Source: Planctomycetota bacterium
GTDB taxonomy: Bacteria > Planctomycetota > Phycisphaerae > Sedimentisphaerales > Anaerohalosphaeraceae
Length of the DNA: 64,000 bases
Direction of reading: 5' to 3'
NCBI GenBank assembly: GCA_029552545.1
Contig: JAKPDO010000019.1
Span: forward strand, 248,001-312,000
Part shown: piece after piece, positions 1 through 64,000 of the stretch
How positions within the stretch are numbered: the stretch's first letter is position 1
Layout: every line of letters begins with the position of its first letter
The notes under the pieces: model-generated
Databases searched by the model: none
What the model saw: the letters and a program-made list of their open reading frames with translations, nothing else
What the model was told of the DNA's origin: nothing
Made by a program: the position numbers and the translations under genes

Positions 1-93
1 TCCCGGGGATGCATCCGCCTGTTTAACGGGGATGTGATTGAGGTGTACAATCTTCTGTTTGCAGGCCAATCCCTGGTGCGTGTGGAGGATTGA
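1..93 (+). CDS. L,D-transpeptidase (YkuD family), C-terminal fragment cut by window edge
   Basis: Frame 1 reads SRGCIRLFNGDVIEVYNLLFAGQSLVRVED*; SRGCIRL matches the catalytic Cys motif (S/H-x-GC-x-R) of YkuD transpeptidases. Confidence 0.75.
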   Translation, partial: SRGCIRLFNGDVIEVYNLLFAGQSLVRVED

Positions 94-121
94 GGTTGTC
101 TGGACGGATGAGGTAGACGGG

Positions 122-1030
122 ATGACCAATCGGATGAGCCGGTGGTTTGGAGGATTGGGATGCTGGATTCTTTCAGCCGGGGTGCATGCTGTATGTCTGG
201 GGGCACTGGCTTTTGTTCGTTTTCCATCCGGAGGGACCTCGGATAGACCCGGTAGCGGGGCTTTTTCATCGATTGAAACGGCTGCCCATGTGCGGGTGAG
301 AGAGCTGACGGCGCCGAAACCTCAGGTCAAACCGCTGACATCCGAGCGGCGTTTATCTCTGTCTGCAGAACGGAAGCCCATTCCTGAAGTTCGCCCCGAA
401 CCCGCGCAGAAGTCTTCTTTTTCCATTCCGTCTCATCTTTCAGAAGATTTGGTTCGGCCTTCGGTCAACTTTTTCGGGAATCGCAGTGCAGCCGGACGCA
501 TCTGTTTTGTTGTGGACTGTTCCGGAAGTATGTTTGGAAGGATGGGGCTGGTGCGCAGGCAGCTTGCGGAAGCTGTGTCGCGTCTGACTCCGGACCAGTT
601 CTTTTCCGTCCTTTTTTTTGGAGGAAATGGGAGGATTTTGGAGCTCGGCGGCGGTGAGCTGCTGCGTGCAGTGCCGGCAGCCAAACAAGATGCGATTCAG
701 CTGGCGGAGTCTGTTCGGCCGGAAGGTCAAACGGATGCCTTGTCGGCCTTGGTCAGAGCTATGTCGCTGCGGACATCGGATGGGCGAGGTCCGGATTTAA
801 TTTATTTTCTGACGGACGGTTTTGATTTGGATAAGGAAGGAACCGCCGGCCTTGCGGAGCAGGCAGAGGAGTTGAGGAGAAAACTGGCTCCGCAGGCGGT
901 GATTCATACGTTTGCTTTCTGGGCATCTCCGATGGACCGTCAGGTTTTGGAGATGATAGCCCAGCGAAGCGGAGGCAGTTTTACTTGTGTGGATTATGAG
1001 CCGGAAAATCGGATTGAGGATTTGAAATGA
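122..1030 (+). CDS. von Willebrand factor type A domain membrane protein
   Basis: RICFVVDCSGSM (MIDAS DxSxS), LIYFLTDG; N-terminal TM segment; start placed at ATG 122 inside ORF 38..1030. Confidence 0.8.
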   Translation: MTNRMSRWFGGLGCWILSAGVHAVCLGALAFVRFPSGGTSDRPGSGAFSSIETAAHVRVRELTAPKPQVKPLTSERRLSLSAERKPIPEVRPEPAQKSSFSIPSHLSEDLVRPSVNFFGNRSAAGRICFVVDCSGSMFGRMGLVRRQLAEAVSRLTPDQFFSVLFFGGNGRILELGGGELLRAVPAAKQDAIQLAESVRPEGQTDALSALVRAMSLRTSDGRGPDLIYFLTDGFDLDKEGTAGLAEQAEELRRKLAPQAVIHTFAFWASPMDRQVLEMIAQRSGGSFTCVDYEPENRIEDLK

Positions 1031-1809
1031 CGACAGGGTTGGGAGTGATGGAAGCACCGTCGTGGTTTGACCGGTTTTTTCTGGCCGGCGGACCGATAGT
1101 CTGGTTTGTATTGCTGCCGATGTCGGCCGCAATGCTTGCTTTAGGGTTGGATTTGGGCTTTCGTCTCCGCCGGAAGGTTTTGCTGCCGAACGGTCGTGCG
1201 GGCCAGATAGCCGCCCTGGCGGGCCAATATGGATTGTTCGGGTTAGAGGCACGGCTCAAGGGCAGTCCGGACTTTTTGGGCCGAGCAATTCTGTGGGCTT
1301 TGTCCCGGAACAGAAAGAAGGGGTTTGACTTCGGGCTGGTACAGGAGGCAGCGGCGGACAGTCTGCGGGAACAGGGACTGGACTTGATGCGGCGGGCGGA
1401 GGGATGTCATCTGATTGGCACCGTGGCTCCGATGGTCGGACTTTTCGGAACGGTTTTCGGGATGATTCAGGCGTTTATTGTGTTGGGGGCTTCGGGAGGA
1501 CAGCCCCGTCCGGACCAGTTGGCTCAGTCCATCTCCGTTGCTTTGGTGACAACGTTTTGGGGATTGCTGGTGGCAATTCCGGCACTGGTTCTGCATGGAT
1601 TTTTCCGGATGCGGATTGAGTCTCTGATGGGTCAGGCAGCTTTCGAAATGGAGGCCCTCCTGGAGCGGCTTGCGGAGATGGGATGTTTCCGCAAAGGTCC
1701 GTCGAATATCCACGAGGAACCAACGGGAACTCCAATAGCGGAGGAAATGGAAAGTGCGGACGAAGAGGATGATGAACCTCTTGAACTTGAATTTGAGGCA
1801 GATGAATGA
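1027..1809 (+). CDS. MotA/TolQ/ExbB proton channel family protein
   Basis: LIGTVAPMVGLFGTVFGMIQAF...ISVALVTTFWGLLVAIPALVLHGFF typical ExbB/TolQ core; ATGA overlap with upstream ORF. Confidence 0.88.
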   Translation: MTTGLGVMEAPSWFDRFFLAGGPIVWFVLLPMSAAMLALGLDLGFRLRRKVLLPNGRAGQIAALAGQYGLFGLEARLKGSPDFLGRAILWALSRNRKKGFDFGLVQEAAADSLREQGLDLMRRAEGCHLIGTVAPMVGLFGTVFGMIQAFIVLGASGGQPRPDQLAQSISVALVTTFWGLLVAIPALVLHGFFRMRIESLMGQAAFEMEALLERLAEMGCFRKGPSNIHEEPTGTPIAEEMESADEEDDEPLELEFEADE

Positions 1810-2264
1810 GAGAAGGTTTTTTGAATCTCCCCTTTGAACCGACAGGTTCGTTTGATATGACGCCGATTATTGACGTGGTTTTTCTGCTGATTATCTTTTT
1901 TATGCTGGTTTTTCAGTTTATTACAGCGGAAAAAGCGGATGTACAGGTGCCGGAGTCCATTCGTTCGGCCCAGCCGGCGGAGGAGGATGTTCTGGCAACG
2001 GTTACAGTCGGCAGGGATAGGGGGGGGAAGGTGTTTTTCAGGGTGGATGGGGTATCAGCAGAAGTCTCAGAAGTGAAAGAAGTTTCCTCGGTGATAGCCG
2101 ATTTGATTGACCGGCAGGCAGCCCGAAAGAACGGTTCTTCCAAGAAAATTGTTCGGCTTCGCTGTGATAAGGAGATTCCTTTTGGAATAGCGAAATATGC
2201 TTTACAAGGGATTGTCCACAGCAGGGCAACGGATATTCAGTGGTCCGTAATAAAGGGGAACTGA
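1806..2264 (+). CDS. ExbD/TolR biopolymer transport family protein
   Basis: DMTPIIDVVFLLIIFFMLVFQF is the ExbD/TolR TM signature; overlaps upstream stop. Confidence 0.9.
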   Translation: MREGFLNLPFEPTGSFDMTPIIDVVFLLIIFFMLVFQFITAEKADVQVPESIRSAQPAEEDVLATVTVGRDRGGKVFFRVDGVSAEVSEVKEVSSVIADLIDRQAARKNGSSKKIVRLRCDKEIPFGIAKYALQGIVHSRATDIQWSVIKGN

Positions 2265-2313
2265 ACTTTATCTATTTTGACAGTACAGGAGATTTTGCCG
2301 GAAGAGGAGGGGG

Positions 2314-3708
2314 TCAGGAAACGGGCTGGGGCTTTTTTTCGGGTTCCTGAATGTTGTACTGTTTGACTTTTGCATAGAGGGTGGCCCGTGTGATACCGAG
2401 CAGAGAAGCGGCACGGCTTTTCTGCCAGCCGGCTTCTTCGAGGGCCTTTTTGACCAGTTCCCGTTCTGCTTTCTCGAGGGAGAAATCCTTGATGGAAATG
2501 GTTTGAGCGGTCTCCTGCGGCTGGTCGGTCTCAAAGGAGAAGGCGGGATTCAGCAATAGGTTGCTGGTTCCGATTCGGTCTGAGGATTCGAGGAGGATGG
2601 CCCGTTCAATCACATTTTTCAGCTCCCGAACATTGCCGGGCCAGTGATAGCGTGTGAGCATTTCAGCGGCCATCGAGGTCAGCCCTTTGATTTTTCCTCT
2701 CTTTTCCGGGCAGATCGTGGAGGTCTGGATAAAATACTCGGCCAGCAGGAGAATGTCTTCCCTTCGGGATTCGGCCCGCAGAGGAGCCAGAGGGATGGGG
2801 CAGACACACAGCCGGTAATAGAGGTCTCTTCGAAACCGGCCGGCCTCGACTTCCTGGAACAGATTTCGGTTGCTGGAGGCGATGATGGTTGCCTTGCATT
2901 CGATTTCCTCCAGCCCGCCGACTTTGCGGAATTTTCGTTCCTGAAGGACCCGCAGGAGTTTGGCCTGCAGGTCGAGAGGCATTTCACTGATTTCATCGAG
3001 GAAGACGGTACCGTTGCCGGCCAGTTCCAGGAGGCCGATTTTTTCGCGGTCAGCGCTGGTAAACGACCCTTTGGTGTGACCGAAGAGTTCACTTTCGAGC
3101 AGGTTGGCGGTCAGGGCGGCACAGTTGATAGCGACAAACCGCTGCTGACTGCCGTTGCGGAGGATGTGGACCGCACGGGCGGCCAGTTCTTTGCCGGTGC
3201 CTGTTTCCCCGACAATCAAAACAGGGTTGCAGTTGCTCTGAGCAACCAGCCGAATCATTCGCAGCGTCTGCATCATGGCCCGGCTTTTTCCGACAATGGA
3301 AACCGAGGAGGGGCAGTCTTCCATAAAAAAGCGGTTGTCGGAAGCCGGCAGCTCTTCGCTTTGTGAGAGCCGTCGGACGGCATCGGCGAGTTGATCATTG
3401 TTTTCAATATTAAGAACGCACTCGGCGGATTTGTATTCGGCCAAGTACGTTTCCAGCGGGGGATGATTGAGCGGACCCAGCACCAGAACGGGCCGCTCCA
3501 GGTTGTGTTTCCGGAGGGATTGCAGGGTTTGGAGGATATCGGTGCGGTCCACGTCCTGACCGAAAATTACCAGGTTTGGATCGACGGCCTCCAGGAGTTC
3601 CCACACGTCTTCGACTTCATCGGCGGCATAAAGTTTCTTTGCAAAAGGTCTGGCTGCCTGCTGCGTGTTCGGCTGTCTGCCGACGACCAGAATCTTTTCC
3701 AAAGTCAT
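2314..3708 (-). CDS. Sigma-54-dependent transcriptional regulator (NtrC/FleQ-like) with receiver-like N-terminus
   Basis: GETGTGKE Walker A, GTVFLDEI Walker B, GSFTSA loop, RYHWPGNVRELKNVIERA, C-terminal Fis-type HTH (AASLLGITRATLYAKVKQYNI). Confidence 0.9.
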   Translation of the reverse strand: MTLEKILVVGRQPNTQQAARPFAKKLYAADEVEDVWELLEAVDPNLVIFGQDVDRTDILQTLQSLRKHNLERPVLVLGPLNHPPLETYLAEYKSAECVLNIENNDQLADAVRRLSQSEELPASDNRFFMEDCPSSVSIVGKSRAMMQTLRMIRLVAQSNCNPVLIVGETGTGKELAARAVHILRNGSQQRFVAINCAALTANLLESELFGHTKGSFTSADREKIGLLELAGNGTVFLDEISEMPLDLQAKLLRVLQERKFRKVGGLEEIECKATIIASSNRNLFQEVEAGRFRRDLYYRLCVCPIPLAPLRAESRREDILLLAEYFIQTSTICPEKRGKIKGLTSMAAEMLTRYHWPGNVRELKNVIERAILLESSDRIGTSNLLLNPAFSFETDQPQETAQTISIKDFSLEKAERELVKKALEEAGWQKSRAASLLGITRATLYAKVKQYNIQEPEKKPQPVS

Positions 3709-3862
3709 ATGCAGTTACTCACGGAACAAATCATCCTCAGTTCGTTCAAATCGGTGTACTGCTACCATCGGCAGGCGGAAATAGGAAACTTTAATAAATT
3801 ATGGGACGGTCCAATAATTCCGAAGACGTTCGAAAAGAAGGTCGAAATGAGGAGGAAGTGTG

Positions 3863-3949
3863 ATGAATCGGGGAGCAGAGAATTATCGGACTTATCTGGT
3901 TCTCGGCCGGCCGGTGGAATGCATGTCCCGGAAGGAGCTGAAGGAATAA
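3863..3949 (+). CDS. Candidate 28-aa small protein with strong Shine-Dalgarno
   Basis: AGGAGG (3850-3855), 7-nt spacer, ATG; MNRGAENYRTYLVLGRPVECMSRKELKE*; below the ORF-track size cutoff. Confidence 0.3.
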   Translation: MNRGAENYRTYLVLGRPVECMSRKELKE

Positions 3950-4082
3950 TTTTCCGACAGGTGCGAAATTTTTGACCTCGGTTTGGAAAAGAGAACGGGA
4001 TTCAAGAAGTTTTGGAGAAAACATTTAACTGGTTTTTTCTTAAGAGGTTAGAGTTTCTGCACGTCGGATTTATCCTGAGAGC

Positions 4083-4098
4083 TGGCATAGATGTTGCA
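4083..4098 (+). promoter_or_regulatory. Sigma-54 (-24/-12) promoter for flgD operon
   Basis: TGGCAT-AGATG-TTGCA matches consensus TGGCAC-N5-TTGCA; predicted TSS ~4109, 53 nt before flgD ATG 4162. Confidence 0.8.
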
Positions 4099-4161
4099 GG
4101 GAAATCCTTTTTGGAAAGGTCTGAACAGTGCAATGATGTGCCTTTGATGGAAGGGAACAAG

Positions 4162-4596
4162 ATGGCGACTGTGAAGTCTGCTACAGAACAGAAAATGGAT
4201 TTTATGAAGCTGATGGTAACGGAACTTCAGTATCAGAATCCGCTGGAGCCGTTGGATAATCAGCAGATGGCATCACAACTTGCCCAGTTTACCCAGCTGG
4301 AACTGTCGGAAAAGATGAACAGCAATCTGGAGACAATCAACGAGACGATCAGCAAGATGAATCTTGGATTTACCGGGGCGATGCTGATGGCGGAGATTGA
4401 GTATGCCCGTTCCCTGCTGGGGCACACGGTTTCTTTTTATAATGAGACCTATCAGCAGACGCTGGAAGGAAGCGTCAAAGGGATTCGGTTTGTCGACGGC
4501 GAGCCGGTATTGCAGGTGGAGGCCAAGAATCCCTCGAATGGTTCCGCTCTGGAAACGCTTACTGTTTCTCTGGATGAAATCAACAGCATTCAATAA
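4162..4596 (+). CDS. flgD: Flagellar hook assembly protein FlgD
   Basis: MDFMKLMVTELQYQNPLEPLDNQQMASQLAQFTQLE FlgD signature; start at 4162 rather than 4012 because of the upstream sigma-54 promoter. Confidence 0.9.
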   Translation: MATVKSATEQKMDFMKLMVTELQYQNPLEPLDNQQMASQLAQFTQLELSEKMNSNLETINETISKMNLGFTGAMLMAEIEYARSLLGHTVSFYNETYQQTLEGSVKGIRFVDGEPVLQVEAKNPSNGSALETLTVSLDEINSIQ

Positions 4597-4614
4597 TCAA
4601 AAGGGAGTGAGCAT

Positions 4615-6342
4615 ATGGGTTCAGCACTATCTGCGGGTGTATCGGGCCTGAAGGCCCATCAGGCGATGCTGGATGTGGCGGGCAATAACCTGGCGAATGT
4701 CAACACGGTCGGCTTTAAAGGCAGCTCTGTAACATTTGCTGAGCTGCTCAGCCAGACCCTCAAGCGTGCCAGCGGTCCATCGAGTAATCTGGGCGGAGTC
4801 AACCCGCAGCAGATGGGCAGCGGTGTGGGGATTGCCTCGATTCGGGTAAATACAACGCAGGGAAATATTGTTTCTACCGGTCAGGATTTGGATGTGGCGA
4901 TTGACGGTTCGGGCTATTTTGTGCTGAATAACGGCTCTCAGAATGTTTATACGCGAATCGGTTCTTTTGCGGTGGATGCGAGCAATACCCTTGTGGACCC
5001 GGCGACCGGCTACCGAGTTCAGCGAATCGGAAACTACGGTGAAAGTGAAGGGTTTCAGACGGCCGGCGATACGAGCATTCATATTCCCTGGGATGCTTCG
5101 ATGCCCGCCCGGGCCACGACGGAGATTACGCTGAACGGCAACCTTCGGGCTTCGGCGGAAAGCACAGCGGCGACGGTGCATAAGATTATGTCCAATCTGG
5201 CCTTTACCACCGGCAACGGGGAACGTGTGGCGACGGCGAATACATTTCTGTCTGATTTGGACCAATGGGTCACGCCCCTGGCGGAAGGTGCGACCGGAAC
5301 GATTCTTGTTTCCGGATATCGGGAGGACGGAACGGCGTTTACGGACCAGCCGATTACATGGCTTGGAGCTGACCCTGGTGAAGGACCGACGGTCCAGGAT
5401 TTGCTGGATCAGATTACCGCCTTGTTTACGGATTCGACGGCGACCCTGAATTCAGACGGAAAGATTGTCGTTACTGCCAATCAGGCCGGCTATAATCTGG
5501 CGATGATTACCAATATGACGTATGTGCCGGCCGGAACGGACGAGATGACCGTGCCGACCTTTTTTGACTATGTGACAATCGGCGGCAATGATACCAAGAA
5601 CTTCAAGATTACGGTCTATGACAACATGGGCGAACAGCATGTCCTCAGCGGCACGTTTGTCAAGACTGACACGACCAATACCTGGGATTTGGTGATTGAT
5701 TCCATTACGGGAGAGGTGGCGGGCTCATGGGACAGTTACGATATTCATAATTCAAGTGCCCTGAACCGGCGCATCTCCGGAATTGAGTTTAATCCGGACG
5801 GTTCTTTCAAAGGGATTTCCGTTCCCGGTGAGGAGGCGGTGATAGGAGTACAGTTTGAGAGCAATCCTTCTGCGATTCAGACGATTGAACTGGTACTGGG
5901 GACACCGGGAGAGTTTACAGGGCTGACGCAGTTTGCCTCGCAGCAGTCGAGTGCGGCGGCTTTGACCCAGGATGGCTACGCAGCCGGGTCGCTTTCGAAC
6001 ATTACGATTGACCAGACGGGAATGATTGTGGGGACCTTTACCAACGGCGTGAAAGTCAATATTGCGGCCCTGCAAATCGGGATTTTCCAGAACCCGGGCG
6101 GTCTGGAATCGATCGGCAACGGGTATTTTCTGCCGACGGCCAACTCGGGAGAGCCCATTGCCACGATGGCAGCCAGCGGCGGAGCGGGCAAGATTACCGG
6201 CCAGAGTCTGGAGCAGTCCAATGTGGATATTGCGACGGAGTTTGTGACGCTGATGCAGGCCCAGAACGGCTATCAGGCCAATGCCCGAACGATTCGGGTT
6301 GCCAACGATGTGCTGCGTGAACTGACCAATCTGATTCGGTAA
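4615..6342 (+). CDS. flgE: Flagellar hook protein FlgE
   Basis: N-term SALSAGVSGLKAHQAMLDVAGNNLANVNTVGFKGSSVTF; C-term SNVDIATEFVTLMQAQNGYQANARTIRVANDVLRELTNL. Confidence 0.92.
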   Translation: MGSALSAGVSGLKAHQAMLDVAGNNLANVNTVGFKGSSVTFAELLSQTLKRASGPSSNLGGVNPQQMGSGVGIASIRVNTTQGNIVSTGQDLDVAIDGSGYFVLNNGSQNVYTRIGSFAVDASNTLVDPATGYRVQRIGNYGESEGFQTAGDTSIHIPWDASMPARATTEITLNGNLRASAESTAATVHKIMSNLAFTTGNGERVATANTFLSDLDQWVTPLAEGATGTILVSGYREDGTAFTDQPITWLGADPGEGPTVQDLLDQITALFTDSTATLNSDGKIVVTANQAGYNLAMITNMTYVPAGTDEMTVPTFFDYVTIGGNDTKNFKITVYDNMGEQHVLSGTFVKTDTTNTWDLVIDSITGEVAGSWDSYDIHNSSALNRRISGIEFNPDGSFKGISVPGEEAVIGVQFESNPSAIQTIELVLGTPGEFTGLTQFASQQSSAAALTQDGYAAGSLSNITIDQTGMIVGTFTNGVKVNIAALQIGIFQNPGGLESIGNGYFLPTANSGEPIATMAASGGAGKITGQSLEQSNVDIATEFVTLMQAQNGYQANARTIRVANDVLRELTNLIR

Positions 6343-6358
6343 AAAGGGAACGAACGGA

Positions 6359-7549
6359 ATGGTTTTTTTGAGCCGACTTCAACCGATAGTGCTGTTTCTG
6401 GCGGGGCTGTCGCCGTATGAGCGGTTTGAAGCGATGCGCCAGATGGACCGCGGCAGCCAGTCGGGTCTGACGGCTCTGCTGACCAATAAGTGGTTCATTA
6501 TTCTGGGATGGTCGATGATTGCGGTTCTGCTGCTGATTCTGGCGGCGATTCGTCAGCAGCAGCGGGAGCGGAATCGTCAGAAACAGCTTCGTCTGTTTGA
6601 AGAGAAGGCCAATCTCTTCGGGCTGACGCCGGAGGAGCGTCAGGTTCTTTTATCCATCGCCCGTCAGGCCCGGATGAAACAGCTGGTCAATATTTATTTC
6701 CGCCCGCAGGAATTTGAGACGGGGATGAGGCGGCTGCTGCGCCGGACGCTGGCTGATGCGGCGGATGAGGAGCAGCGAAAACGTCAGATTACGGTGATTG
6801 AATCCATTAAGTACAAAATCGGGTTTGTAAAAACCGGTGCGTCCTCTAAAGGACGGTATCGCCGGAGTCAATATTTAACCAGCCGTCAGATTCCGACGGA
6901 TGCAGAGGTGGGTGTTGTGCCGAATTTTCCAATGGAAAGTCGAGACTACCGGGGCAAAGTGGTATCCAATGAGGTGACGGGGATTTCACTGGAAGGAACC
7001 GCTCCGTTTCCGCTGAAGGCGGGGGATGCCTGTACCTTGCAGTATATGCTCGGGTCGGTTCTGTGGGGATTTGATGTCGTTGTCATCAGCTGTGAAGGGG
7101 CGCATTTAAAGGTCTGCCATGTGGACCATGCGCGGTATATCAACCGGCGGCGGTTTGTGAGGGTTCCGCTTCATCAGCCGATCTGGGTGGCGAAGTTTCC
7201 GGTTTTTGTCCAGACGGACAAGCCCGCTATGCCGGTTTTTCAGCAGGCGGAGGTGGTGGAGTTTTCAGGGCCGACATTGCGGATTCGAGGCGCTCTCGAT
7301 GTGAGCCGGCGGGAGCGGGTTCTGGTTATTTTTGAGATAGAGCCGGGGCGTGTGGTGCAGGACATCGCTGAGATTCAGCGGGTCGGACGTTCCGGAACAG
7401 GGCCGTTTTGTGTGGCGGAACTGATCGGGCTGGATGCCCGCAGTGAAGATGAAATGATTCGGCTGACCAATCAGGCGGCGATTGAACAGGGCCTGGAAGC
7501 GGAATCGGAAGAATCCTGGGAAGAAACGGAAGCGGAGGTTCACGTTTAA
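6359..7549 (+). CDS. Membrane-anchored PilZ/YcgR-like domain protein
   Basis: N-terminal TM (WFIILGWSMIAVLLLILAAI); RRRFVRVPL resembles the PilZ RxxxR motif after a YcgR-like domain; second motif degenerate. Confidence 0.6.
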   Translation: MVFLSRLQPIVLFLAGLSPYERFEAMRQMDRGSQSGLTALLTNKWFIILGWSMIAVLLLILAAIRQQQRERNRQKQLRLFEEKANLFGLTPEERQVLLSIARQARMKQLVNIYFRPQEFETGMRRLLRRTLADAADEEQRKRQITVIESIKYKIGFVKTGASSKGRYRRSQYLTSRQIPTDAEVGVVPNFPMESRDYRGKVVSNEVTGISLEGTAPFPLKAGDACTLQYMLGSVLWGFDVVVISCEGAHLKVCHVDHARYINRRRFVRVPLHQPIWVAKFPVFVQTDKPAMPVFQQAEVVEFSGPTLRIRGALDVSRRERVLVIFEIEPGRVVQDIAEIQRVGRSGTGPFCVAELIGLDARSEDEMIRLTNQAAIEQGLEAESEESWEETEAEVHV

Positions 7550-8290
7550 ATGCCGGACGGAGCGGAGCGAATCGCATCAGGTCTGAACGGGCTGGTTCGG
7601 CAGCTGGAGGTGGTGGCGCATAACGCTGCCAATGCCCAAACGGCCGGCTTCAAGCGGCGTGTGCTGACGTTTGAACAGGAGTATCAGAAGTCTTTGGAGG
7701 CCTTGTCAGGGAATCGTTCGCTCCGGAGCAATCCCATTCAGACTCGCCAGGAAATAGATTTTTCGCAGGGACGCTTGATTCAGACGGACCGTCCGCTGGA
7801 TATAGCGCTGGAGGGGCGGGGCTTCCTGACGGTGCAGACGCCGGATGGGCCGATGTATACGCGCAACGGCTGCCTTCAGGTTAATGCTTTGGGGCAGCTG
7901 ACGGACAGTCAGGGGCGGATTGTAGCCGGACAGAATGGTCCGATTAATCTGCCGGCGGATGCACTGGGGGGGGAGATTCAGATTTCGCAGGATGGCGTGG
8001 TACAGGTCGGGACTGTTCAGGTCGGACAGCTCCGCTTGGCCGATTTCGGGGAGAATGAACATCGGCTGATTCCTTCGGGATTCGGGGTCTTTGCCGCTCC
8101 GGCGGATGTTCAGCCGGTGCCTGCGGCGGGGGTCAAGGTTCGGCAGGGCTATCAGGAGGGCTCGAATGTTCAGATGATTCAGGAAATGGTCAGCATGATG
8201 ACGCTGTCACGGCTGTATGAGGCGAATATGAATGTGCTGCGTCAGCAGCGGGAAGCCTCGCAGGCCGTTTTGTCGGCGGTTAATACGTGA
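7550..8290 (+). CDS. flgF: Flagellar basal-body rod protein FlgF
   Basis: MPDGAERIASGLNGLVRQLEVVAHNAANAQTAGFKRR; C-term EGSNVQMIQEMVSMMTLSRLYEANMNVL; position before flgG. Confidence 0.85.
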   Translation: MPDGAERIASGLNGLVRQLEVVAHNAANAQTAGFKRRVLTFEQEYQKSLEALSGNRSLRSNPIQTRQEIDFSQGRLIQTDRPLDIALEGRGFLTVQTPDGPMYTRNGCLQVNALGQLTDSQGRIVAGQNGPINLPADALGGEIQISQDGVVQVGTVQVGQLRLADFGENEHRLIPSGFGVFAAPADVQPVPAAGVKVRQGYQEGSNVQMIQEMVSMMTLSRLYEANMNVLRQQREASQAVLSAVNT

Positions 8291-8302
8291 AAGGAGATTT
8301 TT

Positions 8303-9085
8303 ATGCTGCGTGCTTTTTCAACGGCGGCCACGGGAATGGATGCTCAGCAGACGATGGTGGACATTATTGCTCATAACCTGGCCAACGTCAATACGAACGG
8401 ATTCAAGCGGTCGTGTGTCAATTTTCAGGATTTGCTGTATCTGAAGATGCGGCAGGCCGACCGGGAAGTGACTTCCGGTGTGACCGCCCCGAGCGGTCTG
8501 GAGGTCGGCAGCGGCGTCAAGATTGCCTCCACCAGCCGTGTTTTTACCCCCGGTTCGCTGGAGAATACGGGCAATGAGCTGGATATGGCGATTCAGGGAG
8601 AGGGATTTTTCCAGGTGACGCTGCCGAACGGAGAGCTGCGGTACACGCGGGACGGGGCCTTTCAGAAGGATGCCAACGGCTATCTGGTGACGGCCAACGG
8701 GTATCAGCTCAGTCCGGGCATTACCATTCCGGCGGATGCAATGGCGGTGGATATCGGCACGGACGGAACGGTGACCGTGCAGACGCCCTCCGGGGTGCAG
8801 GTGGTCGGGATGATTGAATTGTACCGGTTTCCGAACCCCGCCGGCCTGAGTGCGGAAGGAGACAACCTGTACCGGGAAACGGAGGCCAGCGGAGCGGCGG
8901 TAGCCGGTCAGGCCGGTCAGAACGGCTATGGAACAATTCTTTCGATGTATCTGGAAAAATCAAACGTGGAAATGGTGCAGGAGCTGGTGAATCTGATTAC
9001 GGCACAGCGCGGGTATGAGATTAACTCCCGATGCATTCGCACGGGGGATAATATGCTTCAGCAGTTGAGTCAGTTGATACGGTAG
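8303..9085 (+). CDS. flgG: Flagellar basal-body rod protein FlgG
   Basis: MLRAFSTAATGMDAQQTMVDIIAHNLANVNTNGFKRS...EKSNVEMVQELVNLITAQRGYEINSRCI. Confidence 0.93.
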   Translation: MLRAFSTAATGMDAQQTMVDIIAHNLANVNTNGFKRSCVNFQDLLYLKMRQADREVTSGVTAPSGLEVGSGVKIASTSRVFTPGSLENTGNELDMAIQGEGFFQVTLPNGELRYTRDGAFQKDANGYLVTANGYQLSPGITIPADAMAVDIGTDGTVTVQTPSGVQVVGMIELYRFPNPAGLSAEGDNLYRETEASGAAVAGQAGQNGYGTILSMYLEKSNVEMVQELVNLITAQRGYEINSRCIRTGDNMLQQLSQLIR

Positions 9086-9102
9086 TCAAAACGGGTGAAT
9101 GA

Positions 9103-10074
9103 ATGAAGCTTTGGATGCTTTTCAACGGGATGTTGCTGTGGACGGCGGTTTCTCAGGATGCCGGTTTGGAGATTTATCTGCCTCGAACCGCCCAGGTTGA
9201 AACAGAGGTGATTGAATTGGGGCAAATCGGTCTGCTGCAGGGTTCACAGGACCTGGCGGCTGCTGTTCGAGGGATTTCGCTGGGACGTTTTTCGATGCCG
9301 GGTCAGCAGATTACACTGGACCAGCAGACCATTCGCAGCTGTCTGGCGGCAGGCGGGATTTCTCCGGAGAAGGTTCGCCTGATGGGGGCGGAACGGGTTG
9401 TGGTGAGCCGAAAGGGTCAGGAACTGAGCGGTGCCTCACTGTTGGAAACAGCCCGGGCGTATCTTCAGTCGCAGCTGGCCGGACAGGATGCCGTGATTGG
9501 GGAAGCAGCGACGGTGCCGTCCGGCCGTGTGTTGGAGGCCGGCAAATCCTGCGAGGTGGTGCCGCTCTTGGGAAGCGATCGGACGCCGGGGCGGCGGACC
9601 GTGATTTTGTCTTTTCGCGAAAATGGGCAGGAAATCAGCCGTGTTCTGATTCCATTTGAGGTTCGCTTTCGCAGCCGTCAGGTCATTGCCGCGTCGGATA
9701 TTGCGGTCGGACAAGTGATTTCTTCGCAGGCGGTTCGTTTGGAAACGGCGGAGACCCCGGAGCCGCAGACAGTGGAATTGGCCGAGGTGGTTGGGATGAC
9801 GGCCCGACGGGCCATTTCAGCCGGAACAGTGATTCGTCCCCAGTGGCTTCAGAAGCCCGCACCGCCGCTTCTTGTTCAGCGCCGCCAAAAGGTTGTGCTG
9901 AAAATTGATACGGGTCTGATGCAGATTACCGCCGCCGGCGAGGCCCTCGATGAAGGCGCGGAAGGCCAGATAATCCGGGTCAAGCGCGGACAGCGTCCGG
10001 ATGAACGGATTGTGCTGGGCCGCGTAATGGCAGACGGCACGGTTCAGCCTTTATGGGAAAAGGAGAACAAATGA
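9103..10074 (+). CDS. flgA: Flagellar basal body P-ring formation chaperone FlgA
   Basis: SAF-like region VIAASDIAVGQVISSQAVRLE and C-terminal ITAAGEALDEGAEGQIIRVKR; syntenic position. Confidence 0.85.
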   Translation: MKLWMLFNGMLLWTAVSQDAGLEIYLPRTAQVETEVIELGQIGLLQGSQDLAAAVRGISLGRFSMPGQQITLDQQTIRSCLAAGGISPEKVRLMGAERVVVSRKGQELSGASLLETARAYLQSQLAGQDAVIGEAATVPSGRVLEAGKSCEVVPLLGSDRTPGRRTVILSFRENGQEISRVLIPFEVRFRSRQVIAASDIAVGQVISSQAVRLETAETPEPQTVELAEVVGMTARRAISAGTVIRPQWLQKPAPPLLVQRRQKVVLKIDTGLMQITAAGEALDEGAEGQIIRVKRGQRPDERIVLGRVMADGTVQPLWEKENK

Positions 10075-10703
10075 AGAGAGACTGGTTTGAAAATGCCCGG
10101 CACTGCGGATTCGTCCTGATGGTGCTGCTCTTGTCTTCCGGCTCGCTTCAGGCAGGTTCGATTTGGGCAAAACGGACGGCTGCCGCCAAGCCGATGTACG
10201 CGGATGACAAGGCCAATCAGATTGGAGATGTCCTGACGATTATTATCAGCGAAATTCACAAGGTGGACAACAAGGTCAAGCAGGATTTGAGCCGTACCAG
10301 CGATCGGAATTTTGAAGTGGGCGGAGATGATATCTCAATCGGACATGTGCTTCCGAGCGTCAGCAAGGTCAAGGTGGATGTCGATTCGAGCAAAAGTCTG
10401 AGCGGAAAATCCGACTATAAAGACGAGCGGAAAATAGAAGACCGAATTACGGTCGTCGTGATGGATATCCACCCGAACGGCAATCTGGTGGTGATGGGCA
10501 CACGGACGCGGGAATTAAACGGCGATACCCAGACGATTCAGGTGAGCGGAATCGTTCGTCCGCGGGATATCAGTTTTGACAATACAATTCGCAGCGAGCA
10601 GGTGGCGAATTTCCAGATGATTGCCGTCAATGATGGGGTCACGAAGGATTTTACCAAGCCCGGCTGGCTGGGGAAATTTCTCGATAAAATCTGGCCGTTC
10701 TGA
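10071..10703 (+). CDS. flgH: Flagellar L-ring protein FlgH
   Basis: GSIWAKRTAAAKPMYADDKANQIGDVLTIIISE...NGNLVVMGTRTRELNGDTQTIQVSGIVRPRDIS; start at ATG 10071 (ATGA overlap with flgA). Confidence 0.9.
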   Translation: MKRDWFENARHCGFVLMVLLLSSGSLQAGSIWAKRTAAAKPMYADDKANQIGDVLTIIISEIHKVDNKVKQDLSRTSDRNFEVGGDDISIGHVLPSVSKVKVDVDSSKSLSGKSDYKDERKIEDRITVVVMDIHPNGNLVVMGTRTRELNGDTQTIQVSGIVRPRDISFDNTIRSEQVANFQMIAVNDGVTKDFTKPGWLGKFLDKIWPF

Positions 10704-10708
10704 GGATA

Positions 10709-11845
10709 ATGAAGATGAAGACCGTCAGCAGAATACAGAAATCGGCCGCTGCCCTCCTTTGCCTGGCAGGATGGACGACCGTCGGTTTTGCGGCCCGCGT
10801 CGCTGACATTGTGCAGGTGCACGGGATTCGGGGAAACCCGCTGTTCGGAACGGGGCTGGTTGTGGGTCTGAACGGAACCGGTGACGGGTCGCTGCCCAGT
10901 GCTCAGATGCTTACCAGTCTTCTGCAGCGGGAAGGGCAGGTGAGTTTATCTCCGGAGATGCTTCGGTCAGAGAACATTGCCCTTGTGATGGTTACGGCGG
11001 AACTGGGACCCTGGGACCGGGAAGGGTCTCTCATTGATATTAACATCTCCGCTCTGGGGGCCGCCAAGAGTCTGCAGGGCGGAACACTGCTGGCGACGGA
11101 ACTGAAAGGGCTGGACGGTGAAGTCTATGCCGTAGCGCGGGTGGCGTCGGTCTCGACCAGTTCGTGGACCGTGGAAGGCAAGACCGGCAGCAAGGTCGCC
11201 AAAAATCATCCTACAGTCGGGCGGATTCCGAACGGTGCCTATGTGGAGCGGGCGGAGACATCCCGATTTGTTCAATTGATCGGCAATCAGCGGTATATCA
11301 CGCTGTCGCTGCGGCATCATAACTTTACGACGGCGGAGCGGATTCGGGCGGCGATTGACCGGCTGTATCCGGAGTCTGCTTTTGCGGAGGACCCGGGAAC
11401 GATACGGGTGCGGATCCCGGACGCGGTGGCGGATGCTGATGTCCTGAAATTTGTAGATTCGCTGCTGCAGTTGGAAGTGGAGGTGGATTTGCCGGGGATT
11501 GTGGTGATTAATGAACGGACGGGAACGATTGTGGTCGGCGGGACGGTGAGTATTTCAGAGACAGCCGTTGCGCAGGGCGACCTGGTGGTCAAAATTAAGG
11601 AGCAGCAGTATGTATCCCAGCCGACGACGCCGTTTACGGAGTCGGCTACGACTGCCGTCATTGACGACACCTCACTCTCGGTAGAAGAACGGCAGGGGCA
11701 TCTCATTTCGGTTCCCCGAACGGTGACAGTGGAGGAGCTGGCTCGGGCTTTGAATGCCATCGGGGCTTCGCCGCGGGATTTGATATCCATCTTTGACGCC
11801 TTAAACCGAGCCGGAGCTCTGCAGGCCAGACTGGAGATGATGTAA
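10709..11845 (+). CDS. flgI: Flagellar P-ring protein FlgI
   Basis: RVADIVQVHGIRGNPLFGTGLVVGLNGTGDG...VVINERTGTIVVGGTVSI; C-term LNAIGASPRDLISIFDALNRAGALQARLEMM. Confidence 0.95.
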   Translation: MKMKTVSRIQKSAAALLCLAGWTTVGFAARVADIVQVHGIRGNPLFGTGLVVGLNGTGDGSLPSAQMLTSLLQREGQVSLSPEMLRSENIALVMVTAELGPWDREGSLIDINISALGAAKSLQGGTLLATELKGLDGEVYAVARVASVSTSSWTVEGKTGSKVAKNHPTVGRIPNGAYVERAETSRFVQLIGNQRYITLSLRHHNFTTAERIRAAIDRLYPESAFAEDPGTIRVRIPDAVADADVLKFVDSLLQLEVEVDLPGIVVINERTGTIVVGGTVSISETAVAQGDLVVKIKEQQYVSQPTTPFTESATTAVIDDTSLSVEERQGHLISVPRTVTVEELARALNAIGASPRDLISIFDALNRAGALQARLEMM

Positions 11846-12240
11846 TGCCGATGGAACTTCCTTCTGATTTTCTGATTCCCTCTGTATCTTCGCCCTCTTT
11901 GACGGCTGCAGAACGTCTGGGGGCACGGCAGAAGTCGGCCGGTCGAACCAAAGAGCTGGAGGAAACGGCCAAACAGTTTGAGGGGATACTCCTCCAGCAG
12001 GTTTTTAAACAGATGAAGGAGGCCACGGAATCCCTGGAAGTCAATGACGAAGAGGAAGGGGAGGAGACCGGATTCGGTGAACAAATTCAAAGTATGTTCT
12101 GGATGTTTCTGGGAGAGCAGGTTTCGCGGGAAGGCGGAGTAGGGCTGTGGAAAGAAATGGTTCAGCAATGGATGAAAGAAGAATCTTTCAGGGATGCGGC
12201 CGACTCGGCAGGTCCGGCCGGATTGGATGAGCGATTATGA
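11845..12240 (+). CDS. flgJ: FlgJ-like rod-binding protein (no muramidase domain)
   Basis: KELEETAKQFEGILLQQVFKQMKEATESL matches the FlgJ N-terminal rod-binding domain; overlaps flgI stop. Confidence 0.8.
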   Translation: MPMELPSDFLIPSVSSPSLTAAERLGARQKSAGRTKELEETAKQFEGILLQQVFKQMKEATESLEVNDEEEGEETGFGEQIQSMFWMFLGEQVSREGGVGLWKEMVQQWMKEESFRDAADSAGPAGLDERL

Positions 12241-12746
12241 AGCCGATCAGCCGACAGCAGGTTGATGAACTTCTGGTGTATCTGGACTGCCAGGCATTGG
12301 CACTGGAGCGAGTCTTGACCTTTCTGGATGAGTTTCGGCGGGCTCTGATTCGGCGGGACACCGGGGCCCTCGAGCGGATGCGGGAGCAGTTGGAAGAGGA
12401 AGGACGGATTGGTTCTGAAATGGAAGCCCGCCGTCGGCATTTGATGGAACAGTTCGCCGCAGCGATGGGCTGCCGGGTTGAACGGGTGTGTCTGTCGGAG
12501 ATTTGCCGGCGATGTGAGCCCATGCAGCAGGTGCCGCTGCGGGAGCGGCAGGAACGCCTGAAGGCACTGACGGCTCGTCTTCGTCAGCAGCATCTGGCGA
12601 CGGAGCTGCTGGTTCGTGAATGTGCGCGGCTGAATCGTCGGCTGCTGGAAGTTCTTACGGGGCAGCCGGGCGGGAGCTGCCTGTACGATGCGCACGGACG
12701 TTCCGGGGGGATGAACTCATCCGGGCTGGTCAGTGTGAAAGGATAG
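12237..12746 (+). CDS. flgN: FlgN-like flagellar export chaperone
   Basis: Short helical protein between flgJ and flgK; overlapping start; composition and position typical of FlgN. Confidence 0.65.
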   Translation: MKPISRQQVDELLVYLDCQALALERVLTFLDEFRRALIRRDTGALERMREQLEEEGRIGSEMEARRRHLMEQFAAAMGCRVERVCLSEICRRCEPMQQVPLRERQERLKALTARLRQQHLATELLVRECARLNRRLLEVLTGQPGGSCLYDAHGRSGGMNSSGLVSVKG

Positions 12747-12774
12747 AGAAAGACAGCGGGAAGGAACGCAGACG

Positions 12775-14802
12775 ATGGCCGGTTATGATATAGGGATGAG
12801 CGGAATCAGCGCGGCGCAAAAGGCGCTGAATGTCATCGGCAACAATCTGGCGAACGCCGCCACGCCGGGCTATCACCGCCAGCAGGTGGATTTGCGGCCA
12901 GCCCGGGATTCCTATATGAACGGTGTGATGACCGGTCAGGGGGTGGATTTTGCCGGTATCCGGCGGAAAATGGATGAATTTCTGGAGGCGCAGCTGCTTC
13001 AGTACAACTCCTCTTTGTCTTCTCTGTCCCGCAAACTGGATGGTCTGAGGGTGGTCGAAAGTGCGATGGGAGAACTGTCGCTGAGCAGCATCAGTGAAAG
13101 TTTGGATAATTTTTATGCCTCTCTTTATAATCTGTCTCTTCGGCCTCAGGATGTCAACTATCAGACTTCCGTGCTGGCATCGGCGGAAACCCTGACCAGT
13201 CAGTTCCGAAACCTCGCCTCTATTGTCAACAGTCTTCAGGATTCTCTTTATACAGAGGGGCAGGAGGTCGTCTCGAAAATCAATCAGCTGGCCGTGCAGA
13301 TTGCTCAGATGAATCAGGAGATTTTTTCTCTTCAGGTTCAAGGGCAGGAGTGCGGGAACCTGATGGACCAGCGGGACCTGCTGATTGGACAGATGGGAGA
13401 ATATGTGACGGTTCGAACCACCACACGTGATTATGGGGTGGTGGATGTGGCGGTGGCGGACACTCCGATCGTCATCGGTTCGAATGTCTGCGCGATTCGG
13501 CTTGGTTTGGTGGAGGAGGGGGGACAGACCCTGCTGGGAATTGCAGCAGCGGGCACGGAGCGGTACGAGACCGTTCTGCAATCGGGGACCTTGGGAGCCA
13601 TTTTCGAGCTGCGGAATGAAACGCTGGCGGATTTTATGGGGAAACTGGATACGCTGGCGGTGACGCTGATTTCGGAAATCAACCGCCTGCATGTACAGGG
13701 CATCGGTTCCAGCGGCTCATTTACGAGTCTGACGGGCTGGACGATGACGGAAAGCAGTGTCGCGGAATTTGTGCCGCCGGTGACATCGGGGACAATTTAT
13801 GTTCGGGTGATTGATCCGGACGGCGTTTCAACGCGCTATACAGTTACGGTGGACGAGACCAGCACACTGGAAAGTGTGGCGGCGGAGCTGGCGTCGATTC
13901 CGGGACTGGATGAGGCAACGGGTTTGTATGCAGGGCGTCTTCAAATTGTGGCCAACACCGGCTATAAATTTGATTTTCTCCCGGGGGTTTTGACGTCGCC
14001 GACATCCACAGTTCCTCCTGTTTTGGCGGGCGCCGGCCCGGGTGACGACCAGAAACCGCCGACCATTGCCATTTCCGGCCAATATACCGGTACCGTCAAT
14101 CAGACGTACACCTGTACCGTTCACACCAATCCGCCCGGCCAGACGCTGGCGATTGGAAACGGAACAATGTCGCTGGAAGTTCGGGACGGCTCAGGCAGTG
14201 TCGTAGCGACGGTTCAGCTGGGGCAGGAATATGTTCCCGGGACGGCCATTCCGCTGGAGCAGGGAATTTCCATTACGCTGGGAACAAACGGGTCCAGCCC
14301 GGGGTATTTAAACGACGGTGACGTCATTACCATTGAAGCCCTGGCCAATTCGGATACATCGGGTTTTCTGGCGGCCGTGGGCATCAACTGTTTCTTCAGC
14401 GGGCGGGACGCTTCGTCCATTGATGTGGCGGATGACATTCGTTCTGACGCCTCTCGCATTGCTGTTTCGACCGGTGTAGAAGGTACGGACAACCGGAACT
14501 GTCTGGCCATGGCAGGTCTGGGAGACCAAACCCTGACGGCACTGAACGGAATGACAACCAAGGAATATTATCGGCAGCTGGCGGTGGATGTCGGACAGAA
14601 GATTTCCGTTCTGGATATGCAGCAAAGCAATACACAGGAAATTCTGCGAAGTCTGGAGGAGCAGCGCGACAATATCAGCAGCGTGGATGTCAATGAACAG
14701 GCCGGGTTGATGGTGATCTATGAACGGATGTTTCAGGCCATGGCCAAATATCTGAATTCCGTGAACGATTCCATTGACACGATTATGACTATTTTGTCCT
14801 GA
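12775..14802 (+). CDS. flgK: Flagellar hook-associated protein 1 FlgK
   Basis: AGYDIGMSGISAAQKALNVIGNNLANAATPGYHRQQVDLRP...SVDVNEQAGLMVIYERMFQAMAKYLNSVNDSIDTIM. Confidence 0.93.
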   Translation: MAGYDIGMSGISAAQKALNVIGNNLANAATPGYHRQQVDLRPARDSYMNGVMTGQGVDFAGIRRKMDEFLEAQLLQYNSSLSSLSRKLDGLRVVESAMGELSLSSISESLDNFYASLYNLSLRPQDVNYQTSVLASAETLTSQFRNLASIVNSLQDSLYTEGQEVVSKINQLAVQIAQMNQEIFSLQVQGQECGNLMDQRDLLIGQMGEYVTVRTTTRDYGVVDVAVADTPIVIGSNVCAIRLGLVEEGGQTLLGIAAAGTERYETVLQSGTLGAIFELRNETLADFMGKLDTLAVTLISEINRLHVQGIGSSGSFTSLTGWTMTESSVAEFVPPVTSGTIYVRVIDPDGVSTRYTVTVDETSTLESVAAELASIPGLDEATGLYAGRLQIVANTGYKFDFLPGVLTSPTSTVPPVLAGAGPGDDQKPPTIAISGQYTGTVNQTYTCTVHTNPPGQTLAIGNGTMSLEVRDGSGSVVATVQLGQEYVPGTAIPLEQGISITLGTNGSSPGYLNDGDVITIEALANSDTSGFLAAVGINCFFSGRDASSIDVADDIRSDASRIAVSTGVEGTDNRNCLAMAGLGDQTLTALNGMTTKEYYRQLAVDVGQKISVLDMQQSNTQEILRSLEEQRDNISSVDVNEQAGLMVIYERMFQAMAKYLNSVNDSIDTIMTILS

Positions 14803-14868
14803 AAACGCCTTCGGTTCAGAGGTGCGATTCGAAGCGAATTTTATGAAGGAATCAAGCGAGGATAAGCG

Positions 14869-16056
14869 ATGAGTTATTCCTTGGAATCTATATTTAAGGC
14901 CACCTACTGGGCTATCAGTCGCCACTCGGGGGCCCTGAGTGTTCTTCAGCAGAAGGCGGCCACGGGACAGGATCTTAACCGGGTTTCGGATGATCCGAGC
15001 CGCGGAAACCAGATCCTTGGTTTTCAGACGGATAAGCGAGAAAAAGAGGTTTATTTAAAAACGATGGAGGAGGCTATCAGCATTTTGGATCTGAGTTCAT
15101 CTGTTGTTCAGAGCATTATGAATGAATTGGCGAATGCCCGGGCTTCGATGGCATCTACGATGTCCGGCACAACGAGCACGCAGGTGCGGCGTACGTTGGC
15201 GACAGAACTGAATAATGCGCTGGAACAGATTGTTTCGTTTGCCAATTCGGAGCGGCTCGGTCAGTATTTGTTTGCCGGAGCCAAGTCGGAACAGGCGCCC
15301 TATCAGGTGGAGCGGGACGGCAATGGGCAGATTGTCCGCGTGACCTATCAGGGCAGTCAGCAGGAGCAGAATGTCGAGATTATTGAGGGGATGGAGATTT
15401 CGGCTCTTTTGGTTGGGGATCGGCTGTTTCGGGATGATACCCGCCAGACTCCGATTTTTTACGGGTCAACCGGTGCCGCCGCCGGTACGGGCACCTCGAG
15501 TGTCCGGGGAGACGTTTATTTGACTGTGGCCGGCAGTCCGGGCAATTACCAATTGTCGATTGACGGTGGAGCCAGCTGGGTGACGGTGGACGGGACGGAA
15601 ACCAATGCGGCCGTCGTCCATTCGGAGACAGGGGAAGTCCTTTATGTGGATGCCACCGGAATTAAGCAGACCGGCACGGAGCCGATTCGTGTTCCCGGAA
15701 CGTATGATATTTTTAATATTTTGATTTATGCCAGAGATTTGCTGAACAATACGCAGACTCTGGATGACAAAACGCTGGACAGTCTGATGGGCGCAACTCT
15801 GGCATCGATGCAGGAGGTTGAACAGAAACTGGTGCGGTCGTTTCCGATTATCGGAGGACGCATTGAAACGCTCAGCAATCTGAAAGACAGTATGGAGGAT
15901 ATGAAAGTCAATTCAGAAGACGAGGTCAGCCGTCTGCTGGATGCGGATATCACGCAATTGTCTATTGATTTGGCACGCCATCAGCTGCTTTATGAGATGT
16001 CGCTGACGGCGGCGTCAAAGATTTTTTCAACCTCCCTGCTGGATTTCCTTCAATAA
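14869..16056 (+). CDS. flgL: Flagellar hook-associated protein 3 FlgL
   Basis: GALSVLQQKAATGQDLNRVSDDPSRGNQILGF; C-term LSIDLARHQLLYEMSLTAASKIFSTSLLDFL. Confidence 0.88.
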   Translation: MSYSLESIFKATYWAISRHSGALSVLQQKAATGQDLNRVSDDPSRGNQILGFQTDKREKEVYLKTMEEAISILDLSSSVVQSIMNELANARASMASTMSGTTSTQVRRTLATELNNALEQIVSFANSERLGQYLFAGAKSEQAPYQVERDGNGQIVRVTYQGSQQEQNVEIIEGMEISALLVGDRLFRDDTRQTPIFYGSTGAAAGTGTSSVRGDVYLTVAGSPGNYQLSIDGGASWVTVDGTETNAAVVHSETGEVLYVDATGIKQTGTEPIRVPGTYDIFNILIYARDLLNNTQTLDDKTLDSLMGATLASMQEVEQKLVRSFPIIGGRIETLSNLKDSMEDMKVNSEDEVSRLLDADITQLSIDLARHQLLYEMSLTAASKIFSTSLLDFLQ

Positions 16057-16068
16057 AAAGGGTTTGGG

Positions 16069-17514
16069 ATGACGGGAATGATTTCGCCGACACAGTTGTA
16101 TCAGCAGGCCGTTCGGTCAGCCGGAGAAGGCCGAATCGATTCGGCGCGGCGTCAGATTGAAGAGTTTTTGAAAGCCCGTCCGACCTACGGGCCCGGCTGG
16201 CATCTGGCGGGACGGCTGGCGATGCAGCAGGGAGACTTTCGGCAGGCCGTTCAGTGCTTTCAGCGATGCCTTTCTCTTCTGGATGGACCCAAGGAAACTC
16301 CGGCGGATTTGGCTTCGGTTTGGCTGAAGCTGAACCGTCCTGATGAGGCCGTCCGGCTTTTTCGGATGATGCGGAATGAGGGTTGCTGGAATGACTCGCT
16401 GGTGCTGGAAGCGGCCGGCTGTTTCCTTCGCCGACAGGAGCCAGCCTCCGCGATGGAGGCCTTTCAGATGGGGCGGGCGGTTTCGAAAACTCCTTCTGTT
16501 TATGATGAGCCGATTGAACAGCTGAAGGTTCATCGCCCTAAAATCGCTTTTTTCTGCGGGGCCGATGGAGATACGTTTTTGAAGCCGATTTTGTCCTACC
16601 TGCAGCAGCGCTACCCGATTCGTGTGTTCAGCGGCAGCCGCGCAGAGGAAATCCGCTCGCTGATGGACTGGAGCGATATTTCCTGGTTTGAGTGGGCGAG
16701 CAATCTGGCCCAGATCGGCACAAACCTTCCGAAGACCTGCCGCATTATCGTTCGGCTGCATCGGTATGAGGCCTATTTGCCCTGGCCGAAGCAGATTCAT
16801 TGGCCGAATGTGGATGTGCTCGTAACGGTAGGCAATTCTTATGTCCTCCGGGCCTTGGAACATTGGGTCCCTGACATTCGAAAACAGACGGCAATTATCC
16901 GGATTCCAAACGGGGTAGATGTGGATGCAATTCCCTTTGTTCGGCGGGAAAAAGGGAAAAACATTGCTTTTATTGCCAATCTTCGCTTGGTGAAAAATCC
17001 GATGTTTTTGCTCCAATGTATGTATGAATTGCACCAGATTGATCCGGAATATCATCTCCACATTGCCGGCAAGTTGGATGATTTGCTTTTGAAGCAGTAT
17101 CTGGAGCATCAAGTCCGGATTCTGGGGCTTGAGAAGGTCGTTCATGTTCACGGCTGGGTGGAAGATATAGATTCCTGGCTTGCAGATAAGCATTATTTAG
17201 TGTCTGCCAGTGTTATTGAAAGCCAGGGAATGGGGATACTCGAGGCAATGGCGTCAGGACTAAAGCCGGTCATTCATCATTTTCCGGGGGCCGATGAGAT
17301 TTATGACAGCCAATTTCTCTTCCGAACAGCGGAGGAGTTTTGCGGGCAGATGTTATCGGACGTATATGAACCGAATGCTTATCGGGAGTTTGTGGAGAGG
17401 CGATATCCTTTAATCCGTACTCTGCGGCTTGTAGATGAGCTTCTGGCTTCCTTTGAGAATCAGCCGTTCAAGGTAGCGGCGGAGCAGACGGGAGCTTCCG
17501 CTGTCTGCGTCTGA
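16069..17514 (+). CDS. TPR domain + GT-B (GT4-like) glycosyltransferase
   Basis: N-terminal TPR repeats; C-term IPNGVDVDAIPF...HVHGWVEDI...ESQGMGILEAMASGLKPVIHHFPGADEIYD with intact EX7E. Confidence 0.82.
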   Translation: MTGMISPTQLYQQAVRSAGEGRIDSARRQIEEFLKARPTYGPGWHLAGRLAMQQGDFRQAVQCFQRCLSLLDGPKETPADLASVWLKLNRPDEAVRLFRMMRNEGCWNDSLVLEAAGCFLRRQEPASAMEAFQMGRAVSKTPSVYDEPIEQLKVHRPKIAFFCGADGDTFLKPILSYLQQRYPIRVFSGSRAEEIRSLMDWSDISWFEWASNLAQIGTNLPKTCRIIVRLHRYEAYLPWPKQIHWPNVDVLVTVGNSYVLRALEHWVPDIRKQTAIIRIPNGVDVDAIPFVRREKGKNIAFIANLRLVKNPMFLLQCMYELHQIDPEYHLHIAGKLDDLLLKQYLEHQVRILGLEKVVHVHGWVEDIDSWLADKHYLVSASVIESQGMGILEAMASGLKPVIHHFPGADEIYDSQFLFRTAEEFCGQMLSDVYEPNAYREFVERRYPLIRTLRLVDELLASFENQPFKVAAEQTGASAVCV

Positions 17515-17600
17515 CGGGGAATGTTTGAACTTTTGACATTTCTTGAATTTACGCTGCATGATTTGGTCTTTTCTCTCTCAAAAATGCGATTTTGACTTTA

Positions 17601-17616
17601 AGGCATAGAATTTGCA
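17601..17616 (+). promoter_or_regulatory. Sigma-54 (-24/-12) promoter within glycosylation island
   Basis: AGGCAT-AGAAT-TTGCA, correct GG-N10-GC spacing; predicted TSS ~17627, 42 nt before ATG 17669. Confidence 0.7.
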
Positions 17617-17668
17617 CAAGAAAAGGAGGAACATTGCGGACCCACAAATCAATTTAGGGAGTTGAACC

Positions 17669-19357
17669 ATGGCGGGAATGGATAGAAAGGTGCTGATGCA
17701 GGCGACGGAATTGGCGGAAGGGGGGCGATATGAACAGGCCTTAGGGCTTTTGGAGGGGTATTTGAGAGAGAACCCCAATGACCCTGAGGCCCTGAATGAT
17801 GCCGGTACAATTTTGTACTGTCTTCATCGGGGGCGTGAGGCCATTGAGCATTTCCAGAAGGCCCGTTTACACAGCCAGGGCGAGATGCTCACCCAGGTTC
17901 TTTTTAACCTTTGCGAGGCGTATCTGGCGGAGCGTCAGCCGGAACAGGCGGTCGGACTGCTGGACGAAATGGCGGACCGGGAAATCCTGAATGTAGATAC
18001 GCTGAATCGAATCGCCAATTGTTTTGTGGAAAAGCATGCGTTTGGGCCGGCGATTGAAATGTTGCTGTATTCGCTGCGGCTGGCGCCGAATCAGGAAATC
18101 CTGCGTCCGATGATTGAGATTATCCGCAGCAAACGGACGACGGTTTTTCTCTATGCAGAGCAGGAACGCCGTCTGGAGGGGCTCAAGGACTATCTTGGAC
18201 TGCGCTATCCGCTCCGTTTGATTGTGGGTGGACAGCCGCCGGCGGTGCCGGATGAAGTTTATGCGCGGAGCATTCCGATTTTTGTGGGCATCAGCCGAGC
18301 CCTGCTGGAAGGGCGCAATCCGCATGTTCCTGCCATTCTTTTCCTGGACTATGAAGACCTGAATCATCCCGCTCTGGAACAGATTGACTGGATGGGAATC
18401 CGGGCCTTGTTTGTTCCTTCCCAGGCGGCGGCAGAACAGATTCGCCTGCGTTTGGGAACCCTTCCTTCGTCTATGCAGGTTTTGTCCATGGGGCCGAGCG
18501 TGGATCCCGAAACGATTGGTTTTACAGAGCGGCGAAAGGGCAAGCGGCTGGCGGCCATTGGACCCTGGACGGCGCATCAGAATCCGATGTTTCTGCTGCA
18601 ATGTATGCAGAAGCTGCATTATCTGGATGCCGATATGCGGCTTTATCTGGCCGGCGAGTTTGAAGATGAGACGATTCGTGCCTATGTGGAATCGATGATT
18701 GAAACGATGGGGCTGGACAATGCGGTGATTCTGGATGGGGTTCCCCGCAGCTGGGCACGGTGGCTGAAGGACAAGCACTATATTCTTTCCACGGCGGTGG
18801 ACGGGCGGGCGATGCCGGGGGTTCTGCAGGGAATGGCGGCGGGGCTTCGTCCGGTCGTGCATCAGTTCCCGGGCGCCTGCGAGTTTGTGGAAAAGGAGTT
18901 TGTGTTTGTGCTGGCGGAGGATTTCTGCCGACAGATTCTCGAAGGGGCGTATGAGCCGCGGCGATACCGGGAATGGGTCGTCAATCGGTGCTGTCCGGTT
19001 CAGGTTTATCTGCCGCTGGTTCGAGTCCTTTCGGAGATAGAACATCAGATTTCGCTTCGTTCCGGCGGGGTTCCGTATGAATCTCAGCCGTCTGTTGAAC
19101 CGGCGGCAAGTGTTCAAAGTCCTTCTGTCATCAGCAGTTCTGTTTCCTCGGCGGCTTCTTTCGACCCGAGCCCGCAGGAGCCGGCGCCTGCCGAATCCAC
19201 CACTGTTTCGACGCCGGAGTCCATTGAGGAGCTGGCCAGGAAGGCCCTCGAGGCGGCTCAACGGCTCTCAGCCATTTCAGGAACAGCAGCGGGACCGGCG
19301 GAAGCAGGAACGGTTTGTTCTTGTTCGGGAAGGAGTCCGTCCGCCGTCCCTTTTTGA
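17669..19357 (+). CDS. TPR domain + degenerate GT-B glycosyltransferase-like protein
   Basis: Colinear paralogue of 16069..17514 (NPMFLLQCMQKLHYLDADMRLYLAGEFEDETI...) with EX7E region changed to GRAMPGVLQGMAAGLRPVVHQFPGA. Confidence 0.78.
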   Translation: MAGMDRKVLMQATELAEGGRYEQALGLLEGYLRENPNDPEALNDAGTILYCLHRGREAIEHFQKARLHSQGEMLTQVLFNLCEAYLAERQPEQAVGLLDEMADREILNVDTLNRIANCFVEKHAFGPAIEMLLYSLRLAPNQEILRPMIEIIRSKRTTVFLYAEQERRLEGLKDYLGLRYPLRLIVGGQPPAVPDEVYARSIPIFVGISRALLEGRNPHVPAILFLDYEDLNHPALEQIDWMGIRALFVPSQAAAEQIRLRLGTLPSSMQVLSMGPSVDPETIGFTERRKGKRLAAIGPWTAHQNPMFLLQCMQKLHYLDADMRLYLAGEFEDETIRAYVESMIETMGLDNAVILDGVPRSWARWLKDKHYILSTAVDGRAMPGVLQGMAAGLRPVVHQFPGACEFVEKEFVFVLAEDFCRQILEGAYEPRRYREWVVNRCCPVQVYLPLVRVLSEIEHQISLRSGGVPYESQPSVEPAASVQSPSVISSSVSSAASFDPSPQEPAPAESTTVSTPESIEELARKALEAAQRLSAISGTAAGPAEAGTVCSCSGRSPSAVPF

Positions 19358-19428
19358 CGGAGGATTCCGCTCCGTTGTCCGGTGAGCCGACTCAGCCGAT
19401 TTTGTCGGACGGCACCGGAACCAAACGG

Positions 19429-20223
19429 ATGAAGGTTTTGCTTGTTCCGCCGGCCGGTTTGCTGCCGGCGCTGTGGGCGGAACCGGCTGTTCGGATTTAT
19501 GCACAAGCTGCCGCATCGGAACAGGAGATTACAATCTGTCATGAATATGCAGATTTATACATTGGGCATCCCGGCGTGCACGGGTTGGCTTATGGAGATG
19601 CCGGGGAGCTGAAGGAATCCTTTGACAAAGTGATTTACCTGCGGGGAGCTCCGCAGAAAGGAGCCGGTATGGACTGGATGTTTGATGCGGCGGGACAACT
19701 GGGAGTTCGCCTGGAACAGCAGCAGACACCTCAAATTATCTTAAACAGCTTTGACTTTGTCCGCACGCAGCGGTTCGGTCTGTCAAAACTGGCTCATCCC
19801 CGAATTGCCCTGGCGCCGATGTCGACGGATACCTCCAGCTGGCTGTCCGTTCAGTCGGCGGAACTGGGCCGCCTGCTGAGGGAGAAATGGGGCGGGGGGC
19901 TTCTGTATGTAGGGGGCAGCGGCAGTGCAGCGGCTCCGGAGGCCAAAGACCTTCGCGGGAAGCTGACGGCACGGGAAATCGCGACAGTTCTTCGGCAGTG
20001 TGATTTGCTTATCAGTGAGGATGAGGAAATTGCGGCCCTGGCAGCTGCCATTCAGCTGCCGGTGGTCTATCTGGGCAGGAATTCGTGGGACTGCTGGCCG
20101 ATGAAAAAAGGAGCCGGTGTTGTTTCTGTCTGTCCGGTCAAGCCGGAGGACGTTTTGGAAGCCGTTGAACGATTGCCTATTTCCTGGGCAACCCCGAAGA
20201 CCACAGAGAAGTCGGATTCATGA
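19429..20223 (+). CDS. GT9 (heptosyltransferase)-like protein, divergent
   Basis: MKVLLVPPAGLLPALWAEPAVRIY...GKLTAREIATVLRQCDLLISEDEEIAALAAAIQLPVVYLG resembles GT9 C-terminal fold; ORF opens at 19315. Confidence 0.6.
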   Translation: MKVLLVPPAGLLPALWAEPAVRIYAQAAASEQEITICHEYADLYIGHPGVHGLAYGDAGELKESFDKVIYLRGAPQKGAGMDWMFDAAGQLGVRLEQQQTPQIILNSFDFVRTQRFGLSKLAHPRIALAPMSTDTSSWLSVQSAELGRLLREKWGGGLLYVGGSGSAAAPEAKDLRGKLTAREIATVLRQCDLLISEDEEIAALAAAIQLPVVYLGRNSWDCWPMKKGAGVVSVCPVKPEDVLEAVERLPISWATPKTTEKSDS

Positions 20224-20227
20224 GAGG

Positions 20228-21886
20228 ATGACATTTCGACGTTCCCAACATGGTCCGCTGGTCAGTATCCTGATCAGTACATACAACCGGCCGCAATACC
20301 TGGCCGAGGCGCTCGAAAGTATTTTCAGGCAGACCTGGCCGCATCTGCAGGTAGTGCTGGTTCGAGACGGCGGGGCGGATGTCGAGGAGGTGGTGCGTCG
20401 ATTTGATGACCGGCGGCTGACTTTTATCAATCGTGCGGAAAATCGGGGACTTCCCTATTCGTTTAATGAGGCCCTGGCTCATGCCCGCGGCGAGTACATT
20501 TGTTATTTGGGGGATGATGACAAGTTTTATCCGCATCATGTCCAGCGGCTGGTCGAAGCGATCGAAAGCCAGGACCGCTGCGGCGCCGTTTACAGCGATT
20601 TGTATAAGGTGCACTGCCGGGTCAAACCGGACGGTCGGAGGATTGCGCTGGCAAAAAATCTGGAAATCTCGCGGGACTTCGACCGGATGCTGATGCTTCA
20701 GTTTAATCACGTCCTGCATGTGAGTGTGATGCATCGCAAAGACCTGCTGGAGCGGGCGGGAGGATACAACGAAAACCTGAATGTGCTGATTGACTGGGAT
20801 TTGAATCGCAAACTGTGTTTTTATACGGATTTTCTGCACGTACCCCAGATTACGGGGGAATATTACGGGCCGGTTGGGGAGTGCGACCGGATTTCCGTTC
20901 AGCGCCGAAAGAATGTCCAGGACTATTTGCGGAATGTGCTGACTATCCGCACGACTCGTCCGCCCAAACCCTGGCCGTGTGTGGAGGATTTGTCGGTTTT
21001 GGTTCTGGCTGAACGTGCGGATGCCTTGCTGGAACAAACACTGCGGGATTTGTGGTCCCATACCTTTTATCCGCAGCAGATTTATGTGGCGCTCAGTCCG
21101 GAACAGGCGTCCGGATGGCGGCCGGCGGTGCCGAATGTGGTTGTGGTGCCGGCGGAGCCGGCTTCTTCCCTTGAAAAGCGTGTGGACCGAATGCTGGCGG
21201 TCTGTGAAGGGGCCTATACCGCGCTGGTGCCGACGGGGCTGGCGGCGGAGATGGATGAGGCGGCCTGGCTGGAGCGGTCGCTTTGTCCGCTGCTGGAGTG
21301 CCGGCAGCCCTATCAGGCCTTTGAGCTGGTCGAAGCGACGGAAACGTGCTGGGGAGCGGTTTTCCGAACGGAGGAACTTCGGCGGGTGCGCCGGCAGTAT
21401 GGACATCTGCCGCTTCGGGCGTCTTTGCAGGCGGGGGGTTTTTCTGTTCGAAAGCCGAAGTTTGAAGAATATCCGTTTCGATTTGACCATTTTCTGGCGG
21501 CGGCTGAACAGGTTCAGCAGGAGGGAGATTGGGGATATGCCGCCCAGATTTATGCGTATCTGGCGGAGCATTTCGGCAACGGGTTGTGGATGCGGACGCG
21601 TCAGGCTCACGCGCTGATTCAGGCGGGACGCTGCGGAGAGGCCCTGCAGGTGCTGGAGCCGGTGCTGTCCGTTCGGCCGACCGTGTCCGGCCTGATGCTT
21701 GCGGCCCGCATCTATCAGAAGCAGAAAAACTACCGTCGGGCGATTGAGTTTTATGAGCAGGCCCGAAGGGTTGTCGAGGGAACGGAGGTGCAGAGGAGGT
21801 GGATTCCTCCGATTCGACGAAAGGCAGTCAAACCGGCGGCAGACGAGCCGGAGATGTCAACTGAGGAGAGCCGAGTATGGACTTAG
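20228..21886 (+). CDS. GT2 family glycosyltransferase with C-terminal TPR
   Basis: LVSILISTYNRPQYLAEALESIFRQTWPHLQVVLVRDGG...YICYLGDDDKFYP; C-terminal TPR; start at 20228. Confidence 0.85.
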   Translation: MTFRRSQHGPLVSILISTYNRPQYLAEALESIFRQTWPHLQVVLVRDGGADVEEVVRRFDDRRLTFINRAENRGLPYSFNEALAHARGEYICYLGDDDKFYPHHVQRLVEAIESQDRCGAVYSDLYKVHCRVKPDGRRIALAKNLEISRDFDRMLMLQFNHVLHVSVMHRKDLLERAGGYNENLNVLIDWDLNRKLCFYTDFLHVPQITGEYYGPVGECDRISVQRRKNVQDYLRNVLTIRTTRPPKPWPCVEDLSVLVLAERADALLEQTLRDLWSHTFYPQQIYVALSPEQASGWRPAVPNVVVVPAEPASSLEKRVDRMLAVCEGAYTALVPTGLAAEMDEAAWLERSLCPLLECRQPYQAFELVEATETCWGAVFRTEELRRVRRQYGHLPLRASLQAGGFSVRKPKFEEYPFRFDHFLAAAEQVQQEGDWGYAAQIYAYLAEHFGNGLWMRTRQAHALIQAGRCGEALQVLEPVLSVRPTVSGLMLAARIYQKQKNYRRAIEFYEQARRVVEGTEVQRRWIPPIRRKAVKPAADEPEMSTEESRVWT

Positions 21887-22506
21887 CGGGTGCATTGCAC
21901 AATCCCGATCAGGGATGGATGCAGCGGTATGAGATTGTTAAGGAACTGGGGGACTGCTATGCCTCCGTGGGCGAATATGAAAATGCCCGCCGATGCTATG
22001 AGCAGGCCTCCTGGCTGGAACCGGATGAGGCGGGGCCGTATGTGGGCACCGGCGTCATCGAGCTGCAGCAGGGACGGCTGGAGGATGCGGAACTGGCCTT
22101 TCGGGTAGCGCTGCGGCTGGACGGATGCAACAGCCGGGCCTGGGCGGGGCTGGCCATGATTGCACAGCAGTGCGGACGGCTGCAGCAGGCCTTTGATTAT
22201 TATCTGAAAAGTCTGGAACTGGACAACAATCATCTGACGGCCCTTCTGGGTCTCTTTCAGGTGTCTTGTCAGATGGGGACCTTCCGGCAGGTGATTCATT
22301 ATCTGCAGGTGTATCTGCAGATGCATCCGGCGGATACATCGGTGATGTTTTGTCTGGCGGCTTTGTACGCCAAGGAAGGTCAGATTCGGCAGGCGCAGGA
22401 CCTGCTGAAGGATATTCTGGCGCTGGAGCCGGGGCATCAGGATGCCCGCCAGCTGCTGGAGGAACTGGAACACAAGGCCCTACAGAAAGGCAGGAACGAA
22501 GTATGA
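21877..22506 (+). CDS. TPR repeat protein
   Basis: Repeated TPR motifs (CYASVGEYENARRCYEQASWLEPDEAGPYVGTGVIELQQGRLEDAELAFRVAL...). Confidence 0.85.
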   Translation: MDLAGALHNPDQGWMQRYEIVKELGDCYASVGEYENARRCYEQASWLEPDEAGPYVGTGVIELQQGRLEDAELAFRVALRLDGCNSRAWAGLAMIAQQCGRLQQAFDYYLKSLELDNNHLTALLGLFQVSCQMGTFRQVIHYLQVYLQMHPADTSVMFCLAALYAKEGQIRQAQDLLKDILALEPGHQDARQLLEELEHKALQKGRNEV

Positions 22507-22850
22507 CCAAGGCGATGGGATGTGCACCGGCCCGAACAGAGGAGCCGGCAGGACAGGACGAACAGATGCTGGCTTATTTGACCGACCTGCTGGAGCGGCA
22601 GCTGGAGAAACTGCGCAAGTATGACCTGGATGGGGCGGTTCGACTGGCGGAGGAATCCCAGCCGATCTCCGCACAGATTGCCCGACAGAAGATTTTGGAG
22701 CGTCCCTGCTATGCCGGACAGAAGAAGAAGATTCAGGGGCTTTATCAGGACATCTGTCTGGTCATTGCCGCCGAACGGCAGGAAGTGGCGGAAAAACTGC
22801 GGCAGATTCGGGAGGGATTGAAAGCGCTCGGCGCCTATGCCGGCCGGTGA
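22503..22850 (+). CDS. Small helical protein, possible FlgN/FliT-like chaperone
   Basis: MTKAMGCAPARTEEPAGQDEQMLAYLTDLLERQLEKLRKYDLDGAVRLAEESQ...; start at ATG 22503 overlapping upstream stop. Confidence 0.5.
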   Translation: MTKAMGCAPARTEEPAGQDEQMLAYLTDLLERQLEKLRKYDLDGAVRLAEESQPISAQIARQKILERPCYAGQKKKIQGLYQDICLVIAAERQEVAEKLRQIREGLKALGAYAGR

Positions 22851-22887
22851 GGGTTTGGAGATGCCTGTTTTTTGACGGGGTCGAAAA

Positions 22888-23058
22888 ATGTCTGGAAATC
22901 TTCTGATTGCGATGTCCGGCGGCACGACCTGTGTGATGAATGCCGCTCTGGTCAGGGTTGTCCGGAAGCCCCAGGGCGGATATAGGGAAGCACGGGGGAT
23001 GGCTAAATCAGAAGTAGCCGATGGAAAAAGAATTTGTTCTGTTGATGGAATGCCATAA
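22888..23058 (+). pseudogene. Short ORF resembling the N-terminus of 6-phosphofructokinase (relic)
   Basis: MSGNLLIAMSGGTTCVMNAALVRVVRKPQGGYREARGMAKSEVADGKRICSVDGMP*; resembles PFK N-terminus (GNLLIGQSGGPTAVINASLxGVV). Confidence 0.4.
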
Positions 23059-23074
23059 CAAAAGGTGAAAAAAT

Positions 23075-26000
23075 ATGATCGTGCTGCCGTCGAATCCTCG
23101 GTTTTGCGTACTGCGCAAGAAGGCTATTTGTGAGGGGATTTCCCTGCAAGAAGGACTTTTGCGGGCGAAGGAGCTGGCCATAAATCAGCAGTATCTGGCT
23201 GCTCTGGATTTGTATGAGCAATTATACCGGCAGTATCCACAGGAAGCCGTACAGATTCTTGCCGGGGCTTATGATTCGATTTACCGGATTTTGAGAGAGA
23301 AAAAAAACCGTTACTGGATGTATCAGGCCCGCTATTTTGATTTTCAGATTGGGCCGCAGGATAAAGTGCTGGATATCGGAAGCGGGCATATGCCGTTTCC
23401 ATTTGCCACGCATTTGGCGGATTTTGCTATTGAGGACAACACATACGGGCGGGCTGGAGAGCCGTTTCGAATGGTTGAGGGTAAAAAGATTTTTCAATGC
23501 AATGTTGAAAAGATGCCCTTTGCGGATAAGGAATTTGATTTTGTGTATTGTTCTCATGTTCTGGAGCATGCCGAAAATCCGGAGCAGGCCTGCCGAGAAT
23601 TGATGCGGATTGCCAAGCGGGGTTATATAGAGACACCGACAAAAGGAAAAGATATTTTTTTTGACAGTGCCCGCGTCAGTCATCATCGGTGGTCAATAGA
23701 CCTGTTTAACCATCGTCTTGTTTTTACAGAGTATCACCCAGAGGAGCTGAAGGGATTGGAATGTAATGTATTGGGCAGAATGGTTTCTGACCCAAAAACG
23801 GAATATGAAAAAGCATTTTATGCCCTGCATTTTTTGAGGGCAGACATGCTTAATGTCATGCTGTATTGGGAAGATCAATTTGAATATGAGGTACGACGGT
23901 TTTCAAACTTGCCGGAAGGGGCAGCGGTGTCCAACGCTGCGGTTTCTGTGTCGGACGGCTGTTTCCGGGGGACAGCCCCGCAGGAACCGCGGTTTTCGTT
24001 TGTGATGATTGTACTCAACGGGATGCCGTTTATCGAGTACAGTCTGAAGTCTATTTATGAGTTTGCTCATGAGATTATCATTGTGGAAGGAGCAGTGGAA
24101 AAGTGTCTGTTTGCCGCCAATCCGGACGGTTCGAGCAAAGACGGCACGGTGGAGTTTCTGCGAACCTTTCCCGACCCGTCTCATAAGATTCGTCTGATTC
24201 AGGGCCGCTGGCCGGAAAAATGCGAAATGCAGAACGAGGCCCTTCGGTACGTGACCGGCGATTATGTTTGGCTGATTGATTCAGATGAGGTTTATAAGCG
24301 GGAGGACTTAGAGAAGATACGGACCCTGCTGAAGAATGACCCCTCCATTACGCAGGTGAATTTTATCCCGGACAATTTCTGGAAGGGGCTGGACTATATT
24401 TTTGTCTCGCCCAAGTTTTTTGAACCGGCTCATCATTATCGTCGTCTGTTTCAGTTCAGGCCGGGAGCTGTTTTTATAAGCCATCGTCCGCCGACACTGC
24501 GCTGGCCCGGCTCCAGTCAGACCACCGAACAGATGAAGCTGCTCGACGGGCAGACTACACGTCGGCTGGGCATCATTCCCTTTCATTACAGTTATGTAAC
24601 GGAGGAGCAGGTTCGTCAGAAAATAGAATTGTACCGCCGGTACGGCTGGGGGCGGATGTGGAATCTGGACCTGCAGGAGTGGTATGAACAATGCTTTTTA
24701 AAATGGACTCCCGAGAATCGGGAGGAAATTGAGAAGAAATGGCCTGTTTGGACAGGCGATCGGGATTCGCACACCGAACGGTTTACGGGGACTCATCCGG
24801 AGGTCATGAGGGATTTTATGGTAAAGGTCAGAACGGCTTCTGCTGCTGACGCGGTTTTTCCGGAGGAAAAGACGCTGCCGATTCTGGGTTCGCCGGCTGT
24901 TGCGGCTCAGGTGCTTCAAAACTGGCAGATGATTGAGGCGGATGAACCGATCCGCAATCGGATTGCGATGATACAGAAACATCTTTCTGAAGGAAAACCG
25001 TTTTGGAATCTTTATGTTGCGTTGGCTTATACGGCAGCACGGCTGAAACCAAAGTCCTATTTGGAAATCGGGGTGCGGACCGGTGCTTCGATGGTTCAGG
25101 TGCTGGGGCAAAGCGAACTTGACCTTGCAGTGGGAGTGGATTTGTGGACGGGATGTTATTCGGACCTGCCGAATACCCGCGAATATACTCAGAAACAACT
25201 TCGAACATTTCTGCTGAAAACGGGCTGCCGAACGGAGATTCATCTGATTCAGGGCGACAGCCATCGGGTTCTCAAACAGCTGATTCAGGAAGGGCGCCGG
25301 TTCGACCTGATTACCGTGGACGGCGACCATTCGCAAGTGGGGGCGTGGGAAGATCTGCTCGATGCGAAAAAACTGCTGGCGGACCGCGGAGTGATTGTGT
25401 TTGATGACTTGATCCATCCGCAATTCTCCTATTTGCTGGAAACGGCAAAGCGGTTTGTGCGGGAATTCCCGGAATTCAAGCTTCTGCTGAATACGAAACA
25501 GGACAACGGGACGGCTCTTTTCCTGAAGGGAATTCTTCCGGAGGAATTTCTCCATCAAGACGAGTTGACTTCTGCAAAGAGTTCTTCGCTGAAGGTGGCG
25601 GAGGAGTATGTCAAAAACGGAATGGCGGTAAAAGACGGCTCGGCGTTTGCAGAAGCGATTGCACGGGTTTTTCTGGAACGGCGGCCGCGAAAGATTATTG
25701 AAACCGGAACCTATCTGGGGCGGGGAACCACCACGATTCTTGCAGAGGCGATGCGCCGCAGCGGCATCGAGGGGACCTTTTTTACCATTGAGGTCAATCC
25801 GAACTATTATGCGCAGGCGAAGGCCTATCTGGAAAGCAGGGGCTATCCGGTCAAACCGCTGTGCGGCCTGTCGATTCCGCGACGGCTGCTGCCTGCTCGT
25901 GACCAGATTCAGGCCTATGTTTCCCAGACAGCCGGCGGCGAATCGATTTTTGTGGACCATCCGGAACCGGTACGAGCCGAACGGTATTATCAGGAGACGG

Positions 26001-29000
26001 ATTTTCCGGATGTACCGGATGATCTGCTGGGACAGTGTCTGGAGGCCTTTGACGGCCGGCCGGATTTTGTGCTTCTCGACAGTGCGGGACATCTGGGCTG
26101 GATTGAGTTTCAATATCTTCTGGAGCGTCTGAAAGGCCCCTGTATTCTTGCGCTGGATGATATCTACCATGTCAAGCATTACCGCAGTTTTCAGCAGATG
26201 CAGAACGACAAACGATTCGAGATTCTGGCTGCTTCCAAAGAAAAATTCGGGTTCTGCATTGCCCGCTTTGAGCCCCAGCCCAAACCCCGGATGACGGCTG
26301 AGCCGCTGCCGGAGCCGAAACATATTCTCTGGCTGCGTCCGGATGCCATCGGGGACGGGGTGCTTTCCGCGTCGATGCTGCCGGTAATCCGCAGGCGGTT
26401 TCCGAAGGCGCGGCTGACCGTGCTGGTTGAGGAATCGACGGCGCCGCTTTATGAGGCCTGTCCGTATGTAGATGAGATTCTCCGCTTCAGCATGGAAGAA
26501 ACTTACAAGCCGGCGGAGTTTCTTCAAAAGTGGGCACCGAAGATTTGGAAGCTGCAGGCGGATTGGCTGCTGCATTCCGTCTATTCCCGACAGTATTTGA
26601 TGGACGGATTGGTTTATCTGTCCAGGATTCCTGTTCGAATCGGAATGGAAGGAGACTGCACCAATATTTCGCCGGAGCAAAAAGCCGAGTCAGACCGCTG
26701 GTACACCCATCTGATTTCAAGTCCGGGCGTCTGGAAGTCCGAGCTGGAGCGTCATCGGGATTTTCTCAAAGGGCTGGGCTGTGAGACTGAATCTTTAAAA
26801 CCGATGATTTGGCTGACGAAAGAGGATGAAGCATTTGCCCGCCGCTGGTTTGAGGAACACAACGTAGCGCCGGAACGAGCCGTGATTTTATTTGCCGGGG
26901 CTCGAGTGCATCTTCGTCTTTATGAGGGGTATGGCATGGCGCTGGAAAAGACCGCCCTCCGCCGTCAGATGACGGTCATTGCATTGGGAAGCAAAAGCGA
27001 TTATGAGATGAACCAGCGAAATCTGGAACCGCTGAGCCGAAACGGGGTGCAGACGTTCAATTTATGCGGAGGGCTTACCCTGCATCAGAGTGCTGCTCTG
27101 ATAAAGTATGCTCGGCTGGCTGTAGGGGCGGAAACCGGGTTGGCCCATATCGCGGCGGCGTTGGAGGTGCCGCATGTGATAGTGATCGGCGGCGGACATT
27201 TCGGACGGTTTATGCCTTACAGTTCGAAAACGACATTGGCGGCCTTGCCGCTGGATTGCTATGGATGCAACTGGAATTGCCGCTACAGTGAGCAAAAGAC
27301 CTACTGTATACAGGATTTGCAGCCGTTTGTTTTGTCGGAGGCCGTAGAGAAAACGCTCGAATCACCCGCCGACAAACCGCGAATATTTATTCCGGATTCG
27401 GCCTCTTATCAAAAGGCAGATGGGGGACCGGAGTGGAAACTTTTTGAGAATGCTGTTCCTTTTCAGAATGTAGAGATTTATTCTGTTTCGGGCAGGAAGC
27501 CCTTGTCGCAGCGGGGAAAAGAGAAAACTCCTGCTTTGAGCCGCCCAAAGGAGTTTTCTATCATCGACAACCCCCATGAGTTTACCTATTCAAAAAGATG
27601 GCATTTCCAATTGTTTCAGCAGTCGTCTCAGGAATTATTCGGCAGGCCGGTGGACCCGGATAACTGGGATCTGAAGCGGTATCAGGACCTTCTGGTTTGT
27701 GAATTTCTTAAGCGTCATATTCCGAAAGGGTCAAGAATTTTGGATGTAGGCGGAGGGAATTCACGAATTTTGTCCCATTTCTGTCGGGATTATGAGTGCT
27801 GGAATATCGACCCCCTGAAAGGGGATGGTTATGGTCCTGTTGACCTGGACCCGAAAGGGCGTTATAAGTTGGTGCGGGATTATATGGGCAATTTCAATTC
27901 GGAATTGCCGGATAATTATTTTGATTTTGTTTTTTCCATTTCGACCCTCGAGCATGTCCCGGAAGATCCGAAGATTCATCAGAATATACGAGACGACATT
28001 AATCGGGTGTTAAAACCGGGCGGGTACAGTTTTCATCTTGTTGACACAATTATTAGGCCCAATGGGGTTTGGGTTCACGGGCAGGTTAAAAACTTTTTCT
28101 TTACGCAGAAAACCCTGAATCGGTGGGTGGAACCTCAAGAGCTCATCAACGACCCCGATTTGTACACAATGTCCAAGTCGGCTTATGAGAAATGGTGGAT
28201 GCCTGCTAACCATATTCCTTATGAGTCATTCGGTCGACCGTTTTCTTATCAGGTTTTGTGGCAGAAGGCGCCGAAGCCGAAACCGCAGGGAGGAACCGGT
28301 CAGAGTTCCAAATCAAGCTGCATAGAGATTTCCCCTCAATCGACTTGGCCGAAAATCACGGTGGTGACGCCGTCCTTTAATCAGGCCAAGTATTTGGAGG
28401 CGTGTATTCAGTCGGTCCTGAATCAGGGCTATCCGAATCTGGAATACATCATTATGGATGGGGGCAGTACGGACGGCTCTGTGGAGATTATTAAGAAATA
28501 CGAGAAATATCTGACATACTGGCAGAGCAAGCCGGATGGAGGTCAGTATGCGGCGGTTGAAGAGGGATTTCGGCGTTCGACCGGGGAAATTCTGACGTGG
28601 CTGAATTCCGACGACATCTTTTTGCCCGATGCCTTTTTCAAGACAGCGGCGATTTTTCAAAATCGTCCGGATGTTTCCTGGCTTATGGCAAAGACATGTA
28701 CCCTCCGGGAAGACGGGACAATCCACCGTGCGGCTCCGTGTGTGAAACTTTGGAATCGCGCTCGCTATTTGCAGAAAGACTACAAATACATTCAGCAGGA
28801 AGGAACATTCTGGCGTCGGAGTTTGTGGGAAAAGGCGGGCGCCTGTCTGAAAAAGGAGTCGTATTTGGCCGGAGACCTTGAGCTGTGGATGCGGTTTTTC
28901 CGATATGCGGATTTGTTCACCGCAGAGACGTATTTAGGTGCATTTCGCTATCACACCGGCCAGAAAACCGCCGATTTTCTTGAACAATACAATCGGGAAG

Positions 29001-30937
29001 CCGAAGCATTTTTAGAAGCCGAGCGGCAGGAATATGAAAAACAGCCGCCGGAGCTGCGCCCCCCTCTGCGTCCGGCTCCCCCGCCGATTTCAGAGTTGGA
29101 AATCAGCCGTTATTTAAGAACGCTGCCGAGCGTGAAGCCGAAGAAGACCGTTCAGGTTGCCTCCTCGAATGAGATTCGTGTCAGTGCCATTGTTTCAACC
29201 TATAATTCGGAGGCCTATATAGCAGGATGTCTGGAGAATTTAATCGGCCAGACTCTTTATGAAAAAGGGCAGCTTGAAATTCTTGTGATTGACAGCGGGT
29301 CTCAGCAGAATGAAGGGCAAATTGTTCGGGAATATCAGGCGGAGTATCCCAATATTCGTTATCTGCGTACGCCGCAGCGGGAGACAATTTATGCGGCCTG
29401 GAATCGGGCGGTTCGGCTGGCGGCAGGCAGGTACCTGACCAGTGCCAATACGGATGACCGGTATCGGTCGGATGCCCTGGAGATTCTGGCGGATACGCTC
29501 GATGCTCATTCGGAGGTCGGCCTTGTTTACGGGGATCAGATTATCAGCCCTATCCCTTTGGAAACGTTTTCCTCGGAGTGGGGGGAGAAGATCCCGCGTC
29601 CGGATTATACATATGAGCGGCTGCTGTTTGGATGCTGTGTGGGTTCGCAGCCGATGTGGCGAAAGTCGCTCCATGAGGAACTGGGGTATTTTGATGAGTC
29701 GCTGACGGTGGCCGGCGACTGGGACTTCTGGCTGCGAATTGCCGCTCGATATCCGTTCAAGAGAGTGCCTGAATTTCTGGGAATCTATTACAACAATCCA
29801 AACAGCGCGGAGCACCGCAATTTGATTCATTCTTATTATGAACGGTATCTGGTCGGCAAACGGTACGGCAATCCGTACATCTCCACAATTCCGCGCTGTG
29901 TCCGAAAAGACAATCCGCTTGTGTCGGTGATTATGCCGGCCCATAATGCCCGAGAATTTATCGGGGAGGCAATCGAGAGTGTTTTGATTCAGAATTATCC
30001 GCATTTTGAACTGCTGGTCATCAATGACGGTTCTGAGGATGATACGGAAGCGGTTATCAAGCGGTATGAAGACGAGCGAATTCGGTATTTTGTTCAGGAA
30101 CGAGGGGGGCCTTCAGCGGCTCGAAATGAGGGAATCCGACGCTCAAAAGGAGAGTTTTTTGTGATGCTGGACGCGGATGATTGCCTGTCGGCAGACCATT
30201 TGGGACAGATGCTGGACGCTTTTGACGAGTATCCGGAGGCCGACCTGATTTACTGCAAGACGATTCTGATCGACGAAGAAGGCAGGACGATTCAGGTTCA
30301 TCAGCAGCTGGAATTTTCCGACTCGAATCAGCTGATTCGGGAGTTCTTCCATGCCGGTTTTCCGCTTCTTCCGTTCCGTACGATGATTCGCCGGAGGGTG
30401 TTTGAGCAAATCGGCGAGTATGATCCGTCGCTTTGGGTGGCGGAGGATTTTGATATGTGGCGTCGGTTTCTCAAACAGGGGTTGGTTTTCCGCTATTGGC
30501 CCAAATCGTTTTATGGGCGGCGAATCCGAGAAAATGCCTGGTCCAAGACCGTTACGCCGGAGAAAGCCGCGACGCATTTTTCCGTTCTTCGGAGGTATCT
30601 GGACACCTTTGCACCGGAACAGCTGTTTCCGGAGGCCCAGTGGGAATCTTATCAGGGTTTGAAAAGGGAATATCTGTTCCGCTCACTGGCGGCCGGCGTC
30701 TTTGTTTCACTGGCGGAGCAGTACAAAAAAAACGGATTATCGCCTTATCTGATTCAGTCGGCGGCGGAACTGGCGATGGAGCAGATACGAATCTGCAGGT
30801 CTCTCTGTTCTGATCAGCCGGTTCCCCTTTCTCTGGAGCAAAGATGTGAGAACCTGCTGATTGACGCAGGAGCCGTCGGGGTGCTGCAGGAAATTGCGGC
30901 AGGATGTTCGAAAACGGAGGTTGAATCTTGTAAATGA
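23075..30937 (+). CDS. Giant multimodular methyltransferase/glycosyltransferase (2620 aa)
   Basis: Modules in order: MTase (VLDIGSGHMPF), GT2 (FVMIVLNGMPFIEYSL/WLIDSDE), MTase24-like (KSYLEIGVRTGASM), MTase (KIIETGTYLGRGTT), GT9 (ILWLRPDAIGDGVLSASM), MTase11-like (ILDVGGGNSRILSHF), GT2 (ITVVTPSFNQAKYLEAC), GT2 (VSAIVSTYNSEAY), GT2 (VSVIMPAHNAREF). Confidence 0.88.
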   Translation: MIVLPSNPRFCVLRKKAICEGISLQEGLLRAKELAINQQYLAALDLYEQLYRQYPQEAVQILAGAYDSIYRILREKKNRYWMYQARYFDFQIGPQDKVLDIGSGHMPFPFATHLADFAIEDNTYGRAGEPFRMVEGKKIFQCNVEKMPFADKEFDFVYCSHVLEHAENPEQACRELMRIAKRGYIETPTKGKDIFFDSARVSHHRWSIDLFNHRLVFTEYHPEELKGLECNVLGRMVSDPKTEYEKAFYALHFLRADMLNVMLYWEDQFEYEVRRFSNLPEGAAVSNAAVSVSDGCFRGTAPQEPRFSFVMIVLNGMPFIEYSLKSIYEFAHEIIIVEGAVEKCLFAANPDGSSKDGTVEFLRTFPDPSHKIRLIQGRWPEKCEMQNEALRYVTGDYVWLIDSDEVYKREDLEKIRTLLKNDPSITQVNFIPDNFWKGLDYIFVSPKFFEPAHHYRRLFQFRPGAVFISHRPPTLRWPGSSQTTEQMKLLDGQTTRRLGIIPFHYSYVTEEQVRQKIELYRRYGWGRMWNLDLQEWYEQCFLKWTPENREEIEKKWPVWTGDRDSHTERFTGTHPEVMRDFMVKVRTASAADAVFPEEKTLPILGSPAVAAQVLQNWQMIEADEPIRNRIAMIQKHLSEGKPFWNLYVALAYTAARLKPKSYLEIGVRTGASMVQVLGQSELDLAVGVDLWTGCYSDLPNTREYTQKQLRTFLLKTGCRTEIHLIQGDSHRVLKQLIQEGRRFDLITVDGDHSQVGAWEDLLDAKKLLADRGVIVFDDLIHPQFSYLLETAKRFVREFPEFKLLLNTKQDNGTALFLKGILPEEFLHQDELTSAKSSSLKVAEEYVKNGMAVKDGSAFAEAIARVFLERRPRKIIETGTYLGRGTTTILAEAMRRSGIEGTFFTIEVNPNYYAQAKAYLESRGYPVKPLCGLSIPRRLLPARDQIQAYVSQTAGGESIFVDHPEPVRAERYYQETDFPDVPDDLLGQCLEAFDGRPDFVLLDSAGHLGWIEFQYLLERLKGPCILALDDIYHVKHYRSFQQMQNDKRFEILAASKEKFGFCIARFEPQPKPRMTAEPLPEPKHILWLRPDAIGDGVLSASMLPVIRRRFPKARLTVLVEESTAPLYEACPYVDEILRFSMEETYKPAEFLQKWAPKIWKLQADWLLHSVYSRQYLMDGLVYLSRIPVRIGMEGDCTNISPEQKAESDRWYTHLISSPGVWKSELERHRDFLKGLGCETESLKPMIWLTKEDEAFARRWFEEHNVAPERAVILFAGARVHLRLYEGYGMALEKTALRRQMTVIALGSKSDYEMNQRNLEPLSRNGVQTFNLCGGLTLHQSAALIKYARLAVGAETGLAHIAAALEVPHVIVIGGGHFGRFMPYSSKTTLAALPLDCYGCNWNCRYSEQKTYCIQDLQPFVLSEAVEKTLESPADKPRIFIPDSASYQKADGGPEWKLFENAVPFQNVEIYSVSGRKPLSQRGKEKTPALSRPKEFSIIDNPHEFTYSKRWHFQLFQQSSQELFGRPVDPDNWDLKRYQDLLVCEFLKRHIPKGSRILDVGGGNSRILSHFCRDYECWNIDPLKGDGYGPVDLDPKGRYKLVRDYMGNFNSELPDNYFDFVFSISTLEHVPEDPKIHQNIRDDINRVLKPGGYSFHLVDTIIRPNGVWVHGQVKNFFFTQKTLNRWVEPQELINDPDLYTMSKSAYEKWWMPANHIPYESFGRPFSYQVLWQKAPKPKPQGGTGQSSKSSCIEISPQSTWPKITVVTPSFNQAKYLEACIQSVLNQGYPNLEYIIMDGGSTDGSVEIIKKYEKYLTYWQSKPDGGQYAAVEEGFRRSTGEILTWLNSDDIFLPDAFFKTAAIFQNRPDVSWLMAKTCTLREDGTIHRAAPCVKLWNRARYLQKDYKYIQQEGTFWRRSLWEKAGACLKKESYLAGDLELWMRFFRYADLFTAETYLGAFRYHTGQKTADFLEQYNREAEAFLEAERQEYEKQPPELRPPLRPAPPPISELEISRYLRTLPSVKPKKTVQVASSNEIRVSAIVSTYNSEAYIAGCLENLIGQTLYEKGQLEILVIDSGSQQNEGQIVREYQAEYPNIRYLRTPQRETIYAAWNRAVRLAAGRYLTSANTDDRYRSDALEILADTLDAHSEVGLVYGDQIISPIPLETFSSEWGEKIPRPDYTYERLLFGCCVGSQPMWRKSLHEELGYFDESLTVAGDWDFWLRIAARYPFKRVPEFLGIYYNNPNSAEHRNLIHSYYERYLVGKRYGNPYISTIPRCVRKDNPLVSVIMPAHNAREFIGEAIESVLIQNYPHFELLVINDGSEDDTEAVIKRYEDERIRYFVQERGGPSAARNEGIRRSKGEFFVMLDADDCLSADHLGQMLDAFDEYPEADLIYCKTILIDEEGRTIQVHQQLEFSDSNQLIREFFHAGFPLLPFRTMIRRRVFEQIGEYDPSLWVAEDFDMWRRFLKQGLVFRYWPKSFYGRRIRENAWSKTVTPEKAATHFSVLRRYLDTFAPEQLFPEAQWESYQGLKREYLFRSLAAGVFVSLAEQYKKNGLSPYLIQSAAELAMEQIRICRSLCSDQPVPLSLEQRCENLLIDAGAVGVLQEIAAGCSKTEVESCK

Positions 30938-31872
30938 CAATGAGCGGTTTTTCCAATCGGAATGCAGAGGCGGTTCTGGCAACGAGTATATCGCCCCGGA
31001 ACCCGGACAATCAGCAGCGGGCTGTTCAATCATGGCTGAAGGCGGGATTTTCGGTGATTAGTGTGAATAATCCGGAAGAAATTGAGCTGCTGCGTCCGCT
31101 GTTTCCGCAGGTCGTTTTTGTTCCGGCAAGACGGAACGGACAGGAGCATTTCGGCAAACCGCTGATTTATATTGATGATTTGCTTGCGACGCTGAGGGAG
31201 ACCGGGGCTTCGACAGTCGGCCTGATTAATTCGGATATTCATCTGAAAATAACGGAGGCTCATCGAAGGGTTCTGGAGGAAGTAACCCCAAAATCTGTCC
31301 TCTGCGTTCATCGTGTGGGGGTACAAAGTTTGGATGAAGAGAAAGGCGAACTGTTTATCGGAGGTGTGGATGCCTTTTTGTTTCATCGCCGTATTCTGGA
31401 GCAGATTCCGCCTTCTATTTTCTGTCTGGGAGTGCCTTGGTGGGATTATTATTTTCCGATCGTCTGTATTCTGAATCAGGTGCCGCTGGTTCGTTTTCAG
31501 GAACCGATTGCTTATCACCGGAAACACCCACTGAATTGGGATATGAAACTGTGGCACCGGATGGGCCGTTATTTCTATGGACGGCTTCTGGAATTGTGCG
31601 CCGAAAAAACGGGATACAATCCCTTTCAGAATCTGGCTGAAATATTCGGCAATGCCTGGAAATGCTATCATATTATTCTGACGCAAAAGAAGGTTCCCCT
31701 GGCGGTGGTTCAAAGAAACCTGGCCTATTGTGAGTTTATCTTCGGCATCATCTGCGGTTCCGTTCGTATTTTGGAGCCTGTTGTTCCTTCAAAGGCGGGT
31801 GCTGTTTCTCCTGTCCGGCTTGAAAACGGCGTAAACCAAATTCATCATTTGGAGGTATCAACAGTCCGATGA
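30934..31872 (+). CDS. Glycosyltransferase-island protein of unknown function (312 aa)
   Basis: Translationally overlapped with giant GT (ATGA); RNGQEHFGKPLIYIDDLLATLRETGASTVGLINSDIHLK suggests a GT-A-like fold, not assigned. Confidence 0.55.
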   Translation: MTMSGFSNRNAEAVLATSISPRNPDNQQRAVQSWLKAGFSVISVNNPEEIELLRPLFPQVVFVPARRNGQEHFGKPLIYIDDLLATLRETGASTVGLINSDIHLKITEAHRRVLEEVTPKSVLCVHRVGVQSLDEEKGELFIGGVDAFLFHRRILEQIPPSIFCLGVPWWDYYFPIVCILNQVPLVRFQEPIAYHRKHPLNWDMKLWHRMGRYFYGRLLELCAEKTGYNPFQNLAEIFGNAWKCYHIILTQKKVPLAVVQRNLAYCEFIFGIICGSVRILEPVVPSKAGAVSPVRLENGVNQIHHLEVSTVR

Positions 31873-33740
31873 GATATCTGGTTTCAGCAATTGTTTCGGC
31901 ATACAAGTCAGAAGCGTTTCTTCGCGAATGTCTGGAAGATCTGACGAATCAGACGCTTTTTGAAAAAGGACTTCTGGAAATTGTAGTGGTGGACAGCGGG
32001 TCTCCGGAGAATGAATGGAAGATTGTGGAGGAGTTCCAGAAACGCTCCGATTCCATTCTTTATCTTCGGACCTCTGAACGGGAAACGGTTTATGCGGCCT
32101 GGAACCGGGGCATCCGGGCCTCCTGCGGCAAGTATTTGACGAACGCGAACACAGATGACCGCCATGCCCCCGAAATGCTGGAGGTGCTGGCGGACTTGCT
32201 CGAGAAAAATCCTGACCAGGCGGCGGTCTATTCTCATTTTTATATTACGGATGTGCCTCATCAAACCTGGCAGACCAAAACGCCTTCCGAATTGGCGGAC
32301 TGGCATCCTCCTTTTTCCCGGGAGGCATTGCTGAAGGGCAACTTTATGGGGCCGCAGCCGATGTGGCGGCGCTCTCTTCACGATGAATACGGCTATTTTG
32401 ACCCATCCTTTAAGGTCTCCGGCGATTGGGAATTCTTCCTGCGGGTTTCACAGACGTATTCGTTTCTGCTCAATCGGGTGCCGCTGGGGCTGTATTACCG
32501 CAATCCGGGCAGTTTGGAGCGAAGCGCAGGCACCCGACATCAGGAAGACCGATTCATTCGGGAATTGTACACAAAGAACCGGAATCAAATTATTCGCAGA
32601 CCGTTCATTCCGGAATCGGGGTCCGCTTTTGCGGCTCGCCCGTCTGTTGTTGTTCCGGTTTCTGTTCCTTCCGTCGGGCCGATGGTGAGTGTCTGTATGG
32701 CGGCCTATAATACGGCATCGTTTATCCGGCAGGCGATTGAGTCGGTTCTGGCTCAAACCTATCGAGATTTTGAACTGGTGGTTGTTGATGACGGCAGCAC
32801 GGATGGAACGGCGGCTGTGGTGCAGTCTTTTCAAGATCGGAGAATCCGGTTTTTCTCCCAGCCGCATCAAAACTTTGCTTCGGCAATCAACCGGGCGATT
32901 CAGGAGGCACACGGGCGATTTGTACTGGGGGTGGATTCGGATGATTTTATTGCGCCCGATTATCTGGAACGAATGATTACATTTGTAATACAGAATCCGG
33001 ATTATGATTATTATTATCCGGAAAAACTAACGTTGGTGGATGAAGCCGGCAAGCCGACTGGGGTAGAATGGAAATACGATTCCATCGAAAATCCTGAGAT
33101 ACTTCCAGCCCTTCTGTTTGCCCGAGGCGACTCACCGATTCCGAATTCCGGTTCGCTGAAGCGGCGGGCTCTATTCGAAAAAACCGGATTGTATCGCGAG
33201 TTGGATAATGTGGAGGATTTTGAGTTTTTGTGCCGCTGCGGACCGCAGATTCGCTTCCGAAGAGTTGCAGGGGGCTGCGGATATTTCTATCGGAGGTTGG
33301 AAAAAAGCAATACTGTACGTTATGAGCGGCGCCATCGCATTACAGCACAGTGTTTGGAGGAAATGATTGAACGGTATCAACCGGAACAATTATATCCGTT
33401 TTTGAAGGGGGACGATTTTGAAAGGAAAAAGCAATTCTGGAATTACATTGTTTCCATTTTTGAAAAGCACGCAGATACTTACCGCCAAAGACAAGGAGAA
33501 GTATTTGCCCGCTGTGCGGAAAAATACAGACAGAGGAGGCCTGAAATCTTGGTCCGAGAAGGTTTCAAACGGGTGCAGAACTCTTTGGAAAAGAAAAACG
33601 TGCGGCAGGCGGCTGAACTATGTCGGCAATTATTGTCCGATAAGTCTCTTTATTTGGCTGACGGAAGCCGACAAACTCTTCAACAGATTCTCGAGCAAAT
33701 TGAAACGAACTGCCCGGAAAAAGATTTTGCTGTTAAATGA
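31869..33740 (+). CDS. Bifunctional tandem GT2 glycosyltransferase
   Basis: VSAIVSAYKSEAFLRECLEDL...NANTDDRH and VSVCMAAYNTASFIRQAIESVLAQTYRDFELVVVDDGSTDGT...GVDSDDF. Confidence 0.88.
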   Translation: MRYLVSAIVSAYKSEAFLRECLEDLTNQTLFEKGLLEIVVVDSGSPENEWKIVEEFQKRSDSILYLRTSERETVYAAWNRGIRASCGKYLTNANTDDRHAPEMLEVLADLLEKNPDQAAVYSHFYITDVPHQTWQTKTPSELADWHPPFSREALLKGNFMGPQPMWRRSLHDEYGYFDPSFKVSGDWEFFLRVSQTYSFLLNRVPLGLYYRNPGSLERSAGTRHQEDRFIRELYTKNRNQIIRRPFIPESGSAFAARPSVVVPVSVPSVGPMVSVCMAAYNTASFIRQAIESVLAQTYRDFELVVVDDGSTDGTAAVVQSFQDRRIRFFSQPHQNFASAINRAIQEAHGRFVLGVDSDDFIAPDYLERMITFVIQNPDYDYYYPEKLTLVDEAGKPTGVEWKYDSIENPEILPALLFARGDSPIPNSGSLKRRALFEKTGLYRELDNVEDFEFLCRCGPQIRFRRVAGGCGYFYRRLEKSNTVRYERRHRITAQCLEEMIERYQPEQLYPFLKGDDFERKKQFWNYIVSIFEKHADTYRQRQGEVFARCAEKYRQRRPEILVREGFKRVQNSLEKKNVRQAAELCRQLLSDKSLYLADGSRQTLQQILEQIETNCPEKDFAVK

Positions 33741-33782
33741 AGAGATTCGGAGTAATTGGGCGATTACAGGAAGGTTTTTTCA

Positions 33783-33790
33783 GCCGATAA
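33783..33790 (+). promoter_or_regulatory. Putative sigma-28 (FliA) -10 element upstream of fliD
   Basis: GCCGATAA exactly matches the flagellar sigma-28 -10 consensus; -35 region (TTACAGGA) weak; 53 nt before fliD ATG. Confidence 0.4.
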
Positions 33791-33843
33791 TAAAGATAGG
33801 ATTTTTTCAAAGGCAGACCGATTCTGATTTGTGAGAGAAGACC

Positions 33844-35922
33844 ATGGCATCTATCCAATTGACAGGTCTTTCGACGGGAATTGACACAGCGGCGATTGTT
33901 GAGCAGCTGATGCAGGTGGAAAAACGCCGACTGACCAGTTTGCAGTCCAGTCTGGCAACGCTGAAGGACAAACGAACGGCCGTGACCGACCTGAACAGCA
34001 AGCTGACTTCTTTTCGTTCGGCCCTGAGTGCTTTGTCGGATTCGAGCCAATTGAGGACGTATCAGGCCAAAACCAGTGATGAGGACCTGCTGACTGCGAC
34101 GGCTGGCAGCAGCGCCTTTGAAGGGACGCACAATATCAAGATTCGACAGCTGGCTACCGCCAACCGCTGGGTACATAATGGATTTAATTACAAGACTCAG
34201 TATGTCGGAGAAGGCAATCTGATTTTGTCGTATAATAACAAGGAGTTTGTAGTGCAGACCACGGCCACTACGACTCTGGAGGAATTGGTAACTCTGATAA
34301 ACAATGACCCGGATAATCCGGGAATTACGGCCAGCATTCTGGATTATCAGTCGGCCGGCGGTCGGTATCATCTGGTTCTGAGCGGCCGTGAAAGCGGTTC
34401 GGATTATCAGATTGCCATCAACACGAGCAATACGGATGTTCATACCTCTTCGGCCCTGAAAACGAGCAACGGGGACAACGCTTCCCTGACGACCCGTTTG
34501 TCTCAATTACAGGGCAGTTCCGGTTTCGGGACGGGTTCCACATCAGATCAGATTCGGATTCAGGGTACCCTTCGGGACGGTACGCCGGTGGACTATTCTT
34601 TCGATGTGAACCAGTACACGACCGTGGAAGAGCTGATGTCCGAAATTGAAAATGCATTCGGAGATACGGTCAAGGTTCGTCTGGAAGAAGGAACTCTGAT
34701 TCTTACGGACCGCACCAGCGGGACCAGCAACCTGTCAATTTCGCTTGAGCTGGTGCCCGGAGAGGGGTCATCGGCGGTCTGGACAGCTCCGACTTTTACG
34801 GAAACTACAGTCGGCGGTTCGATTACGTCCAATCTGACGCTGCTGGCGCCGTCCACTTTTTTGGAAACCCAGGCGGCTCAGGATGCGATGATTAAGGTGG
34901 ATGGATATCCGCCGGGGGATGATACCGATGAAAATACCTGGATTCGCCGCAGCACCAACACGATTGATGATGTGATTGCCGGGGTCACCCTGAATCTGCA
35001 CAGTGCGACCGGGAATGACACCGATGGGTATCGGTCCGTAGAAGTGACCCTGAACCGTGATACGACGACGCTGAAGGATAAACTCCAGGCGATGGTCGAT
35101 GCGTATAATGCGGCGGTTTCCTATCTAAAGGAAAAAACAACCTATAATGAAGAGGAGAAAAAGACCGGTATTCTGTCTTCGGAGTACAGTTTAACCAGCA
35201 TTACGAGTCTGATTCGCTCTCCGCTTCTCTTTAATGCGGCCGGGTTTACAGACAAGGATACCTTTGTCAAACCGGCGGATATCGGCATCAAGTTCAAGGC
35301 GGACGGCACCCTGACTCTCGACAGTGCCAAGCTTGAAGAAGCGCTGGTGGATGATTATCAGGGGGTGCTTTCTCTGATTGGTGCCAAGAAGACGGGCTAC
35401 AGCAGTTCCAATACGATTCAATTTTATCAGGCCAGCAGTTATACGCAGGGCGGCCAGTATGATGTCCGGGTTACGGTGGAAGGCGGTGTGATTACATCGG
35501 CGCAGATTAAGCTGAACACGGAGGACTGGTCGGCCGCACGGGATATGCGAATCGAAGGCAATACTCTGTACGGAAGTACGGACACCATCAGCAGCGGATA
35601 TCCGGCGCATCCCGAATACAGTCTGGTCTTAACGGTTGATACATCGCAGAACGGAAGCTTTGATGCCTCTGTAAGCGTCAAGCAGGGCTTTGCAGGCAAT
35701 CTGTATGATGTGGTGGACAACATGCTGAAGGTCGGCACCGGACGTGTTTCGATGGTTCAAAAGAGCGTCCAGAGCCGCATTGACAATATGGACGGTCAAA
35801 TCAGCCGAGAGGAAGAACGACTGAGTCGTGTCGAGACGCGGCTGAAGAATCAATACGCCCGGTTGGAGAGAACTTTGCAGCTGATTCAGCAGCAGATGTC
35901 CGGCCTGAACATGCTTGGTTAG
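33844..35922 (+). CDS. fliD: Flagellar filament cap protein FliD
   Basis: IQLTGLSTGIDTAAIVEQLMQVEKRRLTSLQSSLATL; C-term VQSRIDNMDGQISREEERLSRVETRLKNQYARLERTLQLIQQQMSGL. Confidence 0.93.
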   Translation: MASIQLTGLSTGIDTAAIVEQLMQVEKRRLTSLQSSLATLKDKRTAVTDLNSKLTSFRSALSALSDSSQLRTYQAKTSDEDLLTATAGSSAFEGTHNIKIRQLATANRWVHNGFNYKTQYVGEGNLILSYNNKEFVVQTTATTTLEELVTLINNDPDNPGITASILDYQSAGGRYHLVLSGRESGSDYQIAINTSNTDVHTSSALKTSNGDNASLTTRLSQLQGSSGFGTGSTSDQIRIQGTLRDGTPVDYSFDVNQYTTVEELMSEIENAFGDTVKVRLEEGTLILTDRTSGTSNLSISLELVPGEGSSAVWTAPTFTETTVGGSITSNLTLLAPSTFLETQAAQDAMIKVDGYPPGDDTDENTWIRRSTNTIDDVIAGVTLNLHSATGNDTDGYRSVEVTLNRDTTTLKDKLQAMVDAYNAAVSYLKEKTTYNEEEKKTGILSSEYSLTSITSLIRSPLLFNAAGFTDKDTFVKPADIGIKFKADGTLTLDSAKLEEALVDDYQGVLSLIGAKKTGYSSSNTIQFYQASSYTQGGQYDVRVTVEGGVITSAQIKLNTEDWSAARDMRIEGNTLYGSTDTISSGYPAHPEYSLVLTVDTSQNGSFDASVSVKQGFAGNLYDVVDNMLKVGTGRVSMVQKSVQSRIDNMDGQISREEERLSRVETRLKNQYARLERTLQLIQQQMSGLNMLG

Positions 35923-37463
35923 TCGCTCGGCCGGACGACGGCGGACAGCGGCGGGAGCAGGTATACGCGGCGAATTGAAGGGTATCCTGCAAGAAAAGAC
36001 TGAACTTGGGCAGGTGATTTCGTGCTGAAGAAGAGCACGTGAACGGAAGGAGGCAATGTTCCTGAGGCGAGAGAGGGCAATGCCTGGGGGGCGTAAAGGA
36101 GACGGCAGACAAAATCATTCGAAAGCGGTTCCGCCGCTTTCCGCAGCCATTCCTCCAGACGGACAGTTTGAAGCCAAAGATGCGGGATGTGGGGTGCGGC
36201 TGCAGGAACAGTCAAAGTGGCCGGGTCGAGCGAAAAGACTTTCGCCACAGCATTTCGGGGGTCTGCATCCAGCAAAAGAACATTCTTTTGTCTGCGTGCC
36301 AAACGCAGAGCAGGGTGAACAACGGTGTTGACCGGCAGGTCTTTGACGGATTCCGACGTCAGCAGAAAACAGGACTGCTGCAAAGACGGCTGAGTGAAAA
36401 ACTCCTCCATCCAGCTGTAATATTCTTCGCAGGAAGAGCATTGAACAGGAAGGGGACGGATTTCCGGTTGTGATGCCGTTCCGGACGGTTCAAAGTCAGC
36501 AATTTGTTCGGAGCCCCCGGAGGGACAGGATGGTTTCGCAAGAGATTGCGGATTCAGGATTTCAATTTCTTCTGTTCGGCCGGAAACACAGGAGCGGATT
36601 CGGATGGTGCGGCTTTGGGCGGATTCACTTTTGCTGTCGGCGGAAGGCAGAGCCAGGGATTCCCTGGAAAGCAAGGCGGCGCAGGCACCGGCGGCTATGG
36701 CAGCAGGAATCCAGGCCAGCAAGGCCGTTCCCGCCAGAGGAGGCGCCAGGGTTTCCAGCGGAGATTGTCCGGATGGGGCGGAAGCGGACTGAAGCCATTC
36801 CGACAGCCACGCCAGAGGCCAGGCAGCCAGGAGGAGAAAAACATTGACTGTAATTTGTGCAAGAAAGAGTTTTCGAATCTGCTCCATCGAGGCATAGAAC
36901 CGAATTTCTTTTCGGATTTTTTCGGCCAGCAGCTGTGCCTGTTCAGATGTGAGGATTTGAAGAGAGCGGTCGGCTTTCAGGCCGGCTTTTTTAAACGGCA
37001 GAATCCGGAAGAAGTATTCTTCGGCGGCCATATGCATTCTTCGGCTTGCCAGACGGACTAAATACAGCAGAAAAAAACCGAGGAGGAAAACCGCCAGCAG
37101 GGCCAGCAGGGGTTCCAGAGAAGCAACGGCCCAGCCAATCATTCCGACCAGTCGTCCGCAGGTTTGTCGATGAAAAACGACGGCTTTCAGGCAGCCCGAA
37201 ACCGTCAAAAAACTCAGCATCAAAGCGGCAGCGGTCAGCAGAGGAAAACCGTCCAGCTGACTGCTGTTTTGAGCTCTCAGGCAGATTAGCACCACGGCGG
37301 CCGTCAAAGACAGCTGGAGAATCCATAAAACGTCGAGTGCCGGCGAAGACCAGGGCAGCAAAATGCCGGTCAGCAGCATCCCGGCTGTGCCTGCAAACAG
37401 AAGCTCTGTGCGGCTCCAGCCGGCTCTGTCCTGAAAGGGCACACTTGCTACCGGGGCATCCAT
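35919..37463 (-). CDS. FlhA-like membrane domain fused to degenerate ParA/BY-kinase-like domain
   Basis: LPWSSPALDVLWILQLSLTAAVVLICLRAQNSSQLDGFPLLTAAALMLSFLTVSGCLKAVV and RMHMAAEEYFFRILPFKKAGLKADRSLQILTSEQAQLLAEKIRKEIRFYASMEQIRKLF align with the FlhA N-terminal/FHIPEP region; C-term LLTSESVKDLPVNTVVHPALRLARRQKNVLLLDADPRNAVAKVF. Confidence 0.72.
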   Translation of the reverse strand: MDAPVASVPFQDRAGWSRTELLFAGTAGMLLTGILLPWSSPALDVLWILQLSLTAAVVLICLRAQNSSQLDGFPLLTAAALMLSFLTVSGCLKAVVFHRQTCGRLVGMIGWAVASLEPLLALLAVFLLGFFLLYLVRLASRRMHMAAEEYFFRILPFKKAGLKADRSLQILTSEQAQLLAEKIRKEIRFYASMEQIRKLFLAQITVNVFLLLAAWPLAWLSEWLQSASAPSGQSPLETLAPPLAGTALLAWIPAAIAAGACAALLSRESLALPSADSKSESAQSRTIRIRSCVSGRTEEIEILNPQSLAKPSCPSGGSEQIADFEPSGTASQPEIRPLPVQCSSCEEYYSWMEEFFTQPSLQQSCFLLTSESVKDLPVNTVVHPALRLARRQKNVLLLDADPRNAVAKVFSLDPATLTVPAAAPHIPHLWLQTVRLEEWLRKAAEPLSNDFVCRLLYAPQALPSLASGTLPPSVHVLFFSTKSPAQVQSFLAGYPSIRRVYLLPPLSAVVRPSD

Positions 37464-37523
37464 TTGGGTTTTCCTCGTCCGAAATCGCCCTTAGTATAGC
37501 CGGCCGGCGGAAGCGGGCAAGGA

Positions 37524-38579
37524 TTATCTGGTATGACGCAGCCGATAGAGCAGGGCGAGGATTTCAGCAACCGCCGTGTACAGTTTTTCCGGGATGGGCT
37601 GGCCCAGTTTGACAGTGGCGTACAGTTCACGAGCCAGGGGGGGGCGCCGCAGGATGGGAACGCCGTAAGCACGGGCGACTTCTTTGATTTTTTCGCAGAG
37701 ATGGTCGGCGCCCTTGGCAACGACAATCGGGGCGGGTGTCTGAGCGGGTTCGTATTTGAGCGCGACGGCTACATGGTCCGGATTTACCAGGACCACGTTG
37801 GCTTTCGGCACTTCCTGAAGCATCCGCCGCATAGCGGCTTCCATCTGTTTTTGGCGGATTTTGGTTTTGACTTCCGGGGCTCCTTCCGTGTCGCGGTATT
37901 CGGCTTTGACCTCCTGCTTGGTCATTTTGAGATTTTTGATGTACTGCCAGCGGTGATAAAGAAGGTCCAGCACAGCCAGAATCAGCAGGCCTGCGCAAAT
38001 CCGGATAACAACCCCGAAAACCAAACGTCCTATCGAGGCCAGTATCTGGTCGGGAGGCAACCACTGAAACGTGGTCAGGGATTGAAGTTTGTTGTGCAGG
38101 TAAAGCCATACAATGACCGCCAGAAAGAGGATTTTCAGCGTGGACAGCCCCAGCCGCACAAGGGATTCCGGAGAGAACAGCGACATCAGACCCCGCATCG
38201 GATTGAGATTTTCCGGTTTCCAGGCGAGGGCCTTGGGGGCGAAGTTATATCCGCTGACCAGAATGCATCCGCCGACTCCCGCCACTGTCAGAGCGAGCAG
38301 AAAGGGGGCTGTTATTTTCATGATTTCCAGAATCAGGGAATTCGCATATTTCAGAAAGGATTGAGGGTTATCCAGCCAGAGCGGCTGACAGGAAAGTCCC
38401 GAGAGCATTTGCTGTTTGGACCACTGAACAAACCAGGGGGCGCACAGGGCGGTCATCAGAGTCAGCACAATCAGGGAGATGGCAGCGAGCATCTCCTGGC
38501 TTTGAGGGATATGACCCTCCTGACGCGCCTTTTCGAGGCGTCGCGGGGTTGGGTGTTCTGTTTTGTTGGCTTCAGCCAT
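37524..38579 (-). CDS. flhB: Flagellar export apparatus protein FlhB
   Basis: TEHPTPRRLEKARQEGHIPQSQE...VLVNPDHVAVALKYE...AYGVPILRRPPLARELY. Confidence 0.93.
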   Translation of the reverse strand: MAEANKTEHPTPRRLEKARQEGHIPQSQEMLAAISLIVLTLMTALCAPWFVQWSKQQMLSGLSCQPLWLDNPQSFLKYANSLILEIMKITAPFLLALTVAGVGGCILVSGYNFAPKALAWKPENLNPMRGLMSLFSPESLVRLGLSTLKILFLAVIVWLYLHNKLQSLTTFQWLPPDQILASIGRLVFGVVIRICAGLLILAVLDLLYHRWQYIKNLKMTKQEVKAEYRDTEGAPEVKTKIRQKQMEAAMRRMLQEVPKANVVLVNPDHVAVALKYEPAQTPAPIVVAKGADHLCEKIKEVARAYGVPILRRPPLARELYATVKLGQPIPEKLYTAVAEILALLYRLRHTR

Positions 38580-38585
38580 AGAAAG

Positions 38586-39335
38586 TTAAAGCGGCAGCAG
38601 CCGATTGAGCCATTGGGCGAACTGTTGGATATATTCATTCAGATACGGGATGAAGAAACCGATAATCAGCAGTCCCATTCCGATTCGCAGCGGGAAACTG
38701 AGAAACAGCACATTGGATTCCGGGGCAATTCGGGCCATAAAGGCCAGAACAACCAGCAGCAGCATAAAGGCCGCCAGAATCGGCGCAGCCAGCTGAAGGG
38801 CCAGAAGGAACATGGCGGAGCCGGAGCGCAGAATGCTTTCCATAAGAGCCCCTATATGGGGGGGACTTGTCGGCGGAAAACGTTCAAGACTGCGGGAAAG
38901 AATCTCCAGAAGGAGAAAGTGACTGTTGGTGCTGAATAAAAGGAGAATGAAAAGAATCTCCAGCAGCAGCCCGAGCGGGTGCCCTTCTTCGCCGCTGAAG
39001 GGGTCAAAGACCTGGGCGATGCTCAAGCCCATTTCCTGTTCGATGTACTGACCGGCCATATGAATAACGCTGAAGAGACAGTAGGCCGCAATCCCCATGG
39101 CCAGTCCGTAAAGGACTTCTTGTCCGAGCAGCAGCACCATTTCAATCGGGGCGGGGTTATTCAGGAGCGGCGGAGGGGTTAAAACAGTGAAAAAAAGACT
39201 CAGCAAAACAGCCGCAGCGATTTTCAGCTGAACAGAAAGCACATCCCAGCTGAAGATGGGGGCTGCGGCGAAGAAGGCCCCCAGCCGAGTCAGAATCAGG
39301 AAAAAACCGAAGAGTCTCCCGCCGAACAGGTCCAT
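38586..39335 (-). CDS. fliR: Flagellar export protein FliR
   Basis: FFLILTRLGAFFAAAPIFS...GQYIEQEMGLSIAQVFDPFSG; order fliQ-fliR-flhB. Confidence 0.9.
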   Translation of the reverse strand: MDLFGGRLFGFFLILTRLGAFFAAAPIFSWDVLSVQLKIAAAVLLSLFFTVLTPPPLLNNPAPIEMVLLLGQEVLYGLAMGIAAYCLFSVIHMAGQYIEQEMGLSIAQVFDPFSGEEGHPLGLLLEILFILLLFSTNSHFLLLEILSRSLERFPPTSPPHIGALMESILRSGSAMFLLALQLAAPILAAFMLLLVVLAFMARIAPESNVLFLSFPLRIGMGLLIIGFFIPYLNEYIQQFAQWLNRLLPL

Positions 39336-39338
39336 ACT

Positions 39339-39608
39339 TTACTGTCCATAGGTCTGGATTTGCGCAAAAATTTCGTAGGTGAACTTAATGAGAATTTGAA
39401 GCATCCAGTGGCCGAAGAACAGTGTGGTGACGCCCACGCCGATGATTTTGGGAGCCGTGGCCAGAGTCATATCCCGGATGGAGGTGACCGTTTGGAACAG
39501 CGAGATGAGAACGCCCAGTCCGGCGCAGACGATGAGAATCGGCGCCGAGACGAGCAGGGCGGTTTCCATTGTGTGGCGTCCCAGATAAAGAATGTAATCA
39601 GCCGTCAT
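39339..39608 (-). CDS. fliQ: Flagellar export protein FliQ
   Basis: 89 aa, two TM; TALLVSAPILIVCAGLGVLISLFQTVTSIRDMTLATAPKIIGVG. Confidence 0.93.
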   Translation of the reverse strand: MTADYILYLGRHTMETALLVSAPILIVCAGLGVLISLFQTVTSIRDMTLATAPKIIGVGVTTLFFGHWMLQILIKFTYEIFAQIQTYGQ

Positions 39609-39620
39609 AGGTTCAATCCT

Positions 39621-40430
39621 TTATTTGAAGCTTAAACTCAATCCCTGAGCCAGAATCCCCCAGCCGTCCACGAGGATAAACAGAATGAGTTTGAAAGGCA
39701 GTGAAATCATGACCGGCGGCAGCATCATCATCCCGGCACTGAGCAGAATACTCGAAATTACCAGGTCCAGCAGGAGGAACGGGATGAACATCAGGCAGCC
39801 GATTTCGAAGGCGGTTCGAAATTCGCTGATGACAAAGGCCGGCGTGACAATGTGCAGGGGCAAATCCGATGCCTGGGCCGGCGGGGTGATTCGGGCCATA
39901 TTGACAAAGACAGCCAGGTCGGAGGTCCGAGTTTGGCGAAGCATAAAATCCTTCAGAGCGGCACTGGCGATTTCCGTGCTCTGCTGGAGTTCCATTTGGT
40001 TATTCAAATAGGGCAGAATCGCTTCCTGATGGATTTTTGAAAAGGTTGGAGCCATTGTAAAAAGGGTCAGAAAGAGGGCCAGACCGAGCAGGGCGGTATT
40101 GGGAGGAATGGTTTGAGTCCCTAAGGCCCGCCGGACAAAACCGAGCACGATGGCAATACGGGTAAAGGAGGTCATCATGGCCAAAATGCTGGGCAGCAGA
40201 GCCAGCAGGGTGAAGAGAAAAACCAGCCGAATCGGCCCGCTCCAGGGAGTCGGGGTCTGCTGCTGCGGGTCGGTCGAGGCCTTGTCAATCATTTTGAGAA
40301 GGTCTTCGATGGTGGGCATGGTTGTTTGTCCGGCCGGAGCAGCCGGCTCGGGGGCAGGGCTTTGCGCCGGGCAAGCCGATTGGAGCCAACCCGCCAGAAC
40401 AAGAACAGCCGGAAGGCAGCTCTTTCTCAT
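39621..40430 (-). CDS. fliP: Flagellar export protein FliP
   Basis: LLALLPSILAMMTSFTRIAIVLGFVRRALGTQTIPPNTALLGLALFLTLFTM...VTPAFVISEFRTAFEIG. Confidence 0.95.
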   Translation of the reverse strand: MRKSCLPAVLVLAGWLQSACPAQSPAPEPAAPAGQTTMPTIEDLLKMIDKASTDPQQQTPTPWSGPIRLVFLFTLLALLPSILAMMTSFTRIAIVLGFVRRALGTQTIPPNTALLGLALFLTLFTMAPTFSKIHQEAILPYLNNQMELQQSTEIASAALKDFMLRQTRTSDLAVFVNMARITPPAQASDLPLHIVTPAFVISEFRTAFEIGCLMFIPFLLLDLVISSILLSAGMMMLPPVMISLPFKLILFILVDGWGILAQGLSLSFK

Positions 40431-40882
40431 AAAGACGGCTCCTTTTGAGGGGAGGTCGGGAGGGAGGTTTCCGTCAGCTCGGCAAGAAAGCGGATACTGT
40501 CCGGCGTACTGCTGAGCAGCAGTTTTTTCCGGCCGACTTCCACAAGATGGAGCATCTTGCGCGGCCCAAGCGGAACCGTTTCAACCACGGTGATCAATCT
40601 GCCTTTGCCGACCAGAAGTCCTTTGCTGTATTTGCGGACAAACCACCATAATCCGCTCCCGAAAATGGCGACGATAAGAATCATAATCAAAAGCTGCCGA
40701 ACGAGATTTTGATGCAGATTGTCCAGATTTTGGGATTGGGAAGAGGGTTTTTGCTCCAGCCAGACTGGTTGAGCAGTTTGGGGCAGATTGGGCTCGGCAG
40801 GTTGAGAAGCCGATAAAACCCATTGTCCAACCAGGCAAAAAACCAGAATCAATCCGAGCCATATCAGTCTTTTTTTCAGCAT
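40427..40882 (-). CDS. fliO: FliO-like flagellar biosynthetic protein
   Basis: Single TM, then KGRLITVVETVPLGPRKMLHLVEVGRKKLLLSSTPDSIRFLAEL typical FliO; precedes fliP. Confidence 0.85.
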   Translation of the reverse strand: MLKKRLIWLGLILVFCLVGQWVLSASQPAEPNLPQTAQPVWLEQKPSSQSQNLDNLHQNLVRQLLIMILIVAIFGSGLWWFVRKYSKGLLVGKGRLITVVETVPLGPRKMLHLVEVGRKKLLLSSTPDSIRFLAELTETSLPTSPQKEPSL

Positions 40883-40929
40883 TCAGCCGTCTCCTGCAGG
40901 ACAGAAATTGTGCCTGTAGAGAGGGAGTA

Positions 40930-40945
40930 TGCAAAAGGTGTGCCG
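40930..40945 (-). promoter_or_regulatory. Sigma-54 (-24/-12) promoter for fliO operon
   Basis: Minus strand CGGCAC-ACCTT-TTGCA; predicted TSS ~40919, ~36 nt before fliO ATG. Confidence 0.7.
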
Positions 40946-41037
40946 GTTAGGCAAAATATCGTTTTTCACCGGCTTCAGGGGATTGCCGAAGTCCGGCGTC
41001 AGGAAAACGAACATCTATTGTACAATGGCTTTACGGG

Positions 41038-41769
41038 TTATTTTTCAATAATCAGGGTAATCAGAATTTGGGTTTGTTGGGTTGTCAGGCCGTTTCGACT
41101 GGTCCATTCGCCGCCGCTGCCGGCGCCCCAGCAGAAAATAGGCAGTTTTTTGTCGGCCGTATTCAGAGTTTCCAGATAGTCTTTTACGGCTTTGGCCCGG
41201 CGGGCTGACAAAATCATTTGACCGGATGGGGTGTTTTCCTCACCGGCTAAGCCGAGGATATACACCATAGCTTCATGGCCGGTTGTAGTGATGCAGATTT
41301 GGTTCCAGGCCAACTGAAGCTCTTTTTGGGCCTTTTCATCCAGTACGGCGGACTTGGGGGCAAATTGGATTTTCATTGGAAGGAAGGTTTTGGAAATACC
41401 GTCAATTTGCGAGGGAGAGATTTTCATCTTTGTTTCGATTTGGAACAAAACCCGCCGCAGCATTTCCATGCGGGCATCGAGCGAACGGTCTTTTTCTTCA
41501 TCCTTTCCTTCGTCAATATTGTAGGCCGGCTTGGGATGTTCAAATTCAAGGCCGCTCTTCCTTTCAATTAAAAAACCGCTCAGTCCGAAATCCGCCAGTG
41601 CCTTGCGAACGGAATTGCTGCCGGCCATAAATTTGTGTTTATCGACACGAGTATCAGCCATGCTGATCAGCATGACAAAAAAGGTCAGCAGAAGTGTGAC
41701 CATATCCGAATAGGTGACAATCCAGGCCGGTGCTCCGGCAGGGCTTTCCTGCGGTTTCTTGATGCTCAT
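41038..41769 (-). CDS. motB: MotB-like stator protein with OmpA domain (copy 2)
   Basis: APAWIVTYSDMVTLLLTFFVMLISMAD (MotB TM with Asp) plus LSARRAKAVKDYLETL. Confidence 0.88.
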   Translation of the reverse strand: MSIKKPQESPAGAPAWIVTYSDMVTLLLTFFVMLISMADTRVDKHKFMAGSNSVRKALADFGLSGFLIERKSGLEFEHPKPAYNIDEGKDEEKDRSLDARMEMLRRVLFQIETKMKISPSQIDGISKTFLPMKIQFAPKSAVLDEKAQKELQLAWNQICITTTGHEAMVYILGLAGEENTPSGQMILSARRAKAVKDYLETLNTADKKLPIFCWGAGSGGEWTSRNGLTTQQTQILITLIIEK

Positions 41770-42416
41770 TCGTAGATGCTCCGTTCCAGCAGCGTAATTT
41801 CCAGTTGGCGGTTCTGGGGCGGCGTCCGTAAGGTGGTAGCGGGTGAGATGCTGAACCGCTCCAGGGGCAGCCCCCCTTCCTGAGTCAGGTATTCGAGAAC
41901 AGCCAGGCAGCGGGCCAGAGAAAGTTCGGTTTTCTCCTCCGGTCCCGCTTCGGCGATGACTATCCGGCCCGTCACAGAGCCCAGAAACTTAGCCAGGGCT
42001 TCCAGGACTTCCCGTCCGGGCTGAGAAATAGCGGTACCCTGTCCCCAGAAGAACTGTTCTGAGGGGATTGTAAAAACCTTCAGATTTCGGAAATCCAGCG
42101 GTTTTTTTTCCTTCATAAAATTGCTGGTCAGCCGGGTGATGTTGGTTCGGGTTTCCGTTCCTTTGGTTTGCTGGACCTGGTCGTTTGATTCCTGTTTTTT
42201 TTGGAAGGATTCCCGGTCGCTGATTCGGCTCCAGCCGATCGAGAGCAGGGACTGGGCAAAGGACTGGGCCAGCGACTCGAAGGTTTCTTTTTCAAATGTG
42301 GCAAAACTGATGAGCAATACAAAAAAAGTCAGCAGCAGCGTCATACAGTCACTGAACGTGACCAGCCATTCCGGAGCACCTTGCTGTTCTTCTTCTTTTT
42401 TTTTGAACCCGGCCAT
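41766..42416 (-). CDS. motB: MotB-like stator protein (copy 1)
   Basis: APEWLVTFSDCMTLLLTFFVLLISFATF; C-terminal degenerate OmpA-like region (LSLARCLAVLEYLTQEG). Confidence 0.88.
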   Translation of the reverse strand: MAGFKKKEEEQQGAPEWLVTFSDCMTLLLTFFVLLISFATFEKETFESLAQSFAQSLLSIGWSRISDRESFQKKQESNDQVQQTKGTETRTNITRLTSNFMKEKKPLDFRNLKVFTIPSEQFFWGQGTAISQPGREVLEALAKFLGSVTGRIVIAEAGPEEKTELSLARCLAVLEYLTQEGGLPLERFSISPATTLRTPPQNRQLEITLLERSIYE

Positions 42417-42419
42417 AGA

Positions 42420-43190
42420 TTAAATGTTGGCTTTGATTTCCTCACGATGATTTGGAGCCAGAAACGCCTGCATTTTTTCCCGAACGATGGTGGGATTTTC
42501 GCCCCGGCTGATGGTGCAGATGCCCTCCAGAATCATCTGCATCGCGGTGATTTCCGCCTGGGAATACAGCCCCAGTTTTCCGGCCAGCGGGATAAAAATG
42601 AGATTGGCCAGAATGGCTCCATAGAAGGTCGTGATCAGGGCGACGGCCATTCCGGCTCCGATTTGGTCCGGCGAGGTCAGGTTGCGGAGCATCTGGACCA
42701 ACCCAATCAGCGTTCCGAGCATTCCGAATGCCGGAGCGGAGGCCCCCATAAACTCGAGAATCTTTTTCCCGCGGGCGTGCCGCTCCTGAAGCGACTCGAT
42801 TTCCAGCGACAGCAGCTCCCGCATTTTTTCCTCATCCTGGCCGTCCACAAGCATCTGGAGACCCTTGGCCAAGAACGGGTTATCCGTTTTTCGGATATGT
42901 TCTTCGAGAGCCAGAGCGCCGTCCCGGCGGCTGATAGCGGCGTAATTGACCATCTGCTGAATCAGTTCGTTGGGAGACGGCACTTTGACCAGGATGGCTT
43001 TTTTGATGACGGAGAAAATCCCCAAAAACTGCGGCAGAGAAAAGTGAATCATGGTGGCGCAGAGCATCCCGCCGACCACGATGCAGACGGAGGGAATGTC
43101 AATAAAGGCCATGACTCCGCCGCCCATGGCGACAGACACAAAAATCACTGTAAAGCCGAGAACCAAACCTATAATTGTTGCAATATCCAT
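42420..43190 (-). CDS. motA: Flagellar motor stator protein MotA
   Basis: GKKILEFMGASAPAFGMLGTLIGLVQMLRNL...GAGMAVALITTFYGAILANLIFIPLAGKL. Confidence 0.94.
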   Translation of the reverse strand: MDIATIIGLVLGFTVIFVSVAMGGGVMAFIDIPSVCIVVGGMLCATMIHFSLPQFLGIFSVIKKAILVKVPSPNELIQQMVNYAAISRRDGALALEEHIRKTDNPFLAKGLQMLVDGQDEEKMRELLSLEIESLQERHARGKKILEFMGASAPAFGMLGTLIGLVQMLRNLTSPDQIGAGMAVALITTFYGAILANLIFIPLAGKLGLYSQAEITAMQMILEGICTISRGENPTIVREKMQAFLAPNHREEIKANI

Positions 43191-43196
43191 ACTTGT

Positions 43197-43868
43197 TCAG
43201 CGTATTTCCTGAATGCGTTTGAGTTTCAAGTTGATCATCGAAGCCAGTTCGGGCTGGGCGGTCCCGATTTCCCCCAGCACTTTGGCGGTTGTGCGTTCCG
43301 ACATATAATACAGGATTTTGATGGCGTCAGACGCCTGAGGTCCGGCCGCCATCGCCGCCAGAATTCGGGCGGCCTGGGTGGTATCCATTTTGTCATAGGT
43401 GGCGGCCAGCCGCTGGAAATTGGCCTGCTCGAGGGCTTCAATCTGGAGAACACTCTTCTGCAGTTCCTGCTGTTTTTGTTCGACTTCCTGAGCCAATACA
43501 GCCAGTTTGGCCCGCAGCTGATTGAGCCGGTCAATTTCCTCCTGCAGGGTTTGTTGGGTCATCTGAATCCGCTGTTCCTCCTGGGCCAGCTGTTTTTCTT
43601 TGGTGCGGTATTCCTGCATCCGTGCCCGGATGTCCTCGATCAGGTTCTGCAGCTGCCGTTCAGATAGCCCCGGTGTATTGTCGTCCGAAGCCGCCAGAAG
43701 ATAGGAAGGACCTGCTTTCGGGGCGGCGGCGGAATTGTCGGCGGCAGGGGCTGAGGGCGGCGGCACGGCGGCTGCCCGTTTCTTTTTCAGATGCCAGCTG
43801 ACGCCGAATGCCGCTGCAAAGCACAGCAGGCCGGTCGCAATCAAAATCAGCAAATGAAATTTTTTCAT
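43197..43868 (-). CDS. MotE-like / MgtE-N-like flagellar protein
   Basis: TM + coiled coil + LAATYDKMDTTQAARILAAMAAGPQASDAIKILYYMSERTTAKVLGEI typical of MotE/FliG-like domain; between fliJ and motA. Confidence 0.75.
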   Translation of the reverse strand: MKKFHLLILIATGLLCFAAAFGVSWHLKKKRAAAVPPPSAPAADNSAAAPKAGPSYLLAASDDNTPGLSERQLQNLIEDIRARMQEYRTKEKQLAQEEQRIQMTQQTLQEEIDRLNQLRAKLAVLAQEVEQKQQELQKSVLQIEALEQANFQRLAATYDKMDTTQAARILAAMAAGPQASDAIKILYYMSERTTAKVLGEIGTAQPELASMINLKLKRIQEIR

Positions 43869-43901
43869 ATGTTTCTTCTCCTGTCCGAAAGCGGGCTGGG
43901 T

Positions 43902-44354
43902 TTAAGCAGAAGCCGCCGTCGGACGGTTCCAGTTTGTATGCGTATAATCATCCAATTGTTTCTGTTCTTCCAGATTCAACTCGTATTCGTACTGCCGTCG
44001 GGCTTTTTCCCGAAGCCGTTCCAGACCCTTGCGGAATTTCTGTACCTGCAAATAATCATCCAATTTTTGACGCCGGCGCTGTTCCAGAGCCCGTCTCTGT
44101 TCGGCCAGCTGCCGCAGAGCGGAATCCACCACGGGTGCATGCCGAAGATAGAGGGCCTGTGCCGCGATGCGCTGGTCTTCCGGAAGAGACTGGATTTGAC
44201 GCTGATGAGCCCGCAGACTCATCTGAAGGGCCATCATCCGCCCCCGCAGCACCATTGACTGTTCCGTCAAAGCGACAATCTCGCTTCGCAGGGCGTTTTC
44301 CTGTTTTTCCTTGATGGTCAGAAGCTGTTGGAGTTTCCAGACAAACTTTTTCAT
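43902..44354 (-). CDS. fliJ: Flagellar export protein FliJ
   Basis: KFVWKLQQLLTIKEKQENALRSEIVALTEQ...; coiled coil; directly downstream of fliI. Confidence 0.82.
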   Translation of the reverse strand: MKKFVWKLQQLLTIKEKQENALRSEIVALTEQSMVLRGRMMALQMSLRAHQRQIQSLPEDQRIAAQALYLRHAPVVDSALRQLAEQRRALEQRRRQKLDDYLQVQKFRKGLERLREKARRQYEYELNLEEQKQLDDYTHTNWNRPTAASA

Positions 44355-45784
44355 TTAGAATTCCCCTGAGAGGCCGGGTTCAGCCGGGCTTTGGGTTTCG
44401 GGCTCGGTTTTTCCGCAGCGCCGCCGTTTCCGTCAGAAAGTAGCCGTTCCCATGCGTCGGCGATTTCTTTCATCTGCTGTACAGTCTGTTCAAAGGAAGC
44501 CCGCTGGCGGACGGGCTGAATCAGGAAATCACGGATTCGGTCAATCAGCGAGATCGAGCCGTCAATCCGCCGATTGCTGCCGGGTGCAAAGGCGCCGATT
44601 TGAATCAGGTCTTCAGCGTCCGTATAGGTTGCGTAGATTTCCCGAAGTTTCAAAGCGGCCTTTTTGTGGGTTTCAGAAGCGACGGCCGGCATCAGCCGGC
44701 TGATGCTCTGAAGAATGTCCACGGCCGGATAGTGTCCGCGGTCCGCCAGTTTGCGGCTTAAGACAATATGCCCGTCCAGAAGAGAACGGGCGCTGTCAGC
44801 CACCGGGTCATTCAGGTCATCGCCTTCGGCCAGAACCGTCAGAATGCCCGTGATGCTTCCGTGCGGACAGCAGCCCAGACGTTCGATAAGTCGAGGCAGC
44901 ATCGAAAAAACGCTCGGGCAGTATCCTTTCGTTGCCGGCGGTTCTCCGGCGGCCAGACCGATTTCCCTCTGGGCCTGTGCAAACCGGGTTAAGGAGTCCA
45001 TCATAAAGAGCACATGGCTGCCCAAATCGCGGAAATATTCGGCAATGGTTACGGCTGTAAAAGCGGCCTTGACCCGCTGAATGGGAGCGGAATCGGACGT
45101 GGCAACTACTACCACGCTTCGAGCCAGCCCCTCCGGTCCGAGGTCTTTTTCAATGAATTCGCGCACTTCACGCCCGCGTTCACCGACCAGAGCCACAACG
45201 TTGATGTCGGCGGCGCTGCCGTTGGCAATTTCACCCAGCAGGACGCTTTTGCCGACGCCGCTGCCGGCGAAGACGCCGATGCGCTGTCCCTTTCCGCAGG
45301 TCAGAAGTCCGTCAATCGCCCGGATGCCCAGCGGCAGCGGCTGATCAATCATTTTCCGCCGAAGCGGGTCGGGACTTGTGCTTTGAAGGGGACGAAGTTC
45401 TTCAACCGGTATCGGGCCCTTGTGGTCAATGGGTCTGCCCAGACCGTCCAGCACGCGTCCCTGAAGGGCGCGGCTGACTGGAAGCATTCGCGGTTTGTCC
45501 AGGGCGCTGACCACATCCCCCGGTGCCACACCGTCGATGGTATCCAGAGGAAGCAGAATCACGTGACCGCCGTGAAACCCCACCACTTCGGCTTCGATGG
45601 TCCGTCCGCACCGCATTCGGATTTGACACAGTTTTCCCAGACCGACCGCCGGGCCGCTGCTTTCGAGAATCAGGCCCGAGACGCGGACAATGACACCCTT
45701 GGGTTCCGCCAGGTGCAGATTCCGCACGGTCTCCAGAAGCGGCTGAAAATCAATGCAGCAGGTTTTCGTTTCCGTTTTCGTCAT
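44351..45784 (-). CDS. fliI: Flagellar export ATPase FliI
   Basis: GIRAIDGLLTCGKGQRIGVFAGSGVGKSVLLGEIA...VVALVGERGREVREFIEKDLGPEGL. Confidence 0.95.
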   Translation of the reverse strand: MTKTETKTCCIDFQPLLETVRNLHLAEPKGVIVRVSGLILESSGPAVGLGKLCQIRMRCGRTIEAEVVGFHGGHVILLPLDTIDGVAPGDVVSALDKPRMLPVSRALQGRVLDGLGRPIDHKGPIPVEELRPLQSTSPDPLRRKMIDQPLPLGIRAIDGLLTCGKGQRIGVFAGSGVGKSVLLGEIANGSAADINVVALVGERGREVREFIEKDLGPEGLARSVVVVATSDSAPIQRVKAAFTAVTIAEYFRDLGSHVLFMMDSLTRFAQAQREIGLAAGEPPATKGYCPSVFSMLPRLIERLGCCPHGSITGILTVLAEGDDLNDPVADSARSLLDGHIVLSRKLADRGHYPAVDILQSISRLMPAVASETHKKAALKLREIYATYTDAEDLIQIGAFAPGSNRRIDGSISLIDRIRDFLIQPVRQRASFEQTVQQMKEIADAWERLLSDGNGGAAEKPSPKPKARLNPASQGNSK

Positions 45785-46328
45785 GAACTCTTATCCCGGC
45801 AGTTAAGGCCTCAGAGATTCGTTTCAAATGTTCCTCGATGATCCATTCAATGATTCCCTCTTCGGTTTCAATCACACATTCCGCCGGTTTCACGGTCGGA
45901 TCGGGAATCCACCGAATCAGGGCGGAGGGTGCTTCATTGGTTTTTTCTGCGGTTTGCTGAATCGTCTGCAGGTCCTGCGGGTTGAGCCGGACCGTCATCG
46001 GACGGTCCTGACCGATTCCTTCCAGGGCCTGCTGAAGAATGGACTCAATTTGATAGTTGTGTTCCTGAATATCTTTGGCCAGAATTTTGGCGGCAATTTC
46101 AATACTGAGCCGAATCAGCTGCTCGCGATGAGAGGCAAAAAGCCGCTGGGCGGTTTCCTGCATCTGTTCGGCGGCCTTTTGGAGGGCGGCCAGGGCCTGC
46201 TGAATCTGCCGATTCGGCGGGGTCGGTGCAGGCCGTACGGCCTGCGGTTCCGGACGCGTCGGACGAGCCACAGGGGCGGCGGACGAAATCGGTGCCCCGG
46301 AGGGCAGATGGACAACCGTCGTTTTCAT
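45750..46328 (-). CDS. fliH: Flagellar assembly protein FliH
   Basis: FliH/SctL-like: LIRLSIEIAAKILAKDIQEHNYQIESILQQAL...VTVRLNPQD-like; VIETEEGIIEWIIEEHLKRI. Confidence 0.85.
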   Translation of the reverse strand: MKTTVVHLPSGAPISSAAPVARPTRPEPQAVRPAPTPPNRQIQQALAALQKAAEQMQETAQRLFASHREQLIRLSIEIAAKILAKDIQEHNYQIESILQQALEGIGQDRPMTVRLNPQDLQTIQQTAEKTNEAPSALIRWIPDPTVKPAECVIETEEGIIEWIIEEHLKRISEALTAGIRVHDENGNENLLH

Positions 46329-47338
46329 CCTTCCTCCTCGATAAAGAGCAGTTCTTCCGTCTCATTGGCTTCCCGCAGCGGCTTGACGACTTCTTCACGG
46401 GCCGCCAAAACATCTTTCTTTCGCGGTTCGCCCATCAGGGAGATTTCTTCGTCAACCATCTGCGAGGCACGTTCGGAAATATTGGAGCGGATTTTGGCGA
46501 CAATGGCCGGATCGGCTCCGTGCAGGGCTTTGGCCAGAACGGTCGGCTCTACATTCCGCAGAACCTGCTGCAGAGAGCGGTCTTCGATTTTGACAATATC
46601 CTCCCAGGTTACCATCAGGGCTTTGACGGTTTTGGCGGTCTCCTTGTCGCGGGCTTCAATTTCTTTTAAAAGGGCGTCTCGTTTTTCCTTGTCCAGTCCG
46701 CTGAGAACCAGAGCCACCTTGCGCAGCATTTCTTTTGGAACCGTTTCTTTGACAATCGGTGATTCCTCTCGGTTCAGGTCCATAATTCGCTTGCAGAGGA
46801 TTTCACCGATGCGCCGCAGGGTTTTGGGGGATACTTCGATGGCTTGCGTCATTCGCCAGATGACCTGCTGGCTTTTCTCGGGCTGAAGCCGGTTGAGGAC
46901 TTCGGTGCTGACTTTCGGCGGCAGCGCCGACAGGACTAAGGCAACGGCCTGAGGCGGCTCGTTTTCGAGAGCGGCGGCGATGTGCGCCGGCGATGCGGAA
47001 GCGATGACCAGGAATGGGTCTTTTTCCCGGACGGCCTGCTGCATTCGGGCCTGAAGTTCGGCGGCTTTTTCTTTGCCGGCTGCACCGTGAATGAGGGAAT
47101 TGACGAAGCTTTTGATATGCAGGGTGCCTGTCTGGGCCTGCTGAAGATGTCCGCAGAATTCACGGGCTACCTGGTAGGCCTGTTCGCTGTTTTGCTTGCC
47201 CTGGGCATCGAGTTGGGACAGCTCCATAGCGATTTTCTGAATCACCTCCTGGGGCTGGCCCTTCAGCAGTTCTTTGGCCGTAGCCGCATCCAAACTGGTC
47301 AGAAGCAAAGCCGCTTTCTGAATCCCCTTCAGACGCAT
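46325..47338 (-). CDS. fliG: Flagellar motor switch protein FliG
   Basis: KGIQKAALLLTSLDAATAKELLKGQ...VTWEDIVKIEDRSLQQVLRNVEPTVLAKALHGADPAIVAKIRSNISERASQMVDEEI. Confidence 0.93.
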   Translation of the reverse strand: MRLKGIQKAALLLTSLDAATAKELLKGQPQEVIQKIAMELSQLDAQGKQNSEQAYQVAREFCGHLQQAQTGTLHIKSFVNSLIHGAAGKEKAAELQARMQQAVREKDPFLVIASASPAHIAAALENEPPQAVALVLSALPPKVSTEVLNRLQPEKSQQVIWRMTQAIEVSPKTLRRIGEILCKRIMDLNREESPIVKETVPKEMLRKVALVLSGLDKEKRDALLKEIEARDKETAKTVKALMVTWEDIVKIEDRSLQQVLRNVEPTVLAKALHGADPAIVAKIRSNISERASQMVDEEISLMGEPRKKDVLAAREEVVKPLREANETEELLFIEEEG

Positions 47339-47341
47339 GGA

Positions 47342-48886
47342 TTACTGTTCCTCCGCAAGCCAACTGCTGAAGAGCGTGCGTACCTGTTCAGGATTCTGCT
47401 GAAGCTGTGCGGCAATCATTCGCCGCATGGCCGCCGGTGAATCCAGTCCGGCCGGCAGCATCGGCATCGAAGAAGCTCCGCCGAGCATCATTTCTGAGGT
47501 TGCTGCCGGCTGGGCGGCGGCTTTGGCCGTGGCGCGGGTGAAAATCCGCAGCACCAGCAGGGCGCTGACAGCCAGAATCCCCATGGACAATTGACGCGCG
47601 ATTTCAATCAGGCCCTCCCAGTTGGGACCCGTCTGTATGGGTTCCGCCGGAGGGCGGTAAAACGGCACATGTTTTACAGTAAGGTTTTGTTCGCTCAGAA
47701 GGTCCGGACCGATTGCGGTGCGGATAATCTCTTTGACATCCTCCACAGACATCAGCAGACTGTTTTCATTTCCCGGCGAAGCGGTTTGCTGGTTTTGCTC
47801 CGTGCCTGCCGCCGGATTTTCCGTCGAGGGTTTGGAAAGATCCACAATCACGGAAACCGACCAGGCCGTCACTCGCCCCGGAATTTTTGTTTGGGTAGTG
47901 ACGGTTTCCGGCAGCTGGTATTGGGTTGTTGTTGTTCCCTTCTTTTCCGTGGAGGAGGGAGTTTTGCTTCCTTCTTCGGAGGAGCTGTCAGCGGACTGTT
48001 TGATGGTGGATGTTTCGTCGATGGTTTCCTCGACGGGGATTCCTTTTTCGTAGGTTTTGCGGACGATGGATTCGCTGTTCATATCAATGGCGGCCTTGAC
48101 CATCACGGTGGAGCGATTCGGGCCGAGCACGCGTTCAAGGGCCTGCTGGAGACGGTTTGCCATCTCCGTTTCCACAGCGTTCTGGTACTCCAGATAGGTA
48201 TTGGCTCCGGCGGCATGGCTGTCCAGTTTGCCGGCTTGGGAAAGAATATGCCCCTGGCTGTCAGCGACGGTCACCTGATCCGGTGTAAGTCCTTCAACGG
48301 CGCCGGCAACCAGATTGGCGATGGCGGCGACTGTAGATTGACTGATTTGCCATCCGGGCTTGAGCTGGAGCATCACGGAAGCGGTTGCTTTTTGCTCGCC
48401 GCCGGTAAAGAGGGTTTGTTCAGGCCGAACAATATGAACCCGTGCGTATTGAACTCCGTCAAAGACCTGAATAGTGCGGGCCAGCTCCCCCTGCAGGGCT
48501 CGGTTGTAGTTCATCTTCTGAACCAGAGGGCTGACGCCGAGTTTTTCGTTGTCAAAGATTTCGTAGCCGGGTTCGCCGCTTTTGGGGAGCAGTCCTTCGC
48601 GGGCGGCCAGAGCCCGCAGCTCGTGGACTTTGTCGGCGGGGACAAAGATGCTGCTGCCGCCGCCGCGGATTTCGTAGGGAATATTCTGTTCGCTGATTTT
48701 GTCGGCGATTTTGGAGGCCTGTTCCAGAGAGAGATTGCCGAACAGCAGCCGCATTTCAGGCCGAGTGGCCCAGCGGGTCAGCAGCACGGCCGTCAGAATG
48801 CACGTCAGGACCAGGGCAGCCAGAAGGGCGCGCTGGACCAAGCCGACTTTTTGCCAGACTGCATTGATTTTATCCAAGAACCCCAT
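47342..48886 (-). CDS. fliF: Flagellar MS-ring protein FliF
   Basis: LLFGNLSLEQASKIADKISEQNIPYEIRGGGSSIFVPADKVHELRALAAREGLL...YNRALQGELARTIQVFDGVQYARVHIV. Confidence 0.95.
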   Translation of the reverse strand: MGFLDKINAVWQKVGLVQRALLAALVLTCILTAVLLTRWATRPEMRLLFGNLSLEQASKIADKISEQNIPYEIRGGGSSIFVPADKVHELRALAAREGLLPKSGEPGYEIFDNEKLGVSPLVQKMNYNRALQGELARTIQVFDGVQYARVHIVRPEQTLFTGGEQKATASVMLQLKPGWQISQSTVAAIANLVAGAVEGLTPDQVTVADSQGHILSQAGKLDSHAAGANTYLEYQNAVETEMANRLQQALERVLGPNRSTVMVKAAIDMNSESIVRKTYEKGIPVEETIDETSTIKQSADSSSEEGSKTPSSTEKKGTTTTQYQLPETVTTQTKIPGRVTAWSVSVIVDLSKPSTENPAAGTEQNQQTASPGNENSLLMSVEDVKEIIRTAIGPDLLSEQNLTVKHVPFYRPPAEPIQTGPNWEGLIEIARQLSMGILAVSALLVLRIFTRATAKAAAQPAATSEMMLGGASSMPMLPAGLDSPAAMRRMIAAQLQQNPEQVRTLFSSWLAEEQ

Positions 48887-48924
48887 ACCGCTCCGTTATC
48901 CCTGAAGGTCTTCCCCGGAAAGAA

Positions 48925-49239
48925 CTAAACCTGCATCCGCATGGTTTCTTTGTAGGCTTCGACCAGTTTGTTGCGTACTCCGACCAGGAGTTTGAAACTC
49001 ATATCCGCCTTGGCGACCTCCGCTACAACGGTGTTGATGTCCTGCTGTTTGCCGGTCATCAGGTCAAGAATGGACAGATTGGCCTGGTTCTGCTGATCGT
49101 TGACCTTGTTCAGCGACTCAAGAATCTTGTCTGTGAAAGACGGTGTTTTCTCCTGCTGAACGGATGGGAGATTCGATACGGCGGGAGCCGTCGTGTTGGG
49201 GTAATGGATTTTTGGGTTGAATTGCACACTCATGCGCAT
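48925..49239 (-). CDS. fliE: Flagellar hook-basal body protein FliE
   Basis: FTDKILESLNKVNDQQNQANLSILDLMTGKQQDINTVVAEVAKADMSFKLLVGVRNKLVEAYKETMRMQV. Confidence 0.93.
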   Translation of the reverse strand: MRMSVQFNPKIHYPNTTAPAVSNLPSVQQEKTPSFTDKILESLNKVNDQQNQANLSILDLMTGKQQDINTVVAEVAKADMSFKLLVGVRNKLVEAYKETMRMQV

Positions 49240-49246
49240 CCCTTTC

Positions 49247-49660
49247 TTATCGTAACAGTTCCAGACTCGATTCGACCATTCTCTGGTAGCGCCGGAGAAC
49301 GGCGGCGTTGGCCTGATAGGCCCGGCTGGCCAGGTTCAGATTCACCATTTCCGTAGGCCAGTTGATATTGGGCATCAACACATAGCCGTCTTTGTCTGCC
49401 TGCGGATGGCCGGGCATCAGGACCCGCTGAAAGGCACTTTGGTCCTGGACAATATCACTCAGTTCAACACCAGCCAGACTGTCTTCTTCTTTTGTTTTAA
49501 ATTCTGCAACAAGCCGGCGGTAGGGCTGGCCGTTGCCTGCATCCGTGGTTTGAATATTCGCCAGGTTGGAGCCGATGACCTCCATCTGCTTATTGTAAGC
49601 CCGCAGCCCCGATGTGGCGATGTCGATTGGATTGAACAGGTTGGTGTGCTCCACTTTCAT
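49247..49660 (-). CDS. flgC: Flagellar basal-body rod protein FlgC
   Basis: NPIDIATSGLRAYNKQMEVIGSNLANIQTTDAGNGQPYRR...VLMPNINWPTEMVNLNLASRAYQANAAVL. Confidence 0.95.
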   Translation of the reverse strand: MKVEHTNLFNPIDIATSGLRAYNKQMEVIGSNLANIQTTDAGNGQPYRRLVAEFKTKEEDSLAGVELSDIVQDQSAFQRVLMPGHPQADKDGYVLMPNINWPTEMVNLNLASRAYQANAAVLRRYQRMVESSLELLR

Positions 49661-49677
49661 TTCTCAATCCTTTCGAA

Positions 49678-50040
49678 TCAGCCGGATACTTTTATGGCGG
49701 CATCCATCTGCTGGTATTTTTTCTTCAAAATCAGCATATAAGTCCTGTGCTTGATGGTATTTTTGACCATTTCTCCGACTTCACTGTCCAAAGACACATC
49801 GTTATCGAACTCATTCAGAGGAGTATTCTGCGGCTGATAAATCTCCGGTTTCAGCGAATCGGGGTCGATGGATTCATTTTTTTTCAGGGCTTCCTGGAGG
49901 ATCTCTTCAAACTTGATGTCGGAACGGCGAAAACCGGGTGTATTGATGTTGGCGATATTGTGAGCAATGGCCTGCTGGCGAATGCCTTCCGCCCGCATCC
50001 CTGCTTCCAGAAGGTTCAGTATCGTATTGTCCTGAATCAT
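49678..50040 (-). CDS. flgB: Flagellar basal-body rod protein FlgB
   Basis: LLEAGMRAEGIRQQAIAHNIANINTPGFRRSDIKFEEIL; head of minus-strand operon. Confidence 0.93.
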   Translation of the reverse strand: MIQDNTILNLLEAGMRAEGIRQQAIAHNIANINTPGFRRSDIKFEEILQEALKKNESIDPDSLKPEIYQPQNTPLNEFDNDVSLDSEVGEMVKNTIKHRTYMLILKKKYQQMDAAIKVSG

Positions 50041-50082
50041 TGAAGATTCTCCATAAAGGCACTATCAGTCGAGTGGAGGATG

Positions 50083-50098
50083 TGCAAGGAATGTGCCA
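50083..50098 (-). promoter_or_regulatory. Sigma-54 (-24/-12) promoter for flgB operon
   Basis: Minus strand TGGCAC-ATTCC-TTGCA, exact consensus; predicted TSS ~50072, ~32 nt before flgB ATG. Confidence 0.85.
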
Positions 50099-50237
50099 GC
50101 AAATCGACAGACGCATTTTTTGATGGAATAATCGAGTTTTTGGCCTAAAAAGCCGGGTTTTTAGAACAGAGGTTTGAGGGCAGGAGCGGAAGATTTCGTT
50201 TGGAATTTGAACAAGTGAATAAAAGAGAAATAAAAAA

Positions 50238-50264
50238 CCGAAACAATCGTGGTGATTGTTTCGG
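50238..50264 (-). terminator. Intrinsic terminator (minus strand)
   Basis: 11-bp perfect stem CCGAAACAATC-(ACCAC)-GATTGTTTCGG followed on the minus strand by TTTTTTATTTC. Confidence 0.7.
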
Positions 50265-50461
50265 CCTTGTGAAGGTTTGGCACATGCGCTTGGTAGGCGT
50301 GGACCTTCTGTAGATAAGTCGTTTCTGACAATGGGTTCATTGATAGAAAAAACAGAAGATTCTCTAAAATAATTTGAAAAAGATTTCAGATTTTTCCCAT
50401 TTTAACATTCGGGTAGCACAAGTAGTTCAGAGATAGAGATTGTTCAAAATCCGACATCGGA

Positions 50462-50467
50462 TACAAT
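50462..50467 (+). promoter_or_regulatory. Sigma-70-type promoter for xseA (-10 TACAAT; -35 TTGTTC)
   Basis: TTGTTC-16 nt-TACAAT; ATG of xseA (50477) 9 nt after the -10 element. Confidence 0.5.
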
Positions 50468-50476
50468 AGATTGATT

Positions 50477-51889
50477 ATGGCTCGAGATAAATTACTCATT
50501 TTGTCCGTTTCCCAGGTAAATGCGATGGTCAATGAAGCCATCCGCAGGCATTTGCCTTCGCGTTTTATCCTCAAAGGGGAAATAAGCGACTGGAAACGAC
50601 ATCAAAGCGGGCACTGTTATTTTATATTAAAAGATACAGAATCTCAGATTTCCTGTGTATTGTGGTCCAGACAGTACCAGAAATTAAAATTTCAGCCGGA
50701 AAATGGAATGGAGATATTGGCGACCGGTCATGTCGAGGTCTATTCTACACAAGGCAAATATCAGTTTTACGCCGAAGACTTGCAGCCGGCAGGGATTGGG
50801 GCCTTGCAGATTGCCTTTCAGCAGATGTATGAAAAACTCAAGGCGGAAGGTCTTTTTGAGGAGCGGTACAAAAAGCCGATTCCCCAATTTCCGCAACGGA
50901 TAGGGATTGTCACCAGCAAAAGCGGGGCGGCTGTTCATGACATAGCTGACAGTATTTGGCATCGCTGGCCGATTGTTCGGCTGTTTTTGTTTGATGTGCC
51001 GGTTCAGGGAGAAGGGGCGGCGGAGGAAATTGCCCGGAAACTGGATTGGATAAATCGCAATAATAAGCAGCTGCAGCTGGATTTGCTGATTGTCGGACGC
51101 GGCGGGGGTTCGATGGAGGATTTGTGGGCCTTTAATGAAGAGGTTTTGGCCCGGGCGATTTTCCGCTCGAAAATTCCGATTATCAGTGCAGTCGGTCATG
51201 AGATTGATACAACGATTGCCGACCTGGTGGCAGACGCCCGGGCTTCGACACCAACCAAAGCAGGGGTGCTTGCCGTACCGGACCGGCACGAAGTCCTTAA
51301 ACAGCTGGGGATGGTTCAGCGTCGGCTGGTGCATTCGATGCATTCGGCGTATCGGACGGCCCGGGAGCAACTGCGGACGATTCTGGCCAGCTGGGTCTTC
51401 CGGGAACCGCAGGGAATGGTTGAACGGGCCTGGCAGCGGGTCGATATGGCCGGGCTCCATCTGGCCGGGGTGATTCGGGAGCGGTTTGAGCACCTGCGGC
51501 GCCGGCTGGAGCAGGCCAAAGACATCGTGCGGTGTCTGGAACCGGTGCGGCTGATTGCCGGCCAGCGTCTTCGTCTGGAGCGGATGCAGGCGGCGGCACG
51601 TCAGGGGCTGTCTAAGGTGCTCGAGCAAAAGCGGTTGCAATTGTCGGCGGCGGAGAATAAACTGACAGCGATGGACCCGCGGGCTGTCCTTCGCCGCGGT
51701 TATACCATCACAATCAATATGCGGACAGGACAAGTCGTTCGCCGGCTGGAAGAGGTTGATGTCGGCGATGTCATTTTGACGGAACTGGCCCAAAGGCAGC
51801 AGTTTACGAGCCGGGTGGAAGAAATGCGGCCCGGCAAAGCAGGAGACGTAACCCATGGCCAAAAAGACAACCGACGGGAATCAAAATGA
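50477..51889 (+). CDS. xseA: Exodeoxyribonuclease VII large subunit
   Basis: LSVSQVNAMVNEAIRRHLPSRFILKGEISDWKRHQSGHCYFILKD...RIGIVTSKSGAAVHDI...ILIVGRGGGSMEDLWAFNEE. Confidence 0.95.
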   Translation: MARDKLLILSVSQVNAMVNEAIRRHLPSRFILKGEISDWKRHQSGHCYFILKDTESQISCVLWSRQYQKLKFQPENGMEILATGHVEVYSTQGKYQFYAEDLQPAGIGALQIAFQQMYEKLKAEGLFEERYKKPIPQFPQRIGIVTSKSGAAVHDIADSIWHRWPIVRLFLFDVPVQGEGAAEEIARKLDWINRNNKQLQLDLLIVGRGGGSMEDLWAFNEEVLARAIFRSKIPIISAVGHEIDTTIADLVADARASTPTKAGVLAVPDRHEVLKQLGMVQRRLVHSMHSAYRTAREQLRTILASWVFREPQGMVERAWQRVDMAGLHLAGVIRERFEHLRRRLEQAKDIVRCLEPVRLIAGQRLRLERMQAAARQGLSKVLEQKRLQLSAAENKLTAMDPRAVLRRGYTITINMRTGQVVRRLEEVDVGDVILTELAQRQQFTSRVEEMRPGKAGDVTHGQKDNRRESK

Positions 51890-52205
51890 CCTGTCGAAAC
51901 TGAGTTTTGAAGAGGCGATTCGAGCCCTTTCCCAGATTGTCGAAAAAATCGAAGGCGGGCAGGTGCCCCTGCAGGAAAGTCTGGAGCAGTACGAAAAGGG
52001 AATGCGGCTGATTGCCCATTGCCGAAAGATTCTTCAGGATGCCGAAAAGCGGATTGCCCAGATTGAAGAGGTGCATACAGGACCGAAGACCCCTGCACGC
52101 GCGGATGAGGCCGAACTGGAGCCCTTGGGGAGGGAAATTGACGGGGAGGAGGAGGAAGAATTCGGCCCCGAAGAGGAGGAAGACAGCGATTGGATGAAAG
52201 GATAA
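51855..52205 (+). CDS. xseB: Exodeoxyribonuclease VII small subunit
   Basis: LSFEEAIRALSQIVEKIEGGQVPLQESLEQYEKGMRLIAHCRKILQDAEKRIAQI. Confidence 0.93.
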   Translation: MAKKTTDGNQNDLSKLSFEEAIRALSQIVEKIEGGQVPLQESLEQYEKGMRLIAHCRKILQDAEKRIAQIEEVHTGPKTPARADEAELEPLGREIDGEEEEEFGPEEEEDSDWMKG

Positions 52206-52209
52206 ACAG

Positions 52210-52293
52210 GCGAGCGTGGCGGAATTGGCAGACGCGCAAGGTTTAGGTCCTTGTGTCCGTAAGGACGTGGGGGTTCGACTCCTCTCGCTCGCA
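52210..52293 (+). tRNA. tRNA-Leu (anticodon UAG)
   Basis: GCGAGCG/CGCTCGC acceptor stem, anticodon arm CAAGG-TTTAGGT-CCTTG, long variable arm, GGTTCGACTCC T-arm; CCA not encoded. Confidence 0.93.
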
Positions 52294-52322
52294 GTGGTCA
52301 GACAGCCAGCACGGAATCCGAA

Positions 52323-53870
52323 ATGAGTCAAACACGTCGCCCGGCGGTTTTTTTGGACAGAGACGGCACCCTGATTGAAGACATCGGGTATGTGCGTCAA
52401 CCGTCCGAGGTTGTTTTTTATCCCGAAACCTTCGAGGCGCTTCGGCTTTTGCAGGAGCATTTCGTTCTGTTTATCGTGACCAATCAGCCGGGGATATCCC
52501 AGCAGATTCTCCGTGCCGAGGAGGTCGAGAGCGTCAATCGTTTTGTGACGGAAACACTGCGGGAGGCGGGGATTGTCATCACGCAGGTCTATGTCTGTCC
52601 GCATCAGCGGCAGGAAGGATGTCAATGCATCAAACCGCGACCGTTTTATCTGCAGCAGGCCGCCGACGATTATTCGATAGACTTGCGCCGTTCGTTCTGC
52701 ATCGGCGATCATCCCCACGATATTGAACTGGCTCAAAATGCCGGTGCCGAAGGAGTTTATGTGCTGACCGGCCATGGACAGCAGCATTGCCGGGAAGTGC
52801 CGGCGGGGACTCCGATTGTTCGGCATATTGGAGAAGCGGCCGAGTGGATTCTCCGGAGAATCGGCTTGAAGGAGTGTTTGCCGAATGAGGAGGAGATTGC
52901 GCGGGCGGCGGATTGTCTTCGCCGGGGCGGGCTGGTTGCCTTTCCGACGGAAACTGTTTATGGACTGGGGGCCGATGCGCTGAATGAAGAGGCGGTTCGG
53001 CGGATTTTCGAAGTCAAACGGCGTCCGAGTTTTGACCCGCTGATTGTCCATGTGGGCACGATTGAACAGGCCCGGCGGCTGGTGCGGGACTTTCCAAAGG
53101 AGGCGGAGTTGCTGGCGGAACGGTTCTGGCCCGGACCGCTGACACTGGTACTGCCCAAAGAGCCGATTGTGCCGGATATTGTGACGGCCGGGCTGCCTAC
53201 GGCGGCGATTCGAATGCCGGCGCATCCGGCGGCTTTGGCCCTGCTGCGCCGGGCGGATGTACCGGTGGCGGCTCCGAGTGCCAACTTGTTCGGGCATGTC
53301 AGTCCAACCTGTGCCGAACATGTGCGGGAGCAGCTGGGGAATTCGGTGGATTTTCTTTTGGATGGAGGACCCTGTTCAGTAGGAGTGGAGTCCACCATTC
53401 TTTCGCTGGCCGTGCGGCCGCCTCTCTTGCTGCGGTACGGGGGGATTTCCGCCGAGCAGATTGAAGAAGTTATCGGACCGGTGCAGCGTGTGGGGTTTAC
53501 GGAGCATACCCCGCAGGCGCCGGGCCGTCTGGAGCATCATTATGCGCCGCGGACGCCTTTGTTTCTGACGCCGGAGCTGATACCTCCCCCGAAAGGGCGT
53601 CGGGTTGGACTGCTGACGCTTCGGCCTTCGTCGGAGGCGGGGGATTTTGCCGCGGCGGAAGTTCTTTCGGCATCAGGAAATTTGGAAGAAGCGGCTCGAA
53701 ATCTGTATGCGGCGATGCGTCGGCTGGACCGCTGCGGGCTGGAGGAAATTATTGCTGTGGCCGTCCCCAACGAAGGCATCGGCCGGACAATCAATGACCG
53801 GCTTTGTCGGGCCAGCTGGAACAAGCCGAAAGACATTTTATTTGACCATAAACAAGTAAAAAAAGATTGA
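52323..53870 (+). CDS. Fusion: HAD phosphatase (GmhB/HisB-like) + Sua5/TsaC threonylcarbamoyl-AMP synthase
   Basis: N-half FLDRDGTLIED...TNQPGIS...CPHQRQEGCQCIKPRPFYL...IGDHPHDIELAQNAG; C-half GGLVAFPTETVYGLGADA...KRRPSFDPLIVHV...APSANLFGHVSPT...PGRLEHHYAPRTPL. Confidence 0.9.
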   Translation: MSQTRRPAVFLDRDGTLIEDIGYVRQPSEVVFYPETFEALRLLQEHFVLFIVTNQPGISQQILRAEEVESVNRFVTETLREAGIVITQVYVCPHQRQEGCQCIKPRPFYLQQAADDYSIDLRRSFCIGDHPHDIELAQNAGAEGVYVLTGHGQQHCREVPAGTPIVRHIGEAAEWILRRIGLKECLPNEEEIARAADCLRRGGLVAFPTETVYGLGADALNEEAVRRIFEVKRRPSFDPLIVHVGTIEQARRLVRDFPKEAELLAERFWPGPLTLVLPKEPIVPDIVTAGLPTAAIRMPAHPAALALLRRADVPVAAPSANLFGHVSPTCAEHVREQLGNSVDFLLDGGPCSVGVESTILSLAVRPPLLLRYGGISAEQIEEVIGPVQRVGFTEHTPQAPGRLEHHYAPRTPLFLTPELIPPPKGRRVGLLTLRPSSEAGDFAAAEVLSASGNLEEAARNLYAAMRRLDRCGLEEIIAVAVPNEGIGRTINDRLCRASWNKPKDILFDHKQVKKD

Positions 53871-53961
53871 ATATATCTTTATACCTTCTCTCCAATTTTA
53901 ACCGCAAAAATAAAGCCCGGCTGTACGTTATCTCTATGAGAAAGGGTACAGAAAGTCTTTT

Positions 53962-54513
53962 ATGGAGTTTTCGCCTCAGCAACAAAATGGTTCGTCGCAG
54001 AATGAAGAGTTTGTCCGTCTTCTTTTGATTTATCAGAAGCGGATTTATGGGTTTATTTTGGCGATGGTGCCCAATTATGCGGATGCAGAGGACCTTTTCC
54101 AGCAGGTTGTGATGATTATGTGCCGTCGATTCGGGGAATTTGAGCCGGGAACCAGTTTTCTGGCCTGGGCTCTTCAGATAGCCCGCTATGAATTGAACAA
54201 TATCCGCAGGACGCAGCGGCGGAGCCGTGTGCAGTTCTCCAGCGAGACGATGGAGATGCTCTTTGAGCAGACCTGCCGGCAGATTTCCCGGATTGACCAG
54301 CGGGTTCAATGGCTGGAAGAGTGCCTCAAGCGGCTGGAGCCGTCGGACCGGGCACTGGTCTATCGGCGGTATGAACAGGGGATGGCCATCAAGGACATTG
54401 CTCAGCAGTTGGGACGGTCTGTTTATAGTCTGTACAGAGGGTTCAATCGGATTCATCTTTTCCTGCGGCACTGTGTCAATGCCCACCTGCAGGCGGAAGG
54501 AGGGGAAAGATGA
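53962..54513 (+). CDS. ECF-type RNA polymerase sigma factor (planctomycete/verrucomicrobial type)
   Basis: MVPNYADAEDLFQQVVMIMCRRFGEFEPGTSFLAWALQIARYELNN...YEQGMAIKDIAQQLGRSVYSLYRGFNRI. Confidence 0.9.
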   Translation: MEFSPQQQNGSSQNEEFVRLLLIYQKRIYGFILAMVPNYADAEDLFQQVVMIMCRRFGEFEPGTSFLAWALQIARYELNNIRRTQRRSRVQFSSETMEMLFEQTCRQISRIDQRVQWLEECLKRLEPSDRALVYRRYEQGMAIKDIAQQLGRSVYSLYRGFNRIHLFLRHCVNAHLQAEGGER

Positions 54514-56183
54514 AGGCCTTCAGCCGCGATGAATTTGAACTGGGGCTTTTGATTGTGGAGGCGCTGGAAGGGGAGATTACCCCGGAGCGGTTTTCGGTGC
54601 TGGAAAAGCGGCTTCAGTCGGACCCCTCGGCGGCTGAGCAGTACCTGGAAGAGGTGATGAACTCCGCGGCGCTGATGTGGCGGGCTCAATCGCTGTATGC
54701 AGAGGCGATGCAGAGCGAATCGGGCGAGGATACCCAGTTTCTGGCGGCGTTGGGAGAATACGAAAAAACCGCTCCGGCAGTGTTAATTGAGCCGGAGGAA
54801 AAACCGATTCCCGTTGAAACGAGGCCCCCTGTGCAGGTGCGAAAGCAGAAGAGCCGGTTTTCACTGGCCGCTGCGGCAGCTGCTCTGGCGGCGATGGTGC
54901 TCCTGCTGGTCTGGCTGGAACTGCGTCCGGCGGCCGCGGAAGAACCGGCGGCGCGGATTGCCGATGCGCTCGGGGCCGTCTGGGATAGTGAAGGAGGAGG
55001 CGGACGGGAACCGGAGGGGCTTTTGTATGCCGGCAGCAGGCCGTTCGTGCTGAAAGAAGGGTATGTTCGGCTTACGTATGAGGACGGAGCGGAGGCCGTA
55101 ATTGAAGGGCCCGCCCGGTTTCAGATTAAGGGACTGGAAGAACTGGGGCTTTCGTATGGGCAGGTTTATGTACGCTGTCCGGTTTCAGCAACCGGTTTTT
55201 CGGTATCGACCCCGGCGATGAAAGTGATTGATTTGGGCACGGAGTTCGGCGTGAAGGTCAGCGGGGTCGGCAGCGCCCAGGTGCATATGCTCAAGGGCCG
55301 GGCGTCGGTGATTGTCGGCGGAACGAAAGGAGGACCGCGTCAGAGTATTCTCGTCCAGGAGGGACAAGCCAAGCAGGCGGCACCAGACGGGCCGATTCAG
55401 GACATTCGTCTCCAGAAGGATTTGTTTGTGAGGCAGATTTCTTCAAGGGCCAATGTCGTCTGGCGGGGTCAGCGGCTGGATGTGGCGGATGCGGTCGGCG
55501 GCGGGACGGGTTTTGGCGGCGGTCGGTCGGGGTGGGGTCTAAGCGCCCAGACGGGACGGGCGTCGATGCTTCAGGATGCCCGACTTGAAAACAGTCGGCC
55601 GGCGGTGTTTGCAAGAACCCCGGAGCATCCGTTCATTGACGGGGTGTTTGTTCCGGGCCGAATGTCCTCCGGCGGCGGAATGATTACTTCAACAGGTCTT
55701 CGTTTTCAAGAGGCCCTGTTCTGCAGCGGGGCGGGATTCGCAGGGGTGTATTGCGGACGGGCTGAACAGAACAGACCGGAGGAATATTTCCGGCTTGTAT
55801 GGGAGGAAAGCCCCACAGCGAGAAGCCGGTCGGCCCTTTGCATGTACGGCAATGCCGGGATTACGATTGATTTGGAAGCGGTTCGACGGGCGATTCCGGG
55901 CTGTCAGGTCCGAATGTTTCGGGCCGTTTGCGGTCTGTCGCCGGATGAAAGTTCTCGTTTAGCGGTCGGCAATACACTGGCGGATGTCTTTGTTTTGGTA
56001 GATGGGCAGCGCGTCTTTGAAAAGCGGTCCGTCTCGAGATTTTCCGAGCCGGAAACGATCGAGATTCCGTTAGAAACGTCGCAGCGGTTTCTGACGCTGG
56101 CGGTGCTGGACAGCGGCGACAGTCTTGGTGCAGACTGGGTGGTCTTTGTCGAACCGGTTCTGGAACTGGTGATGGAAAACTGA
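54510..56183 (+). CDS. FecR domain transmembrane protein with C-terminal NPCBM-like domain
   Basis: TM (LAAAAAALAAMVLLLVWLEL); FecR core TPAMKVIDLGTEFGVKVSGVGSAQVHMLKGRASV; C-term RFLTLAVLDSGDSLGADWVVFVEPVLEL resembles NPCBM; ATGA overlap with sigma gene. Confidence 0.8.
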   Translation: MKAFSRDEFELGLLIVEALEGEITPERFSVLEKRLQSDPSAAEQYLEEVMNSAALMWRAQSLYAEAMQSESGEDTQFLAALGEYEKTAPAVLIEPEEKPIPVETRPPVQVRKQKSRFSLAAAAAALAAMVLLLVWLELRPAAAEEPAARIADALGAVWDSEGGGGREPEGLLYAGSRPFVLKEGYVRLTYEDGAEAVIEGPARFQIKGLEELGLSYGQVYVRCPVSATGFSVSTPAMKVIDLGTEFGVKVSGVGSAQVHMLKGRASVIVGGTKGGPRQSILVQEGQAKQAAPDGPIQDIRLQKDLFVRQISSRANVVWRGQRLDVADAVGGGTGFGGGRSGWGLSAQTGRASMLQDARLENSRPAVFARTPEHPFIDGVFVPGRMSSGGGMITSTGLRFQEALFCSGAGFAGVYCGRAEQNRPEEYFRLVWEESPTARSRSALCMYGNAGITIDLEAVRRAIPGCQVRMFRAVCGLSPDESSRLAVGNTLADVFVLVDGQRVFEKRSVSRFSEPETIEIPLETSQRFLTLAVLDSGDSLGADWVVFVEPVLELVMEN

Positions 56184-56297
56184 ACGAAAAAGAAGAAAAC
56201 GGCTTCAGGGCCGATTTCTCCCGATAAAAAGTGTGAAGTGTGGTGTGTGTGAGAATGGATGGAAAGAAAAACCAATTGATTTGAGGAGGTGTGAACG

Positions 56298-56864
56298 ATG
56301 CAGAAACGAATGATGTGTTTGCTGGCGGCAGGACTGATGCTCAGCGGCTCTGTTTGGGCGAATCTGCTGACCAACGGGGATTTCAACACGGGTGATTTGA
56401 GCGGCTGGTGGACGTGGGTGCCGGATACGGTCAACCAGTCCATTTCGATTGAGACCGCTTATACGTATGACGCAACCCCGAATGCGAAGATGTGGTCGGC
56501 GACAGATGGGGCCTGGCAGGAAATGGGGCAGTCCTTTGCGGTGGCTGCCGGAGCGGAGTATGTGCTCAGTCTGGTTTACAGTGCGACGGATTGGGCCAAT
56601 GCGGGCATCAATCTGAAGTACTGGGATTCGAGCTGGAGCTATGTGGGATACCAGTGGATTACACTGCTGACGCCGCCGAATTCGGGTCAGTGGACTTCGT
56701 TTGTCCAGACCTTCACGACACCGGCGGGTGCGGCCTATGCAGAGGTGAAGTTTGCGATGGGCGGCTGGGGCACGCTGTATGTGGACAATGTGAGCGTGGT
56801 GCCTGAGCCGGCCAGTCTGGTAATGCTCGGACTGGGCGGACTTGCGCTGATACGCCGCAAGTAA
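56298..56864 (+). CDS. PEP-CTERM sorted extracellular protein with carbohydrate-binding-like domain
   Basis: Signal peptide; C-term VPEPASLVMLGLGGLALIRRK (PEP-CTERM); jelly-roll-type NGDFNTGDLSGWWTW... Confidence 0.88.
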   Translation: MQKRMMCLLAAGLMLSGSVWANLLTNGDFNTGDLSGWWTWVPDTVNQSISIETAYTYDATPNAKMWSATDGAWQEMGQSFAVAAGAEYVLSLVYSATDWANAGINLKYWDSSWSYVGYQWITLLTPPNSGQWTSFVQTFTTPAGAAYAEVKFAMGGWGTLYVDNVSVVPEPASLVMLGLGGLALIRRK

Positions 56865-56880
56865 TCGAACGATGAGAAGA

Positions 56881-56914
56881 GCCGGCTGCGGTGTGCCAAA
56901 AAACCGCAGCCGGT
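56881..56914 (+). terminator. Stem-loop terminator candidate after PEP-CTERM gene
   Basis: CCGGCTGCGGT / ACCGCAGCCGG inverted repeat with A-rich loop, ~17 nt after stop; weak U-tract. Confidence 0.45.
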
Positions 56915-57028
56915 ATTTCAAAAACGTGGTTTGTGGGCAGATATACAAATCTGAAGAAGAGAGTCTGTGAATGCAGAATCCTGTTTTCCGGCAGGATAAA
57001 GAGAAATAGGTTTTGGGAGGTGCGTGTT

Positions 57029-59386
57029 ATGAGGCGAAGAATACAAACGGGGCTGGCTGTTCTGGCGGTGATGCTGGCGGCTCAGGCCGGAGCGGTGGAA
57101 CTGCTGGTCAACGGGAATCTGAACAACTGGACCGGCGGTGTGCCGGACGGCTGGTATGTGTATATTGCCAACCCGAATCAGGCCTGGTTTGGTATGGAAA
57201 CGTCCTTTACGTATGACGGAAGCCCCTGTGCGGTGATGTATCCGAGCCAGGGGGAATGGCCGGGCGTAGAGCTGGGACAAACGGTTTCTTTTGAACCGAA
57301 TTCAATTTCAGTTCTCCATTTCAGCTGTGTTGTCGTGACGCGCTGGTACAGCTCGAATAACTGGGGAGATGCTACGGTCGAAATTACCTACCGTGAGCCG
57401 AACGGAACATATCTGGCGTATGATGAATTCATCCTTTTCGCAAATAATCAGTATCCGGTGCCGACGGTGTGGACAGCGTATAATCATGATTTTACCGTTC
57501 CGCCGGGTGCCGGACAGGCCACGTTGGTCCTGCGTGGCTCCGATTGGCTCAAAGGCGTTTATTGGGATAATATTTCGCTCAGCTACTCCGGAACGACGCA
57601 GGCGGAGTGGCTTTCTCCGGCCAACAACAGCACGATTCCGTGGGAGGACCCGGCCCGATGCGGTTATGGACCTACGCTGCGGTGGAAGGCGGCCCAGGAG
57701 GCGACCGGCGTTCATTATGTGTATCTGGGAACCAGCGCGGAGGCGGTGGCAAATGCCACAACCTCCTCTCCGGAGTTTCTGGGGACGGTTCCGCTGGGCG
57801 ACCCGAATTTTGTCCTTTCGCTCGGACAGGTGGTCAAAGGGCAGACGTATTACTGGCGTGTGGATGAAACCACATCGAGCGGGGTCGTCAAGGCGGCGGG
57901 TGTCTGGCGGTTTACCATCAGCCCGTTTACGGATTTGGATTTGTTTGACTATGCTTCAACGGCCGCTCTCCAGGCGGTTTGGGGCAGCGGAGCGGTTTTG
58001 AACAATGGGGCAATGGAGATTGCCTATGACCATACCGGCAGTTCGTATCTGACAGAAGTGGCGGCGGATGCGGATTTATTCGGATGCTCAACGGACTGGA
58101 CCCGCGGCGGCAACGGGCTGCTGACGCTGGATGTCAAGGGCCACGATAACATGGTCGATTCAATTTATGTAACGCTTGAATCCAACGGCGGAGCCCAACG
58201 CGGCACCGTTCAGTATCGCGATGTCCGAGAACTCAATCAGCAGGCGGGCTATGAGTGGTTCCATTTCTGGCCCATCGCTTTGCAGGAATTCGCGGCGCAG
58301 GGGGTGGACCTGACGGCCGTGAGCCGGATTATCATCGGTGTCGGGACGAAAGCGTCTCCGACTCCCGGCGGAGCCGGTTCGGTTCTGGTAAACAACCTGC
58401 GGCTGAGCACTCCGATGTGTCTGCGGGGCTATACGCCGGCGGACATTAATCAGGATTGCATAGCGGATATTTACGACTTTGTCGAAATCGCCGGGAACTG
58501 GCTGAAGGAAGCCGCCTCGGTGACCGCTCAGACGCCTTCGCGGGGACCGGTGCTCTGGTATGCCTTTGACGAGGGGACCGGTACAACCGTCAGCGATTTG
58601 TCGGGCTTCGGCTATCACGGAACGATTGTACCGGGTGCGGATCCCAACGCAGTCTGGGGCGGGGTCGGCAGCGGTATCGGCGGTTCAAATTGTCTGTATC
58701 TGAACAACAGTGCCTATGTGCAGGTGCCTGGGGCGGCGGCCAATATCGGCGACCCAAATGCTGCACCGCCGGCGCTGGGGGCCGAATCCACGATTTCGCT
58801 CTGGGTGAAAGACCCCGGCCAGAGCGATGCCGACAGCGAACTGTTCCAAATCGGACAGGATGGAGCCGTTCTGGGCAACTGGATGAATGCCACAGGCAAG
58901 TTTGAGTATGAAGCGGGCGGCGATACGCTTGTCTGGACCGGCAGCCGATATTATTCGTCCACAGACCTGTACAGCAATCCGTCTCATCCGCAGGACGAAT
59001 GGGTGCATTATGCCTTTGTGAAGAGTGCTTCGGCAGGCATTATGCGGATTTATCAGAACGGCCGATTGGTCGTTGAAATGCCCGCGTTCAGCACGTATTC
59101 ACCGGCTGTGGATGATACGAACGGGTTCTTCTCCATCGGGGCATGGCGGTGGTCGGGCGGCGCCGGCGGTTTCGTGGACGGCTGGATTGATGACTTCCGC
59201 GTCTATGATTACGCCCTTTCGCCGGCAGAGGTGCTCCGGCTGGCTCAGGAGGGCGGCGCGGCTTCCAGTCCGATGCTTCAGCCGCTCATTGAACCGGCAG
59301 ATGTTAACGGCGACAGCCGCATTGATTTGGAGGATGCGGCGGAACTGGCTCGACTGTGGCTTCAGGCCGCTGTTTATCCTGATTGA
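57029..59386 (+). CDS. Secreted CBM-like/LamG protein with two separated dockerin-like half-repeats
   Basis: Signal peptide MRRRIQTGLAVLAVMLAAQAGA; LamG VLWYAFDEGTGTTVSDLSGFGYHG; DINQDCIADIYDFVEIAGNWL and DVNGDSRIDLEDAAELARLWL. Confidence 0.82.
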   Translation: MRRRIQTGLAVLAVMLAAQAGAVELLVNGNLNNWTGGVPDGWYVYIANPNQAWFGMETSFTYDGSPCAVMYPSQGEWPGVELGQTVSFEPNSISVLHFSCVVVTRWYSSNNWGDATVEITYREPNGTYLAYDEFILFANNQYPVPTVWTAYNHDFTVPPGAGQATLVLRGSDWLKGVYWDNISLSYSGTTQAEWLSPANNSTIPWEDPARCGYGPTLRWKAAQEATGVHYVYLGTSAEAVANATTSSPEFLGTVPLGDPNFVLSLGQVVKGQTYYWRVDETTSSGVVKAAGVWRFTISPFTDLDLFDYASTAALQAVWGSGAVLNNGAMEIAYDHTGSSYLTEVAADADLFGCSTDWTRGGNGLLTLDVKGHDNMVDSIYVTLESNGGAQRGTVQYRDVRELNQQAGYEWFHFWPIALQEFAAQGVDLTAVSRIIIGVGTKASPTPGGAGSVLVNNLRLSTPMCLRGYTPADINQDCIADIYDFVEIAGNWLKEAASVTAQTPSRGPVLWYAFDEGTGTTVSDLSGFGYHGTIVPGADPNAVWGGVGSGIGGSNCLYLNNSAYVQVPGAAANIGDPNAAPPALGAESTISLWVKDPGQSDADSELFQIGQDGAVLGNWMNATGKFEYEAGGDTLVWTGSRYYSSTDLYSNPSHPQDEWVHYAFVKSASAGIMRIYQNGRLVVEMPAFSTYSPAVDDTNGFFSIGAWRWSGGAGGFVDGWIDDFRVYDYALSPAEVLRLAQEGGAASSPMLQPLIEPADVNGDSRIDLEDAAELARLWLQAAVYPD

Positions 59387-59398
59387 AATCGGAAAAGG

Positions 59399-59426
59399 GG
59401 GAAGGGCTGATTGAGCGGCCCTTCCC
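59399..59426 (+). terminator. Stem-loop terminator candidate
   Basis: GGGAAGGGC-(10 nt)-GCCCTTCCC followed by TCTATAA, 12 nt after the LamG gene stop. Confidence 0.5.
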
Positions 59427-59466
59427 TCTATAACCGAATACTCGGACAGAAAGGAAAGGCAAGACA

Positions 59467-60288
59467 ATGAAAGACCGTATGCGGCAAAAAGGGCGGGCAT
59501 TTACCCTGATTGAACTGCTCGTGGTGATTGCGATTATTTCTGTTCTGCTGTCAGTACTCGTGCCCAGTCTCCGCAGGGCCCGGGAGCAGTCGCAGGGGGT
59601 GATTTGTCTTTCCAATCTGAAGCAGTGGGGGATCCTCTATACCCTCTATGCACAGGATAATGGCTCGAGTCTTCCGATCGGCTGGAACGGCGGGAAAATG
59701 TGGATGACGGATTTGCTGTCGTATTATCAGAATACGGACGACCTGCGGCTCTGTCCGCGGGCCACGCGGTTTCTGGATACGGTGCCCGGTCAGGTTCCGG
59801 GAGAATTAACGGCCTGGGGCCGGTATGGCTATGGCGGCATTCCTGTGCCTTATTGGGGAGAACACGGCCAGTACGGCAGTTATTCGGTGAATGGCTGGGC
59901 GCACAACCCGCTGGATGTGGGCGTGCCGGGCACGTACAACATTGCTCCGGCCTGGCGGGACTATTACTGGCGGAAAATCAGCCGAATCCGCGTGCCGTCC
60001 GCCGTGCCGCTGATGGGCGGCGGGATGTGGGAGGGGGCCAACGCCCTCGATACGGATTCGCCGCCGCCGTCGCGGGGAGTCGAAGCCGGCAAGAATGCCT
60101 ACAACAGCGGCGGGCTGAGCACGTATTGTCTGGACCGGCACAACGGCGGCCCCAACTGGCTGTTTGTCGATGGACAGAGTCGAAAAGTCGGTCTGAAAGA
60201 GCTCTGGCGGCTGAAATGGAACACACGGTGGAATAATAATCAAAGCCGCCAGTGGCCGGAATGGATGAAACGCTACCCGGATTTTTAA
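59467..60288 (+). CDS. Prepilin-type N-terminal cleavage/methylation (type II secretion G-like) protein
   Basis: GRAFTLIELLVVIAIISVLLSVLVPSLRRAREQSQGVICLSNLKQWG; C-terminal NWLFVDGQSR. Confidence 0.9.
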   Translation: MKDRMRQKGRAFTLIELLVVIAIISVLLSVLVPSLRRAREQSQGVICLSNLKQWGILYTLYAQDNGSSLPIGWNGGKMWMTDLLSYYQNTDDLRLCPRATRFLDTVPGQVPGELTAWGRYGYGGIPVPYWGEHGQYGSYSVNGWAHNPLDVGVPGTYNIAPAWRDYYWRKISRIRVPSAVPLMGGGMWEGANALDTDSPPPSRGVEAGKNAYNSGGLSTYCLDRHNGGPNWLFVDGQSRKVGLKELWRLKWNTRWNNNQSRQWPEWMKRYPDF

Positions 60289-60390
60289 CGGTGGTTTTTC
60301 GGAAATGGGGGAAGGTTTTCTTTGGAACGGTATTGTCCCTGTCTGAGCCGCAGACGGGGACTTCTTTTTTGATGAGCGAGAGGATTCCGG

Positions 60391-63300
60391 ATGGTACAAT
60401 CAGGCAAAATGGCAAAAGGATTTCAAACAATCAGTGTTTTGCTTTGGATATCGGCAGTCTGGGCATTCGGTGCTGAAGAGGCAGGAAGGCCTGAAGCGCA
60501 GCGGAATCTTTCTGTGGATGCGGAAGGGGTGCTGCGCTGCCGGGATACGCAGCAGGAGGCCGCACTGTTCGGGGTGAATTACTGTCTGCCGTCCGGGTAT
60601 AGTTTCCGGGCTGTTGGTTATGTCGGAGCGGACCGCAAAAAGACGGTGGAGGCGGATATGGCCCATCTGGCTCGGCTGGGGCTGGACGGGCTTCGGCTCA
60701 GTTTCTGGGGAGACTGGGAAAACAGCGACCGGCAGGGCAATCTCATTGACAATGAGCATCTGGATTTGCTGGATTCTGTGATTGCCCAGGCAGAGAAAAG
60801 AGGAATTTCTATCCTTCTGACGCCGATTACCTTGTACAGTCCGGTCTGGCCGGAGCCGGAGGAGATGAACACCTGCCAGGGATTTCCGCGTTTTTTCCCC
60901 AAGCGCGAACTGGGCATCAATCCGGAGGCGATCGCCGTTCAGCAGCGGTATCTTTCGCAGATTGTTCAGCATGTCAATCGCTATACGGGCCGTGCCTACA
61001 AAGACGAACCGGCGATTGTGATGATGGAACCGGTCAATGAGCCGCATCATCACCCGGGACAGAAGCCCGTGGAGTATATCAATGCCTTGATTCAGGCGAT
61101 TCGGGACGCCGGCTGGAACAAGCCGATTGTCTTCAACGTCAGTCAGGATATGGCGATTGCACCGGCCGTGCGGGATTCCCGGGCCGATGGGGCGGCGTTC
61201 GGCTGGTACCCGACAGGTCTGGTCAGCGGCTTTACCCTTCGGAGCAATTTTCTGCCGCGGGTGGAATCCTATCGGCTTTTGTTTGACCCGGCCTTAAAGA
61301 ACAAGCCCAAAGTCGTTTACGAATTTGATACGGCGGATGTGGCGGGCTCGTATCTGTATCCGGCGATAGCCCGCACATTTCGCAGCGGCGGCGCTCAGTT
61401 TGCTGCGATGTTTACCTATGACCCGCTGCCGCTGGCCTCGAGAAATCTGGAGTATCAGACGCATTGTCTGAATCTGGTCTATACGCCCGGCAAAGCCGTC
61501 AGTCTGCTGATTGCGGCCGAGGCCTTCCGCCGTCTGCCGAGGGGCTTTACCGCATCGGAATCAAACCGCTTCGGGCCGGTGCGGGTCAGTTTCGAGGAGG
61601 ATTTGAGCGAGCTGGTTACGGAGCGGGAATTCTTCTATTCCAATACAACCAGGACCGTTCCGCCCAAACCGGAGCAGCTGGAGCGGATTATCGGCTGCGG
61701 CAGCTCGCCGGTGCTCGAGTATGAAGGAACCGGTGCGTATTTTCTGGAAAAGCAGGCCGAAGGATTGTGGCGGCTGGAGGTCTATCCGGATGTCGTGTGG
61801 CTGCGCGACCCGTTCGGTCGGCCCAGCCGGGGCCGCCAGGCGGCCTTTCTGGTTTGGGGGGCAAGGCGGATGAAAATTGCTGTGCCGGATTTAGGAACCT
61901 CGTTTATGTATGAGGGGGCCAATGAAGGTAATTCTCTCGCCGGCAGGGCTGCCCAGGGGACACTGGAAATCCAGCCGGGGGTGTATTGTCTGCGGAGAGA
62001 CCCCTCGATTTTAATGGCGAAGGATTTCAGCCGCGAATACGTTGTACCCGCCCGGCAGAAAAATCCGGTTGTGATTCACCATCTTTCTCCTCGACAGATT
62101 GCGGAGGGCAGACCGTTCGCGGTTCGAGTCAGAGGTGTATGGGAGCAGCCGCCGCAGGAGGTTGTCTGCTGGGTGCGAAAACAGGCGGGGGCGGAGTTTG
62201 AAAAGATTCCGATGAAGCCGGTTTCGCGGTTTGACTACGAGACGCCGATAGAGGGCAAAGCGGGTCAAACCATCGAATACGCGGTGAGTGTGATTCAGGA
62301 CGGGCAAACGCTTACGTTTCCGGCGAGGATTGTCGGACCGCCGAATTCTTCAATAAAGGCCGAAGCGGAACCGCTGGTGCTGTTTGACGCGGCGGCGGCT
62401 TCCCAGACACCGGACCTGAAGCAGTGGTCCGCCCGTCAGGCATCCGTATCGCTGCCGGAAGAGGGCGGACGGCGTCGGCTTCGCGTGCAGACGGCCGGAT
62501 TTGAATCCAACGGAGCCGTCAGTATTGACCTTGCGCTGAAGAGTCCGACTCCCTCTGCAGATTCCGCTGTTTTTGAAAAGGAATACTACGAGGACGCGAT
62601 TTTGGTGTTCAAGGGGCGTCCATTGAGCGAGCAGACCGACCAGCTGGAGCTTGTGCTGATTGACCGCTACGGGATGCAGGACAAACGCCTGCTGCGGCTG
62701 GACGGACGAAAAGGCCGCACGGAAATTCTGCTGAAAGATGTCTGTCTTGCGAATCTGAAGACGGCCCGGCTGACGTTTGGGGCGTGGCTGTTTCCGGGAG
62801 CGGAGGGGCTGGCCCACGGGTTTGAACTGGAGGAGATTGCCGTACGGCCTTCGCCGCGTCTTTGGCGGGTACCGGTGGTTGCGGCGGAGTCGGAGTTTGG
62901 GTTGTTTGAGGCGTCGGCGGACAGCGACCGACTGATTTTCCCCAATTCAGAGCATCGGGTTTCTTTTTTGCGGCGGTTGACCCGCGGGATGGCGGCGGAC
63001 CGTGCAGCGCTGCGGGTTGATGTGCCGACGTTTCGGCCGGCGCCGCAGGATGTGTCGTTTCGTCTGATATTGGATGAGCGGATAGAACCGCGCCGGGAGG
63101 ATTTAAATCAGATGGATGCCGTTCGGGTGCGGGTCCGGGCGGGGCTGCCCAGGACGCGGCAGATGGAACTGCTTTTCATCGGGCGGGACGGCTGGGTGCG
63201 CGGGGTGCGGATTCCGTTGACCGGAGACTGGAAAGAGCACGAAATCCCGCTGAGCCGACTGGAGCCGATGACAGCCAGCTGGCTGCCCCGGCCTTATCCG

Positions 63301-63483
63301 ACGGTAGGGCTGGATTATTGGGACCAGCCGGACCGAAGCAGCGGCGGGCTGGTTGACTGGAGCCGGCTGGAGGCCGTGCAGGTCTCCTTTGGGGCGCGGC
63401 TGTTTCCGGAGGCCGTCAATGAGCCGCATGCCTTGGAAATTGAGGAGATTCTTCTTGTCCGTTCTTCCCGACAGGAACAATAA
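60391..63483 (+). CDS. Large GH5/cellulase-like glycoside hydrolase (1030 aa)
   Basis: LFGVNYCLPSGYSFR...LGLDGLRLSFWGDWEN...IVMMEPVNEPHHHPG...KVVYEFDTADVAGSY; (beta/alpha)8 GH-A-like motifs. Confidence 0.72.
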   Translation: MVQSGKMAKGFQTISVLLWISAVWAFGAEEAGRPEAQRNLSVDAEGVLRCRDTQQEAALFGVNYCLPSGYSFRAVGYVGADRKKTVEADMAHLARLGLDGLRLSFWGDWENSDRQGNLIDNEHLDLLDSVIAQAEKRGISILLTPITLYSPVWPEPEEMNTCQGFPRFFPKRELGINPEAIAVQQRYLSQIVQHVNRYTGRAYKDEPAIVMMEPVNEPHHHPGQKPVEYINALIQAIRDAGWNKPIVFNVSQDMAIAPAVRDSRADGAAFGWYPTGLVSGFTLRSNFLPRVESYRLLFDPALKNKPKVVYEFDTADVAGSYLYPAIARTFRSGGAQFAAMFTYDPLPLASRNLEYQTHCLNLVYTPGKAVSLLIAAEAFRRLPRGFTASESNRFGPVRVSFEEDLSELVTEREFFYSNTTRTVPPKPEQLERIIGCGSSPVLEYEGTGAYFLEKQAEGLWRLEVYPDVVWLRDPFGRPSRGRQAAFLVWGARRMKIAVPDLGTSFMYEGANEGNSLAGRAAQGTLEIQPGVYCLRRDPSILMAKDFSREYVVPARQKNPVVIHHLSPRQIAEGRPFAVRVRGVWEQPPQEVVCWVRKQAGAEFEKIPMKPVSRFDYETPIEGKAGQTIEYAVSVIQDGQTLTFPARIVGPPNSSIKAEAEPLVLFDAAAASQTPDLKQWSARQASVSLPEEGGRRRLRVQTAGFESNGAVSIDLALKSPTPSADSAVFEKEYYEDAILVFKGRPLSEQTDQLELVLIDRYGMQDKRLLRLDGRKGRTEILLKDVCLANLKTARLTFGAWLFPGAEGLAHGFELEEIAVRPSPRLWRVPVVAAESEFGLFEASADSDRLIFPNSEHRVSFLRRLTRGMAADRAALRVDVPTFRPAPQDVSFRLILDERIEPRREDLNQMDAVRVRVRAGLPRTRQMELLFIGRDGWVRGVRIPLTGDWKEHEIPLSRLEPMTASWLPRPYPTVGLDYWDQPDRSSGGLVDWSRLEAVQVSFGARLFPEAVNEPHALEIEEILLVRSSRQEQ

Positions 63484-63542
63484 TTTTATATTATTTTGTG
63501 TTTCGGATTTCGAATTTTGGATTTTTCACTTGGGGGTTGCTG

Positions 63543-64000
63543 ATGAGAAAACAGACAGGGTGGACGATGCTGCTGGCCGCTTGGCTGCTGACCGAGGTCT
63601 GCGCAGGGCCGCTGACGGCAGATTTTGACAGCGATGGGAAAATCGGTATCGCCGACCTGGGACAAATGGCCTGTGTCTGGCAGACGGCAAGCGAACAGGC
63701 GGAGTTTGACGCCCGCTTTGATTTGGACCGCGATGGGCAGGTCGGGATGGGGGATTTGGCGGTGTTTGCCTTTCAATGGCTGGATGACCCGGCTGACGTG
63801 TACTATATTCCCATTTCCACCCGACGGCAGAAAGTGTCCTTTAATCTCGGCTGGAAGTTTTATAAGGGGGAGATTTCGGGCGATGCGGTCTCTGCTCCTT
63901 CTTATGATGACAGCAGCTGGGTGTCTGTACGTCTGCCGCACAATCCGCCCATCAGCGGACAGACGGGCCCGGACCCGCTGCGTCCGGCCTGGCCGAACTA
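63543..64000 (+). CDS. Secreted dockerin-bearing GH2-like (beta-galactosidase-type) protein, truncated by window end
   Basis: MRKQTGWTMLLAAWLLTEVCAGPLTADFDSDGKIGIADLGQMACVWQ...DLDRDGQVGMGDLAVFAFQWLDDP then VSFNLGWKFYKGEISG...SYDDSSWVSVRLPHNP (GH2 N-terminal style); open to the end. Confidence 0.78.
   Translation, partial: MRKQTGWTMLLAAWLLTEVCAGPLTADFDSDGKIGIADLGQMACVWQTASEQAEFDARFDLDRDGQVGMGDLAVFAFQWLDDPADVYYIPISTRRQKVSFNLGWKFYKGEISGDAVSAPSYDDSSWVSVRLPHNPPISGQTGPDPLRPAWPN

Follow-up and report, generated by a model that had tools for sequence, protein, structure and literature searches.

FlhA is generally regarded as a motor subunit that the flagellar export gate cannot do without, and BY-kinase domains usually act in surface polysaccharide formation or glycosylation. 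For the Salmonella export apparatus, a preprint described a proton path via R85-D208, N137, D249 and Q254, listed R147, R154, D158 and D199 of FlhA as essential channel charges, and located TM7-TM8 on the neighbouring ring subunit, which they pack on and decorate (PMC13308203). Salmonella FlhA D208 mutants were dominant and apparently incorporated into the apparatus (PMC3139655). The BY pseudokinases EcpK of Myxococcus xanthus and HfsB possess the BY-kinase fold without the catalytic motifs, and EcpK, whose partner is EpsV, was proposed to be a phosphorylation-independent scaffold for a membrane oligomer (PMC12004946). In Bacillus subtilis, the lineage-specific membrane protein SwrB activates the flagellar export apparatus (PMC4526659).

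We analysed a stretch of 64,000 nucleotides (the window) from a Planctomycetota bacterium of the order Sedimentisphaerales, in which a single gene joins an FlhA-like membrane part to a BY-kinase-like domain. The TM1-TM6 region and the FHIPEP arm of this fusion are homologous to those of FlhA/SctV (PF00771, TIGR01398), and the fold of its C-terminal domain is common to the BY-kinases Wzc, Etk, CapAB, VpsO and BceF. Unlike FlhA, the fusion has largely lost the path residues, carries an unrelated C-terminal domain and coexists with a canonical FlhA; unlike BY-kinases, it is anchored via its FlhA-like part. It is a new architecture made from two known folds, classed neither as FlhA nor as BY-kinase because features that define each of them were found to be missing. 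No description of an FlhA paralogue or FHIPEP-kinase fusion of this kind was found in the open-access literature that was searched.

Genomic setting and the FlhA-like half

The features of the locus are listed in Table 1. The intact 514-codon frame after flhB reported in the preliminary description was confirmed and could be assigned to the minus strand, none having been given, with a gap of 60 nt between flhB and the start of the fusion. The names of the fliR, fliQ, fliP and fliO-like genes are based on gene order, similarity and the ORF list, and such genes were also recovered by blastp in the operons of relatives. Names for two MotB-type ORFs, motA and fliJ/I/H/G/F-like ORFs, which also lie upstream on that strand, were likewise taken from order and similarity. 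A large set of glycosyltransferase and methyltransferase genes is situated directly past fliD.

Table 1. Position of the fusion gene, its parts and its neighbours in the window.
Feature	Coordinates	Strand	Description	Evidence
Whole fusion gene	35919..37463	-	514 aa, ATG at 37463 to stop at 35919; terminal gene of the fliF...flhB operon	ORF
FlhA-like membrane domain, residues ~18-266	36666..37412	-	TM1-TM6 and FHIPEP-type cytoplasmic helical hairpin	
Low-confidence cytoplasmic linker, residues ~267-335	36459..36665	-		Alignments, AF2
Pseudo-BY-kinase domain, residues ~336-514	35922..36458	-		Profile A4 vs PDB BY-kinases; Foldseek
Degenerate Walker A, residues 375-380	36324..36341	-	DLPVNT vs GxGKST region; Lys to P377	
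Retained Walker A', residues 397-401	36261..36275	-	LLDAD; invariant D399	
Degenerate Walker B, residues 455-459	36087..36101	-	LLYAP; Asp to invariant Y457	
flhB, canonical	37524..38579	-	Directly upstream of the fusion	PF01312, E 2.7e-116
fliR, fliQ region, fliP, fliO-like ORF (export gate)	38586..40882	-	Same operon as the fusion	
fliD	33844..35922	+	Convergent with the fusion, 4 nt overlap	PF07195/PF02465

The N-terminal ~270 residues are a real paralogue of the FlhA membrane domain, comprising TM1-TM6 only. The window protein matched FHIPEP (PF00771) over residues 32-194 under the Pfam cut-off (19.4 bits, E 4e-4) and the NCBIfam FlhA model (TIGR01398) over residues 21-268 (E 9e-6). The genus of the window is strongly diverged from FlhA, and slower-evolving orthologues (family f7) matched PF00771 far above the cut-off, with E-values of 1e-59 to 1e-61. 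The profile of the fusion family matched FlhA/SctV sequences of the PDB with E-values of 1e-28 to 8e-39 over FlhA residues ~14-273, so the likeness to FlhA is far beyond chance. One protein (L144) was matched by FlhA (7e-56) as well as by the BY-kinase model TIGR01007 (9e-9). The alignment of residues ~30-270 with the FlhA TM domain, made by eye in the preliminary description, is thus borne out, and the FHIPEP match is provided by TIGR01398, by the slower orthologues and by the family profile.

The matches to PDB chains always ended near chain residue 263-273, after TM6; TM7-TM8 and the cytoplasmic domain FlhAC are therefore missing from the fusion. The segment previously read as the final FlhA TM is indeed an FlhA helix, but corresponds to TM6 and not to the last one; the absence of the cytoplasmic export platform had been read correctly. 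From the profile and the AF2 model, the eight TM helices of FlhA are not all present, and a disordered linker occupies the place of TM7-TM8 and of the connection to FlhAC. It possesses the conserved motifs SGxxEExE(I/L)LNP and FEP (alignments A1/A3), with low pLDDT at 270-285 and 304-331 and predicted strands at 286-290 and 297-301. Beyond it, the BY-kinase-like domain stands where FlhA has its cargo/chaperone platform. The cytoplasmic hairpin of the FlhA-like domain is formed by helices 118-167 and 173-226. Modelled with AF2 (pLDDT 86, pTM 0.81), the TM half had no FlhA match in Foldseek, whose fold library may predate recent full-length FlhA entries; full-length solved FlhA sequences were present in the PDB sequence copy.

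The BY-kinase-like half and the residues lost in both halves

The best PDB matches of profile A4 were the BY-kinases CapB (E 1.7e-5) and BceF (E 2.6e-5), with ParA-type proteins just behind, and Foldseek of the full AF2 model assigned the C-terminal half to Wzc/Etk/CapB (probability 1.0). The BY-kinase/ParA-like register described previously is therefore real on its BY-kinase side; the ParA side was not retained, and a ParA/MinD/FlhG identity was rejected as the Lys of KGGxGK is also absent.

In the motif alignment, 42 fusion rows (38 distinct, four proteins having entered twice via two fetch routes) were compared with 12 BY-kinases from the order and with 13 stand-alone relatives. Against the BY-kinases, the columns of Walker A, A' and B lined up cleanly. 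The Walker A Lys, present in 12/12 BY-kinases, was Pro in 36/42 fusion rows and in 13/13 stand-alone relatives, and the Ser/Thr that follows it was Val in 41/42 fusion rows. At Walker B, the Asp of all 12 BY-kinases was replaced by Tyr in 42/42 fusion rows; these two replacements uphold the earlier reading of a dead P-loop. The ExxRxxR motif was lost, as was the Tyr-rich tail, the final 30 residues of the fusions holding 0-3 Tyr against 4-10 in the last 60 residues of 11/12 BY-kinases. The first Asp of Walker A' was kept in all 42 rows, together with the framework NLA...VLLIDAD..R...F. The fusions thus display the SIMIBI/BY-kinase fold and the Walker A' Asp, and lack the Walker A GxGK(S/T), the Walker B Asp and the Tyr tail, as in an EcpK-like BY pseudokinase, which has the fold without catalytic motifs or Tyr tail. 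Judging from these alignments, the C-terminal domain is devoid of the residues for nucleotide chemistry, yet conserves a residue set of its own.

The closest relatives found of this domain are stand-alone proteins of 200-300 aa in the same order, with one TM and the same degenerate domain. They have no FlhA part and, in the source genome, are located away from the flagellar genes (example at G000:C29:170639-171106). A strict pairing with the fusion was ruled out, since several f7 genomes list the fusion alone and since the stand-alone proteins, unlike the fusion, are also present in genomes without FlhA.

In the membrane half, R85, R94, R147, R154, D158, D199, K203, D208, D249 and Q254 were invariant in 34/34 canonical FlhAs, and position 137 was Gln in all 34. 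The fusions did not preserve these proton-path and central-ring residues: D249 and Q137 were each kept in 0/42, D199 in 2/42, R154 in 6/42, D158 in 8/42, Q254 in 9/42, D208 in 10/42 (Glu in 15), R147 in 16/42 and R85 in 28/42. D45 and P161 were kept in 38/42 and 36/42, respectively. The window protein has S85, K94, L137, R147, E154, R158, E199, Q208, T249 and W254. In the six slowest fusions, functional sites were kept at 0.30 versus 0.55 for the other invariant sites (permutation p 0.03), and the slow members keep Q254. Averaged over all the fusions, charged/amide (polar) sites were not lost preferentially (0.323 kept, versus 0.325 for the other invariant sites), so that the loss of the proton path partly corresponds to general fast evolution. 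Because D249 and Q/N137 are lost throughout and most path residues largely so, both halves look catalytically dead, whereas a separate group of residues shows strict conservation.

Origin, distribution and selection

One full-length FlhA is encoded elsewhere in the source genome (G000:C41, 826 bits), at a locus holding fliL-like, FliM/FliN-like and fliA-like genes; the second, full-length flhA considered previously was thus found. The fusion is about 20-40% identical to its partner FlhA. In the sister families f16/f17, coordinates place flhA directly after flhB, and the fusion therefore stands where flhA was located ancestrally; the same order was observed, with a more distant FlhA, in f5 and G042. 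In the membrane-domain tree, the fusions formed one clade (99/100) with a long stem, nested with the canonical FlhAs of the order (99/86), the inner branching order being unsure because of long branches. The simplest account is that flhA was duplicated in an ancestor of the order, and that the copy remaining after flhB was shortened, became joined to the new domain and evolved faster. The FlhAs of two fusion-less f1 genomes (G015 and G023) grouped with f2/f6, which suggests, from the tree, that flagellar genes were exchanged.

Orthologues of the same architecture were tallied in about 43/149 genomes of the order (G243 and G270 counted from partial ORFs), and were also observed in named Phycisphaerae/Planctomycetota MAGs (scan of 85,462 species genomes) and among the sequences returned by the relatives search. 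No fusion was seen outside the order in the class-wide and phylum-wide genome samples, and a related-locus search with a broad alignment returned no conserved stretch. The gene order, with flhB followed by the fusion and convergent fliD, was kept in relatives wherever the flank read reached flhB. The fusion is thus conserved in related Planctomycetota, where the orthologues share its architecture instead of showing a normal FlhA C-domain, and the repurposed export-gate paralogue proposed in the preliminary description, with its FlhA membrane domain and dead BY-kinase-like domain, belongs to a real conserved family under selection (dN/dS 0.15-0.39 in pairs among four genus members).

Counting canonical FlhA only, the fusion was tallied in 41/116 FlhA-positive and 2/33 FlhA-negative genomes. 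The latter two (G252 and G287) are 82% complete, and their sole FHIPEP match is the fusion itself. Among genomes at least 90% complete, the numbers were 23/51 and 0/16, respectively (Fisher p 4e-4, kinship ignored). Many flagellated relatives have no fusion, which is therefore dispensable for having flagellar genes there; in them flhB usually runs directly into convergent fliD, so the fusion was lost or never gained. FlhF was above the cut-off only in two f5 genomes (G027 and G032) bearing another flagellar type, with none above it in the window genome or in 28 other relatives searched.

Proposed role of the fusion protein

We infer a regulator, a scaffold or a partner of FlhA, and we lean towards a protein accessory to the type III export gate of the flagellum, one that would conduct no protons and serve as a scaffold or as a factor in assembly or at a checkpoint. 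In this model, the duplicated FlhA would have stayed at the ancestral flhB-flhA site, with the working flhA elsewhere, and become an accessory of the gate. The protein would be located in the membrane beside FliPQR-FlhB and/or the FlhA ring, its core docking near FliPQR-FlhB/FlhA and conducting no protons, and its probably cytoplasmic pseudokinase domain may serve as a docking module that needs no nucleotide, in the way proposed for EcpK with EpsV (PMC12004946). The place beside the gate genes and the occurrence almost only in genomes with canonical FlhA are consistent with this role; the loss of TM7-TM8, which may bar entry into a normal FlhA ring (PMC13308203), the many flagellated relatives without the gene, the retention of R85 in two-thirds of the rows and of Q254 in the slow members, the share of general fast evolution in the loss of the proton path and the missing FlhA match of the TM half in Foldseek argue against it. 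By analogy, the nearest functional precedent for a scaffold role of the C-terminal domain is EcpK, although EcpK and HfsB serve polysaccharide co-polymerases as separate proteins, whereas the domain of the fusion is joined to an export-gate paralogue and, unlike EcpK, has preserved the Walker A' Asp (PMC12004946). SwrB is a precedent in role for a lineage-specific export accessory and, unlike the fusion, is monotopic.

A role as a non-conducting, inhibitory subunit that throttles or times export, built into the FlhA nonamer or capping partial rings, is unlikely. The kept TM1-6 core without key proton residues would fit, and the dominant Salmonella D208 mutants offer a parallel (PMC3139655), but the protein lacks the TM7-TM8 that decorate the adjacent protomer (PMC13308203) and has diverged far from its partner FlhA. 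About as unlikely is that the fusion forms a homo-oligomeric complex of its own in the membrane and works outside the flagellum, for example in surface polysaccharide or glycosylation: the BY-kinase-like domain and the gene set past fliD point to it, against the operon shared with gate genes, the near-absence from FlhA-negative genomes and a membrane half that is FlhA-like and not of the Wzz type.

The same fold class as FlhG/MinD and the absence of FlhF from the window genome and the 28 other relatives would agree with a membrane-anchored SIMIBI-fold factor replacing FlhG in flagellar number or placement, but we hold this to be improbable. FlhF is also missing from fusion-less relatives with the same flagellar type, which leaves no pattern of replacement, and the idea of a simple FlhF/FlhG replacement was rejected; moreover, the domain most resembles BY-kinases and is devoid of the residues usual for ATP hydrolysis. 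Fast evolution, repeated absence in relatives and a shrunken copy in G223 would fit a decaying flhA duplicate fused by chance to an adjacent frame, or an assembly error. This is very improbable, as dozens of separate assemblies share the architecture with open frames, and invariant new residues such as Y457 accompany the low dN/dS; an artefact or pseudogene is contradicted by the conserved architecture and dN/dS.

A conserved FlhA paralogue that retains the membrane core but no longer has the proton path, and in which a pseudokinase has taken the place of the cargo platform, would be a natural separation-of-function variant and would reveal what this core is capable of without proton flow or cargo docking. 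The link between a BY pseudokinase and the flagellar machine is apparently undescribed in the open-access literature that was searched. That selection maintains such a fusion beside flagellar genes suggests that the export machine of the flagellum has a new accessory part here.

Relatives of the fusion's two domains

The fusion protein is shortened in a related genome, G223, where the FHIPEP arm (the cytoplasmic helical hairpin of the FlhA-like membrane domain) is lost and the degenerate P-loop, or pseudo-BY-kinase, domain is retained. A stand-alone relative of the latter domain lies on C29 of the window's own genome, G000. The adjacent genes encode a coiled-coil protein of 496 aa, an SMC-like protein and M16-peptidase-like proteins. 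Proteins of this kind, 200–300 aa long and resembling the stand-alone relative, were found across the order, including in genomes without FlhA.

Coordinates of the features described
Feature	Position	Strand	Remarks
Stand-alone pseudo-BY-kinase-domain relative	L129:9420-10217 (G000:C29 ~170420-171217)	+	one TM helix
Shortened fusion, 416 aa	L177:3824-5071 (G223)		after flhB
Two MotB-type proteins	window 41038-41769 and 41766-42416	-	tandem, after motA
2620-aa protein	window 23075-30937	+	several GT2 glycosyltransferase, one GT9, several methyltransferase domains; beyond fliD
Second glycosyltransferase-like ORF	window 31869-33740		beyond fliD

Flagellar operon and the region beyond fliD

The two MotB-type proteins differ from each other, and the tandem pair is kept in the operons of most relatives. 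Long ORFs resembling the 2620-aa protein and the second, glycosyltransferase-like ORF of the window were likewise present beyond fliD in relatives. It is possible that these ORFs constitute a flagellar glycosylation island.

FlhA and FlhF across families

Family f5 (G027, G032) possessed a more distant FlhA, encoded next to flhB in G027, and a full FlhF; in contrast, no FlhF exceeded the cut-off in any of the remaining families searched within the order. The FlhAs of two f1 genomes without the fusion (G015 and G023; L022, L023) clustered with those of families f2 and f6, a sequence grouping which suggests that flagellar genes have been exchanged between families.
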